Positions 1-64,000 of a DNA stretch of 64,000 nucleotides are shown one piece after another. Position 1 is the first letter of the stretch, and each line of letters opens with the position of its first letter. The stretch is taken from the NCBI GenBank assembly GCA_035577985.1, contig DATJZY010000042.1:62001-126000 (forward strand). The letters are read 5' to 3'. The position numbers were made by a program, and so were the translations under genes. The DNA comes from Candidatus Eisenbacteria bacterium. Its GTDB lineage: Bacteria > Desulfobacterota > Binatia > DP-6. The notes under the pieces are model-generated. The model saw nothing but the letters and a program-made list of their open reading frames with translations. It made no database searches and had not been told where the DNA came from.

Positions 1-182
1 GTCCGCGTGCGCGTGCTGTTCTCGTAGAAGAGGTTGATGACCGTCTTTCCGCGCAGCGCCGGCACCTTCTTGATGTCGCGGTCCGAGATCTCCTTGAACG
101 AGGCCGCCGAGTCGAGGATCGACGTGATGGCCTCGGCCCCCATGCCCTCGAGCCCGAGCAGGTGACGCTCCGCGAATGCCAT
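1..182 (-). CDS. pyrB: aspartate carbamoyltransferase, N-terminal part (cut by window edge)
   Basis: About 60 N-terminal residues are visible; the rest lies off the left edge. The reading [19 protein letters not shown]... runs to [18 protein letters not shown], the carbamoyl-phosphate-binding STRTR signature of the ATCase/OTCase family. The enzyme joins carbamoyl phosphate and aspartate in pyrimidine synthesis. An in-frame ATG at 194-192 overlaps the pyrR stop codon (TGATG). The ATG at 182-180 has GGAGG five bases upstream and matches the usual N-terminus, so it is preferred. The gene is coupled to pyrR and should share its attenuated transcript. The family call is firm although only a fragment is seen. 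Confidence 0.93.
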
Positions 183-193
183 GCGTCCCTCCA

Positions 194-845
<652 letters not shown>

Positions 846-920
846 GTTAAAAGGTCCGTCGATCGTTCGAGCTGCGTCCACATACGCGGCGAGTCTCGTA
901 CTGTCAACAAGGAGGATCCG

Positions 921-1850
921 ATGACACCCGATCACACCGCCCTCATCCTGCATCAGTACGACACGTCGCCGTTCTCGGAGAAGATCCGCAAGGTGCTCGC
1001 GCACAAGCGCCTGGCGTGGTTCGCGGTCGAGCAGCCGAGCATCATGCCGAAGCCGGACCTCGTGCCGCTGACGGGCGGCTATCGCCGCATCCCGGTGCTG
1101 CAGATCGGCGCCGACGTGTACTGCGACTCGCAGCTGATCGCGCGCGTGCTGGAAGCGCGCCGGCCCGAGCCGACGATCTACCCCGGGCGCAGCGAAGCGA
1201 CCTGCCACGCCTGGAACCTGTGGGCGGACCGGCTCCTCTTCCTGCCGGTCGTGTCGGTCGTGTTCGCCGAGATCGGGGAGTTCGTCCCGAAGGCGTTCGT
1301 GGACGATCGGTCGCGCATGATGGCCGGACGCGACTTCGCCGAGATCTCGAAGCAGGCGCCCTACGCGCGCGACCAGCTCCGCGGCCTCGTGGCGACGCTC
1401 GACGCGCAGCTCGCCGACGGGCGGCCATTCGTCCTCGGCGATGCGTTCGGCCTGCCCGACGCCGCCTGCTACCACCCGCTGTGGTTCCTGCGCGTGGCCC
1501 CCGGCGCGCGTGACCTGCTGGCGCCCTTCGCCCACGTTGCTGCCTGGATGGGCCGCCTGGAGGCGATGGGCGACGGCGACAAGACCGTCGTCGCCCCCGC
1601 CGATGCGCTCGCGATCGCCCGCGCCGCGACGCCCGCCCCGGGAACCGTTGCGCCCGGGGAGCCGAACGGTCTCGCGGCCGGCGACGCCGTGAGCGTCACG
1701 CCGGACGACTACGGATTCGACCCGGTCGCCGGGACCCTGCACGCCGCCTCGGCGCACGAGGTGGCCGTACGGCGCATCGACCCCGCCCTGGGCGAGATCG
1801 TCGTCCACTTCCCGCGCGTCGGCTTCCGCCTGAGCGCGGTCAGTCGGTGA
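921..1850 (+). CDS. glutathione S-transferase family protein
   Basis: 309 residues. The N-terminal thioredoxin-like GST domain is seen in LHQYDTSPFSEKIRKVLAHK (the S/C-P-F-S/C active-site region), GGYRRIPVLQIG with the cis-Pro, and YCDSQLIARVLE, the glutathione gamma-glutamyl site with its Asp-Ser pair. A helical C-terminal GST domain follows to about residue 215. About 90 further residues, YGFDPVAGTLHAASAHEVAVRR onward, form an extra C-terminal segment of unknown role. The start is well supported by AAGGAGG before ATG. It is divergent from pyrR and ends convergent with, and overlapping by 11 bases, the cysteine-rich gene. The substrate cannot be told. Confidence 0.87.
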   Translation: MTPDHTALILHQYDTSPFSEKIRKVLAHKRLAWFAVEQPSIMPKPDLVPLTGGYRRIPVLQIGADVYCDSQLIARVLEARRPEPTIYPGRSEATCHAWNLWADRLLFLPVVSVVFAEIGEFVPKAFVDDRSRMMAGRDFAEISKQAPYARDQLRGLVATLDAQLADGRPFVLGDAFGLPDAACYHPLWFLRVAPGARDLLAPFAHVAAWMGRLEAMGDGDKTVVAPADALAIARAATPAPGTVAPGEPNGLAAGDAVSVTPDDYGFDPVAGTLHAASAHEVAVRRIDPALGEIVVHFPRVGFRLSAVSR

Positions 1851-3735
1851 CGACCTTCGAGGGGACGCAGAACTCCAGGCGGCGGGTGAGCGTGATCTCG
1901 AGCGGCCCGAACTGATTGTTCGTGAACGGGTGCATCGTGCCGAACGGATCGCGGTGGCGCGCCTTGTAGCAGACCAGGCTGTCCGGGTGGGACGGCGCCG
2001 TCGGGTCCTCGCCGTTCTTGTTGGCCGGCACGCAGAGGTAGCGCGGGCGCAGGACGTCCAGCGTGTGCGCCCCGAACTGGTCGACGGCGCTGACGCCCCG
2101 CTGCGGGACGAACTTCGCCGTGCCGCGGGTTCGCTTCACGGAGTAGCACTGGAAGTGGTCCGTCACCGGCGCCGCCAGCGGCGGCGTCGGACCCGACAGG
2201 CTCTTCGCCGTCGGGACCATGAGATAGGTCCGGCGGACGAGGTCGAGCGTCACCGTGCCGAACTGGTTCGTCACCGTCTGCGCCCCGATCCCCACCGGAC
2301 CGTTCGCGTCGGCATAGCCGAAGAGATGGTCCGGATCGGTCGCCGCGGTCGGATCCTCGCCGTTCTTGTCCGACGGCAGGCAGAACGGATGCGGCGTGCG
2401 GATCGGCAGCGTCGTCGTGCCGTAGCGATCCTGGATCGTCACGCCGGGGATCTTCGTGAACGCGAAGGGCTTCGTCTCGTAGCACTGGAAGTGGTTGAGG
2501 GGGAGGCACCCCAGCGTCGTGCTCGGCGTGTGGGTGCACCCCAGGAGGGCATCGCACGCGTCGATGGTGCACGCGTCCTCGTCGTCGCAGCGGGCGCTGT
2601 TGTCGACGAACTTGCACCCGTCGGTCGGGCTGCACGTGTCGTCGGTGCAGGCGTCGTCGTCGTTGCAGACGATGGGCGTGTGCGTGCATCCCGAGGCCGC
2701 CGCACACCCGTCGTCGGTGCAGGCGTCGTTGTCGTTGCAGTCGAGCTCGCTGGTCGTCTTGCAGGTGCCCGTCAGCGGATTGCAGGCTTCCGTCGTGCAG
2801 GCGTTGTTGTCGTCGCAGACGAGATCGATCGGCGGATACTCGCACTGCCCCGTCGCGGGATCGCAGACGTCGCGGGTGCAGAGGTCGTCGTCGCCGCAGG
2901 TGGGCGTCACGACGTCCGTGAACACGCACGCGCCGGTCGCCGAGTCGCACGAGTCGTCGGTGCAGGCGTTCTGGTCGTCGCAAGTCTTCGTGTCGAGGGT
3001 CTCGCATTTGCCCGTGGACGGGTTGCACGCCTCGGTCGTGCAGGCGTTGTTGTCGTCGCACGTCGTGGCGCCGGTCTGGGTGCACGCGCCCGTCTGCGGA
3101 TCGCAGACCTCCGTCGTGCACTTGTCGCCGTCGTCGCAGACGACGTCCGGATTGGAGCAGGCGGCCGAACCCGCCTTCGCCGGGTCACAGAGGTCCTGCG
3201 TGCACTTCTTCCCGTCGGCGCAGAGCAACACGGACGTCTTCTTCTGCATCGGGAACGAGCCGAGCGGCGTGTCGACCTCGCCATCGTGGAGGACGCCGCC
3301 GCTGTAGGTGGCCGTCGCCGTGATGAGGCCGCCGACGACGTCGGCCAGACTGACCGTGTACGGGATGAGCCCGCTCGTGACGTTCACCGTCGAGGGGTCG
3401 CACGGGGACAGCGTCCCGCCGACGCACGGCACGCTCGGGCTCACGACGACCGAAGTCCCGTTCGGCAGCGTCATCGTGAACGCGCCGCCTTCGAAGGCGC
3501 AGCTGCCAGCCGACGATTTGTGAACGGACACCTGATAGAAGACGCTCTCGCACTCCGAGACGCCGCCGATGACGTTCGTCACGCCGTCGCCGCGGAACAC
3601 GCGCATGTCGATCGCCACGGGGGCCGGCGTGCAGCCCGGCGGATCGACATGAGCGCGCGCGGCCGGCGCGATGGCGAGCACGGCGAGGGCCGCAACCACC
3701 GCCCGCATGGCCGTCCTGCTGCGTCGTCGAGTCAT
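1840..3735 (-). CDS. secreted cysteine-rich CTDC-repeat protein with triple C-terminal repeat (paralogue A)
   Basis: A Sec signal peptide (MTRRRSRTAMRAVVAALAVL..., cleaved near ARA-H) supports the ATG at 3735 behind a G-rich Shine-Dalgarno; an open frame to 3822 would bury the signal. An N-terminal domain of about 150 residues follows. Then come nine tandem units of the form CxDxxxCTxDxCxxxxGxC, like the Dictyostelium CTDC repeat, with Asp/Asn-rich loops (CDDNNACTTEAC) that could bind calcium. The C-terminus has three repeats of about 75 residues built on HFQCY, DQFG and LCVPANKNGEDP. The second and third parts are shared with the gene at 21279-22832; the N-terminal domain is not. The function is unknown; extracellular or surface location is inferred. 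Confidence 0.8.
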   Translation of the reverse strand: MTRRRSRTAMRAVVAALAVLAIAPAARAHVDPPGCTPAPVAIDMRVFRGDGVTNVIGGVSECESVFYQVSVHKSSAGSCAFEGGAFTMTLPNGTSVVVSPSVPCVGGTLSPCDPSTVNVTSGLIPYTVSLADVVGGLITATATYSGGVLHDGEVDTPLGSFPMQKKTSVLLCADGKKCTQDLCDPAKAGSAACSNPDVVCDDGDKCTTEVCDPQTGACTQTGATTCDDNNACTTEACNPSTGKCETLDTKTCDDQNACTDDSCDSATGACVFTDVVTPTCGDDDLCTRDVCDPATGQCEYPPIDLVCDDNNACTTEACNPLTGTCKTTSELDCNDNDACTDDGCAAASGCTHTPIVCNDDDACTDDTCSPTDGCKFVDNSARCDDEDACTIDACDALLGCTHTPSTTLGCLPLNHFQCYETKPFAFTKIPGVTIQDRYGTTTLPIRTPHPFCLPSDKNGEDPTAATDPDHLFGYADANGPVGIGAQTVTNQFGTVTLDLVRRTYLMVPTAKSLSGPTPPLAAPVTDHFQCYSVKRTRGTAKFVPQRGVSAVDQFGAHTLDVLRPRYLCVPANKNGEDPTAPSHPDSLVCYKARHRDPFGTMHPFTNNQFGPLEITLTRRLEFCVPSKVVTD

Positions 3736-3753
3736 GGGAACGCCCCCCTGCAG

Positions 3754-3790
3754 GACGGGACAACAACACAGAAACCCGTCGGTCGTAAAG
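3754..3790 (-). promoter_or_regulatory. conserved upstream block shared with the paralogue at 22832
   Basis: This 37-base block lies 18 bases before the start codon of cysteine-rich protein A. It matches 22856-22892, before paralogue B, at 31 of 37 positions, while the bases between block and start codon do not align. On the coding strand it begins CTTTACG and ends TTGTCCCGTC. A shared promoter or leader element is inferred; no sigma-70 match is convincing. Confidence 0.5.
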
Positions 3791-3870
3791 CACTTTTGGC
3801 GTGCCGCGGGGGGCGTGAACACTCGCGCCGCCGCGCGAGCCGTCTAGTACCTTGGTTGCAGACGCCATGC

Positions 3871-3890
3871 GCCGCGGCGAGCCGCGGCGA
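3871..3890 (-). terminator. hairpin after the CDF transporter gene
   Basis: Two copies of the self-complementary octamer GCCGCGGC, separated by GA, lie 13 bases past the stop codon of the 3903-4781 gene. They can form a strong hairpin. No T-run follows, so termination is only likely. Confidence 0.4.
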
Positions 3891-3902
3891 CCGAAACTGG
3901 AC

Positions 3903-4781
3903 TCAATGGGCGGGTTCGGCCGCCCGCCGGCTCTCGGCCTCGACCTGGATCGTCACGTGGTCGATGGCGAAGCGATCCCGGCACACGCAGGTGAGGTCGT
4001 TCAGCATCGTGTCGGGGGTCGAGCGCCCATCGGCGACGACATGGGCGGACAGCGCGTAGCGCCCCGTCGTCAGCGTCCAGACGTGGAGGTCGTGCACCTC
4101 CTCCACGCCGGTCACGCCTTCGAGTCCCTGCTGCAACGCCGCGAGGTCGACGTGGGCCGGCACGCCCTCCATCAGCACGTCGACGGCCTCGCCGACGAGC
4201 TTCCACGAGCTGCGCAGGATCAGGACCGCGATGGCGACGCTCGCCAGCGGATCGGCGAGCGTCCATCCCGTCGTGACGATGATCACGCCCGCGAGGATCG
4301 CGCCGACCGAGCCGAGGAGATCGGAGACGACGTGCAGGTACGCGCCGCGCAGGTTGAGACTCGCGGACTTGTGCGCGTGCAGGCGGGCGGCGACGATCGC
4401 GTTCACCGCGAGACCCGCGACGGCGATCGCGAGCATCCCTCCGCCGGCGACGCTGGGCGGCGCCTGCAGGCGGTGCCACGCCTCGAACAGCACGAAGATG
4501 ACGAGCACGGACAGCGCCACGCCGTTCACGAAGGCGGCCAGGATCTCGGCACGGTAATAGCCGAAGGTCTTCTGGGGCGACGCGGGCCGCGAGCACATCC
4601 AGAGCGCGAACCAGGTGAGGGCGAGCGCCGCGACGTCGGTGAACATGTGCACGGCATCGGTCACCAGCGCGAGGCTGTTGGTCGCGAGGCCGCCCACGAG
4701 CTCGACCAGGCACAGGCCCGCGCTCACGATGAGCCCCGAGCGCAGGGCTCCCGCTTCCTGCGTGTGGTCGCGCGCCTCCAC
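3903..4781 (-). CDS. cation diffusion facilitator (CzcD/ZitB-type metal exporter)
   Basis: 292 residues, standard CDF size. Six hydrophobic segments are followed by a cytoplasmic ferredoxin-like domain (GVTGVEEVHDLHVWTLTTGR). The metal site is visible as DAVHMFTD in the second segment and HVVSD in the fifth, the H-x3-D pairs of zinc/cadmium exporters. It exports divalent metal by proton antiport across the inner membrane. It is the last gene of surE-nlpD-apt-CDF, seven bases after apt. The histidine-rich loop found in some zinc-specific members is absent, so the metal is not settled. Confidence 0.92.
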   Translation of the reverse strand: MEARDHTQEAGALRSGLIVSAGLCLVELVGGLATNSLALVTDAVHMFTDVAALALTWFALWMCSRPASPQKTFGYYRAEILAAFVNGVALSVLVIFVLFEAWHRLQAPPSVAGGGMLAIAVAGLAVNAIVAARLHAHKSASLNLRGAYLHVVSDLLGSVGAILAGVIIVTTGWTLADPLASVAIAVLILRSSWKLVGEAVDVLMEGVPAHVDLAALQQGLEGVTGVEEVHDLHVWTLTTGRYALSAHVVADGRSTPDTMLNDLTCVCRDRFAIDHVTIQVEAESRRAAEPAH

Positions 4782-4788
4782 GTCCGCC

Positions 4789-5304
4789 TCAGTCGTAGCG
4801 GACGAGCGCGTGTACCTCGTGTGGCGCCAGGCGCGCGCGGCCGCGGAGGAAGCCGAGCTCGATCACGAACGCGCACGCGGCGACCTTCCCCCCGCACTGC
4901 TGGACGAGCTGGATCGCCGCCGTCGCCGTCCCGCCGGTCGCCAGCAGGTCGTCGATGAGGAGCACCCGGTGGCCGCCGGCGACGGCGTCATGGTGGATCT
5001 CGAGGGTGTCGGTCCCGTACTCGAGCTCGTAGCTCGCCTGGTGCGTTCGGTACGGAAGCTTGCCGGGCTTGCGCACGATGGCGATCCCGGTGCCGAGCGA
5101 GAGCGCCGCGGCGGCCCCGATGATGAAGCCGCGCGACTCGATCCCGAGCACCGTGTCGACGCGGCCCCGGTACGGCGCCACCAGCGCGTCGACCATCGAA
5201 TGGAAGGCCGGGCCGTCGGCGAGCAGCGGCGTGATGTCCTTGAACACGATCCCCGGCTTGGGGAAGTCGGGAATGTCACGGATGAGACGTTTGAAGTCCG
5301 TCAT
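4789..5304 (-). CDS. apt: adenine phosphoribosyltransferase
   Basis: 171 residues, the typical Apt length. RDIPDFPKPGIVFKDITPLL is the Apt N-terminal signature and VLLIDDLLATGGTATAA the PRPP-binding loop. It converts adenine and PRPP to AMP in purine salvage. Its ATG overlaps the TGA of the preceding nlpD-like gene (ATGA), indicating translational coupling. Confidence 0.97.
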   Translation of the reverse strand: MTDFKRLIRDIPDFPKPGIVFKDITPLLADGPAFHSMVDALVAPYRGRVDTVLGIESRGFIIGAAAALSLGTGIAIVRKPGKLPYRTHQASYELEYGTDTLEIHHDAVAGGHRVLLIDDLLATGGTATAAIQLVQQCGGKVAACAFVIELGFLRGRARLAPHEVHALVRYD

Positions 5305-6008
5305 GGTGCGGGCGCCCCCCGAGACGCCGTCCTTCGCGGTGGTAGGTAGTAGAGCGGATTGCGAGCGACGTTGTCCTTGCGGACTTCGAAGTGCAGATTC
5401 GGCTGCGACGTCTCCCCCGTCTCGCCGACCTCGCCGATGACGTCCCCCTGGCGCACGATCGTGCCCACGAGGATCGTGTTGTCCTGGTTGTGCGCGTACA
5501 CCGTCGCATAGCCGTCGCCGTGCTCGATGATGACGATGTTCCCGTAGCCCCGCAGCTCGTCGCTGTAGAGCACGCGACCGCCGCGCGCCGCGCGCACCGG
5601 CGTGCCGGTCGGTGCAGCGATGTCGATGCCGTCGTGATGCGCGTCGCCGCGCATCCCGAACGTCGACGTGACCGCGCCCTCGACCGGCCAGACGAAGGGC
5701 GAGCGGTCCGGCGGCAGCTCGCTCTCCGCCGGTTGGTCGTCGCGCGAGCGCGCCGGCGTGATGAGCGCGACCGGCAGCTCGCGCGTCGCATTCGGGATCA
5801 CGAGCTTGTCGCCTACCTCGATGCGGCTCGGATCGGTGATGCCGTTGGCGCGTGCCAGCTCCCGGTAGTCCACCCCGTAGGCCTTCCCGATCCGGTAGAG
5901 GTTCTCGCCCGGCTTCACCTGGTGTCGGAACGCGGAGGTCGTCGGCCGGCAGGCGCTCGCGAGCGCGAGCGCTCCCAGCACCACGATGACCGCCACCTGC
6001 CGCACCAC
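5301..6008 (-). CDS. LysM-M23 lipoprotein, NlpD-like amidase activator (degenerate active site)
   Basis: 235 residues. The lipoprotein signal ends LASAC (Cys20). A LysM domain (residues 28-73, HQVKPGENLYRIGKAYGV) precedes an LytM/M23 domain (about 108-222). H125 and D129 of HxxxD and the YAH histidine (H173) are present, but the final HxH motif reads NLH (N204-L205-H206), so the catalytic first histidine is lost. E. coli NlpD has a similar loss (RLH) and acts by activating the AmiC amidase, not by cutting peptidoglycan. The surE neighbour supports NlpD homology. Amidase activation at the outer membrane during cell separation is inferred. Confidence 0.85.
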   Translation of the reverse strand: MVRQVAVIVVLGALALASACRPTTSAFRHQVKPGENLYRIGKAYGVDYRELARANGITDPSRIEVGDKLVIPNATRELPVALITPARSRDDQPAESELPPDRSPFVWPVEGAVTSTFGMRGDAHHDGIDIAAPTGTPVRAARGGRVLYSDELRGYGNIVIIEHGDGYATVYAHNQDNTILVGTIVRQGDVIGEVGETGETSQPNLHFEVRKDNVARNPLYYLPPRRTASRGAPAP

Positions 6009-6023
6009 CGCACCCTTCTTACC

Positions 6024-6785
6024 CTACGGCCACGTGCCCTGCACGGGGGCGAGGGAGTCGAAGGCGCGATAGTTCGTCAGATCGAGCTGGATCGGCGTGA
6101 TGGAGATCAGGCCCTGGTGCACGGCGTGGAAGTCGGTCCCCTCCTCGGCGACGAACGGAACCTCCTCGCCGGCGATCCAGTAGTACTTCCGCCCCCGGGG
6201 ATCGACCTTCTCGACGATCGCGTCGCCGTAGCGCCGGCGCCCCATGCGCGTGAGCGCGACCCCGCGTGGCGTCGGGCCCTCGAACTCCTGCGGGACGTTG
6301 ACGTTGAGGAGCGTGTCGGCGGGCAGCCCGTGCGCCAGCACCCAGGCGGCGACCCGGCCCGCGAACGCCTTGGCGATCGCGAAGTCGAACGTCCCCCGCC
6401 CGATGAGCGAGAGCGCGATCGACGGCACGCCGAGCAGCGTGCCCTCCATCGCCGCGCTCACCGTGCCCGAGTACGTCACGTCGTCGCCCAGGTTCGCGCC
6501 CCGGTTGATCCCCGAGACGAGGAGCGCCGGGCGCGTCTTGAGGATGCCGTTGAGGGCCAGGTTCACGCAGTCGGTCGGCGTGCCGTCGACGGTGTAGCGT
6601 CCGGGTCCGACCGACTCGATCCGCAGCGGGCGATGCAGCGTCAGCGCGTGGCTGCACGCGCTCTGCTCGCGGTCGGGCGCGACGACCACCACCTCGCCGA
6701 GGGCTGCCATGGCGTCCGCCAGCGCCGCGATCCCCAGCGAGTGAATCCCGTCGTCGTTCGAGACGAGGATGAGCGGGGCGGACAT
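6024..6785 (-). CDS. surE: 5'/3'-nucleotidase SurE
   Basis: 253 residues, normal SurE length. The start at 6785 gives LILVSNDDGIHSLGIAAL, the metal-binding N-terminus (NDDG); upstream codons in the same frame run through the tRNA gene and are not coding. Other SurE marks are APDREQSACSHALTL and SGINRGANLGDDVTYSGTV. It dephosphorylates nucleoside monophosphates and is linked to stationary-phase survival. The surE-nlpD order is the one seen in many proteobacteria (there with pcm and rpoS, both absent here). Confidence 0.96.
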   Translation of the reverse strand: MSAPLILVSNDDGIHSLGIAALADAMAALGEVVVVAPDREQSACSHALTLHRPLRIESVGPGRYTVDGTPTDCVNLALNGILKTRPALLVSGINRGANLGDDVTYSGTVSAAMEGTLLGVPSIALSLIGRGTFDFAIAKAFAGRVAAWVLAHGLPADTLLNVNVPQEFEGPTPRGVALTRMGRRRYGDAIVEKVDPRGRKYYWIAGEEVPFVAEEGTDFHAVHQGLISITPIQLDLTNYRAFDSLAPVQGTWP

Positions 6786-6801
6786 GGAGCGCGGTGAAGG
6801 T

Positions 6802-6849
6802 GCCACCAAGGTGGCGGCGCTGCAAGCGACACGCCGCCACCTTCGTGGC
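6802..6849. repeat. 18-bp inverted repeat between tRNA-Pro and surE
   Basis: Arms at 6802-6819 and 6832-6849 are complementary with one mismatch around a 12-base loop. The hairpin begins six bases after the tRNA 3' end in transcription direction and stops 16 bases before the surE start. It could terminate the tRNA transcript or mark a processing site; there is no T-run. Confidence 0.6.
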
Positions 6850-6854
6850 GTCAG

Positions 6855-6928
6855 TCGGGGCGAGCCGATTTGAACGGCCGACCACTCGCACCCCAAGCGA
6901 GTGCGCTACCGGGCTGCGCCACGCCCCG
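6855..6928 (-). tRNA. tRNA-Pro (anticodon GGG)
   Basis: A full 74-nt cloverleaf: acceptor CGGGGCG/CGCCCCG with discriminator A, D stem GCGC/GCGC, anticodon stem CTCGC/GCGAG with loop TTGGGGT (anticodon GGG), and T arm with TTCAAAT loop. CCA is not encoded. It reads CCC and CCU proline codons. Confidence 0.96.
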
Positions 6929-6942
6929 CCGTGATCGGCAAC

Positions 6943-6971
6943 CTCTTAGGGGTCGGCCCGTGGGCAGTCAA
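6943..6971 (-). promoter_or_regulatory. promoter of tRNA-Pro
   Basis: TTGACT (6971-6966) and TAAGAG (6948-6943) with 17-base spacing lie directly upstream of the tRNA. The position fits a start within about 10 bases of the tRNA 5' end. Confidence 0.6.
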
Positions 6972-7173
6972 GCGACAGTCAGCGCGTTGACACGTCCGCG
7001 CACGCGTCGGCCGAAATGCGCGCCGCGGTGTCAAATTGGCGGCGAGCGCGGCAGTTTCTCGCCACGCGGCGAGCCCTCGTGCGCGCAAACGGCTGCGCAG
7101 CTTCACGAGTTGCAAGCACCGGCGCCGCTGGCCCGCGCCTTGCACTCGCCATGTCACGCCGGAGGGCACACAC

Positions 7174-7668
7174 ATGTCGAAGAACGTCGCAACCGAAGCC
7201 GCAGCGGCACTCGAGCAGACCCAGGACGCACGCGACCCGGGACCGCGCCCGCGCGACCCCGAGATCCTCGCCGAGCTCTTCGCGCCCGAAGTGGTGCTGC
7301 CCGAGCAGCTGACACAGGGCTATCGTCGCGACAGCTACGTCTCCGGTGAGAAGGCCCTCATGCTCGCCGTCCTCGAGGACGGCATCCGCTGCTTCCAGGA
7401 GCATCTCACGAACCCGCGCTCCAACCCGCGGCTGCTGTCGAAGCAGGCCGAGGAGTGGATCCGCGCGGTCGACTACGAGTGGCCCTTCTCGTTCAACAAC
7501 GTGTGCGAGACGCTCGGCATCGATCCCGAAGCGCTGCGCGAGAAGCTCGTCACGTGGAAGGCGCAGCGGATCGCGTCGATGGAAACCGCCAACGGCGGCC
7601 CGACGCCGGCCGAGAAGAAGGTCTACCGCCTCCACCTGCGCACCAAGCGCACGAGCGGCGTTCGGTAA
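7174..7668 (+). CDS. conserved hypothetical protein
   Basis: 164 residues from the ATG at 7174, which has GGAGGG seven bases upstream; an open frame from 7036 has no such site. The segment AVLEDGIRCFQEHL...AEEWIRAVDYEWPFSFNNVCETLGIDP...LREKLVTW resembles a small soluble protein of unknown function that I recall as widespread in deltaproteobacterial and Nitrospira-like genomes (pattern W-I...W-P-F-S-F-x-N-[IV]-C-E-x-L-G-[IL]-D-P). The C-terminus is basic. The LGIDPEALREKL stretch looks like a helix-turn-helix half, but nothing proves DNA binding. It stands alone on the plus strand and is followed by a hairpin. Confidence 0.75.
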   Translation: MSKNVATEAAAALEQTQDARDPGPRPRDPEILAELFAPEVVLPEQLTQGYRRDSYVSGEKALMLAVLEDGIRCFQEHLTNPRSNPRLLSKQAEEWIRAVDYEWPFSFNNVCETLGIDPEALREKLVTWKAQRIASMETANGGPTPAEKKVYRLHLRTKRTSGVR

Positions 7669-7670
7669 CT

Positions 7671-7692
7671 CCAGCCCGAGCTACCGGGCTGG
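7671..7692 (+). terminator. hairpin after the 7174-7668 gene
   Basis: CCAGCCCG and CGGGCTGG pair around a six-base loop, three bases past the stop codon. No T-run follows, so it is a GC-type terminator or 3'-end stabiliser. Confidence 0.5.
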
Positions 7693-7719
7693 GATCGGAC
7701 GCGTAGGCCGCCGCGCTCT

Positions 7720-7776
7720 GCTACGCGCGGGCGGCATGTCGCGGCCGGCTAAGCCGGCGCGACAACGCTAGTACGC
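7720..7776 (-). repeat. REP-like hairpin repeat, copy 1 (inverted)
   Basis: 57-base element whose core hairpin is at 7737-7764. In minus orientation it runs GCGTACTAG..., stem TGTCGCG, CCGGC, loop TTA, GCCGG, a bulged C, CGCGACA, then TGCCG...GCGCGT. It matches copies 2 and 3 in length and order, with paired base changes in the stem. It points opposite to copy 2, 80 bases away. The 7777-7856 spacer holds nothing recognisable. Confidence 0.7.
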
Positions 7777-7856
7777 CTGAGCCGCGTGTTTGCGCGCGAC
7801 GTGCTCCGATCCTGCGACACCGCGACGGTCGATTTCCGCGGCATCCGGGAAGCCGC

Positions 7857-7961
7857 GCGTACCTAGTATGGCGCGCCGGCTTTGCCGGCCGCGCCATGCC
7901 GATCGCACGTACCACCGACGCTACACCCTCGCCCCCGACCCAAGACGAAGTCTTGGGTCGG
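7857..7961 (+). repeat. REP-like composite repeat, copy 2 (hairpin plus 12-bp-stem hairpin)
   Basis: The first part, 7857-7913, is the 57-base REP-like unit (hairpin 7868-7897, loop TTT). The second part, 7914-7961, ends in a perfect 12-bp stem (CCGACCCAAGAC, 7935-7946, with 7950-7961). The same two-part arrangement occurs at 22958-23068. Both copies lie just past the 3' end of a minus-strand operon. Confidence 0.72.
7935..7961 (-). terminator. hairpin terminator of the thrS-ihfA operon
   Basis: Perfect 12-bp stem with a three-base loop, beginning two bases after the ihfA stop codon. The stem is identical to the one after lepB (23042-23068). There is no U-tract, so termination without Rho is uncertain. 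Confidence 0.6.
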
Positions 7962-7963
7962 AG

Positions 7964-8281
7964 TCATTCGTCTGCGGCGGTGTCGGCGGCGGTGACGGCT
8001 TCGCCGTTCATCGTCTTCTTCAGGACCTGGCTGGCCTTGAAGGAGAGGACCTTGCGGCCGCTGATGATGATCTCTTCGCCGGTCTGGGGATTGCGGCCTT
8101 TGCGGGGGCGCTTTTCGTGGACGATGAAGTTGCCGAAGCCGGAGATCTTCACCTTGCGGCCCTGCTCGAGGCATCGCTTCACGATCTCGAAGACCGACTC
8201 GACGACGTCCGTCGCTTCCTTCTTCGAGAACCCGATCTTCTCGTGGATCCGCTCGACGATGTCCGCTTTGGTCGTCGTCAT
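7964..8281 (-). CDS. ihfA: integration host factor alpha subunit (HU/IHF family)
   Basis: 105 residues. MTTTKADIVERIHEKIGFSKKEATDVVESVFEIVK and GRKVKISGFGNFIVHEKRPRKGRNPQTGE carry the HU/IHF fold and its DNA-minor-groove arm (RxxRxGRNPxTGE). Its place directly after pheT, as in enterobacteria, favours IHF-alpha over HU. It bends DNA at specific sites with a beta subunit not seen here. The ATG at 8281 abuts the pheT stop (8283); a longer open frame inside pheT is not coding. Confidence 0.93.
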   Translation of the reverse strand: MTTTKADIVERIHEKIGFSKKEATDVVESVFEIVKRCLEQGRKVKISGFGNFIVHEKRPRKGRNPQTGEEIIISGRKVLSFKASQVLKKTMNGEAVTAADTAADE

Positions 8282-8282
8282 G

Positions 8283-10694
8283 TCAGCTCCGGAGTTCGAG
8301 CGCGAAGCGGGCGGCGAGGTGCGCGCGTACCCGTCCGTGCGTGGCATTGACCTCCTCGTCGGTGAGAGTCCGATCGGGGTGGCGATACGCGATCGAGTAC
8401 GCGAGGCTCTTCTTGCCCTCGGGGATCGGCGTTCCCCGATAGCAGTCGAAGCAGCGGGCTGACTCGATGAGCGGGTCTCTCAACGCGCGGATCTCCTCCA
8501 GGATCGACTCGCTCGCAAAGGCCTCCTCAACGATCACGGCGATGTCGCGGCTGACGGCCGGGAAGCGCGGAACCGGCCGGAGCCCGACGCGGCGCGGACG
8601 ATAGTGAGCGACTTCCTCGAAGTCAAGCTCACAGATGAGCACTTCCCCTGCAAGATCGAGGGCCTGCACGACCCTGGGATCGAGCGCGCCGACGACGCCC
8701 AGGACCCGCTCGCCGTCGGCGATCGCGGCGGTCTTGCCGGGGTGGAGGAATCCGGACACCCGGTGCGGCCGCCAGCGCAGGGCGTCGGGATCGGCGCCGA
8801 GTCCGACGAGCACGTTGCCGACGATGCCCTTCAGATCCAGGAACTCGACCTGGGGGCCGCTGCGCTCCGCGCCCATCGGCGGCCAGAGGCCGTGCAGCAC
8901 GATCGACACGGCGCGCCGCTCCTGCCGTCCCCCGGGTCCGGCGCCGAATCCCTTGCCGATCTCGAACGCCGCCACGAACGAAGCACCGTTCGCGACGTTC
9001 AGGTGCAGGGCGCGCAGCAGCCCAGCCAGCGGCGAGCGGCGCAGCTCGCCGAGATCGCCCGACAGCGGGTTGCGGAGCGCGATCGGTTCCAGACCGGCGA
9101 GGACGTGGCCCGGCACGCGCTCGTTCGTCGCGTGATCGGTGAAGGCGAGCGTCACCATCTCGGTGAGACCCTCGGCGACGAGCGCGGTGCGGAGGCGGCG
9201 GGAGAAGCTCCGCGAGGCGCTGTCCGACCCGCAGGTCATGGGGACGGCCGGCAGCGTCGTCGGGATGGTTTCGTATCCGCCGAGGCGCGCGATCTCCTCG
9301 ATCACGTCCTCCTCGATGCGAAGATCGCCGCGATGGCTCGGCGGCGCGACGACCAGCACCGGTCCCTCGCCCGAGCAGGCCGCGCCGAGCGCGCGCAGCC
9401 GCCGCGTGACTTCCGCCTTCGGGGTCGCGACACCGAGGAGCGAGGCCGCGCGCGACGGCCGCAGCCGGATGGCCGGCGGATCGATGCCGGCGACGCTCCC
9501 CGTGTCGCGTACGATCCCCGGCGCCACGTTGCCGCCCGCCAGCCGCGCGATGAGCGCCGCGGCGACGTCGGCGGCCGGCTCGACCATTGCCGGATCGACG
9601 CGGCGCTCGAAGCGATACGCGGCCTGCGAGAGGAGACCCAGCCGGCGGGCCGTACGCCGCACGCTCGCCGGCGCGAAGAACGCGCTCTCCAGGAGGAGCG
9701 ACGTGGTCCCGCTCGTCACCTCCGAGTCTGCACCGCCCATCACGCCCGCGAGCGCGACCGGCCGGCGGCCGTCCGCGATCACCAGGTCGGATGGCTCGAG
9801 GACGCGCGCGACACCGTCGAGGGTCGTGAAGGCCTCGCCGGCCGACGCCCGCCGCACGATGATGTGCCCCCCCTCGACGCGCGAGAGGTCGAAGGCGTGC
9901 AGCGGCTGACCATGCTCCAGCATCACGAAGTTCGTCGCGTCGACGATGGCGTTGATCGGACGCATGCCGGCGCGCCGCAGGCGCAGGCGCACCCCGAGCG
10001 GCGACGGCACGATGCGCACGCCCCGGACGACGCGCGCGCAGTACTCGGCGCAGAGGTCGCGGGCGACGATCTCGACCGACACGGCGCTCGCGGCCGGCGG
10101 GCCGCTCTCGCGCAGACGCCCTCGGGGCATCCGCAGGCGCGCGCCGGTGAGCGCGGCCACCTCGCGCGCGACGCCGAGGACGGACAGGCAGTCGGCGCGG
10201 TTCGGCGTCACGTCGAGGACGAGCACGGTGTCGGCCACGCCGGGCAGCTCCGTCACGGGAGTCCCGAGCGGCGCGTCGGCGGGGAGGTCGAGCAGGCCCG
10301 AATCGTCGTCCCCGAGCCCGAGCTCGACCTCGGAGCAGAGCATCCCTTCCGACGCGACCCCGCGCAGGGTCGCCGCCCGGATCTCGGTGCCGGTCGCGAG
10401 CACCGCCCCGACGCGCGCGACGGGAACCCGGCGTCCCGGGCGGACGTCCGGCGCACCCGACACGACCGTGAGCGGCGTGTCGGCTCCCACGTCGACGCGA
10501 CACACCCGCAGCCGGTCGGCGTCCGGATGCGCCTCGACGGCCGCGATCCGGCCGACGACGACCCGCGGATCGATGCGACCGACGGGCTCGAGCCCCTCGG
10601 CGACCAGACCCGCCATGGTGAGGCGATCGGCGAGCGCCGCGGGCGAGAGGTCCACGGCCACGAACTCGCGCAGCCAGTCGAGCGGGATCCGCAT
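8283..10694 (-). CDS. pheT: phenylalanyl-tRNA synthetase beta subunit
   Basis: 803 residues, normal for PheT. In order: the N-terminal MRIPLDWLREFV signature, an EMAP-II-like tRNA-binding domain (VVVGRIAAVEAHPDADRLRVC), the B3/B4 editing module (NAIVDATNFVMLEHGQPLHAFD), the B5 domain, the catalytic-like core and a C-terminal ferredoxin-fold anticodon-binding domain (RPVPRFPAVSRDIAVIV). With PheS it charges tRNA-Phe. The ATG overlaps the pheS stop (ATGA), fixing the start and indicating coupling. Confidence 0.97.
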   Translation of the reverse strand: MRIPLDWLREFVAVDLSPAALADRLTMAGLVAEGLEPVGRIDPRVVVGRIAAVEAHPDADRLRVCRVDVGADTPLTVVSGAPDVRPGRRVPVARVGAVLATGTEIRAATLRGVASEGMLCSEVELGLGDDDSGLLDLPADAPLGTPVTELPGVADTVLVLDVTPNRADCLSVLGVAREVAALTGARLRMPRGRLRESGPPAASAVSVEIVARDLCAEYCARVVRGVRIVPSPLGVRLRLRRAGMRPINAIVDATNFVMLEHGQPLHAFDLSRVEGGHIIVRRASAGEAFTTLDGVARVLEPSDLVIADGRRPVALAGVMGGADSEVTSGTTSLLLESAFFAPASVRRTARRLGLLSQAAYRFERRVDPAMVEPAADVAAALIARLAGGNVAPGIVRDTGSVAGIDPPAIRLRPSRAASLLGVATPKAEVTRRLRALGAACSGEGPVLVVAPPSHRGDLRIEEDVIEEIARLGGYETIPTTLPAVPMTCGSDSASRSFSRRLRTALVAEGLTEMVTLAFTDHATNERVPGHVLAGLEPIALRNPLSGDLGELRRSPLAGLLRALHLNVANGASFVAAFEIGKGFGAGPGGRQERRAVSIVLHGLWPPMGAERSGPQVEFLDLKGIVGNVLVGLGADPDALRWRPHRVSGFLHPGKTAAIADGERVLGVVGALDPRVVQALDLAGEVLICELDFEEVAHYRPRRVGLRPVPRFPAVSRDIAVIVEEAFASESILEEIRALRDPLIESARCFDCYRGTPIPEGKKSLAYSIAYRHPDRTLTDEEVNATHGRVRAHLAARFALELRS

Positions 10695-11737
10695 CAGAAC
10701 TGTCCGAGAAAGCGCAGGTCGTTGTCGTAGAACAGGCGCAGGTCGTCGAGCCCGAGGCGCAGCAGCAACGGCCGGTCGATCCCCATGCCGAAGGCGAAGC
10801 CGCGCACGCGCTCGGGATCGTAGTCGACCGCTCGGAGGACGTTCGGGTGGACCATCCCGCACCCGAGGATCTCGAGCCAGCCGGATCCCTTGCACACCCG
10901 GCACGAGGGATCGGCGCCGCGGGTCGCGCGCGCGCACCGCACGCACCCGATATCGAGCTCGCCCGACGGCTCGGTGAACGGAAAGAAGCTCGGCCGGAAG
11001 CGCACGGGCGTCGCCGAGCCGAACAGGCGGCGGACGAACTGCACGAGCACGCCCTTCAAGTCGGCGAACGTCACGCGGTCGTCGATCATGAGCCCCTCGA
11101 CCTGCTGGAACATGGGCGAATGGGTCGCGTCCGGGTCGTCGCGCCGGTAGACGGTGCCCGGCACGATCACGCGCAGCGGCGGGCGCATCGCCCGCATGGC
11201 CCGGATCTGCACGGGCGAGGTGTGCGTGCGCAGCAGCAGGTCGTCCGCGCCCGCGACGTAGATCGTGTCCTGCATGTCGCGCGCGGGGTGATCGGGCGGG
11301 ATGTTGAGGGCCCCGAAGTTGTGGAAGTCGTCCTCGATCTCCGGACCCTCGACGACCTCGAACCCCATGGCGACGAAGATGTCGACGATCTCGTCCTCCA
11401 CGGCGCGCAGCGGATGGACGTGCCCGCGCGGCCGTGCGCGACCCGGCATGGTGACGTCGATGCGCTCCTCGGCGAGCCGGCGCGCGAGCTCCGCCTCCCG
11501 GAACTGCCACTGCCGCCGATTGAGCGCCTCCCGGACGATCCCATCGATGTCGTTGGCGAGCGCGCCCATCGCCGGGCGCTCCTCGGCCGGGAGCTGTCCC
11601 AAGCCCCGCAACAGCGCGCTGAGTGAGCCCTTGCGGCCGAGGTACTTGAGCCGGATCGCCTCGAGCGCGTCGTCGCTCTCGGCGGCGGCGATTTCCGCCA
11701 GGGCCGTCTCGCGTATCTCCGCGAGCGCGGCGCGCAC
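10694..11737 (-). CDS. pheS: phenylalanyl-tRNA synthetase alpha subunit
   Basis: 347 residues, standard PheS. An N-terminal coiled coil (to about residue 90) precedes the class II catalytic core with motif 2 (VYRRDDPDATHSPMFQQVEG) and motif 3 (GFAFGMGIDRPLLLRLG). A CxxC...CxxC knuckle (CVRCARATRGADPSCRVC) is present in the insertion, as in many bacterial PheS. The start is GTG, three bases after the rplT stop. Confidence 0.97.
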   Translation of the reverse strand: MRAALAEIRETALAEIAAAESDDALEAIRLKYLGRKGSLSALLRGLGQLPAEERPAMGALANDIDGIVREALNRRQWQFREAELARRLAEERIDVTMPGRARPRGHVHPLRAVEDEIVDIFVAMGFEVVEGPEIEDDFHNFGALNIPPDHPARDMQDTIYVAGADDLLLRTHTSPVQIRAMRAMRPPLRVIVPGTVYRRDDPDATHSPMFQQVEGLMIDDRVTFADLKGVLVQFVRRLFGSATPVRFRPSFFPFTEPSGELDIGCVRCARATRGADPSCRVCKGSGWLEILGCGMVHPNVLRAVDYDPERVRGFAFGMGIDRPLLLRLGLDDLRLFYDNDLRFLGQF

Positions 11738-11740
11738 GGG

Positions 11741-12100
11741 CTACGCCGTCGCCTGGCTCTTTGCGAGCGCCGCGAGCTCGCCGAACGCCTGCGGATCGTC
11801 GAGCGCGAGCGCCGCGAGCATCTTGCGATCGACCTCGACCGCCGCCTTCTTCAAGCCGGCGATCAGCCGGCTGTACGAGAGGCCGTGCTTGCGGGCCGCG
11901 GCGTTGATCCGCACGATCCAGAGGCCCCGGAAGTCGCGCTTCTTCTGCTTGCGGTCGCGGTAGGCGTAGGTGAGGCCGCGCTCGACGGTCTCGCGAGCCT
12001 GGCGATAGGTCTTGCGCCGGCCACCGACGTAGCCCTTCGCCATCTTCATGGTCTTCTTGTGGCGGCGGCGCGTCTTCGGGCCGCCTTTCGCGCGTGGCAT
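11741..12100 (-). CDS. rplT: 50S ribosomal protein L20
   Basis: 119 residues, the exact family length. The [24 protein letters not shown]-like basic N-terminus and the core [22 protein letters not shown]-type segment are unmistakable. It assembles early on 23S rRNA and in many bacteria represses its own operon by binding rpmI-rplT mRNA. AAGGAG precedes the ATG. It sits between rpmI and pheS, the classical order. Confidence 0.98.
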
Positions 12101-12118
12101 GATTCGCTCCTTGGGCGC

Positions 12119-12319
12119 TCAGCAGCCGTACGGCAGCAGGCGCTTGATCGACTTCTCGTCGGCTGGGTTCACGAGCCCCGCGCGGCGGAGGTGCCGCTTC
12201 TGCTTGCGGGTCTTCGAGCTGAGGATGTGCCGCTTGAATCCCTTGTGTCGCTTCACTTTTCCCTTGGCCGTGAAGGTGAACCGCTTGGCGGCCCCTCGGC
12301 GGGTCTTGAGCTTGGGCAT
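12119..12319 (-). CDS. rpmI: 50S ribosomal protein L35
   Basis: 66 residues, full length. MPKLKTRRGAAKRFTFTAKG and KRHLRRAGLVNPADEKSIKR-type ending match the family throughout. AAAGGA lies upstream of the ATG at 12319; longer in-frame extensions only shadow infC. The gene lies 14 bases after infC and 18 bases before rplT. Confidence 0.97.
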   Translation of the reverse strand: MPKLKTRRGAAKRFTFTAKGKVKRHKGFKRHILSSKTRKQKRHLRRAGLVNPADEKSIKRLLPYGC

Positions 12320-12333
12320 GGGTCTGGTCCTTT

Positions 12334-12849
12334 CTACTTCGCGACGAGCATCATCGACATGCTGCGACCTTCCATCCGCGCGGACTGCTCGATGACGGCG
12401 ATGTCGGTGAGCATCCCCGCGACCCGGTTGAGCATCACGTGCCCGAGCTCCGGGTGCGTGATCTGCCGGCCCCGGAAGAAGACCGTCACCTTTACCCGAT
12501 GTCCCTCGCCGAGGAAATCCCGGATGTGGTTCACCTTGAAGTCGACGTCGTGCTGGCTGGTCTGCGAGCCCATCTTCACTTCCTTCAGCTGGCTCGCGGC
12601 CCCTTTCTTGCGCGACTCCTGGGCCTTCTTCTTCTGCGCGTACCGGAACTTCCCGTAGTCCATGATCCGGCACACCGGCGGGTTCGCGGTGGGCGCGACC
12701 TCCACGAGGTCGAGCTCCTTCTGATCGGCGATGCGCTGCGCGTCCTGCGGCGTCATGACGCCCAGCTGCGCACCGTCCGCGTCGATCACCCGGATCTCGC
12801 GTGACCGGATCTGATGGTTGATCCGAACCTTCTCTTCGACTTTCGCTAT
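12334..12849 (-). CDS. infC: translation initiation factor IF-3 (apparent AUA start)
   Basis: 171 residues, normal IF-3. AKVEEKVRINHQIRSREIRV begins the N-domain. The linker and C-domain follow (GQITHPELGH-like, IEQSARMEGRSMSMMLV). No ATG, GTG or TTG lies at the expected N-terminus. The reading begins at ATA (12849-12847), six bases after AGGAGG, and overlaps the TAG stop of thrS. IF-3 genes commonly use rare AUU/AUC/AUA starts for self-control because IF-3 discriminates against them. IF-3 prevents premature subunit joining and checks the initiator tRNA. The start codon is inferred from the Shine-Dalgarno and alignment. Confidence 0.95.
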   Translation of the reverse strand: MAKVEEKVRINHQIRSREIRVIDADGAQLGVMTPQDAQRIADQKELDLVEVAPTANPPVCRIMDYGKFRYAQKKKAQESRKKGAASQLKEVKMGSQTSQHDVDFKVNHIRDFLGEGHRVKVTVFFRGRQITHPELGHVMLNRVAGMLTDIAVIEQSARMEGRSMSMMLVAK

Positions 12850-14795
12850 GACCCACCTCCTGGCATGCGCGCGTCGGTCGCGACGCGCGTGACGAACGCG
12901 TCGAGCCCGACGGCGGGCTCGTTGTTCCCTCCGACCCGCGGTGCGACCGTGCCGTCCGCCGCCTCGCGCTCGCCGATGACGGCCATGACGGGGACCTTCG
13001 CCACCTGCGCCTCGCGGATCTTGTAGCCGAGTTTCTCGCCGCGCAGATCGGACTCGGCGCGCAGCCCCGCGGCGCGGCAGGCCGCCTCCACGCGTCGCGC
13101 GTACGCTTCGACCTTCTCGCTGACCGGGATCACGCGGACCTGCTCGGGCGCGAGCCAGAGCGGCAGCTTGCCGTTCGTGTGCTCGAGCAGGATCGCGATG
13201 AACCGTTCGAGCGAGCCCAGGACCGCGCGGTGCACCATCATGGGCGTCGCCTCGGTGCCGTCGGACGTGACGTAGCGCAGGCCGAAGCGCTCCGGCATGG
13301 CGCAATCGATCTGCACCGTGGCGAGCGTCCACGACCGCTCCAGCACGTCGCGGAAGTCGAAGCCGATCTTGGGACCGTAGAAGGCGCCCTCGCCCGGCAG
13401 GACCGTCGTCGGATAGCCGGTCTTCTCGGCCGCCCGGTGGAGCGTGGCCTCGGCCGTGTCCCACAGCTCGACCCGCCCGAGGAAGTTCTTCGGGCGCGTC
13501 TGGACGGACACCTCGACGCGATCGAAGCCGAAGGCGGCGTAGACCTCCTTCACCATGGCGACGAACGCGTCGATCTCGCCGTCGACCTGGTCCGGCGTGC
13601 AGTAGATGTGCGCGTCGTCCTGCGCGAGCGAGCGCACGCGCGTGAGCCCCTGCAGCGTGCCCGACGGCTCGAAGCGATGCAGGCGGCTGAAGTCGGCGTA
13701 GCGGATCGGGAGATCGCGGTAGGAGTGCTTGTGGGCCGCGAAGAGCTCGCAGTGCCCCGGGCAGTTCATCGGCTTCACTCCGTACTCGTCCTCGTCGACC
13801 TTCATGAGGAACATGTCCTCCCGGAAGGCGCCGTAGTGGCCCGATTTCTTCCAGAGCTCGGTCTTGAAGATGAGCGGCGTGATCACCTCGGTGTAGCCGT
13901 AGCGGGCATAGAGCCGGCGGACGTACTCGACCAGCATGTTGTAGACGATGGCGCCCTTCGGATGGAAGAACGGGGAGCCCGGGGCGAGCGGGTTGAACGA
14001 GAAGAGATCGAGCACCTGGCCGAGGCGGCGGTGATCGCGTTGCTTCGCCTCCTCGACGCGCCTCAGATACGCGTCGAGGTCCTGCTTGGTCGCCCACGCC
14101 GTGCCGTAGAGGCGCTGGAGCTGCTCGTTGTTCGCGTCGCCGCGCCAGTAGGCGCCGGCGATGCTGGTCAGCTTGAAGGCGTCCAGCCGGCCCGTCGACG
14201 GCACGTGGGGCCCGCGACAGAGGTCCACGAAGTCGCCCTGGCGATAGAGCGAGATCGGCTCGCCGGCGGGAAGGCCCTCGATGATCTCGACCTTGTACTT
14301 CTGCCCCATGTCGCGGAAGAGGCGGATCGCGTCGTCGCGCGTCACCTCCTCGCGCACGACCGGGTGGTTCTCGCGCGCGATCTTCCGCATCTCGTCCTCG
14401 ATGAGCGCGAGATCCTCTGGCGTGAACCCCTCGGGCCGCTTCACGTCGTAGTAGAAGCCGTTCTCGACCACGGGCCCGATCGTGATCTCGGTGCCGGGGT
14501 AGAGCCGCGTGATGGCGTGCGCCATCAGGTGCGCCGACGAGTGGCGCAGGACCTCCAGCCCATCGGGGCTGTCGGGGACGACCGGCGTCACCCGGCAGTC
14601 CTGCGTGAGCGCGCGACCGAGGTCGACGATGCGCGTCGCGCCGTCCGCCTCGACCTTGGCCGCGATGGCTCGCTTCAGCTCCTTGCGGCTGGTCCCGTTC
14701 TGCTCGCCGTGCGCTCGGAGCGCGTCGCCCGCCGTGACGCCCGCCGGCAGGCGCAGCGGTGCGCCCTCGGCGAAGGTGACGGTGATGTCAGACAT
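12846..14795 (-). CDS. thrS: threonyl-tRNA synthetase
   Basis: 649 residues. TGS domain at the N-terminus (ITVTFAEGAPLRLPAGVT), the SAD editing domain with SSAHLMAHA, then the class II core with its zinc cysteine in KPMNCPGHC and LTRVRSLAQDDAHIYC, and a C-terminal anticodon-binding domain (VRVIPVSEKVEAYARRV). It charges tRNA-Thr and edits Ser-tRNA-Thr. It lies 43 bases behind the tRNA-Val gene with no terminator seen between, and heads the translation operon. Confidence 0.98.
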   Translation of the reverse strand: MSDITVTFAEGAPLRLPAGVTAGDALRAHGEQNGTSRKELKRAIAAKVEADGATRIVDLGRALTQDCRVTPVVPDSPDGLEVLRHSSAHLMAHAITRLYPGTEITIGPVVENGFYYDVKRPEGFTPEDLALIEDEMRKIARENHPVVREEVTRDDAIRLFRDMGQKYKVEIIEGLPAGEPISLYRQGDFVDLCRGPHVPSTGRLDAFKLTSIAGAYWRGDANNEQLQRLYGTAWATKQDLDAYLRRVEEAKQRDHRRLGQVLDLFSFNPLAPGSPFFHPKGAIVYNMLVEYVRRLYARYGYTEVITPLIFKTELWKKSGHYGAFREDMFLMKVDEDEYGVKPMNCPGHCELFAAHKHSYRDLPIRYADFSRLHRFEPSGTLQGLTRVRSLAQDDAHIYCTPDQVDGEIDAFVAMVKEVYAAFGFDRVEVSVQTRPKNFLGRVELWDTAEATLHRAAEKTGYPTTVLPGEGAFYGPKIGFDFRDVLERSWTLATVQIDCAMPERFGLRYVTSDGTEATPMMVHRAVLGSLERFIAILLEHTNGKLPLWLAPEQVRVIPVSEKVEAYARRVEAACRAAGLRAESDLRGEKLGYKIREAQVAKVPVMAVIGEREAADGTVAPRVGGNNEPAVGLDAFVTRVATDARMPGGGS

Positions 14796-14838
14796 CAGGC
14801 GATTGCATGAGGGGGCGAGGTCGGGCGGACCATGAGAG

Positions 14839-14910
14839 TAGGCACGGGCGGGATTGAACCGCCGGCCTCTTCCGTGTCAAGGAAGCGCTCTTCCACTGAG
14901 CTACGTGCCT
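14839..14910 (-). tRNA. tRNA-Val (anticodon GAC)
   Basis: A 72-nt cloverleaf: acceptor AGGCACG/CGTGCCT with discriminator A, D stem GCTC/GAGC, anticodon stem CTTCC/GGAAG with loop TTGACAC (anticodon GAC), T stem GGCGG/CCGCC with TTCAATC loop. CCA is not encoded. It probably heads the same transcript as thrS. Confidence 0.96.
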
Positions 14911-14934
14911 GCGCAAGGTTTCGAAAAGCCGCCT

Positions 14935-14963
14935 CTCGTACCAACCGCCTTCTCCACTGTCAA
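14935..14963 (-). promoter_or_regulatory. promoter of tRNA-Val and probably the thrS operon
   Basis: A perfect TTGACA (14963-14958) and TACGAG (14940-14935) with 17-base spacing lie 24 bases upstream of the tRNA. No other promoter is seen before thrS. Confidence 0.65.
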
Positions 14964-15023
14964 GACAATCTCTTGAAAAGCCGCGAGCTTGTGGCGCTTC
15001 GCGGTCGCCAGTAGTCTCCGCGC

Positions 15024-16115
15024 GTGTCGCGGGAGCAACTGTTCGCGGCGTTCTTCTTCGCCGTCTTCGTGTTCCTGCTCTATCAGCTCGGTCTGTTCCT
15101 GGCACCGTTCTTCACGCCGCTCGTGTGGGCGACCATCCTGGCCCTCACCTTCTATCCCCTGACGACGCGGCTGACGCGACTCCTGCGCGGGAACCGGACG
15201 GCCGCGTCCCTGGTGCTCGTCCTGCTGGTCATCGCGGTCGTCGTGCTGCCGTCGATCTACCTCGGCGCCGCGATCGTCCGTCAGACCGCGAGCGCCTATC
15301 AGCAGGTGCAGGAGATGGCGACGAGCGGCCAGCTCTCTCGCCTGATCGACCAGGCACGGGAGTCGCGCCTCGGCCTCTTCTTCCAGCGCGTCACGGCGCC
15401 GTTCCACGACAAGGTCCAGCTCGATCCGGCCGCGCTGATCCTCACCGCCAGCAACTGGATCTCGCAGCAGATCCTCGGCCAGACGACGGCGCTCGCCCGC
15501 AACGCCCTCGTGACGCTCCTGAACCTCCTCCTCATGTTCGTCGCCCTGTTCTTCTTCTTCCGCGACGGCGAGCGCATGGCGACGCGGATCAGCGACCTCG
15601 TCCCCATGGCGCCCGAGCACAAGGACATCGTCTTCCGGCGGCTCTTCGACACGCTCACGGCGGTCGTGCAGAGCATGCTCATCACGGCCGTCGCTCAGGG
15701 CACGCTCGCCGGCATCGGCTACTGGCTCCTGACCGACATCCCGTACGCCCTCTTCCTCGCCTTTCTGACCGGCGTCGCCGCGTTCCTGCCGCTCGCCGGA
15801 CCCGCCTTCGTGTGGGGCTCGGTTGCGACCTACCTCGCGCTCATGGGCTTCCGGGGCCAGGCGATCGCGATCGCCATCTGGGGCGTCGTCCCCGTCAGCA
15901 CCGTCGACAACGTCATCAAGCCCCTCTTCATCGGCGGCCGCGCCCGCCTGCCGACCTTCCTCCTCCTCTTCGCCCTCCTCGGCGGCATCACCGTCTACGG
16001 CTTCCTCGGCGTCTTCCTGGCGCCGGTGATCCTCGCGACGCTCCTCGCCTTCACCGACATCTACCGCGAGCTCTACGCGACCGCGCCGCCGGACGCGGCG
16101 CGGGCCGACGGCTAG
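15024..16115 (+). CDS. AI-2E/PerM family permease
   Basis: 363 residues with about eight hydrophobic segments. The N-terminal pair LFAAFFFAVFVFLLYQLGLF and LVWATILALTFYPL, the central FFFFRDGERM and the C-terminal FLPLAGPAFVWGSVATYLAL / PLFIGGRARLPTFLLLFALLGGITVYG segments are the AI-2E (UPF0118) family pattern. Members export small solutes (AI-2, sodium antiport and others); the substrate here is unknown. The start is GTG at 15024. It is convergent with the nitronate monooxygenase across a long inverted repeat. Confidence 0.9.
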   Translation: MSREQLFAAFFFAVFVFLLYQLGLFLAPFFTPLVWATILALTFYPLTTRLTRLLRGNRTAASLVLVLLVIAVVVLPSIYLGAAIVRQTASAYQQVQEMATSGQLSRLIDQARESRLGLFFQRVTAPFHDKVQLDPAALILTASNWISQQILGQTTALARNALVTLLNLLLMFVALFFFFRDGERMATRISDLVPMAPEHKDIVFRRLFDTLTAVVQSMLITAVAQGTLAGIGYWLLTDIPYALFLAFLTGVAAFLPLAGPAFVWGSVATYLALMGFRGQAIAIAIWGVVPVSTVDNVIKPLFIGGRARLPTFLLLFALLGGITVYGFLGVFLAPVILATLLAFTDIYRELYATAPPDAARADG

Positions 16116-16131
16116 AACGACGCCGCGGAGC

Positions 16132-16269
16132 GTGGGTGCGGGAGGTCTGGGCCCGGGGCTTCGGCTTCGGCTCCGTCGCGCGACAGAACATACGCTACGT
16201 CACGGCCCAACATTTCGTCGCGCCGCTTCGCAGGCGCCTCCGCCCCGGGCCCAGACCTCCCGCACCCAC
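16132..16269. repeat. perfect 28-bp inverted repeat between convergent genes
   Basis: Arms 16132-16159 and 16242-16269 are fully complementary and enclose 82 bases. They fill the gap between convergent stops at 16115 and 16291. The repeat probably acts as a two-way terminator; the large loop is unusual. No gene is seen in it. Confidence 0.75.
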
Positions 16270-16290
16270 ACGGCACCGGCCGGCGGCCCG

Positions 16291-17283
16291 CTAGCGGGCC
16301 GCGAAGACGCCGCGGTCGAGCACCGCCTCGGCGCTCGTCACGATCTCGCGGAACACGTCGGCGGCGGGCGTGATCTCCTTGAAGGAGCCGACGCCCTGGC
16401 CGGCGGGCATGCAGGTGCGCTGCGGGTCCGCTTCGGGGTTCCAGTAGGCCATCACGTTGCGCTGCGAGGAGATCATGAGCTGCTCGGGGAAGCGCTTGAT
16501 CTTCGCCGGATCGGCTTCGTGCTCCATGATGTAGGGGTTTCGCAGCGAGCGGAGCGGCTTGCCCGAGTAGCACCGGGTGCGGATCGTCTGGTCCTGCTCG
16601 GCGTGCACGAGCGCCTCGCGATATTCGAGGGCGGCCGTGGCCTCGGGCGTGGCGATGAAGCGCGTGCCGATGACGGCGCCCTGTGCGCCGAGCGCCATGG
16701 CCGCAACGACGCCGCGGCCGTCGACGATGCCGCCGGCGGCGACCACGGGGATCTTCACGGCGTCGACCACCTGCGGCACGAGGGCCAATGTGCCGATCTC
16801 GCCGGTGTGTCCGCCGGCTTCCGTGCCCTGCGCCGCGACCACGTCGGCGCCCGCCTGCTCGGCGCGTCGCGCGTGCGCGACCTTGCCGGTCATCACCATG
16901 ATGGTCATGCCGTGGCGCTTCATCTCGCCCACGTGCTTCTCGGGGACCGCGAGCCCCGCCACGAAGATCTTCACGCCCTCGTCGTACAGGACGGGCAGAT
17001 AGGGCACGATCATCTCGGGGATCGGCGCCAGGAGATCGACGGCGAACGGCTTCTGCGTCAGCGCCTTCGTCTTGCGGATCTCGTCGCGCAGGCCGTCCGG
17101 CGCGAGGTTCGCCGCGCCCATGATGCCGAGGCCGCCCGCGTTCGAGACGGCGGCGACGAGCGGCGCCATCGACACGCCACCCATCCCGGCGAGCAGGATC
17201 GGATACTCGATCCCGAACAGGTCGCAGACAGGCGTACGGAGCCGCGAGTGGTGCGTCCCGTTTGACGTCGCGGGCGAGTGCAT
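16291..17283 (-). CDS. nitronate monooxygenase (2-nitropropane dioxygenase family)
   Basis: 330 residues from the ATG at 17283. An FMN-dependent TIM barrel: LFGIEYPILLAGMGGVSMAPLVAAVSNAGGLG at the start, GTEAGGHTGEIGT with the catalytic histidine, then GGIVDGRGVVAAMALGAQGAVIGTRFIATPE for FMN phosphate binding. It oxidises nitronates to carbonyls and nitrite, and close relatives include enoyl reductases. Longer in-frame starts would read into the divergent thiolase-like gene. It shares a 49-base intergenic region with that gene. Confidence 0.92.
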   Translation of the reverse strand: MHSPATSNGTHHSRLRTPVCDLFGIEYPILLAGMGGVSMAPLVAAVSNAGGLGIMGAANLAPDGLRDEIRKTKALTQKPFAVDLLAPIPEMIVPYLPVLYDEGVKIFVAGLAVPEKHVGEMKRHGMTIMVMTGKVAHARRAEQAGADVVAAQGTEAGGHTGEIGTLALVPQVVDAVKIPVVAAGGIVDGRGVVAAMALGAQGAVIGTRFIATPEATAALEYREALVHAEQDQTIRTRCYSGKPLRSLRNPYIMEHEADPAKIKRFPEQLMISSQRNVMAYWNPEADPQRTCMPAGQGVGSFKEITPAADVFREIVTSAEAVLDRGVFAAR

Positions 17284-17332
17284 GCGAGGGACTTTCGATG
17301 CCCATGCGTGGCGTGTCAAGGCGAGGGAGCGC

Positions 17333-18835
17333 ATGACGGCGCCGCAGCCCGTGCTGGTCGGCGCGGGCGAAGTCGTGGACAAGCCCGAGGACCCGATGCT
17401 CGGCCTGGAGCCGCTGGCGCTGATGGAGACCGCTGCGCGCCGCGCCTGCGACGACGCCGGTGGCGGAGCCGCCCTCCTCGCCCACGTCGACACCGTCGCC
17501 GTCGTCACCAACGTCTTCCACGACTACGGCGACACCGCGACGCTCCTGGCCGCTCGCCTGGGCTGCGGGCCGGGCCGCCGATTGGTCACGACCTGGGGCG
17601 GGAACACCCCGCAGTCGCTGACGAGCTTTCTGTGCGACGAGGTCGCGGCGGGACGCTGCGAGCTGGCCCTGGTCGCGGGCGCCGAAGCCGTCGGGACCCT
17701 GCGCGCGCTCGGCAAGCGCGGCATCGAGCCGGCATGGACGCCGCACCGCGCGACCGACGTCCCACGCTGGGGCGACATGCGCTCGGGCACGAGCGATCTC
17801 GAGTCGCGTCACGGCATGCGCGAGGCGTACGTCACCTTCGCGCTGGTGGAGAACGCATTCCGCGCCTCGCGCGGCCTCTCGCTCGACGACGCGCGGCGCG
17901 AGATCGGCGCCTTCGCGGAGCGCTGCACGCGCGTCGCCGCCGACAACCCGTACGCGTGGTTTCCGGAGGCGAAGGACGCGGCCACCCTCACGACGGCCAC
18001 GCCGTCCAACCGGATGGTGGCGTTCCCGTATCCGAAGTACCTGAACGCGATCATGGAGGTGAATCAGGGCGCGGCCCTGCTGGTCGCGAGCGACGCCGCC
18101 GCGCGGCGGCTCGGGATCACGCCCGACCGCTGGGTCCATCCGTGGGCCGCCGCCGACGTGACCGAGCAGTGGTACCTGTCCGAGCGCACGACGCTTCACG
18201 CGCTCGCCGGTACGCAGCGTGCGGCGGCCGCGCTCTTCGAGACGATCGGGCGCCACGCCGGCGACGTCACGCACCTGGACCTCTATAGCTGCTTCCCGAT
18301 CGCCCCGCGGCTGTCCGCGGCGACGATCGGCCTCGATCCCGGCACGACGCGCCCGCTCACCGTCACGGGCGGCCTGCCCTGGTTCGGCGGCCCGGGCAAC
18401 AACTACGGCACCCATGCGCTCGCGGCCATGATGCGCCTCCTGCGGCGCGACCGCGGCGCGACCGGCTTCCTGCACGGCCTCGGCTGGAGCTGCACCAAGC
18501 ACGCGCTCGCCGTCCTCGGCGGATCGCCGTCGCCGCAGGGCTGGAGGCGAGTCGACACCGGCGCGATCCAGGCCTGGGTCGACGCCCAACCCTCGCCCGA
18601 GGTCGTCGCGGAAGCCGACGGGCCCGGCACGATCGAGACGTACACCGTGGTTCACGGTCGCGACGGCGCACCCGAGCGCGGCGCGATCATCGGTCGCCTG
18701 CCGGATGCGAAGCGGTTCCTGGCGACGCTCGCCCCCGATCGCGACGCCTTCGCGGCGCTCGAAGCGAGCGAGGGCGTCGGCCGGCGCGGCACGGTGCGCG
18801 TCGAGGGCGGCCGCAACGTCTTCCACCTCGCCTGA
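17333..18835 (+). CDS. thiolase-like protein (TLP1/acetyl-CoA acetyltransferase superfamily)
   Basis: 500 residues from the ATG at 17333 behind GAGGGAGC. The thiolase fold is seen in PVLVGAGEVVDKPEDP, ELALVAGAEAVGTLRALGKRG, DLYSCFPIAPRLSAATIGL and the His motif GLGWSCTKHALAVLGG (about residue 386-398). The usual nucleophile-Cys segment is replaced by TTWGGNTPQSLTSF, without Cys. A C-terminal extension of about 100 residues (IETYTVVHGRDGAPERGAIIGRL) looks like the extra beta domain of mycobacterial TLP1. An acyl-CoA-binding or non-canonical role is inferred. The GH78-like gene starts six bases downstream, an odd pairing. Confidence 0.85.
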   Translation: MTAPQPVLVGAGEVVDKPEDPMLGLEPLALMETAARRACDDAGGGAALLAHVDTVAVVTNVFHDYGDTATLLAARLGCGPGRRLVTTWGGNTPQSLTSFLCDEVAAGRCELALVAGAEAVGTLRALGKRGIEPAWTPHRATDVPRWGDMRSGTSDLESRHGMREAYVTFALVENAFRASRGLSLDDARREIGAFAERCTRVAADNPYAWFPEAKDAATLTTATPSNRMVAFPYPKYLNAIMEVNQGAALLVASDAAARRLGITPDRWVHPWAAADVTEQWYLSERTTLHALAGTQRAAAALFETIGRHAGDVTHLDLYSCFPIAPRLSAATIGLDPGTTRPLTVTGGLPWFGGPGNNYGTHALAAMMRLLRRDRGATGFLHGLGWSCTKHALAVLGGSPSPQGWRRVDTGAIQAWVDAQPSPEVVAEADGPGTIETYTVVHGRDGAPERGAIIGRLPDAKRFLATLAPDRDAFAALEASEGVGRRGTVRVEGGRNVFHLA

Positions 18836-18841
18836 AACGCG

Positions 18842-21115
18842 ATGACAGCCGATCCGACGCAGCCCGACGCCCGCTTCGCCGACCACTGGGACGCGAGCTG
18901 GGCGGTCGCCGACCCGGGATCCTACGCCGTTCTCGCGCGGACACGCTTCACGCTCGAAGCCGCGCCCCACGCCGCTCGCGGCTGGGTGGCGGCGGCCGGC
19001 CTCTGGGCGAGCCATCCGCTCGGCTTCAATTCCGCAGCGACGCAGCCGCCGTTCTGCATCCTCACGGTGAACGGCCTCATCAGCGATCCGTCGCAGCGCC
19101 TGCTCCTGCGGGGGGAGGCCGTGCCGGTCGATCTCGCGGGCGCGCTCGTCGAAGGCTCGAACGAAATCAGCATCGAGGCCACGTACTACGACCTGCCCAC
19201 GATGGTGGGCCTCGCCCTGCCGGTGTGCGTCGCGGTCCTCTTCCAGGCCGACATCGAGGTCCCCGGCGAGCCCCTCTTCCGCCTCGCGACCGGCGAGCGC
19301 CAGAGCCTCATGCGCGTCATGCCGACGCGCCCCGCGGTCGCGTCGTCGACGTGGGAGGTGTTCGTGCGCCGCACCGCCGAAGGGCCCTGGGACAAGCGGA
19401 GCGGCGTCTTCCTGCACCCGCTCGCGGCCTCGCCGCTGCTCCGCCTGCCCCGGCGGGGTGGACGTCTGGAACAGGCGGCCGACGAGGAGCTCCCCTCCTT
19501 CCGCCACACACATCGTCAGGCGCCGGCGCCGATCACGCTCGCGCCCGACGCCGTCACGATCGTCGACTTCGGCGAGGAGCTGGTGGGACATCTGACGGTT
19601 CGGAGCGACGCGCCGCTGCGCCTGACGCTCGGACCCGGAGAATCCGAGCCCGAGGCGCGCGACTTCGACGATCGCACCGAGAACCCCCTCAGGGTGGCCG
19701 CGCTCTTCGACCAGGGCACCTGGCGCGACGCGCGTCGCGCCGCGCTCCGGCACGTCGCCGTCCGCAACGACTCCGGCCTGCCGGCGACGTTCGAGCTCGG
19801 CCTCGACGCCTTCGAGGTCGCGATCGAGCCGCGCGGCGCGTTCCGCTGCGCGGACGTGCTACTCGACGAGATCTACCGGACGGCCCGCCGTACGGTCCTG
19901 CGCTGCACGCACGACTACATCGAGGACGGGCCGAAGCGCGATCGCCTCCTCTGGCTCGGCGATCTCGCCGCGACGGCCGACGTCTTCGGCCTGACGATCG
20001 GGGACCTGCGCCCGCTGCGGCGGTCGCTCCTCCTCGCGGCCTCGGCGCAGCTCCGAAGCGGCGCCCTGCCGGGCGTCGGCCCGCATCCGAACGACCTCGT
20101 GCTGGCCGATTACGTCCCGCAGTGGATCCTCTCCGCGCGCGCCTACGCGCTCCATTCGGGCGACCTCGAGACGGCGGCTCTCGTGATGCCGACCGTGCGG
20201 CGCGCCCTCCAGTTCCTGCTCGAGCGCGTGGGGCCGGACGGGCTCGTGGGGCCCGAGGAGGAGACCGACTGGTGGGTGTTCCTCGACTGGAACCGGCGCG
20301 AGCCGTTCGGCGCCCCGGTCGAGAAACGCGGCTACGTGACCGTCCTCTCGCTCATGACGGCGGCGGCGCTGCGCGCCGGCGCGGATCTGGCCCGCTGGCT
20401 CGGGCGCGACGCCGAGGCCGACGTGTTCCGCGGCCATGCCGCGCTCATGCTCGAGCGCACGCTCGAGCGCGCCTGGCACGACGATATTCCCGCCATCGTC
20501 GACTGGGTGCGCGGCGGCGAACGCACCCGGCACGTCAGCCGCTTCACCACGGCCTGGGCGCTGCTCCAGGGCGTGGGCGACGCGCACCAGCGCACCGCGA
20601 TGGCCGAGATCCTGGCCAACGCCGCCGGCCGCGCCGAGCCGACGACCACCGGCTACGGGCAGACCTACAACGTCGCCGCGTTGTTCGAGGCCGGCCATCC
20701 CGACGCGGCGCTCGCGCTCGTACGTCGCTACTGGGGCGGCATGCTCGATCGCGGCGCGACGACGTTCTGGGAGAGCTTCGATCCGGACGAGGATCGCGCG
20801 ACCGAGCTCGATCTGTACGGCCGTCGCTTCGGCGTCTCCCTGTGCCACGGCTGGTCCGGCGCCGTCGCCGCCACCCTCGCCACGCACGTCCTCGGCGTCC
20901 ACGTGACCCACCCCGGCGCGAGCCACGTCGACCTCCGCCCCCGGCTCGGCTCACTCGCGTGGGCCGAGGGCACCGTCCCGACGGCGAAGGGCCTCCTCGA
21001 GCTACGCTGGGCCGCCGACGACTCTCACGTCACGATCCCCGCCGGCATGCGCGCCACCGTCACCTGGCATCGCAGAACGTTCGACCTAGGGCCCGGCACC
21101 CACAAGATCGCTTAG
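18842..21115 (+). CDS. alpha-L-rhamnosidase-like glycoside hydrolase (GH78-type)
   Basis: 757 residues, no signal peptide. Beta-rich N-terminal modules (to about residue 340) precede an (alpha/alpha)6 barrel. The family signature with the general-acid Asp/Glu region reads HDYIEDGPKRDRLLWLGDLAA (about residues 357-377; the family has D-x3-R-D-x-x-x-W-x-G-D). A second conserved acidic spot is GATTFWESFDPDED (about 638-651). A C-terminal beta domain follows (VDLRPRLGSLAWAEGTVPTAKG). Family members remove terminal rhamnose or related sugars; specificity is not known. Cytoplasmic location is inferred. Confidence 0.82.
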   Translation: MTADPTQPDARFADHWDASWAVADPGSYAVLARTRFTLEAAPHAARGWVAAAGLWASHPLGFNSAATQPPFCILTVNGLISDPSQRLLLRGEAVPVDLAGALVEGSNEISIEATYYDLPTMVGLALPVCVAVLFQADIEVPGEPLFRLATGERQSLMRVMPTRPAVASSTWEVFVRRTAEGPWDKRSGVFLHPLAASPLLRLPRRGGRLEQAADEELPSFRHTHRQAPAPITLAPDAVTIVDFGEELVGHLTVRSDAPLRLTLGPGESEPEARDFDDRTENPLRVAALFDQGTWRDARRAALRHVAVRNDSGLPATFELGLDAFEVAIEPRGAFRCADVLLDEIYRTARRTVLRCTHDYIEDGPKRDRLLWLGDLAATADVFGLTIGDLRPLRRSLLLAASAQLRSGALPGVGPHPNDLVLADYVPQWILSARAYALHSGDLETAALVMPTVRRALQFLLERVGPDGLVGPEEETDWWVFLDWNRREPFGAPVEKRGYVTVLSLMTAAALRAGADLARWLGRDAEADVFRGHAALMLERTLERAWHDDIPAIVDWVRGGERTRHVSRFTTAWALLQGVGDAHQRTAMAEILANAAGRAEPTTTGYGQTYNVAALFEAGHPDAALALVRRYWGGMLDRGATTFWESFDPDEDRATELDLYGRRFGVSLCHGWSGAVAATLATHVLGVHVTHPGASHVDLRPRLGSLAWAEGTVPTAKGLLELRWAADDSHVTIPAGMRATVTWHRRTFDLGPGTHKIA

Positions 21116-21155
21116 CAAGTCCGGCCGCTGCGAGCCCGCGCGCACGGCGTCGCGT

Positions 21156-21241
21156 GCGGCTGCCGGGGCGGCCCGGGGGGTGCGCGCCGAACGATTATCG
21201 GGGAGCGAACGCGGGCACCCCCGGGCCGCGCCGGCAGCCGC
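21156..21241. repeat. 27-28-bp near-perfect inverted repeat between convergent genes
   Basis: Arms 21156-21183 and 21215-21241 pair with one mismatch and one indel around 31 bases. They lie between convergent stops at 21115 and 21279. It is a likely two-way terminator, like the one at 16132-16269 but unrelated in sequence. Confidence 0.7.
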
Positions 21242-21278
21242 GCACCCATCCCCCTCGCGCGGACGAGCCCGCCCGCCG

Positions 21279-22832
21279 TTACTTGATCAGCGACGGCACA
21301 CAGAATTCGAGGCGCCGCGTCAGCGTCAGCTCGAGCGGTCCGAACTGATTGTTCGTGAACGCCTCGGTCGTCGAGATGCCGACGGCGTGGCGCGCCTTGT
21401 AGCAGAGGAGCACGCGCGTGTGCGACGCCGCCAGCGGGTTCTCGCCGTTCTTGTTCGCCGGCACGCACAGACTGCGCGGCCGCACGAGATCGACGGTGTG
21501 GGCGCCGAACTGATCGACCGCCGCGATGCCCTTCTGCGGGACGAACTTCGTCGACCCGAGCGACTTCTTCACGAGGTAGCACTGGAAGTGGTCGAGATCG
21601 GGATCGGTCAGCTCGGCGGTCGGCCCGGTGAGGCTCTTCGCCGTCGGCACCATGAGGAACGTGCGGCGCGTGATGTCGACCTTCACCGTCCCGAACTGGT
21701 TCGTCACCGTCTGGTTCGCCACCCGCAGCGGCTCGCCCGCGGCCGGGTATCCGAGCAGATGCTGCGGGTCGGCCGGCGCGGTCGGATCCTCGCCGCGCTT
21801 GTCGGACGGCAGGCAGAACGGATGCGGCGTCCCGAGCTGCACCGTCTGGCTTCCGTATCGGTCCTGCACGCTCACCCCGGAGATGCCGGCGAAGGCGAAC
21901 GGCTTCGCCTCGTAGCACTGGAAATGGTGCAGTGGCTTGCAGCCCGGCTCGGTGCTGGGAACGTGGAGGCAACCCTGCTGTGGATCGCACGAATCGATCG
22001 TGCACGTGTCGCCGTCGTCGCAGCGCGCGCTGCTGTCGGGGAACGTGCAGCCGGTCGCGGGCACGCAGACGTCGTCGGTGCAGAGGTCGTTGTCGACGCA
22101 GACGACGTTCGTGTGCGTGCACCCCACGCCGGGCACGCACGCATCATTGGTGCACTTGTCGTCGTCGTTGCAGTCGAGCGCCCCCATCGACTTGCACATC
22201 CCAGTGGTCGGGTCGCACTTCTCCTCGGTACAGGGATCGCCGTCGTTGCACACGATGTCGATCGGCGTGAACGTGCACGTGCCGGTCTTCGGATCGCAGG
22301 CGTCGGCCGTGCACTTGTTGCCGTCGTCGCACGTGACCTTGGGCGTGAAGACGCACTGTCCGGTGGTCGGGTCGCACTTGTCGAGGGTACAGAGGTCGTT
22401 GTCGCTGCAGTTGACCGCCGGGAACGAGCACGCGCCCGTCGCCGGATCGCAGACGTCCAGGGTGCACGGGTTGTCGTCCGTGCACTTGTCGAGGACGTGC
22501 GTGCACTTGTCGGGCCCCGTCTTCGCCGGATCGCAGGCGTCGGTCGTGCACGGGTTGTTGTCGCCACAGCTCACGGCCGGGAACGAGCAGGCCCCGTTCG
22601 CCGGATCGCACACGTCGTCGGTGCAGGGGTCGTCGTCGTCGCACTTGTCGAGCACGTGCGTGCACACGGCGGGCGTCTTGGTCGTGTCGCAGACGTCGGT
22701 CGTGCAGAGGTTGTTGTCCGAGCAGCTCGACGGATCGTTCGGGGAGCACCCGGTGACGGCGCGAGCGGGCGCCGCCAAGGCGAGCCCCACGACCACGGCT
22801 GCCGCGGCACCCTTCCAGCTTCGTCGAGTCAT
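21279..22832 (-). CDS. secreted cysteine-rich CTDC-repeat protein with triple C-terminal repeat (paralogue B)
   Basis: 517 residues. The signal peptide MTRRSWKGAAAAVVVGLALA (cleaved near ARA) is followed at once by ten CxDxxxCTxDxC units (CSDNNLCTTDVC, CDDDDPCTDDVC and so on). The C-terminal region of three HFQCY / DQFG / LCVPANKNGE repeats matches paralogue A almost residue for residue in its motifs. Paralogue A has an extra N-terminal domain that is missing here. GGGGG lies upstream of the ATG. The Asp-rich, disulphide-ready loops suggest calcium-stabilised extracellular repeats; function unknown. Confidence 0.82.
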   Translation of the reverse strand: MTRRSWKGAAAAVVVGLALAAPARAVTGCSPNDPSSCSDNNLCTTDVCDTTKTPAVCTHVLDKCDDDDPCTDDVCDPANGACSFPAVSCGDNNPCTTDACDPAKTGPDKCTHVLDKCTDDNPCTLDVCDPATGACSFPAVNCSDNDLCTLDKCDPTTGQCVFTPKVTCDDGNKCTADACDPKTGTCTFTPIDIVCNDGDPCTEEKCDPTTGMCKSMGALDCNDDDKCTNDACVPGVGCTHTNVVCVDNDLCTDDVCVPATGCTFPDSSARCDDGDTCTIDSCDPQQGCLHVPSTEPGCKPLHHFQCYEAKPFAFAGISGVSVQDRYGSQTVQLGTPHPFCLPSDKRGEDPTAPADPQHLLGYPAAGEPLRVANQTVTNQFGTVKVDITRRTFLMVPTAKSLTGPTAELTDPDLDHFQCYLVKKSLGSTKFVPQKGIAAVDQFGAHTVDLVRPRSLCVPANKNGENPLAASHTRVLLCYKARHAVGISTTEAFTNNQFGPLELTLTRRLEFCVPSLIK

Positions 22833-22855
22833 GACCTGCTACCCCCTTGCGTCTC

Positions 22856-22892
22856 GACGGGACAAGAACACAGAGACACCCCGGCCGTAAAG
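22856..22892 (-). promoter_or_regulatory. conserved upstream block shared with the paralogue at 3735
   Basis: This block lies 23 bases before the start codon of paralogue B and matches 3754-3790 at 31 of 37 positions, including CTTTACG and TCTGTGTT-x-TTGTCCCGTC on the coding strand. See that entry. Confidence 0.5.
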
Positions 22893-22957
22893 GGGAATCG
22901 GGCTCCCGACCCACCGTGGACGCATCGGCGACGAGGTCCCACGCACCTGCGAAGCGA

Positions 22958-23068
22958 GCGTACCTCGCCTTGCCGCGCCAGCTTCGCTGGCCGCGGCATA
23001 CCGGTCGCGCGTGCCACGGACGCGACATTCTCGCGTCCTCCCCGACCCAAGACTTGGTCTTGGGTCGG
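22958..23068 (+). repeat. REP-like composite repeat, copy 3
   Basis: The first part, 22958-23015, is the REP-like unit (hairpin 22971-22998, loop TTC). The inner stem CCGGC/GCCGG of the other copies is CCAGC/GCTGG here, and the outer stem has paired changes as well. The second part ends in the 12-bp-stem hairpin 23042-23068, whose arms are identical to those of copy 2. Confidence 0.72.
23042..23068 (-). terminator. hairpin terminator of lepA-lepB
   Basis: A perfect 12-bp stem (CCGACCCAAGAC and its complement, loop of three) begins four bases past the lepB stop. It is the same stem as after ihfA. No U-tract is present. Confidence 0.6.
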
Positions 23069-23072
23069 CGCC

Positions 23073-23720
23073 CTAGTTGACGAGGCGGCCGAGGCGATCC
23101 CAGCGCACCCAGCTGTCGCCGCCCCACGACCAGTAGATGACGAGCGCCAGGCCCTTGATGTCCTCGATCGGGACCGGGCCCCAGAAGCGCGAGTCGTAGC
23201 TCTGGTCGCGATTGTCGCCCATGACGAACACGTGCCCGGCCGGCACCGTGAAGGGGCCGAAGTCGGTGTGGTGCGCGCTGAAGTGTGCGTGCGGGTCCGG
23301 CTGGACCTTGCCGTCGACGATCAGCTTCTCGCCATCCACCTGGATCGTCTGTCCGGCCACCGCGACCACCCGCTTGATGAAGTCCTTCGAGCGGTCCTTC
23401 GGCCAGATGAACACGACCACGTCGCCGACGCGCGGCTCGCGCAGGCCCGGGAGCTGGCCGAGCGAGATCTGCGTCAGCGGGATCTCGAAGCGCGGCCCGA
23501 AGATGAACTTGTTGACGAGGATGTGGTCGCCGATCTCGAGGGTCGGCAGCATCGAGCCGGACGGAATCTTGAAGGCCTGGACGATGAACGTCCGGATGAC
23601 CATCGCCAGCAGCAGGGCGACGGCGAGGGCTTCAGCCAGCTCGCGGACCGTCGACTTCGAGCGGATGACGGGCGGCGCCACCGCGGCCACCTCGGTGGCT
23701 CGACCATCACGCACGGGCAT
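23073..23720 (-). CDS. lepB: signal peptidase I
   Basis: 215 residues. One N-terminal membrane segment (ALAVALLLAMVIRTFIVQAF) leads into the serine motif IPSGSMLPTLEIGDHI. The lysine motif KDFIKRVVAVAGQTI supplies the catalytic Lys of the Ser-Lys dyad, and VMGDNRDQSYDSRFWGPVP is the box E region. It cleaves Sec and Tat signal peptides at the outer face of the inner membrane and so serves the many secreted proteins of this window. It follows lepA by 27 bases, the classical pair. Confidence 0.96.
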   Translation of the reverse strand: MPVRDGRATEVAAVAPPVIRSKSTVRELAEALAVALLLAMVIRTFIVQAFKIPSGSMLPTLEIGDHILVNKFIFGPRFEIPLTQISLGQLPGLREPRVGDVVVFIWPKDRSKDFIKRVVAVAGQTIQVDGEKLIVDGKVQPDPHAHFSAHHTDFGPFTVPAGHVFVMGDNRDQSYDSRFWGPVPIEDIKGLALVIYWSWGGDSWVRWDRLGRLVN

Positions 23721-23747
23721 GGAGCCGAATCATAGAGGAAGGCCCGG

Positions 23748-25547
<1,800 letters not shown>

Positions 25548-25694
25548 GCCGAGGAAACTTACGGGCCGCGTCGTTTCTCCGCAAGCGCGCGCCCGGGCGA
25601 TCGCTCCTGGGACTACCGGCGCAAGCTGACGGTGCGCTTCGACTATCCGAGCGATCCCGAATCGAGGGCCGACCGTTCCCCGGCGTTGCGTCGC

Positions 25695-28600
25695 TCACCG
25701 CGGGGCGCCGAGATAGATGTCGCCCCTGTAGACGCCCCTGCTGTTCGCCGTGCGCCGCGCGATCCCCTCCCAGTCGAGCTCGCTCAGACGCGATCCTTCA
25801 CCCACGGCGCCGCTCTCCGCGAGCGCGCCGCCGAGGGCCAAACCGTAGAGCGTCCCGCCCGCCTTGCCCGCCGTATAGTAGCCAGGATAGCAGGGGCTCA
25901 CGGTCGGTCCGAGCTGGAAGGCCTCCTCCCACATGTCGCGGATCCACTTCGTGAGACCCAGGCTGAGGGCGTCGCCGAAGCCGGCGATGAAGTTGGACGC
26001 CTCCTTGGCGAAGAGTCCCTCGGGATCGATCGCATTCACCGGATCGCCGAGCACGTACCCATAGAGGTTCGTGTCGGCGCCGAGAAAGCCCGCCGGATCC
26101 TTGGCCGTCCAGCGGCCGGTCCGTGCGTCGTAGTCGCGCAGGCCGAAGCGCGTGAAGCCGGTGTCGCCGTCGTAGAGGCCGCCCGCGAAGCCAAAGGGCT
26201 GGAAGCCGGGCGCCGAGTCGAACGCGATCCGGCCGAGCGCGTCGTAGCGACGCTCCTGGACCACCACGCCGGTCGCCGCGTCGATCACGAAGCGCGGGCT
26301 CCCGAGCTGATCGGCGACGATGCGGAAGGTCGCGCCGTCGCTTGCCCGGATCAGGTAGTCGGGCACGTAGCTGCGACTGCCGTAGACGAACTCGCTTCGG
26401 ACCGCTCCCGTACCGTCCAGCTCCGCGACGACGCGCCGCCGCTCGTCGAAGAGGAAGCCCTGCACGAGCGTGCCGTCGACCTTCTTGCCGACGCGGCGGT
26501 TGAGACCGTCGATGACGTAGTCGATCTGCGAGCCGCCCGGGAGGACGACGTTCACGAGGTTGCCGAGCGCGTCGTACGTGTAGGTCGTCATCGCCATGCC
26601 GTGGGTCACGCTCGCGAGCTCGCCGGCGGCGCTGTACGAGTACGTGTCCGTCCCGAGCGTCAGCAAGCGGTCCTGCGCGTCGTACGTCGCCGCGACGCTT
26701 CCGACGACGCCGTCTGCAAAGGTGATTCGGTTCCCATTGGTGTCGAAAGTATAGGTCGCGACCGGCGTGCCGTCCTGCTGGACCTGGGTCAGGCGGCCGG
26801 CCGCGTCGTAGGCGTAGTCGCTCGTGACCGCGACCCCGCTTCGTGTCTCGACCCGCTCGGTCACCCGTGCCAGGCCATCGCGCGCATAGGTGACGTCCCA
26901 CACGGGGCCCGCCGAAACGCTCGCCGTGTCTTCGGACGGATCGCCGAACGAATCGTACGCGTGCGCCGTCGTCACCACGCCGAGGGTCGTGCCCGTGACG
27001 AGGCCGTCCTGCGGATCGCGTGCGAGCGTCTCCGTTCCTGCGCCGGTCAGGAGCGCGTCGAGATCGTATGTCCGCGCCACCGCCGGTCGGCCGGCGACCG
27101 ACGTGCTGGCCACGTGGAGGTCGTTGTTCCACGTGCGCGTGACGTTGCCCGCGACGTCCCCGCTCCAGGTCTCGGAGACGAGCAGCGCACCGTCGAGATC
27201 GTGTGTGCGCGTGAGCGTCTCGCCGGGGGCCGTCACGCTCGCGATGGCCCCGCTGCCGTCGTACGCGAGCGTGTAGGTCCCGCGATCGATCGCGACCGTC
27301 ACCGGGCGGCTCGCGCCGTCGTACGTGAGGTCGATCGTCGAGCTGCCCGGACGCGCGAGGTGCGTCGGGTGGCGATCGAGGTCGTAGGTGTAGGCCGTGG
27401 TCCCCGTCCCCGGAACGGTGGGCGGCGCGTAGGTCGCGAGCCGGTCGACGGGCGTGTACGTGAACACGTGCGGCGAGCCTCCCGGCGGCGTCACCGAGAG
27501 GAGATTCCCGACGGGGTCGTGCGTGAAGCCGATCATGCGGGCGTCGGGCTCCGTCCACTGCTGGACGTTTCCCGCCGCGTCCGAGGTGAAGCTCGTTGCC
27601 TGCTGCAACGGATCGGTGATGGTCGCAAGGAACCCGTCGGTGCCGTAGTCCAGGGTGAGGGTTCGCGTCCCCTGCCGCACGGTGGCGAGGCGACCGGACG
27701 AGTCGCGACCGAGGAGGACCGGTTGGAGGATGCCGAGCCGGCCCTGATCGACCCGCCCCGCCGCGTCGATCTCGGTCGAGATCTGTCGCCCGGCGGGAGT
27801 CGTCGCGGTCGTCACGTGCGTGAACGCACTGTAGGTGCTCTGGTAGACGCGGCCGTTCAGCGTCACCGTGTGCGTGAGCGACTGAAGCGTCGCCGGGTTC
27901 GCCGCCTGCGTGAAGACGGCGGTCCGCTTCGCGTCGAGCGTCACGTTGAGACCGCCCGGCGTCGTGATGCCGAGGTGGGTCGTGATCGGCGCCTGCATGC
28001 CGAAGCGTGGATCGGGACCGAGCGTCAGGTGCGCGACCGAGCCGTCGGCGAGCGTCAGCGTTCGGCTCCCCGGCGTTCCCACCATGTCGGCGGTCGCGCC
28101 GCCGCCGTCGGTGGCCGCGCGATGCGTGCTGGTGGGACTGGCCTCGACAGTGAAGTCGCGCGTGCGACCGCCGGCGCTCGCCATGTGAACGGAGAACCCG
28201 CTCGCCGTCTCGGTGTGGGCGATCGTCAGCATTCCCCCTGCCGGATCCGCGTCGGCGACGAGACGCCCTTCCGCGTCGTAGGCGAACGCGTGTGTCCCGC
28301 CGTTCGGATCGACGAGGGTCGCCAGGAGCCCGTCGGGCGCGGGCGTGAGATGCGTCGTGGCACCGCCGGGCGCCACGACCTGCGTCAGCCACCCCTCGAC
28401 GTTCGTCGTGAGCATCGTGCGCTGGCCACTCGGCGCGACGATGGCCGTCGGTGCGCCGCTCGCGTCGCGCTCGATCGTCGTGACGCGGCCCGCGACGTCG
28501 GTGATGCCCACAGGTCGACCGGCCCCGTCGTAGGTGAACGAGAGCAACGCGGCGCCCGTGAAGGCGTCGATCGTCTGGAGGTGCCGGCCCTGCCCGTCGA

Positions 28601-31600
28601 CGACGTAGAGCTCGCGGTCGTCGTCCGACGCGATCACCTGCTGGTTGGCGCCCGAGAAGCCAGGCGTGATCGGCGTGATGCGGCGCATGCGCCCCTCGTC
28701 CCGAAGCAGGATCGATCCGTCTGGCGCGACGGCGATGCCGTAGACGGCGTAGAACTGCGCGTCCACCGCGAGCCCCCCGTCGCCGGGCTGCATGTAGCCG
28801 TTGGTTCCGTTGCCGGCGATCGTGGTGACGATGCCGTCGGTGCCCACCCGACGGATCTTCGCCGACTCGAGGACGAGCAGGCTCCCGTCGCGAGCTATCG
28901 CGAGCCCGATGGGGTTGTTGAAATGCGCGTTGGCGACCGGGCCGCCGTCGCCGCAGGAGGAGCTGCCACAGTCCTGGTCACCCCCGAGCGTGCTGATGAT
29001 GCCGTCGGGCGCGACCTTGCGGATCACCGTGTAGTGGTCCGTCACGTAGATGGTCCCGTCGGCCGCGACGGCAACCGCGAACGGGTTCGACAACGCGGCG
29101 CTCGTGGCGAGCCCGGCATCACCGTAGGAGTTGTTGTCGCCGTTCCCCGCGACGGTGGAGATGATGCCGTCGGGAGCGATGCGCCGCACGCGCTGGCCGA
29201 CGTAGTCGGGGAAGTAGAGACTGCCGTCGGGACCGAAGGTCAGATTGGCGTCGTAGATGCCGATGCTGGCCGCGAGCGCTGGACCGCCATCGCCGCCGCT
29301 CCCGTAGCCCGCGAACGCCTCGATGACACCGTCGGGACGAATGCGGCGAATGTGGTCGGGGTGGGTGAACCCGCCGTAGTCGACGGTGCTCACGTAGACC
29401 GAGCCGTCGGGTCCGACGGTGACGCTTTTCGCATAGTTCAGGGTGGCCTGGAGCGCCGGCCCGCCGTCGCCGGACTCACCATTCTGCCCCGTCCCCGCGA
29501 TCGTCGTGACGATGCCGTCCGGGCCGATCCGGCGCACGCGCCATCCCTCGGCGCTGTAGACGCTGCCGTCGGGACCCGCCGCCACCCCTCCGCCGCTGAG
29601 GGTGATCGCCGACGAGGCCGGCCCGCCATCGCCGCACGGACTCACCGGATTTTGGCAGCCCACCCCGATCCTGCCCATGATCGCGCCGATGGTGTTTCCG
29701 ATCGCCGACGCGTTGCGCTCGCGGCCGTCGCCCATCTCGAGCCGCCGTCCGACCGGGTCGTAGGCGTGCAGCACGTCGAGCGTCCAGCCGCCGAGCGCCT
29801 GCGCACGAGCGTCCCACGAGCCGATGACGTCGTCGATGTGCTGCGTCACCGTGATGTCCCGGCGCGCGCGACTGCTCGTGACGGAGACGCCGGGCTGGCT
29901 GGAGAATTGGGCGAACGACACCGATGAGGCGTCGGCGGTCGTATAGACGGAGGGATAGCGGTAGCCGATGGCGACATGGACGGGCTGGCGGCCCTGCACT
30001 GTCCGCCCGTAGCCATCGCGGTGGTTCCAGGTGAACGGCACGTGCTGGTTCGGCATCGCCGGGAGGAGGCTCGTCGCCTCCTGTCCCGCGAGGCTCACCG
30101 ACAATTCGACGCCCTGCAGCAGCGGGGGGAGAGCACCGCCCGTCACCGACACGTCGATCGTGTCGTCGCTCACCCGCCCCGGGACGCGATCGCTCGAGTA
30201 GTGCAGGTGGTAGGGCGTGCCGACGATCGGAATGTCCTCGCCCAGAGCCTGCGTCTCGCAGGTGATGAGCGACCCGCTCGTTCCGCAGTTCGGCGCTCCG
30301 CCGGGCGGGACGTTCGAGCCGCCCGGGTGGTTCGGCGCCGGCTGCGCCGGCGCCTGCGCGCCAAGCGGCGACGAGGGCCAGTTCAGGTCGCACGGGCTGA
30401 AGTGCGGCAGCGGCGTCCGCCACAGCAAGACGCCCGGCTGGTAGAGCGACGCGAGCGCGGCGCGCTCGTCCTCGGTGATGCCGAGGGCGCCGCCGTCATC
30501 CGCCTGACCGTCGCCGTCGGTGTCGACCGTCGCACGGCCCGCGTCGGTCGTGAGGACCTGGATGACCCTGCCGTTCGGCATCGGCATCCACGCGCCCTTG
30601 TCGCGATCGAGTATTCCCAGCGGCACCGTCGTTCCACTCGGGAACCCGAGGAAGTTCTCGACGTACTCGATCACGGGCTGGTTGAAGCGAACCTCGCTCG
30701 CGCCCGCCGCGATCGCCTCGTCGGCGCTCCACTCGACCGCGTAGGTATACTCGCTCGACGGCGGCAGGACGGCGGGCATCGCCATCGCGCCCATGTCGCC
30801 CACGGTATACTCCGTCGCCCGCAGGTGCAGGGTCGCCGCCGGCGTCATCGAGCCGCCGGGCAGGACGAGGTCCGCGGTGGTCCCAGCGGGGACGAGCACC
30901 GTCGCCTGCCGCGCACCGTCACCGTCGACCACTGCGCCGCCGCGTGCGATCTGCATCGCCGCGGCACCCAGCGTGATCGCGGTCACGTTCGCATCGAGCG
31001 GCATCAGGACCACGTCCGGCACCATCACGTAGTCCTGCCAGGGCACGTCGACGTCACGTTCGGCGCGCGGGTAGCCGGTGAGATCGTACCCGAGGCGCAC
31101 CTTGCCGCCGCCGTTGACAGCGAGGTCGAACATGCCGTCCGCGACCCGACTGAGCGTCCGCCCGAGCTCGGGATGATCGACGACCCGCACCGCGACGCCG
31201 GAGAGCGGCATGCCGTCATGGTCGAGCACGCGTCCGCGCAGGACGGCGACGCGCACCGGCGCGATGGCCCCCGGCGTCATCCCTTCCTGGACGCGCGTCG
31301 CCCCCTCGTAGAGGAACGACGTCGCATCGCTGAACGCCGTCACCGCCGTCGGCGTCAGCGGCGGCGCGAGCGTCGACGGATCGGGTGGCGGAATGCTCGA
31401 CAGCGTCGTCGAGGTGGACGTCGTCGTCGACGTGCTGCTGGTGGTCGACGAGCTGGTCGTGGGCTCGGTCGTCGAGCTCGTCGTCGTCGATCCGATGACG
31501 ACGGTGCTCGTGGTCGTGGCCGTGGTCGTCGTGCTCGTGGTGGCCTCCAGCGTCGACGACGAGGTGGTCGTGACGGGGCCTCCGGGTCCGCACATACACG

Positions 31601-32111
31601 CGCTACTGCAGGGGCGGCCGGCGAGACATCCGGTCGGCGTCGCGGCGGGATCGCACTCTTCCCCGATGGTGGCGTCGACCACGCCGTCGCCGCACGGCGC
31701 GAGCGTCGCCGTGAAGTGGTGCGGCGGCGCGCGCTTGGCCGTGAACTTCCCCATCATCTCGTTGCACCCGCCGGCGATGTGCGCGACCAGCCGCACCTTG
31801 CGGAGATCGCCGCAGGTCTTCCAGCGTGCGGTGACGATCGTCGCCTCGCGCGTCACGTTGCGGTGGAACGCGGTCGTCGCGCAGCCGCTGTCGATCGATA
31901 CCTCCGAGCCCGTGATCCGGACCGCATCTGCGTCGGGGGGCGTGCCGCCCGCCACCAGCGGTTCGCCGGCAACCGTGAAGCGGCCGCCGGGGCACGGCGT
32001 CGGTTTCGGCCGCCGGGGTCGCGCCGGCGCGCTCATCACGACGAGCGACAGGCACAGGAGCTTCGCCAGCAACCGGACGTTCGCGTGCGGTGGCGACGAA
32101 TCGAGGGTCAT
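25695..32111 (-). CDS. secreted NHL/RHS-repeat giant protein with short C-terminal tip
   Basis: 2138 residues. A signal-like N-terminus (LLAKLLCLSLVVMSAPA) is followed by a CGDG...GEECDP motif, a Thr/Ser-rich linker, carboxypeptidase-regulatory-like beta domains, a WD/YD-shell entry domain and six NHL units (pattern GDGGPA...DGSVY...RRI.PDGI). Then come many YD/RHS repeats and the RHS core (RFGLRDYDARTGRWTAKDPAG ... YGYVLGDPVNAIDPEG). The core normally encloses a released C-terminal toxin. Here only about 106 residues follow: a common helical pre-toxin stretch (FGDALSLGLTKWIRDMWEE) and about 35 more, too short for most toxins. No immunity gene follows. The family is firm; a toxic role is doubtful. 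Confidence 0.88.
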   Translation of the reverse strand: MTLDSSPPHANVRLLAKLLCLSLVVMSAPARPRRPKPTPCPGGRFTVAGEPLVAGGTPPDADAVRITGSEVSIDSGCATTAFHRNVTREATIVTARWKTCGDLRKVRLVAHIAGGCNEMMGKFTAKRAPPHHFTATLAPCGDGVVDATIGEECDPAATPTGCLAGRPCSSACMCGPGGPVTTTSSSTLEATTSTTTTATTTSTVVIGSTTTSSTTEPTTSSSTTSSTSTTTSTSTTLSSIPPPDPSTLAPPLTPTAVTAFSDATSFLYEGATRVQEGMTPGAIAPVRVAVLRGRVLDHDGMPLSGVAVRVVDHPELGRTLSRVADGMFDLAVNGGGKVRLGYDLTGYPRAERDVDVPWQDYVMVPDVVLMPLDANVTAITLGAAAMQIARGGAVVDGDGARQATVLVPAGTTADLVLPGGSMTPAATLHLRATEYTVGDMGAMAMPAVLPPSSEYTYAVEWSADEAIAAGASEVRFNQPVIEYVENFLGFPSGTTVPLGILDRDKGAWMPMPNGRVIQVLTTDAGRATVDTDGDGQADDGGALGITEDERAALASLYQPGVLLWRTPLPHFSPCDLNWPSSPLGAQAPAQPAPNHPGGSNVPPGGAPNCGTSGSLITCETQALGEDIPIVGTPYHLHYSSDRVPGRVSDDTIDVSVTGGALPPLLQGVELSVSLAGQEATSLLPAMPNQHVPFTWNHRDGYGRTVQGRQPVHVAIGYRYPSVYTTADASSVSFAQFSSQPGVSVTSSRARRDITVTQHIDDVIGSWDARAQALGGWTLDVLHAYDPVGRRLEMGDGRERNASAIGNTIGAIMGRIGVGCQNPVSPCGDGGPASSAITLSGGGVAAGPDGSVYSAEGWRVRRIGPDGIVTTIAGTGQNGESGDGGPALQATLNYAKSVTVGPDGSVYVSTVDYGGFTHPDHIRRIRPDGVIEAFAGYGSGGDGGPALAASIGIYDANLTFGPDGSLYFPDYVGQRVRRIAPDGIISTVAGNGDNNSYGDAGLATSAALSNPFAVAVAADGTIYVTDHYTVIRKVAPDGIISTLGGDQDCGSSSCGDGGPVANAHFNNPIGLAIARDGSLLVLESAKIRRVGTDGIVTTIAGNGTNGYMQPGDGGLAVDAQFYAVYGIAVAPDGSILLRDEGRMRRITPITPGFSGANQQVIASDDDRELYVVDGQGRHLQTIDAFTGAALLSFTYDGAGRPVGITDVAGRVTTIERDASGAPTAIVAPSGQRTMLTTNVEGWLTQVVAPGGATTHLTPAPDGLLATLVDPNGGTHAFAYDAEGRLVADADPAGGMLTIAHTETASGFSVHMASAGGRTRDFTVEASPTSTHRAATDGGGATADMVGTPGSRTLTLADGSVAHLTLGPDPRFGMQAPITTHLGITTPGGLNVTLDAKRTAVFTQAANPATLQSLTHTVTLNGRVYQSTYSAFTHVTTATTPAGRQISTEIDAAGRVDQGRLGILQPVLLGRDSSGRLATVRQGTRTLTLDYGTDGFLATITDPLQQATSFTSDAAGNVQQWTEPDARMIGFTHDPVGNLLSVTPPGGSPHVFTYTPVDRLATYAPPTVPGTGTTAYTYDLDRHPTHLARPGSSTIDLTYDGASRPVTVAIDRGTYTLAYDGSGAIASVTAPGETLTRTHDLDGALLVSETWSGDVAGNVTRTWNNDLHVASTSVAGRPAVARTYDLDALLTGAGTETLARDPQDGLVTGTTLGVVTTAHAYDSFGDPSEDTASVSAGPVWDVTYARDGLARVTERVETRSGVAVTSDYAYDAAGRLTQVQQDGTPVATYTFDTNGNRITFADGVVGSVAATYDAQDRLLTLGTDTYSYSAAGELASVTHGMAMTTYTYDALGNLVNVVLPGGSQIDYVIDGLNRRVGKKVDGTLVQGFLFDERRRVVAELDGTGAVRSEFVYGSRSYVPDYLIRASDGATFRIVADQLGSPRFVIDAATGVVVQERRYDALGRIAFDSAPGFQPFGFAGGLYDGDTGFTRFGLRDYDARTGRWTAKDPAGFLGADTNLYGYVLGDPVNAIDPEGLFAKEASNFIAGFGDALSLGLTKWIRDMWEEAFQLGPTVSPCYPGYYTAGKAGGTLYGLALGGALAESGAVGEGSRLSELDWEGIARRTANSRGVYRGDIYLGAPR

Positions 32112-32254
32112 ATGTCCTGCTACACGAGCACGATAGCTAGACTCACTCGCTAGGGATGCTTACCACCGGCCGGGTTCGGGGCGCTAGACGGGAGCGGCGG
32201 ATTCGGACGCCGAGCCCTCCCTGCGGCGCCCCGCCAGGCTCTCCACGTTTTTCC

Positions 32255-32283
32255 TTGACAACCGGGCGCCGGTCGCGTCGAAA
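32255..32283 (+). promoter_or_regulatory. candidate promoter of the subtilase-like gene
   Basis: A perfect TTGACA (32255-32260) lies 17 bases before TCGAAA (32278-32283), a weak -10. It stands immediately before the ATG at 32291, so the mRNA would be nearly leaderless. Confidence 0.35.
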
Positions 32284-32290
32284 AGCAGGC

Positions 32291-35200
32291 ATGGGTCGTC
32301 TCGCGATCGCCGCCATCGGGTTGCTCGCGATCGCCGCGCCGGCGCTCGCCACCTTTCCCTACCCGGCGCCGCCTCCCGGCACCCCTCCCCAGAGCTACGG
32401 CGCCTACCTCCGCCTCCCCATGACCGTCCCGCCGACGCGTCCCGGGGACTTCGCCGGCGGCGACGCCTGGAAGCTCACCAGCGACCAGTCGGGCGACCCC
32501 GCCATCGACGCGAGCCCGGACGAGCTCTTCGGCGTCACGGGCATGAGCGCCGACCTCGCCTGGCAGGTGACGACGGGGCGGCCCGACGTGCTGATCGCCG
32601 TCCTCGACTCCGGGATAAAATGGGACGACCGCGGGGCGATGGCCGATCTCGCCCGCAAGGTGCACGTGAACCGGCACGAGCTGCCACTGCCGCAGAATGC
32701 GGCGGGCCAGACGAAGCCCGCGGCTGCGCCCGGCGCGCGCAACCCCGATCCCTACGACCTCGACGACGACGGCGTGCTGACGGCCGCCGACTACGCCGCC
32801 GACCCGCGCGTCGGCGACCGGAACGCCAACGGCGTCATCGACCCGGAGGACCTGATCGCCGCCTTCAGCGACGGCGTCGACGGCGACACGAACGGCTACG
32901 TCGACGACATCGCAGGGTGGGACTTCCTCGACGACGACAACGACCCGTTCGACGACGTGTCGTACGGCCACGGCACCGGCGAGGCGCGCGACTCGTGCGC
33001 CGAGGCCGACAACGGCGGTGACCTGGGCGTCTGCCCCAACTGCATGGTGATGCCGGTGCGGGTCGGCGACAGCTTCATCGCCGACTCGAACAACTTCGCG
33101 CAGGCCGTCGTCTTCGCGGTCGACAGCGGCGCCCACGTCGTCCAGGAGGCGCTCGGCGCCGTCAACGACTCGCAGTTCGCGCGCGACGCGATCGAGTACG
33201 CCTACGGCCGCGACGTACCCGTCATCGCGTCGGCGGCGGACGAGGAGAGCTTCCACCACAACGTGCCGGCCGCGAACCGGCACACGATCACCGTCAACTC
33301 GGTGACGAAGTTCACGGACGTGTCCGGCATCGAGCTGACGCCGCACTCCTTCCTCTTCCTCAACGGGTGCACGAACTACGGCGGCAACATCGCGGTCGCG
33401 ATCGCGTCGTCGTCGTGCTCGTCCGAGGCGACCGGGCGCGGATCGGGCATCGCGGGCCTCCTCGTCTCGGCCGCGCTCGACGCCGTCGAGGCCGGCTCGC
33501 TCACGCCGCGCCGCACCGATCCCACCGGCAACGTACACCCGCTCTCCGCGAACGAGGTCGGCCAGCTCCTCACGATGACGGCCGACGACATCGACTTCTC
33601 GTCGAACCGGACGGCCGCTTTCGGGCTCCCGGGCACGACCACCGTGCGCTATGCGTCCCAGCCCGGCTGGGACCAGTACTTCGGCTACGGGCGGGCGCAT
33701 GCGGCGCACGCCGTGGGCGCCGTGGCGATGGGCGACATCCCGCCGGAGGCCGACCTGCTCGCGCCCGATTGGTGGACCACGCTCGATCCGCAGTCGACGC
33801 CCGCGGTCCCGATCACGGGCTCGGCGGCGGCGCGTCGCGCGACGTCGTTCGGCTACGAGCTGGCGTTCGGGTGCGGCGTCCAGCCAACCGAAGACCGCTT
33901 CCATCCGATCGCGAGCGCGTCGGGCGTGACGTCGCCGCTGAGTGCAGCGACCCTCGCGACCTGGCGTGTCGCCGACGCCGCCGCCACCTGCGCGTTCGAC
34001 CCCGCCGCCACCCCGTCGACGGCACCGAGCGGTACCGCGTCGCCGAACGATACCCCGGACCTGTTCACGATCACGCTGCGCCTGCGCGTCGTCGACGATG
34101 CGGGGCGAACGGGCGAATCGCGCCGCACGGTCTACGTGGTTCACGACCAGGACCTCCTCCCGGGCTTCCCCGTGCGCCTGGGCGGCAGCGGCGAGGCGTC
34201 GCCCCTCTTCATCGCGCTCAAGGGCCACGGGAAGCGGGCAAAGGAGAACCTCCTCGTCGCGACGTCGGACGGCCTCCTGCACGCCTATCGCCCCGACGGG
34301 ACGGAGATGAAGGGCTGGCCGGTCTCGACCGATCTCCTGCCGCTCCACACGGGATCGCACGCGTTTACCGTCGGCGCGCTGCAACCCACCTACGCCGAGT
34401 CGCTCGGCAACGGCCTCGCCGCGGCGGACATCGACGGCGACCACCGCGTCGAGGTGGTGGCCGGATCGCTCGGCGGCAAGCTCTACGTGTGGGATCGCAA
34501 GGGTCGTCGCCGGAAGGGTTTCCCCGTGACGACGGACCCGCGCTTCTCGGCGCGGACGGTGCGCGACCGCTTCAACCGCGTACAGCGCGGGCTGGTCGCG
34601 CCGCCCGTGCTCGCCGATCTCGACAGCACACCGAAGACGCTCGAGATCGTCGCCGCGGCGATGGATCGCCACGTCTACGTGTGGCGTCCGGACGGCTCTC
34701 CGCTTCCCGGCTGGCCGGTGCAGGTCGTCGACCGCACGCAGATGGCGGCGATCGATCCCGTCTCGCACAAGGTCACGCCGAAGGTCGTGAACGGCCAGGC
34801 GGTCGCGCTCCAGGGGACGAAGATCGTGTCGACGCCGGCTGTGGGTCCGCTGCGCGGCGACGGCAGGCCCGTCATCGTCGTCGGGACGAACGAGGAGTAT
34901 CGCGAAGCGCCGAACTTCGCCGCCGCCGGCAACGGGACGATCTCGCTCTTCATCAACCTCGGCGTGCTCTCGCAGGCGAACGGCCGCGTGTACGCGATCC
35001 CGGCCGCCGGCATGAACGATGCCGAGGGCGCGACGAATCCGTCGGGGCCGTATCTGACCGGCTGGCCGGCGCGTCCCGCGATCCTCGCCGACGAGCTGCT
35101 GCCGTGGATCGAAGGCGTGCCCGGCGCGCCGTCCATGGCCGACGTCGACGGCGACGGAACGCTCGAGGTCGGCATCAGCTCGGTCGCTGGGCCCGCATAC

Positions 35201-35839
35201 CTGCTGCAGTCCGACGGCTCGTCGTTCTACGGTGCCGACGCCGCCGGCAAGCCACGTACGCTGCCGACCGATCGCGCGACTTTCGGCGCCGCCAGCCCCA
35301 CGACCGACCCGTTCGCGTCGGTGCCGAGCCTCGGCAGCGGCACGTTCGCGCCGATCGGGCCCGGCGGCACGGTTGCGTGGATCCAGACCGGCGCGGGCTT
35401 CGTCCGCCTGCTCGATGCGCAGCTCCCGGCCGAGCAGCTCCCGCACGACGTGCACCTCCTCGCCTGGCGCGCCGCGACCGGCGAGTCGCTGGTGGCGTTC
35501 CCCCGCCTGCTGGACGACCTGGTCTTCCTCGGCGAGCCGTCGGTCGCCGACATCTCCGGCGACGACGTGCCGGAGATCCTCGTCGGCAGCGGCGGCTACC
35601 TCGTCCACGCGATCGACGCCTCGGGAACCGAGCCGCTCCGCTGGCCGAAGTTCACGGGCGGCTGGATCATCGCGTCGCCCACCGTGAGCCAGCAGTTCGC
35701 GAAGGGCAGTCAGGTGGTCGCGGTCACGACGCGCGAGGGATACGTGTGGGTGTGGCGGAGCGCGGGGAACCCGAAGACGACGCCGCCGTGGCCGCGGTAT
35801 CATCACGACGCGCGCAACAGCGGGGTGCTCGAGCGGTGA
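32291..35839 (+). CDS. secreted subtilase-like (S8) protein with FG-GAP/VCBS repeats, probably inactive
   Basis: 1182 residues from the ATG at 32291, which starts a signal peptide (MGRLAIAAIGLLAIAAPALA). The S8 fold is seen with Asp106 (VLDSGIKWDD) and His227 (YGHGTG). The serine motif that should read GTSMA reads GSGIA (384-388), so the nucleophile position is Gly. The oxyanion AAGN motif reads SAAD, losing the Asn. An EF-hand-like DxDxDG stretch (DLDDDGVLTAADY) lies between. From about residue 620 there are FG-GAP/VCBS blades such as ADIDGDHRVEVVAGS, ADLDST, ADVDGDGTLEVG and ADISGDDVPEILVGS. A secreted propeller protein carrying a pseudo-protease is inferred. Confidence 0.83.
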   Translation: MGRLAIAAIGLLAIAAPALATFPYPAPPPGTPPQSYGAYLRLPMTVPPTRPGDFAGGDAWKLTSDQSGDPAIDASPDELFGVTGMSADLAWQVTTGRPDVLIAVLDSGIKWDDRGAMADLARKVHVNRHELPLPQNAAGQTKPAAAPGARNPDPYDLDDDGVLTAADYAADPRVGDRNANGVIDPEDLIAAFSDGVDGDTNGYVDDIAGWDFLDDDNDPFDDVSYGHGTGEARDSCAEADNGGDLGVCPNCMVMPVRVGDSFIADSNNFAQAVVFAVDSGAHVVQEALGAVNDSQFARDAIEYAYGRDVPVIASAADEESFHHNVPAANRHTITVNSVTKFTDVSGIELTPHSFLFLNGCTNYGGNIAVAIASSSCSSEATGRGSGIAGLLVSAALDAVEAGSLTPRRTDPTGNVHPLSANEVGQLLTMTADDIDFSSNRTAAFGLPGTTTVRYASQPGWDQYFGYGRAHAAHAVGAVAMGDIPPEADLLAPDWWTTLDPQSTPAVPITGSAAARRATSFGYELAFGCGVQPTEDRFHPIASASGVTSPLSAATLATWRVADAAATCAFDPAATPSTAPSGTASPNDTPDLFTITLRLRVVDDAGRTGESRRTVYVVHDQDLLPGFPVRLGGSGEASPLFIALKGHGKRAKENLLVATSDGLLHAYRPDGTEMKGWPVSTDLLPLHTGSHAFTVGALQPTYAESLGNGLAAADIDGDHRVEVVAGSLGGKLYVWDRKGRRRKGFPVTTDPRFSARTVRDRFNRVQRGLVAPPVLADLDSTPKTLEIVAAAMDRHVYVWRPDGSPLPGWPVQVVDRTQMAAIDPVSHKVTPKVVNGQAVALQGTKIVSTPAVGPLRGDGRPVIVVGTNEEYREAPNFAAAGNGTISLFINLGVLSQANGRVYAIPAAGMNDAEGATNPSGPYLTGWPARPAILADELLPWIEGVPGAPSMADVDGDGTLEVGISSVAGPAYLLQSDGSSFYGADAAGKPRTLPTDRATFGAASPTTDPFASVPSLGSGTFAPIGPGGTVAWIQTGAGFVRLLDAQLPAEQLPHDVHLLAWRAATGESLVAFPRLLDDLVFLGEPSVADISGDDVPEILVGSGGYLVHAIDASGTEPLRWPKFTGGWIIASPTVSQQFAKGSQVVAVTTREGYVWVWRSAGNPKTTPPWPRYHHDARNSGVLER

Positions 35840-35910
35840 AGTCGAAGGGGCAACGGGCGGCGGTTGGTTCCGCCGTTGAACCGGTCCGACATTAGGCGGG
35901 TAAGGAAAGG

Positions 35911-36471
35911 ATGGAACTCGCGCGGGTGGTGGACGACGTTGTGGAGGGTCTCGTCGCTCTCGATGGCTGCGGGATCGGGTTTAAACAGTTTCGACCCGGC
36001 GTGGGGCCGTATGGCGAGCCACAGCTCGTTGGCGCAGTCGCGAAACACCTCAATGGCCTACCGGCCTACGGCGGCTCGGCTCGGACGAAGCGAACACCAG
36101 ATCTTCTGATCCCCGGACAGTGGGCGCTCGAGTTCAAAATCGCTCGACCCTTCGGGGACAATGGCAAGGAAGCCGAGAACTGGTCAGTGAACCTCCTCCA
36201 CCCCTACCCGGGCAACGTCAGCGTCATCGGTGACTGCTTGAAGCTGCAGACGCTGAATGGGAACGAGCGCAAAGCGGTCGTCGTTGTCGCCTATGAGCAT
36301 ACACCGCCCGAGATAAGCTTGGCGCCACTGCTTGATGCCTTCGAGATCGTCGCCACGCGGATCGCGGGCATCCGTCTCGGACCACGGGTCCAGCGCATGC
36401 ACTCCGGACTGTGTCACCCGGTGCATCAACAGCTTACCGTCGCAGCATGGGAAGTGTTGACCACCGTCTAG
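35911..36471 (+). CDS. hypothetical protein with PD-(D/E)xK-like motif
   Basis: 186 residues; AAGGAAAGG precedes the ATG. The stretch RTPDLLIPGQWALEFKIARPFGD gives P63-D64, then E74-F75-K76: the PD-x(9)-ExK spacing of restriction-endonuclease-fold proteins, with alternating hydrophobic strands around it and RTK just before. No partner methylase or other system gene is adjacent. Base composition is visibly less GC-rich, with more A/T at third positions than in its neighbours, suggesting transfer. A nuclease or DNA-repair role is only inferred from the motif. Confidence 0.6.
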   Translation: MELARVVDDVVEGLVALDGCGIGFKQFRPGVGPYGEPQLVGAVAKHLNGLPAYGGSARTKRTPDLLIPGQWALEFKIARPFGDNGKEAENWSVNLLHPYPGNVSVIGDCLKLQTLNGNERKAVVVVAYEHTPPEISLAPLLDAFEIVATRIAGIRLGPRVQRMHSGLCHPVHQQLTVAAWEVLTTV

Positions 36472-36546
36472 CCCCGGCGATGCAGCAGCCTGGCCTTCGC
36501 TGGCTGCTCACCATCTTCAGTCAGACGGGTCGAGGAGAGGTATACG

Positions 36547-36920
36547 ATGGCCTCGATCACTGCTGCGGCCCCCCAGTTCCTCGTCGAGAAGCTGAGCGAC
36601 GCGCTCACCTTCTACGAGCAGCGCCTCGGCTTCTCGCGTGACTTCGTCTACGGGGACTTCTACGCGAGCGTGTCCCGCGGTGGGGCCGTCATCCACCTGA
36701 AGTGCGCACCCAAGCTCGAGGCGGAGCGCGTCCATCGCCGATCGGAGACCATCTCGACGCGTACCTCGCCGTCTCCGGGGTCCGGGAGCTGCACGACGAG
36801 CTCGTCGGTCGCGGGGCGCCGATCACGAAGGCCCTCGAGCAGAGACCCTGGGGCGCGCGCGACTTCTACGTCGAGGATCCCGACGGCTACATCCTGTGCT
36901 TCTTGGAAGCCGTCACGTGA
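36547..36920 (+). pseudogene. VOC/glyoxalase-family protein, interrupted by a frameshift
   Basis: GAGGAGAGG precedes the ATG, and MASITAAAPQFLVEKLSDALTFYEQRLGF... through GAVIHLKCAPKLEAERVHR is the first half of a glyoxalase/bleomycin-resistance-like fold. Near 36736-36742 the family sequence jumps to the +2 frame, where IGDHLDAYLAVSGVRELHDEL...PWGARDFYVEDPDGYILCFLEA completes it. One missing base explains the jump: a real mutation or an assembly error. If intact it would be about 125 residues. Its TGA overlaps the GTG of the next gene (GTGA), as in an intact operon, which favours recent damage or an error. Confidence 0.75.
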
Positions 36921-37294
36921 CGACCTATCGCGGCTCCTGCCACTGCGGTCGCACCCGATTCGAGGTCGATCTCGACCTCGATCACGTCCGGTCGTGCGAC
37001 TGCTCGATCTGTCGGCGGCGGGGAGCGCTCATCCATCGAGTGGAAGCCGATCGGCTCCGGCTGCTGACGCCCCTGGAAGACCTGACGCTCTACCAGTGGG
37101 GCACGCGCACGGCCGAAGACTACTTCTGTCCAACGTGCGGCATCCTGCCGTTTCGGCGACCGCGTCACCGCACGTCCAAGGAAATGGCCGGGGGTGTACC
37201 CGAGTTCTCCGGATGGAGTATCAACGTCCGGTGTCTGGACGGCGTCGACCTCGATGCCGTTCCGGTCAGGCGCGTCTTCGGGAGTAGACTCTGA
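36917..37294 (+). CDS. GFA/CENP-V-type zinc protein
   Basis: 125 residues from GTG at 36917. TYRGSCHCGRTRFEV, CDCSICRRRG and CPTCGILPF carry the Cys pattern of the glutathione-dependent formaldehyde-activating (GFA) fold, which binds two zinc ions. Most members have unknown substrates and only some act on S-hydroxymethylglutathione. The start overlaps the VOC stop and the stop overlaps the methyltransferase start, so the three genes form a tight operon. Confidence 0.85.
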   Translation: MTTYRGSCHCGRTRFEVDLDLDHVRSCDCSICRRRGALIHRVEADRLRLLTPLEDLTLYQWGTRTAEDYFCPTCGILPFRRPRHRTSKEMAGGVPEFSGWSINVRCLDGVDLDAVPVRRVFGSRL

Positions 37295-38109
37295 GCGATG
37301 CGGGCGGATACGTCCTCGGGCATTCCGATCGCGAGATCGAGCGCCTGGCCGCGCAGGCGCGACTCATCGATCCCATCACGCGAGCCTTCTTCCAGGAGGC
37401 GGGGCTCGCCGGCGGCATGCGCGTGCTCGACGTAGGCAGCGGCGCGGGCGACGTCGCATTCCTGGCGGCGGAGCTGGTGGGCAGCGCCGGTGAGGTCGTC
37501 GGCGTGGACCGCTCTCCGGTCGCGCTCGCGTCGGCGCGAGAGCGCGCGGCAGCCCGGTCCCTTCGCAACGTGTCGTTCCACGAGGGCGACCCGACCGCGA
37601 TGACGTTCGAGCGACCCTTCGATGCCGTCGTCGGCCGCTACGTCCTGCAGTTCCAGCAGGACCCTGCTGGAATGCTCCGGCGTCTCGCCGCCCATCTGCG
37701 GCCCGGCGGTACGATCGTCTTCCACGAGCTCGATTGGGACGGTGTCCGTTCAGCGCCGCCGGCACCGACGTACGACCGGTGCTGCCGTTGGATCGGCGAG
37801 GTGATTCGCGCGTCCGGCGCCGACAACAGCATGGGCGCCAAGCTCGGCTCGGTGTTCGTCGCCGCGGGGCTTCAGGTTCCAACCATGCGACTCCAGGCCG
37901 TGCTCGGGAGCGGCGTCAACTGCGCCGATGCCGTGCAGCTGGCGGCGAGCGTCGCGCGCACGCTCCTTCCGGCGATGGAGCAATTCGGGGTCGCGACCGC
38001 GGCGGAGGTCGGCGTCGACACGCTCGCCGAGCGAATGGTCGCCGAGGCCGTCGCGAACGGGAGCGCGATCATCGCGCGATCGGAGATCGGCGCGTGGTCC
38101 CGCGTGTGA
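37291..38109 (+). CDS. class I SAM-dependent methyltransferase (likely CUG start)
   Basis: 272 residues if started at CTG 37291. Motif I reads MRVLDVGSGAGDVAFLAAEL, then VVGVDRSPVALASAR (motif II acid), VVGRYVLQFQQDP and LRPGGTIVFHELDW (motif IV/post-IV). Coding-like sequence SDAGGYVLGHSDREIERLAAQARLIDP extends 42 codons upstream of the first ATG (37417), and the only start-like codon there is CTG, which overlaps the GFA stop (CTGA) four bases after GGGAG. The YVLGHSDxExxRL N-terminus is typical of this family. The substrate is unknown. A shorter 230-residue product from 37417 would lack helices used for SAM binding. Confidence 0.85.
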   Translation: MSDAGGYVLGHSDREIERLAAQARLIDPITRAFFQEAGLAGGMRVLDVGSGAGDVAFLAAELVGSAGEVVGVDRSPVALASARERAAARSLRNVSFHEGDPTAMTFERPFDAVVGRYVLQFQQDPAGMLRRLAAHLRPGGTIVFHELDWDGVRSAPPAPTYDRCCRWIGEVIRASGADNSMGAKLGSVFVAAGLQVPTMRLQAVLGSGVNCADAVQLAASVARTLLPAMEQFGVATAAEVGVDTLAERMVAEAVANGSAIIARSEIGAWSRV

Positions 38110-38211
38110 CGCTGGCGACCCGTTTGGTCCCTAACGTGCATCGCGATCGCGGTTGCGTCGGCGGACAGGAGCGCGCTAGCGTACCCGCGAACTCCAGCAG
38201 GCGGTGACGAC

Positions 38212-38709
38212 ATGGCGACGAAGGCGTTCAGGGAGTGCCTGATCGACGTCTATCGCGGCGAGGTCGCGGGTGAGGCCGTGTTCGGCGGCATGCTCGGGAA
38301 GGCGGAGGACGTTCAGCAGCGATACGTCCTCGGCTCGCTGTTCCAGCTCGAGACCGAGGGCAAGGCGATCATCCGCCCGCTCCTCATGCGACTCGACCTC
38401 TCGATGCTCGAGGATCCCGAGGGCAGAGCCGGAGGCATGTCGGGCGCCGACGGCCTGAACGCCCTTCCCTGGGCGGAGCGTTTCGGCGCGATCCAGGAGA
38501 TCGTGAAGGCGAACTACCTGCCGCGCTACCTGGAGCTCGCGACGCTCGTGTCGGCGGACGAGGATCCGGAGGCGGCGCGCATCGCGACCTTCATGGGCAG
38601 GCACGAGCGCGCGGTCGTCGAGGTGGCGGCGAACGTCCTCGCGGGCAAGCCGGATCCGGTCGCGCCGGTCGCGGCGCTGCTGACCTTCCCCCTGCCGCGT
38701 CCCGCCTGA
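38212..38709 (+). CDS. small helical protein, possibly ferritin-like
   Basis: 165 residues, almost all helix by eye. Acidic and His residues are spaced as in ferritin-like four-helix bundles: VYRGEVAGEAVFGGM, LETEGKAIIRPLL and MGRHERAVVEVA (E...ExxH-like). I do not recognise a named family; the ferritin-like idea is inference. It has a weak AGGCGG site and stands 102 bases after the methyltransferase. It ends four bases from the convergent SGNH gene. Confidence 0.6.
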   Translation: MATKAFRECLIDVYRGEVAGEAVFGGMLGKAEDVQQRYVLGSLFQLETEGKAIIRPLLMRLDLSMLEDPEGRAGGMSGADGLNALPWAERFGAIQEIVKANYLPRYLELATLVSADEDPEAARIATFMGRHERAVVEVAANVLAGKPDPVAPVAALLTFPLPRPA

Positions 38710-38713
38710 CCGC

Positions 38714-39964
38714 CTACGGCGTTCGATCGAGAACGGCCTCGCAGACGTCCGCCCGGATCGCATGGCCGCCGCAGCCGAGATGCCGGCCGTCGGTGTCCCG
38801 CCACATGACGGAAGCGTCCCACGTCGCGGGCATCCACGAATCGAAGTCCACGACCCGCTCGGCCGGGACGGAGGCGCGAATGAGCGCGTTGAGCGCCTGG
38901 ATCTCCGGATTGTAGTCGACCGGATCCGGGGGCGAATAGATCGGTGGCACGGTCGCAACGAACGGCACCACGCAGTCGCCGTTCGCATGACACCAGGCCG
39001 CCGCCTGATCGTAGAGCTGTTGCAGGTTTGCCCAGGCCGCCTCCGCGGTCCCCACTACGATGTCGTTCGTCCCGAGGGAGATGAGGACGGCGTCGGGATC
39101 GAATGCCGCGAGCAACGGAGCGAGGACGTCGCCCGCGACCCACGAGGCGGCGGACGATCCGAAATCGCCCTCGTCGAGGATGGTCACGTCGAGCGGATCG
39201 TACCGGCTCTGCAACACGATCGGGTACGCGCACGCGATGAAGGTGGTGTTCGAGTCCCCGACCATCATCCATTCCCGGACGCCGTTCCCGTTCCCGTCGG
39301 CCACGCAACCAATGCACGCGGGCGCGGTCGTCGAGGTCGGCGGCGTGGTCGTCGACGTGGTGGTCGTGGTGGTGGCGGTCAGCAACGCCGTGACGGTCCC
39401 GTCGACGAATGCATCGACCGTCGAAGCGACCCCCGCGCACGATACCGGCACCAGGCATCCGCCCGCGGCGTTCGCGCCGAGGCATCGCCCCTGGAAGGAG
39501 CGATCACACCCGTCGAGACAGGCCGACGACACGGGCACGCTCTGCCGGATCGCGGTCGCGTGACACTTGAGGCGGCAGGACGCACGCCGGCCGGCGTACT
39601 GGTACTGCTTGCCCGTGCACGCGCTCCGTCCGGCGAGCCCGAGCGTACCCTCCAGCGCGACGACGAGCGCGCCGACCTGGTCGGCGACCGCACCCTCGTC
39701 CCCGGCGACGATGCAGTCCCCCTTGCGATCGGCGCGGGCCCAGGCGAGCCCCAGCTTCGAGCGGCATCGATCGTGGCAGTCCGAGCTGGGGCCAGAGCCG
39801 CTGCGCAACGCGGCGGCGTCACAGCGCGCCCTGCACAGACTCTCCTTCCCAGCCGCGTTCGCCTTGTCGCTCGGACAGAGTCGACCGGACGCATGCGACG
39901 CTGCGGGTCCTGCGAGCGCGACGGCGAGGAGCGCGCCCACGAGTGTGCCCGTGCGGACATGCAT
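38714..39964 (-). CDS. secreted SGNH/GDSL hydrolase with two N-terminal cysteine-rich modules
   Basis: 416 residues from the ATG at 39964 (MHVRTGTLVGALLAVALAGPAASHA signal). Two similar Cys modules of about 80 residues follow, each with a C-x3-C pair, a C-x3-C pair and a GD/GGC end (CRARC...CHDRC...GDC; CRLKC...CLDGC...GGC). A TTTTTTSTTTPP linker leads to the SGNH domain: block I MMVGDSNTTF, block III SLGTNDIVV and block V DGRHLGCGGHA. Family members deacylate esters; the target is unknown. It shares its linker style with the RHS protein. TTGACA lies upstream at about 40000-39995. Confidence 0.85.
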   Translation of the reverse strand: MHVRTGTLVGALLAVALAGPAASHASGRLCPSDKANAAGKESLCRARCDAAALRSGSGPSSDCHDRCRSKLGLAWARADRKGDCIVAGDEGAVADQVGALVVALEGTLGLAGRSACTGKQYQYAGRRASCRLKCHATAIRQSVPVSSACLDGCDRSFQGRCLGANAAGGCLVPVSCAGVASTVDAFVDGTVTALLTATTTTTTSTTTPPTSTTAPACIGCVADGNGNGVREWMMVGDSNTTFIACAYPIVLQSRYDPLDVTILDEGDFGSSAASWVAGDVLAPLLAAFDPDAVLISLGTNDIVVGTAEAAWANLQQLYDQAAAWCHANGDCVVPFVATVPPIYSPPDPVDYNPEIQALNALIRASVPAERVVDFDSWMPATWDASVMWRDTDGRHLGCGGHAIRADVCEAVLDRTP

Positions 39965-40017
39965 GCACGGGGACCATCGTTCCGGGACCACGTCCTGTCA
40001 ACCCGAAAGTCGGGCCG

Positions 40018-40950
40018 TCAGCCGTCGCGGTCCTGCTTCTGCCGGAAGAACTCCACAGTGCGACGCAGCCCGTCCTTGATGGGCACCTCGGGCTTCCACC
40101 CGAACGCCGCCGCGGCATGCCGGACGTCGACCACGCTGCGGCGCTGCTCGCCCGGCTTCGCCGGACCGTGGCGCACCTCGCTCTTGCTCGCCGAGACCTC
40201 GAGCAGCAGCGCCGCCAGGCGGTTCACGTCGGTCTCGACGCCGGTGCCGATGTTGACCGGACCCGTCGCGTCCTTCTCCAGTGCGAGCAGGCTCATACGC
40301 GCGACGTCGCCCACGTAGACATAGTCGCGCGTCTGCGTGCCGTCGCCGTTCACCGTGACGGGCTCGCCGCGCAGCATCTTGCCCGAGAAGATCGCGACGA
40401 CCCCCGCCTCGCCGTGCGGATCCTGCCGCGGGCCGTAGACGTTGGCGTAGCGGAAGGCGCAGAACGGGAGCTTGTACTCGCTCATGAAGAAGTAGGCGTA
40501 CAGCTCGCTCGCCCGCTTCGAGACGCCGTAGGGGCTCACGGGCCAGGTCGGATGCGTCTCCGGCGCCGGGAACGCCTCCTGCTCGCCGTAGACCGCGCCG
40601 CCCGACGACACGAGCAGCACCTTCTTCACCTGCGCGTCGCGCGCCGCCTTCAGCAGCTCGATCGTGCCGAGGATGTTCGTGCGCGCGTCGAAGATCGGGT
40701 CGGCGACCGACTTCCGCACGTCCATCTGGGCGGCGTGATGGTTCAGGACGTCGGGCTTCTCGGCACGGATGAGATCGGCGGTCTTGGGATCGAGGATGTC
40801 GAGCTCGAAGAAGCGCGCTTTCGGGTTCAGGTTCTCGCGCTTCCCGGTCGCGAGGTTGTCGACGACCAGGACCTCGTGGCCGGCCGACAGACACAGGTCC
40901 ACCACGTGCGAGCCGATGAAGCCCGCACCGCCCGTCACCAGGATCTTCAT
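40018..40950 (-). CDS. NAD-dependent sugar epimerase (GalE-type)
   Basis: 310 residues. Extended [48 protein letters not shown] catalytic Tyr/Lys, [22 protein letters not shown]. It most resembles UDP-glucose 4-epimerases of the short bacterial/archaeal type. Because it follows ugd and uxs, UDP-xylose or UDP-glucuronate is also a likely substrate. Its ATG overlaps the uxs stop (ATGA). A short CCCGA/TCGGG hairpin follows the stop. Confidence 0.9.
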
Positions 40951-41882
40951 ACCTTGCCCTTGAAGTACTCGATCGTCTTGCGCAGGCCGTCTTCGAGGCC
41001 CACCTTCGGTTCCCAGCCGAGGAGCTTCCGGGCGCGCGTGATGTCGGGGTTCCGCACCTTCGGGTCGTCGACCGGCAGGGGGCGGAAGACGATCTCGCTC
41101 TTCGAGCCGGTGAGCGCTCTGATCTTCTCGGCGAACTGCAGGATGGTCGTCTCGGTCGGGTTGCCGAGGTTCACCGGGCCCTTGTCGTAGTCCGAGCGCA
41201 GCAGGCGCACGATCCCCTCGACCAGGTCGGCCACGTAGCAGAAGCTGCGCGTCTGCGAGCCGTCGCCGTACACGGTGATGGGCTCGCCGCGGAGCGCCTG
41301 CGCCGCGAAGTTCGGCACGACACGCCCGTCGTTGAGCCGCATACGCGGGCCGTGCGTGTTGAAGATGCGCACGATGCGCGTCTGCACGCCGTGCGTGCGG
41401 TGGTAGGCCATGGTCATGGCCTCGGCGAAGCGCTTCGCCTCGTCGTACACGCCGCGCGGGCCGATGGGGTTCACGTTTCCCCAGTAGTCCTCGTTCTGCG
41501 GGTGCACGAGCGGATCGCCGTAGCATTCCGACGTCGACGCGAGCAGGAAGCGCGCGTTCTTCACCTTGGCGAGGCCGAGGGCCTTGTGCGTGCCGAGCGA
41601 GCCGACCTTGAGGGTCTGGATCGGCTTCTCGAGGTAGTCGACCGGGCTCGCCGGCGACGCGAAGTGCAGGATCGCGTCGACCGCGCCCGCGACGTAGATG
41701 TAGTTCGTCACGTCCTGCTGGATGAACGAGAAACGCGGATTCGCGAACAGGTGCGCGATGTTGTCCGGCGACCCCGTGAGGAAGTTGTCCATGCAGATCA
41801 CGTCGTCGCCGTCGGCCAGGAAGCGCTCGCAGAGGTGCGAGCCGATGAATCCCGCGCCGCCGGTGATGAGCACCCGTCCCAT
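40947..41882 (-). CDS. uxs: UDP-glucuronate decarboxylase (UDP-xylose synthase)
   Basis: 311 residues from the ATG at 41882. The [30 protein letters not shown] start, [50 protein letters not shown] and YDEAK are strongly diagnostic of UXS. It oxidises and decarboxylates UDP-glucuronate to UDP-xylose with tightly bound NAD. It lies 19 bases downstream of ugd, which makes its substrate. Confidence 0.95.
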
Positions 41883-41901
41883 GGCCGCCCCTCCCCTCGC
41901 C

Positions 41902-43218
41902 CTACGACGGCCGGACGACGACGCGCCCAATCGGGAAATACGTGAAGCCGTGCTCCCGCATGACCTCGGGCTCGTAGATGTTGCGGCCGTCGAAGATGAT
42001 CGGCCGCTTGAGAAGCGACTTCATGCGATCGAAATCCGGGCGCCGGAATTCGCTCCACTCGGTCACGATGAGGAGCGCATCGGCGCCGGCGAGCGCCTCG
42101 TAGTTCACGCGATGGTAGGTCACGCGGTCGCCGAAGACGCTGCGCGCCTGCGTCAGCGCCTCGGGGTCGTGCACGGCGACCTCGGCCCCGTGGTCGAGAA
42201 GCCCGTTGATCACCGTCAGCGCCGGCGCCTCGCGCATGTCGTCGGTGCGCGGCTTGAAGGCGAGGCCCCAGATGGCGAAGCGCTTGCCGCGCAGATCGGT
42301 GCCGAACTCGGTCACGATCTTCTCGACCAGGCGCCGCTTCTGCGCGTCGTTCACTTCCTCCACGGCGTTGAGGAGCGGGAACATCATCCCGTTCTCGTGC
42401 GCGGTGTGGATGACGGCCTGCACGTCCTTGGGGAAGCAGGAGCCGCCGTAGCCGACGCCGGGGAAGAGGAAGTGATGCCCGATCCGCCGGTCGTACCCGA
42501 TGCCGCGCCGCACGTAGTCGACGTCGGCGCCCACGCGCTCGCAGAGGTTCGCGATCTCGTTCATGAACGAGATGCGCGTCGCGAGGAGCGCGTTGGCGGC
42601 GTACTTCGTCATCTCGGCGCTGGCGTTGTCCATCTCGAGGATGGGGGCGCCCGTGCGCACGAACGGCTCGTAGAGCTCGCGCATCACTTTGAAGGCCTCG
42701 GGCGACGCGGCCCCGATCACCACGCGATCGGGCTTCAGGAAGTCCTCGATCGCGGCGCCCTCCTTCATGAACTCCGGGTTCGACACGACGTCGAAGGGAT
42801 GCTTCGTGATCGGCTCCATCTCGTGGCGGATCTTCAGGTGCGTCCCGACGGGCACGGTGCTCTTGGTCACGACCACGCGATGGCCGTCCATCGTCTCGGC
42901 GATGCCGCGCGCCACGGCGAGCACGGCGGAGAGGTTCGCCGAGCCGTCTTCGCGCTCGGGCGTGCCGACGGCGACGAAACAGACGCGGCTCTTGCGCACG
43001 GCGTCCGGCAGGTCGGTCGTGAACGCGAGCCGGCCCTCGGCGACGTTGCGCCGGATCAGCTCTTCCAGGCCGGGCTCGTAGATCGGCACCTCACCGCGCC
43101 GCAGCGCTTCGATCTTCGCCGCGACGTTGTCGACGCACATGACGTCGTTGCCGCCCTCCGCGAAGCAAGTACCGGCGACGAGCCCGACGTAGCCCGTTCC
43201 AACTACGCAGAGCTTCAT
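41902..43218 (-). CDS. ugd: UDP-glucose 6-dehydrogenase
   Basis: 438 residues. The Rossmann start [36 protein letters not shown] and the catalytic Cys in [14 protein letters not shown] define the family. The C-terminal domain reads [23 protein letters not shown]. It oxidises UDP-glucose to UDP-glucuronate with two NAD. The next gene decarboxylates the product. Confidence 0.97.
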
Positions 43219-43252
43219 GCGCGGAGAGCCTTACTTGCGGTTTCCCGGGATG

Positions 43253-44218
43253 TCAATGCAAACGCTCCACCGCGTCGCTCACGGCAGCCACGCGGCCGTC
43301 GCGAATCTCGCGCACGCGAAAGATCGGCTTCTCCTGCGACTCGTGGTACGTGCGCATGAGGATCTCGCCGAGGAGTCCGATGGAGACGAACTGCACGCCG
43401 ACGATGCCGAGCAGCAGCGCGAGGAGGACGATGGGGCGTCCGCCGAGGGGAGTGCGAAGGACGATGCGCTCGAAGCCGAGCCACGCCACGAGGCCGAAGC
43501 CGGCGATCGTGAACAGTGCGCCGAGGAGGCCGAAGAGCTGGATCGGGCGTGTGGAGAACCCGGACAGGAACCGCACGGTCACGAGGTCGAGCACGACGCG
43601 CATGACGCGTCCGAGGCCGTACTTCGACTGCCCCGCCGTACGTGGCCGGTGGTTCACCGGCAGCTCCACGACGCGTGCGCCCATCTCGGCGGCGAGCGCC
43701 GGAATGAAGCGGTGGAGATCCCCGTAGAGGGGCAGCTCCTTTGCGATCGGCATTCGCATGACCCGCAGCGTGCAGCCGTAGTCGTGCAGCCGCGTTCCGG
43801 TGACGCGCGAGATCAGCCGGTTTGCGAGCTGCGACGGGAGTCGGCGCCGCAGGTAGCCGTCCTTGCGGTCGATGCGCCACCCGTTGACGACGTCGACGTC
43901 GTCGCCGAGCGCCGCCAGGAGCTGCGGGATGTCGTGCGGGTCGTTCTGCCGGTCGGCGTCCATCGTGACGAGGAGCTCGCCGCGCGCGTGCGCGATGCCG
44001 GCGGCGAGCGCCGCCGTCTGCCCGTAGTTCCGCGCCAGCCGCACGATGCGCAGGCGCCCCTCCTCCGCCTGGAGCGCCGCGAGCCGCGCGAAGCTCCGGT
44101 CCGTGCTGCCGTCGTCGACGACGACGATCTCGGCCGGCTCCCCGAGGTCGTCGAGCACCTCCCCGAGCTCGCGCACGAGCGCGTCCACGCTCTCCTCTTC
44201 GTTGAAGAGCGGGATCAC
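43253..44218 (-). CDS. family 2 glycosyltransferase, membrane-anchored (DPM1/GtrB/ArnC-like)
   Basis: 321 residues as started at GTG 44218. IPLFNEEESVDALVREL, IVVVDDGSTDRSF and MDADRQNDP (DxD) are the GT-A motifs. Two C-terminal membrane helices (LFGLLGALFTIAGFGLVAWL; LLALLLGIVGVQFVSIGLLGE) anchor it. It probably moves a sugar from a nucleotide donor to polyprenyl phosphate. The coding pattern (PHLSVV) continues upstream of 44218 to a CTG at 44248 that overlaps the PfkB stop (CTGA), so the true start may be there. Confidence 0.92.
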   Translation of the reverse strand: MIPLFNEEESVDALVRELGEVLDDLGEPAEIVVVDDGSTDRSFARLAALQAEEGRLRIVRLARNYGQTAALAAGIAHARGELLVTMDADRQNDPHDIPQLLAALGDDVDVVNGWRIDRKDGYLRRRLPSQLANRLISRVTGTRLHDYGCTLRVMRMPIAKELPLYGDLHRFIPALAAEMGARVVELPVNHRPRTAGQSKYGLGRVMRVVLDLVTVRFLSGFSTRPIQLFGLLGALFTIAGFGLVAWLGFERIVLRTPLGGRPIVLLALLLGIVGVQFVSIGLLGEILMRTYHESQEKPIFRVREIRDGRVAAVSDAVERLH

Positions 44219-44244
44219 GACCGATAGGTGCGGCGACGACGTGA

Positions 44245-45165
44245 TCAGAACTCCGTCAGGGCCACGAACTGGCGATAGCGCTGTTCGATCGCATCGCGCT
44301 CGAGGGTCCGCATGCGACGTCCCCCGAAGTCTTCGACGACGAACGACGCGAGCACGCTGCCGTAGACGATGGCCCGCCGCACGTTCGGCGTCGCGAGGTC
44401 GCCGCTGGCGGCGAGATGGCCGAGGAGGCCACCGGCGAACGTGTCGCCGGCCCCGGTCGGGTCGAAGACTTCCTCGAGCGGGAACGCCGGCACGGCGAAC
44501 ACCGAGCCGGGCGAGAAGAGGATGGCGCCGTACTCGCCGCGCTTGACCAGCACGCTCTTCGCCCCGAGCCCGAGGATGCGCCGCGCGGCACGGGCCACGT
44601 TCGTCTCGCGCGAGAGCTGCCGCGCCTCCTCGTCGTTGATGACGAGCAGATCGACGCGCGGGAGCAGCGCCTCCAGCGGTGCGCGCGCCTCGTCGATCCA
44701 GTGGTTCATCGTGTCGAGGCCGACGAGGGTCGGGCTCGCGAACTGGTCCAGCACGCCACCCTGGAGCGTCGGGTCGATGTTGCCGAGGAAGACGAACGGC
44801 GCGCGGCGGATGGCGTCGGTCACACGCGGCTGGAAGCCCCCGAAGACGCCGAGGTCCAGGTGCAGCGTGTCACGACGGTTCATGTCCTCGTGGTAGCGCC
44901 CGTGCCAGCGGAAGGTGCGACCGGCGCGCCGCTCGAGCCCGCTGCAGTCGATGCCCCGCGACTCGAGGTAGCGCAGCGCCTCGGCCGGGAAGTCGTCGCC
45001 GATCGGCGCCACCAGCTGCACCTTCGTGAAGAAGCTCGCCGCCACGGCGAAGTGGACGGCGGAGCCGCCGAGCTCGTCGTCGGCGCGACCCGCGGGCGTC
45101 TCGAGCGTGTCGAAGGCGACCGAGCCGATGACCGCGATCGCGCCATCGTTGACCGCCGCCGTCAC
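44245..45165 (-). CDS. PfkB-family sugar/nucleoside kinase
   Basis: 306 residues from GTG 45165, which overlaps the mtnP stop (GTGA). AIAVIGSVAFDTLETPAG and GGSAVHFAVAASFF start the ribokinase fold, and EVFDPTGAGDTFAGGLLGHL carries the catalytic Asp and anion hole. It phosphorylates a sugar or nucleoside; coupling to mtnP suggests a role in methylthioadenosine or adenosine salvage, which is inference. Adenosine kinases of this family are known, but the substrate cannot be read from the motif. Confidence 0.88.
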   Translation of the reverse strand: MTAAVNDGAIAVIGSVAFDTLETPAGRADDELGGSAVHFAVAASFFTKVQLVAPIGDDFPAEALRYLESRGIDCSGLERRAGRTFRWHGRYHEDMNRRDTLHLDLGVFGGFQPRVTDAIRRAPFVFLGNIDPTLQGGVLDQFASPTLVGLDTMNHWIDEARAPLEALLPRVDLLVINDEEARQLSRETNVARAARRILGLGAKSVLVKRGEYGAILFSPGSVFAVPAFPLEEVFDPTGAGDTFAGGLLGHLAASGDLATPNVRRAIVYGSVLASFVVEDFGGRRMRTLERDAIEQRYRQFVALTEF

Positions 45166-46028
45166 AGGTACTTCCCCGCGATGGGCGCCAGATCGCGGCG
45201 GACGGCCGCGGGGATCGCGTCCCGGCTCGTGATGATCGCGTTCTCGAGCGCACGCGAGCACGCACACCCGCTGCGCGCCGGGAGCCGGCCGGCGACGGCC
45301 GCGACCGTCCGCCGCGCCAGGTCGACGTTGGCGGCGAGCACGCGCAGGATGTCGTCGATCTGCACGTCCTCGTGGCCCGGGCGCCAGCAGTCGTAGTCGG
45401 TCGCGAGCGCGAGCGTCGCGAAGCAGAGCTCGGCCTCGCGCGCGAGCTTCGCCTCCTGGAGGTTCGTCATGCCGATCACGTGCGCGCCCCAGCTCCGGTA
45501 GAGGTTCGACTCGGCGCGGGTCGAGAAGTGGGGCCCCTCCATGCAGACGTACACGCCGCCCGAGTGGACGGTCGCACCCTGGGCGCGGGCCGCGTCTCCC
45601 AGCGCGCGCGACAGCGGCGCGCAGAACGGGTCCGCGAACTGGACGTGCGCCACCACGCCGTGCCCGAAGAAGGTGCTCTCCTCGGTGCGTCCGCGCGTGC
45701 GGTCGATGAACTGGTCGGGCACGACCACGTGTCCTGGTGCGATCTCCTCCCGCAGCGATCCCACGGCGCTCACCGCCACCACCCACTCGGCGCCGAGCGT
45801 TTTCAACGCGCACAGGTTCGCCCGAAACGGCAGCTCGCTCGGCAGCAGGCGATGCCCGCGGCCGTGGCGCGGCAGGAACGCGAGGCGGGTGCCGCCGAGC
45901 CGCCCGACGACGATCTCGTCGGAGGGCTCCCCGAACGGCGTCCGCAGGCGCACGCGATCGACGTCCGCCAGCCCCGGAAGCTCGTAGAGTCCGCTTCCGC
46001 CGATGACGCCGAGGGTGGGTTCGCTCAT
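45162..46028 (-). CDS. mtnP: S-methyl-5'-thioadenosine phosphorylase
   Basis: 288 residues from the ATG at 46028 (MSEPTLGVIGGSGLY). FLPRHGRGHRLLPSELPFRANLCALK, GSLREEIAPGHVVVPDQFIDRT, MEGPHFSTRAESNLYRSWGAHVIGMT and TDYDCW identify the MTAP subgroup of purine phosphorylases. It splits methylthioadenosine (or adenosine) with phosphate and releases adenine, which the apt gene at 4789-5304 could salvage. It is followed by the PfkB kinase. Confidence 0.94.
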   Translation of the reverse strand: MSEPTLGVIGGSGLYELPGLADVDRVRLRTPFGEPSDEIVVGRLGGTRLAFLPRHGRGHRLLPSELPFRANLCALKTLGAEWVVAVSAVGSLREEIAPGHVVVPDQFIDRTRGRTEESTFFGHGVVAHVQFADPFCAPLSRALGDAARAQGATVHSGGVYVCMEGPHFSTRAESNLYRSWGAHVIGMTNLQEAKLAREAELCFATLALATDYDCWRPGHEDVQIDDILRVLAANVDLARRTVAAVAGRLPARSGCACSRALENAIITSRDAIPAAVRRDLAPIAGKYL

Positions 46029-46100
46029 GCAGGCCGCCCGCCCCGGCGGCGCGCGCATGGTACGGAATCGACACGCGAACGCAACCTCGTCGGCCGCATG

Positions 46101-47039
46101 TCAGCCACGGATGAGCGTCACCCGGAACGGCACGTCGACCTCGCAGCGCACGACCGGCTCGAGGATGTCGCCGTCGAGCATGATGTGCGTCGAGCGGGCG
46201 AAATCGATGGACAGTCGCTGGCCGAAGCTGTCGTACAGCTCGGGCTCGCCGGTCGGGAAGCCACGGTAGACGCGCACGACGCGGCGGATGAGGCGGCGTG
46301 CCGGGATCGGCCCCCCGATCACGTGGAAGAAGCCGCGCTTGCGCAGTGCCAGGTACGTCGGCTTGAAGCCGAGCGCGATCTGGTCGACCGTGCCCGCGAA
46401 GAAGAACGTGAAGAGGCGAAACGGCAGCGCGTCACCGTCGCAGTCGATGTCGGCCTCGACCGCCTGGAACACCGCGCGCGAGATGTGCGTGCCGAACATG
46501 GCCGACAGGATCATCTTCGAGAGGAGCTTCGTCGCCTGCCACGGCCCCTGCCGGTCGAGCGCGTAGTACGTACGCAGGAAGTTGACGGCGGTCCCGAACG
46601 AGAGCAGGAAGCCCAGCTCGGTGCCGTTCACGCGCAGCACGTCGCGCTCGGTCGTGACGTGCGTGTGCCCGCGCCGCTCGTCGCGCACGACGCGCGCCAG
46701 CACCTGCTCGGGCGTGCCGCGGCGTCCCGCCGTCGCGTCCGCGATGTAGTTGATCGTCCCCGCGCGGAGCGGGAGAAGGACCGGTAGCGGACGGTCCCCG
46801 TACACCTTGTGGAATTCGGTGAGCGTGCAGTGGTCGCTGCCGTCGCCGCCGCACACGGCCAGGATGTCGACCCCCCGCTCGGCGAACTCGCGCGCGACGT
46901 CGCCGATCGCCGCCAGGTTCGGCGTCACGCGCACGACGCCGTCGCTGCCGAGGATCTCCGACATGCGCCGTTCGCGATCGGGGGCGACCGTGCGGTTGCC
47001 CTTCGCGTGCGGATTGACGACGACGCCGATGCCGCCCAC
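46101..47039 (-). CDS. diacylglycerol/lipid kinase-like protein
   Basis: 312 residues from GTG 47039. GIGVVVNPHAKGN, LAVCGGDGSDHCTLTEF (the GGDG ATP-binding loop) and LPLRAGTINYIADA define a DAG-kinase catalytic domain; the C-terminal beta domain ends VEVDVPFRVTLIRG-like. The GGDG is followed by S-D instead of the usual T-x-x-E-V, so lipid-kinase activity is likely but unproven. It lies five bases after the rlmN stop. Confidence 0.82.
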   Translation of the reverse strand: MGGIGVVVNPHAKGNRTVAPDRERRMSEILGSDGVVRVTPNLAAIGDVAREFAERGVDILAVCGGDGSDHCTLTEFHKVYGDRPLPVLLPLRAGTINYIADATAGRRGTPEQVLARVVRDERRGHTHVTTERDVLRVNGTELGFLLSFGTAVNFLRTYYALDRQGPWQATKLLSKMILSAMFGTHISRAVFQAVEADIDCDGDALPFRLFTFFFAGTVDQIALGFKPTYLALRKRGFFHVIGGPIPARRLIRRVVRVYRGFPTGEPELYDSFGQRLSIDFARSTHIMLDGDILEPVVRCEVDVPFRVTLIRG

Positions 47040-47044
47040 GGTCG

Positions 47045-48118
47045 CTACGCCGCCGGCCGCGCCGTCGCGAGCTGTCCGCAGGCCGCCTGGATGTCCCGAC
47101 CCCGGCTCTCGCGGACCGTGGCGTGGACGCCGCGACCCAGCAGGATCTGCTGGAAGCGGGCGATGCGGGCGCGCGGGCTCGGCATGAATCGCGTCCCGGG
47201 AAAGGGATTGAAGGGGATCAGGTTCACCTTGGCGCGCATGCCGTGGAGCAGCTCCACCAGCCGGCGGGCGTCGGCCTCGGCGTCGTTCTCGCCGGCGAGC
47301 ATGACGTACTCGAAGGTGATCCGCTTGCGACGCGGGATCGGCACCTCGCGACACGCCGCCAGGAGCGCGGCCAGCGGGTAGCGCCGGTTCACGGGAACGA
47401 GGCGCTCGCGCTGCGCGTCGGTCGTGCCGTGCAGCGAGACGGCGAGGTTCACGCGCGTCTCGGCGATGAAGCGCGGCACGAGCGGCGCGAGCCCGACGGT
47501 CGACACGGTGATCCGGCGCGGCGAGATCGCGTAGCCCCACTCCGCCGTGAGGATGCCCGTGGCCGTGCGGACCGCGTCGTAGTTCGCGAGCGGCTCGCCC
47601 ATGCCCATGAGCACGACGTTCGTGATGGCCTCGGGTGCCGCGACCGCCTGCGCCGCCTGCACCTGCCCCACGATCTCGCCCGCGCGCAGGTTCCGCACGA
47701 GCCCCATCTGCGCCGTCGCGCAGAAGCCGCAGCCCATGCCGCAGCCGGCCTGGCTCGAGATGCACAGGGTCAGACGATCGCGCGCGCCGCTCGGGCGTCC
47801 TGTCTGCGGGATCAGCACGCTCTCGATCGCGGCGGGCCGCTGCCCGTTCTCGGTCGTCCCCGGAAGATGGAAGAGGAGCTTCCGCGTTCCGTCGGCGGCG
47901 TTCTCGACGTGGGCCGGCACGAGGCGCCGCACCTCGAACACCTCGGCGAGCTTCGCCCGCAGCGTCTTCCCGAGGTTCGACATGGCGGCGAAGTCGTCGA
48001 CGCCGCGGCGGTGCACCCACGCGAGCACCTGTGCGGCGCGGTAGCGGGGCTCGCCCGCCTGCTCGCACCAGGCCTGCGCGACGGCGAGGTCCAGGTCTTG
48101 TATGTCCGCGAGCGCCAT
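47045..48118 (-). CDS. rlmN: 23S rRNA (A2503-C2) / tRNA (A37-C2) methyltransferase RlmN
   Basis: 357 residues from the ATG at 48118. The radical-SAM cluster motif is CGMGCGFC (C-x3-C-x2-C) in ISSQAGCGMGCGFCATAQMG. MGMGEPLANYDAV, SVSLHGTTDAQRERLVPVN-type and INLIPFNPFPGT-type segments follow, and the C-terminal GRDIQAACGQLA carries the second catalytic cysteine. It methylates A2503 of 23S rRNA and A37 of some tRNAs. The long open frame upstream of 48118 is a shadow of the divergent PspC gene. Confidence 0.97.
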   Translation of the reverse strand: MALADIQDLDLAVAQAWCEQAGEPRYRAAQVLAWVHRRGVDDFAAMSNLGKTLRAKLAEVFEVRRLVPAHVENAADGTRKLLFHLPGTTENGQRPAAIESVLIPQTGRPSGARDRLTLCISSQAGCGMGCGFCATAQMGLVRNLRAGEIVGQVQAAQAVAAPEAITNVVLMGMGEPLANYDAVRTATGILTAEWGYAISPRRITVSTVGLAPLVPRFIAETRVNLAVSLHGTTDAQRERLVPVNRRYPLAALLAACREVPIPRRKRITFEYVMLAGENDAEADARRLVELLHGMRAKVNLIPFNPFPGTRFMPSPRARIARFQQILLGRGVHATVRESRGRDIQAACGQLATARPAA

Positions 48119-48191
48119 GCGGAATCGGGATACTATCCTGCCGGGTGAACCTCCGCGACCCGGGCCGCGTACTACGGGGCGAGGAGGATTC

Positions 48192-48581
48192 ATGGACGAG
48201 ACCCAACCGCGACGCCCCTGCCCGTTCTGCGCCGAGGACATCGCCGCCGCGGCGATTCGCTGCCCGCACTGCCGGAGCCGGCTCGCGATGCTCGACGCCG
48301 GCGCGTGGCGCCGCGACCATCCGGAGCGCCGGGTCGCCGGCGTGGCGGCGGCCGTCGCCCACGCCACCGCCGTTCCGGTCGGCGCGGTGCGCCTCGGCTT
48401 CGGCGTGCTCACCTTCATCCATTTCCTCGGCCCGATGCTGTACGCCATCGGCTGGCTGATGATCCCCCGCACGGCGGGCGAGCCGTCTCAGGTCGAAGGG
48501 CTGCTCGACGACGCGGCGGCGATGCTGCGTCGCTGGCGCCACGGATCGTCGACGCCTTTTTCGGGGGGCCCGGCCGCATGA
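48192..48581 (+). CDS. zinc-ribbon PspC-domain membrane protein (first)
   Basis: 129 residues; GAGGAGG precedes the ATG. An N-terminal zinc ribbon CPFC-x(10)-CPHC is followed by RRVAGVAAAVAHATAVPVGAVRLGFGVLTF, the PspC signature (R-x-x-A-G-V...G...V-R), and a membrane helix ending GWLMIPR. A C-terminal tail of about 30 residues is unlike that of the second copy. PspC proteins sense membrane stress in the phage-shock response. It opens a four-gene operon with an ECF sigma factor. Confidence 0.85.
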   Translation: MDETQPRRPCPFCAEDIAAAAIRCPHCRSRLAMLDAGAWRRDHPERRVAGVAAAVAHATAVPVGAVRLGFGVLTFIHFLGPMLYAIGWLMIPRTAGEPSQVEGLLDDAAAMLRRWRHGSSTPFSGGPAA

Positions 48582-48602
48582 TAGCGGGGCGCACAGCCCG
48601 AG

Positions 48603-49115
48603 ATGCCGTCCGACGAGGACTTGATGGCGGCCGTCGCGAGCGGCGATCCGCAGGCCCTGGAGAGCCTGTGCCGGCGGTATGAGCGCCCGCTGCACCGGTT
48701 CCTGTGGCGCCACCTCGGCGGCCGCGACGTCGACGACCTCTATCAGGAGACGTGGCTGCGCGTCCTCCGCGCCGCCGATCGCTTCGACCGCCGGAGACGT
48801 TTCTCGACCTGGCTCTTCCAGATCGCCGTCAACCTCTGTCGCGACTGGCATCGCCGTCCGCCGCCCGACCCGGTCGATCCCTCGACCCTCGACGGCGCCG
48901 CGCCCGACACGGCCGAACGCCAGGGCGCGGCGCTCGACGCGGCGCGCCTCCTCTCGGCGCTGCCCGCGCCGCAGCGCGAGGCCGTCCTGCTGCGCTACTA
49001 TCACGATCTCCCGGAGGACGAGGTCGCGGAGATCCTCGGCGTCCCACGCGGGACGGTGAAGAGCCGCCTCCACCACGCCGTCATGAATCTCAAATCCCTC
49101 GCGAGGACCGCGTGA
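48603..49115 (+). CDS. ECF RNA polymerase sigma factor
   Basis: 170 residues. Region 2 (VDDLYQETWLRVLRAADRFDRRRRFSTWLFQIAVNLCRDWHRR) and region 4 (LPAPQREAVLLRYYHDLPEDEVAEILGVPRGTVKSRLHHAVMNLKSL) are complete, with a short acidic linker; regions 1.1 and 3 are absent, as in the ECF class. The next gene overlaps it by four bases and encodes a small membrane protein at the place where an anti-sigma factor is usual. Confidence 0.94.
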   Translation: MPSDEDLMAAVASGDPQALESLCRRYERPLHRFLWRHLGGRDVDDLYQETWLRVLRAADRFDRRRRFSTWLFQIAVNLCRDWHRRPPPDPVDPSTLDGAAPDTAERQGAALDAARLLSALPAPQREAVLLRYYHDLPEDEVAEILGVPRGTVKSRLHHAVMNLKSLARTA

Positions 49116-49483
49116 GCGAGCGCGACGAGATCCGCACGCTGCTGGGCGCGCTCGACGTGCCGCCGCCCGGCGATCTCACGCCGCGCGTCTTGGCGGCCGC
49201 GGCGCCGCTGCTCGCGGTACACGCTCGCCGGGTGCGGTGGCGCACCTGGCTCCGCCCGTTCGCGGCGGCGCTGGTGCCGCTGCCGTTCGTCCTCGCCTTC
49301 GACGTGACGGTGCTCCGCTGGCTGCACGACGTCCTCGGAACGCTGCTCCCCGCGGCCCTCACCACCTACCTCGTGACGCAGTACGCGATCGTCCTCGTCC
49401 TGATCCTCGCCCTCACCTACGCGGCGGTCCCGGTGCTGGCCGAGCGCCAGCTCCGGGCGGCCCTGCAGGAGGCGCATGCTTGA
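49112..49483 (+). CDS. small membrane protein, possible anti-sigma factor
   Basis: 123 residues from GTG 49112 (GTGA overlap with the sigma factor stop). A soluble N-terminus of about 45 residues (SERDEIRTLLGALDVPPPGDLTPRV) is followed by two membrane helices. No zinc-finger (HxxxCxxC) of classical anti-sigma factors is visible. The role is inferred only from position and layout. Confidence 0.75.
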   Translation: MSERDEIRTLLGALDVPPPGDLTPRVLAAAAPLLAVHARRVRWRTWLRPFAAALVPLPFVLAFDVTVLRWLHDVLGTLLPAALTTYLVTQYAIVLVLILALTYAAVPVLAERQLRAALQEAHA

Positions 49484-49805
49484 CGCCATGAAGCGCTGTC
49501 CACATTGCGCGGAGGAGATCCGCGCCGAGGCGGTCAAGTGCCGCTACTGCGGCAGCATCGTCGACGGCCACGCCCTCACGCGCACCTGGTATCGCTCGCG
49601 CGAGCAGCGCCGCATCGCCGGCGTGTGCGCGGGGCTCGCGCAGGAGTTCGGCGTCTCCGTCACCGTCGTCCGTCTCGCGTTCGTGCTCGGCACCGTGTTC
49701 AGCCTCGGCATCGCCGGGCCAGTCATCTACGCCGTGCTCTGGGTCATCATGCCGTATCGTCCGACGTCCGACTGGACGCGAGACGAGCTGCCGCCACCAC
49801 CCTAG
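49476..49805 (+). CDS. zinc-ribbon PspC-domain membrane protein (second)
   Basis: 109 residues. MKRCPHCAEEIRAEAVKCRYCGS is a zinc ribbon, followed by RRIAGVCAGLAQEFGVSVTVVRLAFVLGTV, a good PspC match, and a membrane helix ending AVLWVIMPYRP. The start at 49476 has GGAGG just upstream and overlaps the preceding gene; ATG 49488 is the alternative. The TAG stop shares a CTAG tetranucleotide with the stop of the convergent gene. Confidence 0.87.
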   Translation: MLDAMKRCPHCAEEIRAEAVKCRYCGSIVDGHALTRTWYRSREQRRIAGVCAGLAQEFGVSVTVVRLAFVLGTVFSLGIAGPVIYAVLWVIMPYRPTSDWTRDELPPPP

Positions 49806-51457
49806 GGCGCGCGCAGCACGCCCTTCTTGCCGACGGCACGGAAGGGGGCGGTGACCGCGGCGCACCGGCTCTCCGCTTCGCTGCGGAGCCCGAGCGTCAC
49901 GTCGATGCTGCCGGCAGCCGGGGTCGTGAGCTGGGTCCGCTTGCCTGCGATCGAGACCTTGGCGGCGCCGCCCCTGGCGAGCTTCACCGCGATCTTGGCG
50001 AGGCCCCGCGCCACCGTGCCCGCCCGGTCCTTGAAGCGGAAGGCGCGCTTCTTTCCGACCAGGCGGCCCGCCGGTAGCGTCGCACAGAACAGCTCGCCGT
50101 GCGCGCCGCGGAGCTGGACCTCCAGCGCCTGCGTGCGGAGATCGACGCCGGACAATCCGGGGATCATCGACTTCAGCTTGAGGGCGGTGGTGTCGCTCGG
50201 GCCCGGCTTCAGCCGGCCGGATCGCAGCGTCAGCGTCTGACGCTGCGATCCGGTGCAGCACGACGGGTCCTCGGCATCGGTGAGGCCGTTGCCGTCGTCG
50301 TCGAGACAGTTGCCGCAGTCCTCGGCGCCTCCCGGGAGCGTGGTCGTGGTGACCGGAGGGAGCTGGACCGGGCTCAGGAAGCGGGCGGCTCCGTTGCCGC
50401 GTCCACCCGCGACGGCGACGTCGAAAACGGTCGCCCCGGCGGTCGTGAACGGCGCCCGCACGAAGGCGGTGTGCGCGTCGTTGTCGCCGCCGCCGCCGAG
50501 GATGGCGAGCTGTCCATCGGGGCTGATCCCGACGTCCTCGAAGCCGCGGGCGGCGTTGAAGCTCGCCGGCAGAGCGATCGGCTCCACCACCGAGGCGCCG
50601 CTGAACGGCGCGGTGATCGACCAGAGGTTCGGCGCGGCGGTCGTCGTCACGAGCGCCCGGCTTGCGTCCGGCAGCATGACGATGCCGGAGAGGTTCAAGA
50701 GGGCGGGCATCGCGCCGTTGGACGCACCCGCAATGTCCAGGGGATCAAAGGTGGACATGGCCGAGAGCGGCGCCGTGAAGATCCGCACGCGGCCCTGGGT
50801 CGTACCGACCGTCAGCTCCGGCACGAGCAGCTTCGTCCCGTCGGGCGTGACGGCCACCGACACGCATTGCGGTGAGGGCAGCGGAATCGTGAACGCGATC
50901 GTCGTGTACGGCGGATCGAGCACCGACACGCCGGTGCCGTGACAGACGTAGGCCCGATCCGAGGCGTCGAAGGCCACGCCCTCCGTCGCGAAGGCGGCGA
51001 GGAGATCGGGCAGCGGCACGGTGCCGATCGTCGGCGGCGACGTCAGCGGCAACGGGATGACGGCGAGCGTGGAGGTGCCCGAGAACCCCGACGAGACGGC
51101 GAGGACGAAGGTGCGGGCGTTGTTCACCGCGAGCGTGGCCCTGCCGGTGTACGTGGCGGTGGTGTCGATCGTGTCGATGACCGAGGCGGTGGAGGCGCGC
51201 ACGACGAATACGCGCGGCGAGAGGAAGTCGCCCACGAGGCAGGTGTCGTCGTCGATGCAGGTGACGCCGTGCGGCCGCAGGGGCGCCGACGGCAGCCCCG
51301 TCACCGGTGTCGCTGTCGGGGCAGGCAGGCCGGTGCCGGGCGTCGGGAAGATGAGGATGTCGTCGCCGCCGTTGGCCTTGGTGAGGATCGCTTGCGACCA
51401 CGCACCGGACGCGAGACCGAGCAGCAGGACACCGGCGAGGACCGACCTTCGGAGCAT
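49802..51457 (-). CDS. secreted YVTN-like beta-propeller protein
   Basis: 551 residues. Signal peptide MLRRSVLAGVLLLGLASGAW. Residues about 25-360 repeat short strands with D-G-T/S-L and V-A-V-T-P-D-G-T-K-L-L-V patterns, as in YVTN/NHL-type propellers (SVAVTPDGTKLLVPELTVG, VGISPDGQLAILGGG). A Cys-rich DCGNCLDDDGNGLTDAEDPSC segment (about 378-400), calcium-loop-like, leads to a C-terminal beta domain of about 140 residues. No enzyme motif is seen. A binding or surface role is inferred. Confidence 0.72.
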   Translation of the reverse strand: MLRRSVLAGVLLLGLASGAWSQAILTKANGGDDILIFPTPGTGLPAPTATPVTGLPSAPLRPHGVTCIDDDTCLVGDFLSPRVFVVRASTASVIDTIDTTATYTGRATLAVNNARTFVLAVSSGFSGTSTLAVIPLPLTSPPTIGTVPLPDLLAAFATEGVAFDASDRAYVCHGTGVSVLDPPYTTIAFTIPLPSPQCVSVAVTPDGTKLLVPELTVGTTQGRVRIFTAPLSAMSTFDPLDIAGASNGAMPALLNLSGIVMLPDASRALVTTTAAPNLWSITAPFSGASVVEPIALPASFNAARGFEDVGISPDGQLAILGGGGDNDAHTAFVRAPFTTAGATVFDVAVAGGRGNGAARFLSPVQLPPVTTTTLPGGAEDCGNCLDDDGNGLTDAEDPSCCTGSQRQTLTLRSGRLKPGPSDTTALKLKSMIPGLSGVDLRTQALEVQLRGAHGELFCATLPAGRLVGKKRAFRFKDRAGTVARGLAKIAVKLARGGAAKVSIAGKRTQLTTPAAGSIDVTLGLRSEAESRCAAVTAPFRAVGKKGVLRAP

Positions 51458-51470
51458 TCGAGCCAGGTGG

Positions 51471-51500
51471 CAGTTACCGTGCCGTGAACGAAACGGTCAA
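51471..51500 (-). promoter_or_regulatory. promoter of the beta-propeller gene
   Basis: TTGACC (51500-51495) and TAACTG (51476-51471) with 18-base spacing lie just upstream of the ATG at 51457. Confidence 0.55.
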
Positions 51501-51545
51501 GCGAAAATCGGTGGCGCACCGAACCGGAGAACGCGCGAGCGGATG

Positions 51546-51980
51546 CTATGGCGCCGCGGTTGCGCCCGGCAGCTCGAGCCCCGGGAAGAAGAAGGCGATC
51601 TCGGCGCGGGCCGTCTCGGGTGCATCCGAGCCGTGCGACGCGTTCTTCTCGACGTCGGTCCCGAACTCGCCGCGCACGGTGCCCTTGGGCGCCTTCTTCG
51701 AATCGGTCGGCCCCATGAGGTCACGCCAGCGCTTGATGGCGTCGTCGCCCTCGAGGACGCCGACGAAGACGGGGCCCGACGTCATGAAGCGCTTGAGGTC
51801 GCCGAAGAAGGGCCGCTCCTTGTGGACGGCGTAGAACCGCCCGGCCTGCTCGTCCGTGAGCTGCGTGATGCGCCCGGCGACGATCACGAGACCCGAGGCC
51901 TCGATCATCGCGAGCACCTTGCCGAGGACGCGCTTCGCGATCGCGTCCGGCTTGACGATGAAGAACGTCCGCTGGCTCAT
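51546..51980 (-). CDS. ndk: nucleoside diphosphate kinase
   Basis: 144 residues. [20 protein letters not shown] opens the family, and the active-site histidine lies in [19 protein letters not shown]. It balances NTP pools by phosphate transfer. Its ATG overlaps the sucD stop (ATGA), so GTP or ATP made by succinyl-CoA synthetase and its exchange are encoded together. Confidence 0.97.
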
Positions 51981-52867
51981 TTCAACAGCCCTGCCTTTCG
52001 CATCGCCGCTTGCATGGTGACGCCGAGCTCGGCGGGGCTCGGCGCGATGTGGACGCCGGCGGCCTCGAGCGCCGCGATCTTCTCGGCCGCCGTGCCCTTG
52101 CCGCCCGCGATGATGGCGCCCGCATGGCCCATCCGCTTGCCCTTCGGCGCGGTCTGCCCGGCGATGAAGCTCACGACCGGCTTCTTCACGTTGGCCTTGA
52201 TGAAGGCGGCCGCCTCTTCCTCGGCGGAGCCGCCGATCTCGCCGATCATGATGACGGCGTCGGTGTCGGGGTCGTCGTTGAAGAGGCGCAGCGCATCCAC
52301 GAAGCCGGTGCCGATGATGGGATCGCCGCCGATCCCGATGCAGGTCGACTGGCCGATGCCGAGCTGCGTCAGCTGGTAGACGGCCTCGTAGGTGAGCGTC
52401 CCGCTGCGCGACACGACGCCGACGCGACCCGGCGTGTGGATGTAGCCGGGCATGATGCCGATCTTGCACTTCGCGCCCGGCGTGATGACGCCGGGGCAGT
52501 TGGGCCCGATGACGCGCACCGGACGGCCCTCGAGCGCGCGCTTCACGCGCACCATGTCGATCACCGGGATGCCCTCGGTGATGCACACGACCAGGCGGAC
52601 GTCGGCGTCTGCCGCTTCGAGGATCGCATCGGCTGCGCCCGGCGGCGGCACGTAGATGACGGCCGCGTTCGCGCCCGTCACCTTCACGGCCTGCGCGACG
52701 GTGTCGAAGATCGGAATGCCCTCGAAGTCGGTCCCGCCGCGGCCGGGCGTCACGCCCGCGACCATCTGCGAGCCGTATTCCTTGCACAGGCGCGTGTGGA
52801 GCTGCCCCGTCGCACCCGTAATGCCCTGCGTGAGGACGCGCGTGTTCTTGTCGACGAGCACCGCCAT
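51977..52867 (-). CDS. sucD: succinyl-CoA synthetase alpha subunit
   Basis: 296 residues from the ATG at 52867. [24 protein letters not shown], the CoA-binding domain and the phosphohistidine loop [17 protein letters not shown] are complete. With SucC it makes succinate, CoA and ATP/GTP from succinyl-CoA. It follows sucC by 11 bases. Confidence 0.98.
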
Positions 52868-52878
52868 CGTCGCCTCCC

Positions 52879-54045
52879 CTACGCCGCGCGTCCCGCCGCC
52901 GCGACGGCCTTCTTGGCGCCGTCCTGCATGTCGGACGCCGAGATGATGTCGAGACGCGACTCCGCGAGAATCTGCTTGCCCTTGTCGACGTTCGTCCCCT
53001 CCATCCGCACGACGAGCGGCACCTTGAGGCCGACCTCGCGCGCCGCGGCGACAACGCCCTCGGCCAGCACGTCGCAGCGCAGGATGCCGCCGAAGATGTT
53101 GATGAAGATCGCCTTCACGGCCGCGTCGGAGAGGATGATCTTGAAGGCGGCCTTCACCTTCTCGGTGTTGGCGCCGCCGCCCACGTCGAGGAAGTTGGCC
53201 GGGCTCCCGCCCGCCGCCTTGACCGAATCCATGGTCGCCATCGCGAGGCCGGCGCCGTTCACCATGCAGCCGATGTTGCCGTCGAGCGCGATGTACGAGA
53301 GGTCGAACTTCGCCGCCTCGGTCTCGCGCGGATCCTCCTCGTTGACGTCCCGCAGCTCCTTCACGTCGGGGTGACGGAAGAGCGCGTTGTCGTCGAAGCT
53401 GATCTTGGCGTCGAGCGCGACCAGGTCGCCGGCGGCCGTCACGACCAGCGGGTTGATCTCGACCAGCGACGCGTCGAGGTCGACGAAGGCGCGGGCGAGC
53501 GCGGTGAGGAACGGGACCCCCTTGCCGAGCTGCTCCTTCGAGAGGCCGAGCCCGAAGCACAGGCGGCGGGCCTGGTACCCCGCGAGCCCCACCACGGGAT
53601 CGACGATCTCGCGCAGGATCTTCTCGGGCGTTCGCGCCGCGACCTCCTCGATCTCGACGCCGCCCTCGGTCGACGCCATGACGGTCACGCGCCCGACCGC
53701 GCGATCGACGACGATGCCGAGGTAGAGCTCGCGCGCGATCCGACAGCCCTGCTCGACGAAGAGCCGGCGCACGACGCGGCCCTGGGGCCCGGTCTGATGC
53801 GTGACGAGCGTCTTGCCGAGGATCTCGGTTGCGGCCGCTCGCGCGCCGGCGACGTCCTTCACGATCTTCACGCCGCCCGCCTTGCCGCGCCCGCCGGCGT
53901 GGATCTGCGCCTTCACGGCGCACGGAAACCCGAGCTTCTCGGCCGCCGCCACGGCCTCGTCGACCGTGAAGCACGCCTGCCCCTGCAGGGTCGCCACGCC
54001 GTAGCGTCGCAGGAGGTCCTTCGCCTGATGCTCGTGGATGTTCAT
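52879..54045 (-). CDS. sucC: succinyl-CoA synthetase beta subunit (ADP- or GDP-forming)
   Basis: 388 residues. [19 protein letters not shown] and an ATP-grasp domain ([19 protein letters not shown]) are followed by [21 protein letters not shown] and the C-terminal [17 protein letters not shown] domain. Nucleotide choice cannot be read. It lies nine bases after sdhB. Confidence 0.98.
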
Positions 54046-54054
54046 TCCGCTCCC

Positions 54055-54837
54055 TCACCCGGCTCCGCCGGTGGCCGCCTGTGCCGGCCGCCGCCCGCGC
54101 CGAAGACGCGCCCGCAGGAAGTCGGCGTTCATCTGTCCGATGAAGCGCACGCTGATGCCCTTCGGACACGCGGCCTCGCACTCGCCGTGGTTCGTACACC
54201 CGCCGAAGCCCTCGCCGTCCATCTGCCCCGTCATCGCGAGCACGCGATCCCAGCGCTCGGGCTGCCCCTGGGGCAGGAGCCCCAGGTGCGCGACCTTCGC
54301 GGCCGTGAAGAGGGACGCCGACGCGTTCGGACACGCGGCGACGCACGCCCCGCACCCGATGCAGGTGGCGGCGTCGAAGGCCAGGTCCGCGTTCTCCTTC
54401 GGGATGGGGATCGCGTTGGCGTCGGGCGCGCTGCCGGTCGGCGCGGTCACGAAGCCACCCGCCCCGATGATGCGATCGAACGCGCCGCGATCGACGACGA
54501 GGTCCTTCACGATCGGAAAGGCCTTCGCGCGCCACGGCTCGATGACGATCGTGTCGCCGTCCTTGAACTTCCGCATGTGGAGCTGGCAGGTCGTCGTACG
54601 CGGCTGGCCGCCGTGCGGGTGCCCGTTGATGACCACGCCGCACGTACCGCAGATGCCTTCGCGACAGTCGTGGTCGAAGGCGATCGGCTCCTCGCCCTTC
54701 TTCACCAGGTCCTCGTTCACCACGTCCAGCATCTCGAGGAACGACATGTGCGGGTCGACGCCCGTCGCCTGGTAGGTGACGAAGCGCCCCGCCGAGTCGC
54801 GGTCCTTCTGGCGCCAGACGTGGAGCGTCAGGTTCAT
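54055..54837 (-). CDS. sdhB: succinate dehydrogenase iron-sulfur subunit (B-type)
   Basis: 260 residues. [2Fe-2S] ligands CREGICGTC plus a later Cys, [4Fe-4S] [12 protein letters not shown] and [3Fe-4S] [16 protein letters not shown] are all seen. The insert [13 protein letters not shown] and the asparagine-rich 3Fe motif are like the non-classical SDH/fumarate reductases of epsilon-proteobacteria and Bacteroidota. It passes electrons from FAD to the membrane haem subunit. Its ATG overlaps the sdhA stop (TGATG). Confidence 0.97.
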
Positions 54838-56750
54838 CACTTGTAGCTCCGGGTGGCGAGGTGGACGTTCTCGAATGCGAGCGGCTCCTCGTGCCGCGTC
54901 TGCGGCCGGTCCGCGCCGCACCACTCCCACACCGCGACGTGACAGAAGCGCTCGTCGTTGCGGAGCGCTTCGCCGTCCGGCGTCTGGTACTCCTCGCGGA
55001 AGTGTCCGCCGCACGACTCCTCGCGTGCCAGCGCGTCGCGGCACATGAGCTCCCCGAGTTCGAAGAAGTCGGCGACCCGCCCCGCCATCTCGAGCGACTG
55101 GTTGAGGTCGGCCCCCGCGCCGGGGACGGTCACGTTCTTCCAGAACTCCTGCCGCAGGGCGGGAATCTTCTCGATCGCGGCAGTGAGACTCGCCTTGGTG
55201 CGCGCCATGCCGCAGTGCTCCCACATGATGCGCCCGAGCTCGCGGTGGAACGACATCACCGTGCGGTTGCCGCGCACCGCGAGCAGGCGCTCGATGCGTT
55301 CGCGCACGGCCGCCTCGGCCGCCCGGCACTCCGCGTGCGTCGCGTCCATGCCGCCCGGCTTCACGCCGGCGAGGAAGTTGCCGATCGTGTACGGCAGCAC
55401 GAAGTAGCCGTCGGCAAGCCCCTGCATGAGCGCGCTCGCTCCCAGGCGGTTCGCGCCGTGGTCCGAGAAGTTCGCCTCGCCGGCCACGAAGAGACCCGGG
55501 ATCGTGCTCATGAGGTCGTAGTCGACCCAGAGCCCGCCCATCGTGTAGTGCGTCGCCGGGTAGATGCGCATCGGCACGGCGTAGGGATCCTCGCCGGTGA
55601 TGCGCTCGTACATCTCGAAGAGGTTGCCGTACTTCTCGGCGATGGCTTCGCGGCCCAGTCGGCCGATGGCGTCGGCGAAGTCGAGATAGACGCCGAGCCC
55701 GCCCGGACCGACGCCGCGCCCCTCGTCGCAGACGCGCTTGGCGGCGCGCGACGCGATGTCGCGCGGCGCCAGGTTGCCGTAGCTCGGATACATGCGCTCG
55801 AGGTAGTAGTCGCGCTCCGGGTCGGGGATCTGGGCCGGCGCGCGTGTGTCGCCCGCTTTGAGGGGCACCCAGATCCGCCCGTCGTTGCGCAGCGACTCGC
55901 TCATGAGCGTCAGCTTCGACTGGTACTCGCCCGACACGGGGATGCAGGTCGGGTGGATCTGCGTGTAGCACGGGTTCGCGAAGCCCGCGCCCTTCTTGTG
56001 GGCGCGCCAGATGGCGGTGGCGTTGCAGCCCTTCGCATAGGTCGCGAGGAAGAAGACGTTGCCGTAGCCGCCGGTCGCGAGCACGACCGCGTCGCCGACG
56101 TGCGATGCGATCTCGCCCGTCACCATGTCGCGGACGACGATGCCGCGTGCGCGGCCGTCGACGACCACCAGCTCGAGCATCTCGTGCCGCGCGTACATCT
56201 GCACCCGCCCGCACCCGATCTGCCGCTCCAGCGCCTGGTAGGCGCCCAGCAGGAGCTGCTGGCCGGTCTGCCCGCGCGCGTAGAACGTGCGCGAGACCTG
56301 GGCGCCGCCGAACGAGCGGTTGTCGAGCAGGCCACCGTACTCGCGCGCGAAGGGCACGCCCTGTGCGACGCACTGGTCGATGATGTTCACCGACACCTCG
56401 GCGAGCCGGTAGACGTTCGCCTCGCGCGAGCGGAAGTCACCGCCCTTGATCGTGTCGTAGAACAGGCGCCGCACGCTGTCGCCGTCGTTGCGGTAGTTCT
56501 TGGCGGCGTTGATGCCGCCCTGCGCGGCGATCGAGTGCGCCCGGCGGGGGCTGTCCTGGTAGCAGAAGCAGCTGACGTTGTAGCCGAGCTCGGCCATCGA
56601 GGCGGCGGCGCTCGCGCCAGCGAGCCCGCTCCCGACGACGATGACGTGGTACTTCCGCTTGTTGTTGGGCGCGACGAGCTTCATCTCGAAGCGACGCGTG
56701 TCCCACTTGCGCTCGAGCGGACCCGAGGGGATGTGCGCGTCGAGGTTCAT
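54837..56750 (-). CDS. sdhA: succinate dehydrogenase flavoprotein subunit (B-type)
   Basis: 637 residues. The FAD-binding start is [41 protein letters not shown] holds the histidine that binds FAD covalently, and [45 protein letters not shown] completes the active-site region. Succinate is oxidised to fumarate (or the reverse). Its ATG overlaps the sdhC stop (ATGA). Confidence 0.98.
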
Positions 56751-57409
56751 CGGACGACACCCAGGAGCACGGCGAGCGGGAAGGAGATGTTCGCGACCAC
56801 CACGACCGCGGCGATGACGGTGAGCGCCCGGCGGGCGATCGCCTCGTGCCGGGGATGCGAAACCCCGAGGGTCCGCAGCAGGCTCAGCGTGCCATGCTTC
56901 AGATGCATGCCGAGCAGACACATCGCGACGACGTAGAACCCCGCCACCGGCACGATGCGGAAGCTCGCGACGACGTTGCGGTAGACGTTGCCCTCGTCGA
57001 AGCCGGGATTCACGGTGCCGAACGTGAAGTCGAGGAGGTGGTAGACGACGAACACGGCGAGGAACGCCCCGCTCCAGCGCATCGTGCGCGACGCGTACGT
57101 CGACTCGGCCGCCCGCCACTCGCGGTAGCCGACCGGGCGCGCGCCGAGGTCGAGGCGCGTGAGCGACACGGCCGCCCAGACGTGCAGGACGACGGCCGCG
57201 AGCAGGATGCCGCGCGCGATCCAGAGCCCCGCCCCGTGCAGGAGCTCGCGCAGGAAGACGGCGTACTCGTTCATCACGGTGGGTCCGAGGTAGAGCTGGA
57301 GGTTCCCCACCATGTGGAGGACGACGAACCCGAACAGGATGACGCCGGTCACCGCCATGACGATCTTGCGGCCGATCGTCGACGCCAGCAGTGCGGGCGA
57401 GGAACTCAT
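56747..57409 (-). CDS. sdhC: succinate dehydrogenase/fumarate reductase cytochrome b subunit, dihaem
   Basis: 220 residues with five membrane helices. Histidines in [35 protein letters not shown] and [14 protein letters not shown] sit where the dihaem cytochrome b of the Wolinella fumarate reductase binds its two haems. No sdhD is present, so this is a single-anchor B-type enzyme with menaquinone or quinone. Electron transfer across the membrane may be coupled to proton movement, as in that family. Confidence 0.93.
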
Positions 57410-57475
57410 GGCTCTTCTATTTCAGGGTAGCGAGCCTGCCGCCCGGCGCGAAATGAAATGCGCTCGCAAGAGCCA

Positions 57476-57476
<1 letters not shown>
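57408..57476. repeat. nested inverted repeat in the mdh-sdhC gap
   Basis: ATGGCTCTT (57408-57416) pairs with AAGAGCCAT (57468-57476), and a GCGAGC/GCTCGC pair lies inside it. Together they could fold the intergenic mRNA into one structure that includes the sdhC start codon region. A regulatory effect is inference. Confidence 0.35.
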
Positions 57477-58447
<971 letters not shown>

Positions 58448-58500
58448 CTAAAAATCGGGGGCCGGCGCAAGCCGGGGGTTGGCGCAGACGGGCCGCTCGC

Positions 58501-58522
58501 CGTGTCCACTCGCGTGGACACG
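58501..58522. promoter_or_regulatory. 9-bp dyad between divergent operons, candidate operator
   Basis: CGTGTCCAC and GTGGACACG are perfect complements around TCGC. The site lies between the mdh operon and the haem-lipoprotein gene. It looks like a repressor or activator site; the regulator is unknown. The rest of 58433-58698 shows no clear promoter. Confidence 0.4.
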
Positions 58523-58698
58523 CAGTTGGACGCCCTGCCCAATCGAGCCGACGCGCGGTCCCGAACCTTGGCCGCTCCGAACGGTACGGAACGTGCTCTT
58601 CCGAGGGTATGTCGCCGTCGCAGGAAGCCGTGCAGCCCACGCCGGGGTGCCCTCTTGCCCGACGAGCAGCGCTGGCACTAGGGTCGCTCGGGACCTCG

Positions 58699-60438
58699 AT
58701 GCGCGTGCGAATCGGTACCGTTCGCGCCTGCGCGACGCTCGCCGTCGCCGCCCTGACCGCCTGCCAGGGAGCCGATGCGGAGAGGGTCCCCATCGTAGCG
58801 CGATCGGAGAGCTTCCAGGTCCGACCTCCGCATGTCGACGAGGTGGCGGTGCAGCTCATCGACCCGGCATCCTCGACCGCGCGCGTCTTCGTTCGTCTCG
58901 CACGCGACCCGCGCTTGAAGGACACGCTCACGGTCGAGGGCGATCACGGCCCGGTGGAGCTGCACGCCGAGAAGGGGCCCAAATCCGACGCCTCCGTCCT
59001 CTTCACGGGAACCACCACCCTCGACGTCGACGCCCTGCGCAAGCGACAGGAGCTGCTCGACCGCATGGCGAGCGAGCACGGCGGCGAGCTCACCATCCCG
59101 GTCTTCGCCGGCCGCCAGCAGATCGGCGTGAAGGTCCTGCCGAAGCTTCCGATCGGGCCGCTCGTCTCGGGCGAGAAGGTCGCGCTCGACGTCGGTTGGG
59201 TGGCCCCCATGCTGATCGACGAGAAGAAGTCGCTGTTCGTCCGTGACACGAGCGTCGTCGGCGACACGACCCGCACGTACAACCCCTGCACCGGGGGTGT
59301 GGGAACCAAGCTCGGGAAGTGGACGTTCGGCTATCTCATGCAGCAGATGGCCGGCACGACCGACGCCGCGGCGATGGTGCGGAACTGGCTCGCGCAGTGG
59401 GAGACCGCGCAGACCGTGAACGGCCTCTCGATCGCGAGCCGCGGGCTCATGAAGCGCGCGATCATCGACCCGTGGCCGCGAACGACTCCGGGCGGTCCGC
59501 TCGACCTGGCCGAGGCGCCGTTCCGCCTGCTCGCGATCGTGAACCGCATCGACCTCACCGAGAACCTCTCGTACGGCTCGGGAAGCGCCGGCGAGCTGCG
59601 CTTCGTGTTCGGAGCCCTCGGCGCTCCACCGTCGTGCAAGCCGCTCCAGTTCACGGTGATCTTCGAATACGGCGTCGAACGCTCCGGTTGCATCGCGCTT
59701 CGCGATTGGGCGCGCGCGTGGGCCGACCTCTCGAGCCTCACGCCCGGAACGACCGCCTACAACGACGCGCTCGAGGTCTTGACCGAGCAGATCGTGAAGA
59801 GCGGGGCGGCGCCGGGGAATCCGAACGGGAGCGCGCTCGCCCAGCTGCGGACGAACGAGATCGACCTCCTGGACCTGGCCGCGATGCCCGGCAACCAGCT
59901 CTGGGAGCTGCGCGAGTTCCACTTGAACGACTTAGGCGCGCTCGCCCAGAGCACCGTGCGTCGCACGCCGCGACCCGAGGCCAACGGCACCGCGGACGTC
60001 TCGTCGTGGGTCACCGCCAACTCCACGCCGATCCTCAACGACCAGCCGTACGACGTGCCCCTTCAGTATCCCGGTACGGCGTCGTTCAAAGGGGGCGACG
60101 CGCTCATGGCCGAGGACACGTTCTGGCAGGGCGCCACCAGCTCGCCCATCAGCCCGTCCGAACTTCGTCACAAGTTCTCGTTCAATACGTGCTCGGGTTG
60201 TCATGCCCGCGAGACCGACACGCACTTCACGCATGTGTCGCCGAGCGGTCCCCTCGGGCAGGAGGCGCTGCTCTCGAAGTTCCTCACCGGAACGGCACCG
60301 GCGGGGGTGGACGATCCGCTCGGCGGCCCGAACCGCAACTTCGCCGACCTCGATCGGCGTCGCGGCATCCTCGACGGTATCGCAAACCGCTCTTGCATCT
60401 TCCTCATCCCCCACGTCCCACCCGGCATGTCGCACTGA
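58699..60438 (+). CDS. haem-c-binding lipoprotein of unknown function
   Basis: 579 residues from the ATG at 58699, where a lipoprotein signal ending LAVAALTACQG begins; the longer frame from 58609 would mask it. A single CxxCH haem motif, CSGCH in NTCSGCHARETDTHF, lies about 510 residues in. Apart from this no family is recognised. The middle part, LMKRAIIDPWPRTTPGGPLDLAEAPFRLLAIVNRIDL..., is dense in conserved-looking aromatic and charged residues. A periplasmic or outer-membrane redox role is inferred. Confidence 0.75.
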   Translation: MRVRIGTVRACATLAVAALTACQGADAERVPIVARSESFQVRPPHVDEVAVQLIDPASSTARVFVRLARDPRLKDTLTVEGDHGPVELHAEKGPKSDASVLFTGTTTLDVDALRKRQELLDRMASEHGGELTIPVFAGRQQIGVKVLPKLPIGPLVSGEKVALDVGWVAPMLIDEKKSLFVRDTSVVGDTTRTYNPCTGGVGTKLGKWTFGYLMQQMAGTTDAAAMVRNWLAQWETAQTVNGLSIASRGLMKRAIIDPWPRTTPGGPLDLAEAPFRLLAIVNRIDLTENLSYGSGSAGELRFVFGALGAPPSCKPLQFTVIFEYGVERSGCIALRDWARAWADLSSLTPGTTAYNDALEVLTEQIVKSGAAPGNPNGSALAQLRTNEIDLLDLAAMPGNQLWELREFHLNDLGALAQSTVRRTPRPEANGTADVSSWVTANSTPILNDQPYDVPLQYPGTASFKGGDALMAEDTFWQGATSSPISPSELRHKFSFNTCSGCHARETDTHFTHVSPSGPLGQEALLSKFLTGTAPAGVDDPLGGPNRNFADLDRRRGILDGIANRSCIFLIPHVPPGMSH

Positions 60439-60447
60439 GGTAGCGTC

Positions 60448-63400
60448 GTGACCCCTCCAGCCGAGCTGAACCATCATTCCTTCGCGAACCCGCCGCGCGG
60501 CGCGCCGCCGTTCGTCGGACGCGCGGCCGAGCTCGAGTGGCTGCGGGGTTGCCTGGAGTCCGCGCTCGCGGGCCGCCCGCGCGTCGCCCTCGTCGTCGGC
60601 GAGCCCGGAATCGGGAAGACGCGCCTGCTCCGGGAGCTGCAGACGCACGCCACGGCGCGCGGCGCGTCGGTGTGCGTGGGGCGAGGCCACGAGGACCTGG
60701 CCATTCCGTTCCTGCCCATCGCCGAGGCGCTGGCGCCGCGCGTGCAGAGCATGTCGGCGTCGGTCGCCCGTCTCCTGGGCGGCGACGCCGACGTCGTGCG
60801 GCGTCTCGTCCACGGCGACGTCGCGACCGGCGCCGTCCACGACTCGCACCGGCCGTGGCAGCCGCACGATCCGAAGCTCTTCCTCGCCGCGTCGCGCGCC
60901 GTGATCGAGCTCGCGCGGGAGGAGCCGATGGTTCTCATGCTCGACGACGTGCACTGGGTGGACCAGGCGTCCCTCGAGCTCTTCACCCACCTCGTGCTCG
61001 GCATCGCCGACGTCGCCGGGCGCGACCGGCTGCCGCTGCTCGTCGTCGCGTCGAGCCGTCCGGTCGAGCCGACGCACCGGCTCGGCCGCGCGATCGCGCG
61101 CTTCCAGCGCGACGACGTCTGCGAAACCCTCGACCTCGAAGGCCTCGGCGAGATGGACCTCACGCGCCTCGTGCAGGGGCTCGGCCTGCGCCGGCCGTCG
61201 CATCAGATGATCGCGGTGGTGAACGAGGCCACGCATGGCAACCCGCTCTTCGTGCAGGAGGTGATCGATCACCTGCGGCGTCACGGCGCAATCCGCGAGC
61301 AGGGCGGCACCCTCACGACGAGCGCCTCGGCCGCCGACGTGCCGCTGCCGCTCGACGTGACGACCGCCATCGCCTCGCGGACCGACGCGCTCGACGTCGA
61401 GACGCGACGCCTGCTGACGCTCGCCGCCTGCATCGGCGATCGCATCGTGCCCGAGGTGCTGGCCGCGGTGAGCGCGACGCCCCAGGCGGTCGTGGTCGAG
61501 CGGCTCGACGGCGCGGTCGCCGGCCGGCTGCTCACGACCGACGGCCGTGCTTTCCAGTTCGCGCATCCGCTCATTCGGCGTGCCTTCTACGCCACGCCAT
61601 CGCCGAGCCAGCGCCAGCGGATGCATCTCACCGTGGCGAGCGCGCTCCGCGCTCACTACCTGCCGGCCACGCCCGACGGCGACCTCGAAATCGCCCATCA
61701 TCTGATCGCCGCCGGACCGGCCGCCGATCCGATCCACGTCGTCGCGTACGCGCGCCGCGCGGGGCACCTCGCCTTCTCGCGCGCCTCGTGGACGGACGCG
61801 GCGCGCTGCTACGCGGCCGCGCTCGACGCCGGCGGCGAGACGATTCCCGTACGGGAACGCGCCGAGCTGCACCGGCTGGCCGGCCTCGCGCACGCCCGCG
61901 ATCAGGACGCGGGCCCGTGCCTCGACCACTACGAGAAGGCGATCGCGGCCTTCACCGAGGCCGACGATCCGCGCGGGCTGGCGCGCTCCCTCATGGGAAA
62001 GACGCGTGCCTGCTTCACGCTCGCGTCGGTCGGCTACGGGACCCTGATCGATCCCGGTCCGCTCACCGCCGTCGCCGAGCGGCTCGCCGACGACGACCCC
62101 TCCTTGTGCGGGTTCGTGTGGGCCGAGCTCTCGCAGGTCTACTGGACGGCCCGGCGCGCCGGCCAGGCACGCGAGATGGCCGAGCGCGGGCTCGAGATCG
62201 GTCGCCGTCTGGGCGACGATCCGCTCGCCGCCGAGTCGCATCGCTCCGCCGCCCTCGCGGCCAGCCAGGCGCTCGATCCGCGCGGCGCGCTCGAGCACCT
62301 GGAACAGGGCCTCGTCTGCGCGCGACGTGGCGGCGACTCCTGGATCGAGAGCAACCTCCTGCAGCGCCGCCCGCTGGCGCTCCTCTGGAGCGGGCGGCTC
62401 GCCGACGCCGACGCGGCCGCGTTCGAGGCCGCGGAGATCACGCGCCGCCTCCACGACTGGGGGGACAACTCCCTCGCCGAGGGCGCGCTCACCTGCCTCG
62501 CGGTCGCGCGGGGCGACTTCGACGGTGCCGAGCGACACGCCTACCGCGCGATGGCCCTGCTGCAGCGGTCCGGCTATCCGTGGGCGGGACCGACCGCGCT
62601 TCCCGCGCTGGCGTGCGCACGCATCGCGCGCGGTGCGTTCGGCGAAGCCGAGGACGCGCTCGCCATCCTGGGCGACCCGGGGCAGGTGTTCGACGACCCG
62701 GGGCCGGCGATCCAGTTCGCCGTCTTCGTGCTGCGCCAGGCGGTGCGGGCCTGGACCGAGCGTCCCGAGGATCTCCGTGCGGAGCTGCACGACCGCTTCC
62801 TGCCCCTCGCCCGCCCGATCACGAGGGACGACGCCGCCGATGTCTACGCGGTCGGCATGTACGGCGCCCTCGTCGAGACCGCCGAGCGCCTCGCCGCGCC
62901 CGAGCTGGCCGAGCCCGTGTACGACGTCCTCGTGCGCGCCGCCGAGCGCGGCGTCGTCGTGTCGAGCGGATGGGTGTGTCTCACCGCGCGCGTCCTCGGC
63001 GCCGCCGCGACGATGCTGCACCGGTGGGACGAGGCCCAGGCCTGGTTCGAGACCGGGCTCGCGCAGGCGACGACGCACGGCATGCGACCCGAGCTGGCGC
63101 GCATCCACCTCGGCCTGGCGCGGCTGCTCGTCGCGCGTGGACGGCGCGCCGACCGCCGGCGCGCGGTGGACCACGTGGGCCGTGCCCTCCCGATCCTGCG
63201 CGAGCTCGGCATGACGCCGTTCGAAGACCAGGCCCGCACGCTCGCTGCCGTTCTCGAGACCGCCGCCGCGGCCCCTGCCCAGCTCGAGAGCACCGAAGGC
63301 CTCAACCGCCGTGAGCACACGATCCTCTTCCACCTCGCGCGCGGGCACGACGACGCGACGATCGCCCGCGATCTCGTGCTGCGCGCCGACACGCTCGCAC

Positions 63401-64000
63401 GCCATCTCCGTACGCTGTTCCGCAAGATCGGCGTCGACACCCGCGCCGAAGCGGTCCTCTACGCCCGCTCCCTCGGGGTCGTGCCCGAGCCGCCGCCGGC
63501 CCGCGATCGCCCGCTCGCCGTGATCCTGTTCACCGACATCGCCGGGTCGGCTGCGCTGTTCGACCGCCTGGGGGACGCGGCTGCGCGCGAGCTGGTGCGC
63601 ACGCACGACAGCATCGTCCGCGACGCGCTCGCTCGCACCGGCGGCGTCGAGACCAAGCACACCGGCGACGGGATCATGGCGACCTTCGCGTCGGTGTCGC
63701 TGGCGCTCGACTGCGCCGTCCTGCTGCAGCGCCAGATCGCGGCCCACAACGCGCGCTCGCCGGAGCGCCGCCTCGGCGTGCGCGTCGGCATCAACGCCGG
63801 CGAGGCGATGCTCGAGGACCACGACTTCTTCGGCACCGCCGTCACGGCGGCGGCACGCATCTGCGCGCGCGCCCGTCCCGGGCAGATCCTGGTCGCCGAG
63901 GTCGTCCGGCAGCTCGCGTCGGGTCAGGCCGTCCGGTTCACCGACAAGGGGCGGGTCGCGCTGCGCGGCTTTGCGCGCCGCTACCACCTCTTCGAGGTAT
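60448..64000 (+). CDS. large AAA-ATPase/TPR regulator with LuxR HTH and C-terminal class III cyclase domain (cut by window edge)
   Basis: At least 1184 residues from GTG 60448; the C-terminus is off the edge. An NTPase domain (FVGRAAELEWLRGCLESA; Walker A GEPGIGKTR at about 51-59; Walker B MVLMLDDVHWVD) is followed by a long helical, TPR-like region. A LuxR-type HTH (LNRREHTILFHLARGHDDATIARDL...LRTLFRKIGV, about 951-1005) comes next, then a class III cyclase domain (ILFTDIAGSAALFDRLGD, ETKHTGDGIMATF, FFGTAVTAAARI) from about residue 1022. The metal Asp residues are present, but the transition-state Asn of V-N-x-A-A-R is Thr, so cyclase activity is uncertain. It resembles the LuxR/MalT-like STAND regulators; the target is unknown. 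Confidence 0.9.
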   Translation, partial: MTPPAELNHHSFANPPRGAPPFVGRAAELEWLRGCLESALAGRPRVALVVGEPGIGKTRLLRELQTHATARGASVCVGRGHEDLAIPFLPIAEALAPRVQSMSASVARLLGGDADVVRRLVHGDVATGAVHDSHRPWQPHDPKLFLAASRAVIELAREEPMVLMLDDVHWVDQASLELFTHLVLGIADVAGRDRLPLLVVASSRPVEPTHRLGRAIARFQRDDVCETLDLEGLGEMDLTRLVQGLGLRRPSHQMIAVVNEATHGNPLFVQEVIDHLRRHGAIREQGGTLTTSASAADVPLPLDVTTAIASRTDALDVETRRLLTLAACIGDRIVPEVLAAVSATPQAVVVERLDGAVAGRLLTTDGRAFQFAHPLIRRAFYATPSPSQRQRMHLTVASALRAHYLPATPDGDLEIAHHLIAAGPAADPIHVVAYARRAGHLAFSRASWTDAARCYAAALDAGGETIPVRERAELHRLAGLAHARDQDAGPCLDHYEKAIAAFTEADDPRGLARSLMGKTRACFTLASVGYGTLIDPGPLTAVAERLADDDPSLCGFVWAELSQVYWTARRAGQAREMAERGLEIGRRLGDDPLAAESHRSAALAASQALDPRGALEHLEQGLVCARRGGDSWIESNLLQRRPLALLWSGRLADADAAAFEAAEITRRLHDWGDNSLAEGALTCLAVARGDFDGAERHAYRAMALLQRSGYPWAGPTALPALACARIARGAFGEAEDALAILGDPGQVFDDPGPAIQFAVFVLRQAVRAWTERPEDLRAELHDRFLPLARPITRDDAADVYAVGMYGALVETAERLAAPELAEPVYDVLVRAAERGVVVSSGWVCLTARVLGAAATMLHRWDEAQAWFETGLAQATTHGMRPELARIHLGLARLLVARGRRADRRRAVDHVGRALPILRELGMTPFEDQARTLAAVLETAAAAPAQLESTEGLNRREHTILFHLARGHDDATIARDLVLRADTLARHLRTLFRKIGVDTRAEAVLYARSLGVVPEPPPARDRPLAVILFTDIAGSAALFDRLGDAAARELVRTHDSIVRDALARTGGVETKHTGDGIMATFASVSLALDCAVLLQRQIAAHNARSPERRLGVRVGINAGEAMLEDHDFFGTAVTAAARICARARPGQILVAEVVRQLASGQAVRFTDKGRVALRGFARRYHLFEV

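Follow-up and report, generated by a model that had tools for sequence, protein, structure and literature searches.

Hairpin repeats at the 3′ ends of convergent genes as probable arms of a MITE-like element that duplicates CTAG

The hairpin repeats detected in a Candidatus Eisenbacteria genome are very probably the arms of a non-autonomous, MITE-like element, which would be moved in trans with CTAG cut and duplicated and whose arms lie at gene 3′ ends. A complete element comprises two inverted arms of ~105 nt around a core of 45–225 bp, each arm having an outer hairpin of 10–12 bp and an inner, REP-like hairpin. In the proposed mechanism, a trans-acting transposase would cut CTAG (in general probably YTAR) and duplicate those 4 bp. 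CTAG is rare in this G+C-rich DNA and concentrated at TAG stops, often where convergent genes overlap by CTAG; insertion there would provide each gene with a CTAG stop of its own and leave the element as shared 3′-flanking DNA, with hairpins predicted to form at the 3′ ends of both mRNAs.

Composites with two-hairpin arms

Three copies of a 57-base, REP-like hairpin had been annotated (7720–7776, 7857–7913, and 22958–23015) in the window, that is, the whole 64,000-nt stretch of DNA analyzed here (C42:62001-126000), and all three were recovered at, or a few bases from, these positions. The 57 bases are not the whole repeat, however: the sequence shared among the aligned copies extends far past them, and the real unit is about twice as long (105–116 nt), with a second hairpin beyond copies 2 and 3. 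This 12-bp hairpin (hairpin 1, CCGACCCAAGAC-nnn-GTCTTGGGTCGG), located 3′ of these two copies, occurs twice in the window compared with 0.00 expected by chance, and a diverged hairpin occupies the equivalent position in copy 1. Folding of the three regions, each in the orientation of its neighboring gene, gave z-scores of −5.6, −6.4, and −4.2 relative to dinucleotide shuffles. The back-to-back pairing of copies 1 and 2 held, but both are arms of a single composite (Table 1), matched by covariance model R1 at G000:C42:69671-69780(+) and 69853-69961(-).

Table 1. Features of the element and of adjacent genes in the window
Feature	Position	Strand	Basis
Whole composite: left arm, 72-bp core, and right arm, inverted, 291 bp	7671–7961	.	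Two R1 matches
Left arm, unit in gene sense (copy 1)	7671–7780	+	R1, 65.4 bits, E 1.1e-7
Left-arm hairpin 1, diverged, CCAGCCCG-agctac-CGGGCTGG; 2 nt past TAA stop (7666–7668)	7671–7692	+	Sequence, fold
Left-arm hairpin 2, REP-like, TGTCGCGGCCGGC-taa-GCCGGCGCGACA, one bulged G	7737–7764	+	Sequence, fold, covariation
Right arm, unit with gene sense on minus (copy 2)	7853–7961	-	R1, 123.8 bits, E 1.7e-17
Right-arm hairpin 2, TGGCGCGCCGGC-ttt-GCCGGCCGCGCCA	7869–7896	-	Sequence, fold, covariation
Right-arm hairpin 1, CCGACCCAAGAC-gaa-GTCTTGGGTCGG; 2 nt from stop of facing gene	7935–7961	-	Motif count, 0 expected
Third copy, single unit (copy 3)	22954–23068	-	R1, 124.9 bits
Third-copy hairpin 2, TGCCGCGCCAGC-ttc-GCTGGCCGCGGCA	22971–22998	-	Sequence, fold
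Third-copy hairpin 1; 4 nt past TAG stop (23075–23073) of gene 23073–23690(-)	23042–23068	-	Motif count, gene call
Left convergent gene; 66%–69% identity in relatives; stop TAA 7666–7668; start uncertain, ORF opens 7036	7174–7668	+	Gene call
Right convergent gene, IHF/HU-like (named by eye from sequence); stop TGA 7966–7964	7964–8347	-	ORF, gene call
Gene after third copy; start ~160 bp further on	21279–22796	-	Gene call

The stem changes reported for the three copies (third outer pair T-A, G-C, or C-G; inner CCGGC/GCCGG to CCAGC/GCTGG) are correct, and covariation of the stems survives on an alignment of 56 copies. In hairpin 2 of these copies, 99.6% of cells are paired and 38 are double-changed, at two pairs (GC:32/AU:22; CG:39/UA:14/GC:2), which are the same two pairs that had been named from the window. 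Hairpin 1 is 99.4% paired, with both-side changes at five pairs. Counting all pairs of the structure gave 62 double-changed cells versus 17 in shuffles, and pairing fell to 30%–40% in slid controls. The outer "bulged" stem drawn from the flanks fared poorly on the same copies, being only 83% paired and having no double changes. As for the initial view that the stems are under selection for structure, the paired changes are real, but template-switch correction in a DNA palindrome could also yield them, and 8 of the 12 hairpin-2 pairs are invariant, indicating that sequence is conserved as well. Template switching can produce such symmetrical changes, so the covariation does not prove an RNA function.

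Copy number and distribution

The expectation that a dispersed, structured repeat should have further copies in the genome was borne out by both blastn and the covariance approach. In the 5.7-Mb, 99.5%-complete assembly, ~49 full-length copies were detected by blastn with the longer unit, and 129 matches at E ≤ 0.01 with a covariance model built from the 56 copies; median pairwise identity among units of this genome is 80%. Three genomes of a sister genus in the same family carry at least 98, 57, and 46 copies, and three other members of the family carry 2, 2, and 0. No copies were found in 31 genomes from 13 other families of the class, and plasmid and viral collections had no match to the element. 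Within the range of genomes searched, it is thus restricted to a single bacterial family. Related records are labeled as Deltaproteobacteria MAGs, and their soil origin is our reading of sample names. The family of repeats is also a marker for a lineage of uncultured soil bacteria whose repeat biology we did not find described. At one locus of the source genome (L061, G000:C161:16600-19700), an IS481-type insertion sequence lies inside hairpin 2 of a unit, with unit pieces near 1524–1605 and 2890–2926 and a transposase at C161:18501-19370 scoring above the NCBIfam cut-off, so the repeat itself serves as an insertion target.

Recent spread and duplication of CTAG in relatives

Recent spread is evident in sister species. 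Near-identical 305-bp composites occur at unrelated loci in relative G005 (median identity 95%, 55 pairs), as do 337-bp composites in G002 (98%, 6 pairs, among the matches listed). In ~20 G005 composites, both ends carry the terminal inverted repeat GAGCGCGACCCAAGA. The ~105-nt arms of the element are related along their whole length. The insertions are polymorphic, near-identical copies are multiple, and no transposase gene lies inside them, as is characteristic of MITEs. CTAG adjoins ~15 of 17 left and 16 of 17 right ends at the G005 loci fetched. Among the matches listed for G002, 6 of ~18 composites have CTAG at both ends and about half are one-ended (A-end, 14/18; B-end, 7/18). Only ~3 of 22 composites in the source genome keep CTAG at both ends, which is expected if its copies are old (as judged from unit identity) or have been rearranged by recombination between copies.

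Searches with joined flanks located empty sites. The cleanest is the counterpart of L194 in G005, where GGCGGCTAG/GAG-element-CTC/CTAGCGCGG corresponds to GCCGCCTAGCGCGG in G006 (L213; slashes mark the element boundaries). The left junction in G005 reads GGCTAG/GAG, with the duplicated CTAG on either side of the element, and the single CTAG in G006 is the overlapping stop of both genes. The same pattern, with two CTAGs at the filled site and one at the empty site, was found for L192 versus L203 (G006). Two CTAGs at L111 (G002) correspond to one common CTAA at L128 (G006), and the empty site L124 (G006), matching L108:1539 (G002), has one CTAG. Another G002 composite (L108:5244-5653) is absent from both G005 (TAGGAGTCA, stops 3 bp apart) and G006 (TGATCA). 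Comparison of filled and empty sites thus shows, at the most precise sites, a 4-bp duplication of CTAG on insertion. In the sister species, the CTAG sites used are mostly gene stop codons. The empty site is frequently a pair of overlapping TAG stops from convergent genes, so this duplication leaves each gene with a stop of its own. The end asymmetry in G002 had prompted us to consider single-strand insertion 3′ of CTAG without duplication, which was set aside because almost every end in G005 carries CTAG and the empty sites have one.

Searching the sister genus with R1 gave no match at the window locus itself, and the window copies are old; by analogy with the relatives, they presumably arose by insertion in the same way. 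A solitary 36-bp palindrome in G005 (C94:55693-55728, AGGAGCGCGACCCAAGA..TCTTGGGTCGCGCTCCT) consists of the terminal hairpin alone with ends on both sides and is possibly a minimal or collapsed element.

Position at gene 3′ ends

The units are positioned at stop codons with little variation. Based on gene positions from a simple codon-based caller, the stop of the gene reading into the unit lies beside hairpin 1 in 71 of 75 units in the source genome, typically at 0–6 nt and most often at 4. Units that occur in pairs are invariably arranged back to back (minus-plus), mostly 45–225 bp apart, giving one unit per convergent gene, and the window composite likewise separates two convergent genes at their 3′ ends. 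The window convergent gaps without an element are tiny in three cases (−10, +4, and −4 bp) and ~160 bp in another; where gaps are so small, a composite inserted there cannot avoid touching both stops. However, units standing alone in tandem gaps are also placed at the stop codon. Of 64 stops adjacent to units, 49 are TAG and 36 have a YTAR context; for other genes, the figures are 50 and 26 of 134. CTAG is depleted in the stretches of this genome that were examined (93 seen, 592 expected), with 49 of the 93 at stops, a share that is inflated by the choice of stretches around units. The single units, nearly always with hairpin 1 toward the stop, require more than a palindromic target, namely arm loss or selection. 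At the right end of one G002 composite (L106, G002:C313), the right-hand gene seems by eye to read in frame through CTAG to a stop inside the arm, and the element thus appears to supply this gene with a new C-terminus.

This constancy is what would be expected if the repeat were instead a host 3′-end module, either a transcript end or an mRNA stabilizer, kept by selection and homogenized by gene conversion without transposition. The near-constant distance and single orientation, including those of single copies, and the covariation of both hairpins agree with such a module. So does the restricted loop of hairpin 1, a GNA triloop in 66 of 73 units of the source genome (UNC in gene sense) in which N varies freely. 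GNA triloops make very stable DNA mini-hairpins. Partner arms of the same composite in this genome are, moreover, more alike in hairpin 2 than arms of different composites (0.962 versus 0.898; 1/5000 shuffles, 14 pairs), with no such excess in hairpin 1. Against a module without transposition, orthologous sites within one genus differ in the presence or absence of the element, and the window locus is unmatched in the sister genus. There is also no U-tract terminator: no intrinsic (Rho-independent) terminator, defined as a stem-loop with a U-tract, was found in 7600–8000. An Rfam search of 7400–23300 at gathering scores returned only a tRNA. As a full explanation we consider the module unlikely, but as a secondary role of a transposed element it can be true; stop distance, orientation, the hairpin-1 loop, and arm likeness leave room for an mRNA 3′-end role or for gene conversion from arm to arm.

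Under transposition of a MITE-like element, the interpretation we favor, any effect on mRNA 3′ ends would come after insertion, and the element may act as an mRNA 3′ end in both directions. It is conceivable, although doubtful, that the CTAG duplication gives both convergent genes their stops and that the two-hairpin arms become working 3′ ends, making the insertion harmless and yielding a bidirectional transcript end that the host could adopt. The CTAG target, with a 4-bp duplication that leaves both convergent genes a TAG stop, offers a molecular reason for finding a small palindromic repeat at gene 3′ ends, whereas similar positions of REPs are usually ascribed to selection alone. If the same is true elsewhere, empty sites at YTAR stops would be a simple test for REP-like families without a known transposase.

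Mobilizing enzyme and comparison with known systems

CTAG-targeting miniatures and 3′-end palindromes are both already known (PMC3189936, PMC5493358, PMC3733652, PMC6794481), and our literature search turned up no family that combines arms of this two-hairpin kind or has such ends. IS5 duplicates Py-T-A-Pu, most commonly CTAG (PMC5493358), and MITEPsy1 of Pseudomonas syringae, a miniature linked to ISPsy2, targets CTAG/YTAA-YTAR and duplicates 4 nt (PMC3189936). The element described here resembles MITEPsy1 in lacking coding capacity and in its inverted ends, CTAG/YTAR target, and 4-nt duplication. It differs in size and anatomy (250–410 bp with ~105-nt two-hairpin arms and ends GAGSSCGACCC, compared with 100 nt and 18-nt ends GGAAGGTC...) and in its strong localization at convergent stop codons. 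IS5 and MITEPsy1 both typically duplicate a 4-bp YTAR target; our best guess for the mobilizing enzyme is a DDE, IS5-like transposase acting in trans. The YTAR target with a 4-bp duplication that typifies IS5 miniatures is seen here in the CTAG duplications of the sister genus and in the YTAR excess at unit-adjacent stops of the source genome. No autonomous copy was found in G005, where all 47 exact ends pair at ≤305 bp or stay unpaired.

REPs and BIMEs (GTAG and CGTC superfamilies) are palindromic, extragenic, high-copy repeats, often forming inverted dimers <20 bp from the 3′ ends of convergent ORFs; GTAG REP termini can supply a TAG stop, and CGTC REPs lack a dedicated transposase (PMC3733652). 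Our element shares the palindromes, copy number, extragenic location, and inverted dimers near convergent 3′ ends, which agree with a reading of each hairpin as a REP moved by a RAYT, an IS200/IS605-like Y1 transposase, and of head-to-head pairs as BIMEs. RAYT-like genes are also numerous in the sister genus in which the element is young; counting fragments, its three genomes gave 24, 13, and 13 hits. We nonetheless consider this very unlikely. REPs measure 20–40 bp, have a single hairpin, and bear a GTAG or CGTC tag, those with GTAG being tied to RAYTs, whereas the units here are 105 nt long with two hairpins, an untagged hairpin foot, and a CTAG duplication at filled sites in relatives. No conserved GTAG was present at the hairpin-2 foot in aligned units of the source genome, and GCGTC, although common in the linker, lies ~20 nt from hairpin 2. 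Y1 single-strand transposition, the IS200/IS605 mechanism, is not expected to yield a 4-bp target duplication. The initial annotation had noted that a RAYT-type transposase, if any, lies outside the window and had proposed looking for its gene, but the 99.5%-complete assembly contains no Y1_Tnp domain (PF01797) and no match to a family-specific RAYT profile.

Long inverted repeats with self-complementary tracts also characterize the TIR repeats of TIRtrons/TIRYT, which form dimers, some being a REP joined to another stem-loop (PMC3733652). The arms described here are similarly long, inverted, self-complementary, and dimeric. Those TIRs, however, flank Y1 transposase genes, whereas the 20 RAYT loci inspected in relatives have no unit within 1.5 kb. 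RAYT-like Y1 genes are multicopy in G002, G005, and G006 (L157–L182), without units nearby, and in one case (L198, G005:C92:60427) a composite is directly adjoined by the remnant of a RAYT C-terminus.

An IS481-family miniature is still less plausible, to the point of being largely refuted. This family targets CTAG, and in TnRErm46/IS481 the TAG within the duplication can act as the stop of the target gene (PMC6794481); nine hits to IS481-type transposases were obtained in the source genome. TnRErm46, however, is an autonomous DDE transposon with TGT ends and a 6-bp NCTAGN duplication. Here, the duplication is 4 bp, the fifth and sixth bases differing between sides, the termini are GAG..., and G005, despite ~20 young copies, has no NF033577 match.

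Integron attC sites, which also form hairpins just after stops, were rejected because the units are scattered across many contigs and stand tail to tail where convergent genes meet, with no cassette arrays. A DNA uptake sequence is unlikely; the count of 51 is for the paired palindrome, as distinct from single GACCCAAGAC sites. Elsewhere in the window, the genes at 1840–3708 and 21279–22796 are paralogous and contain many imperfect tandem units of 72–84 bp rich in cysteine codons (repeat families D1 and D3–D6).
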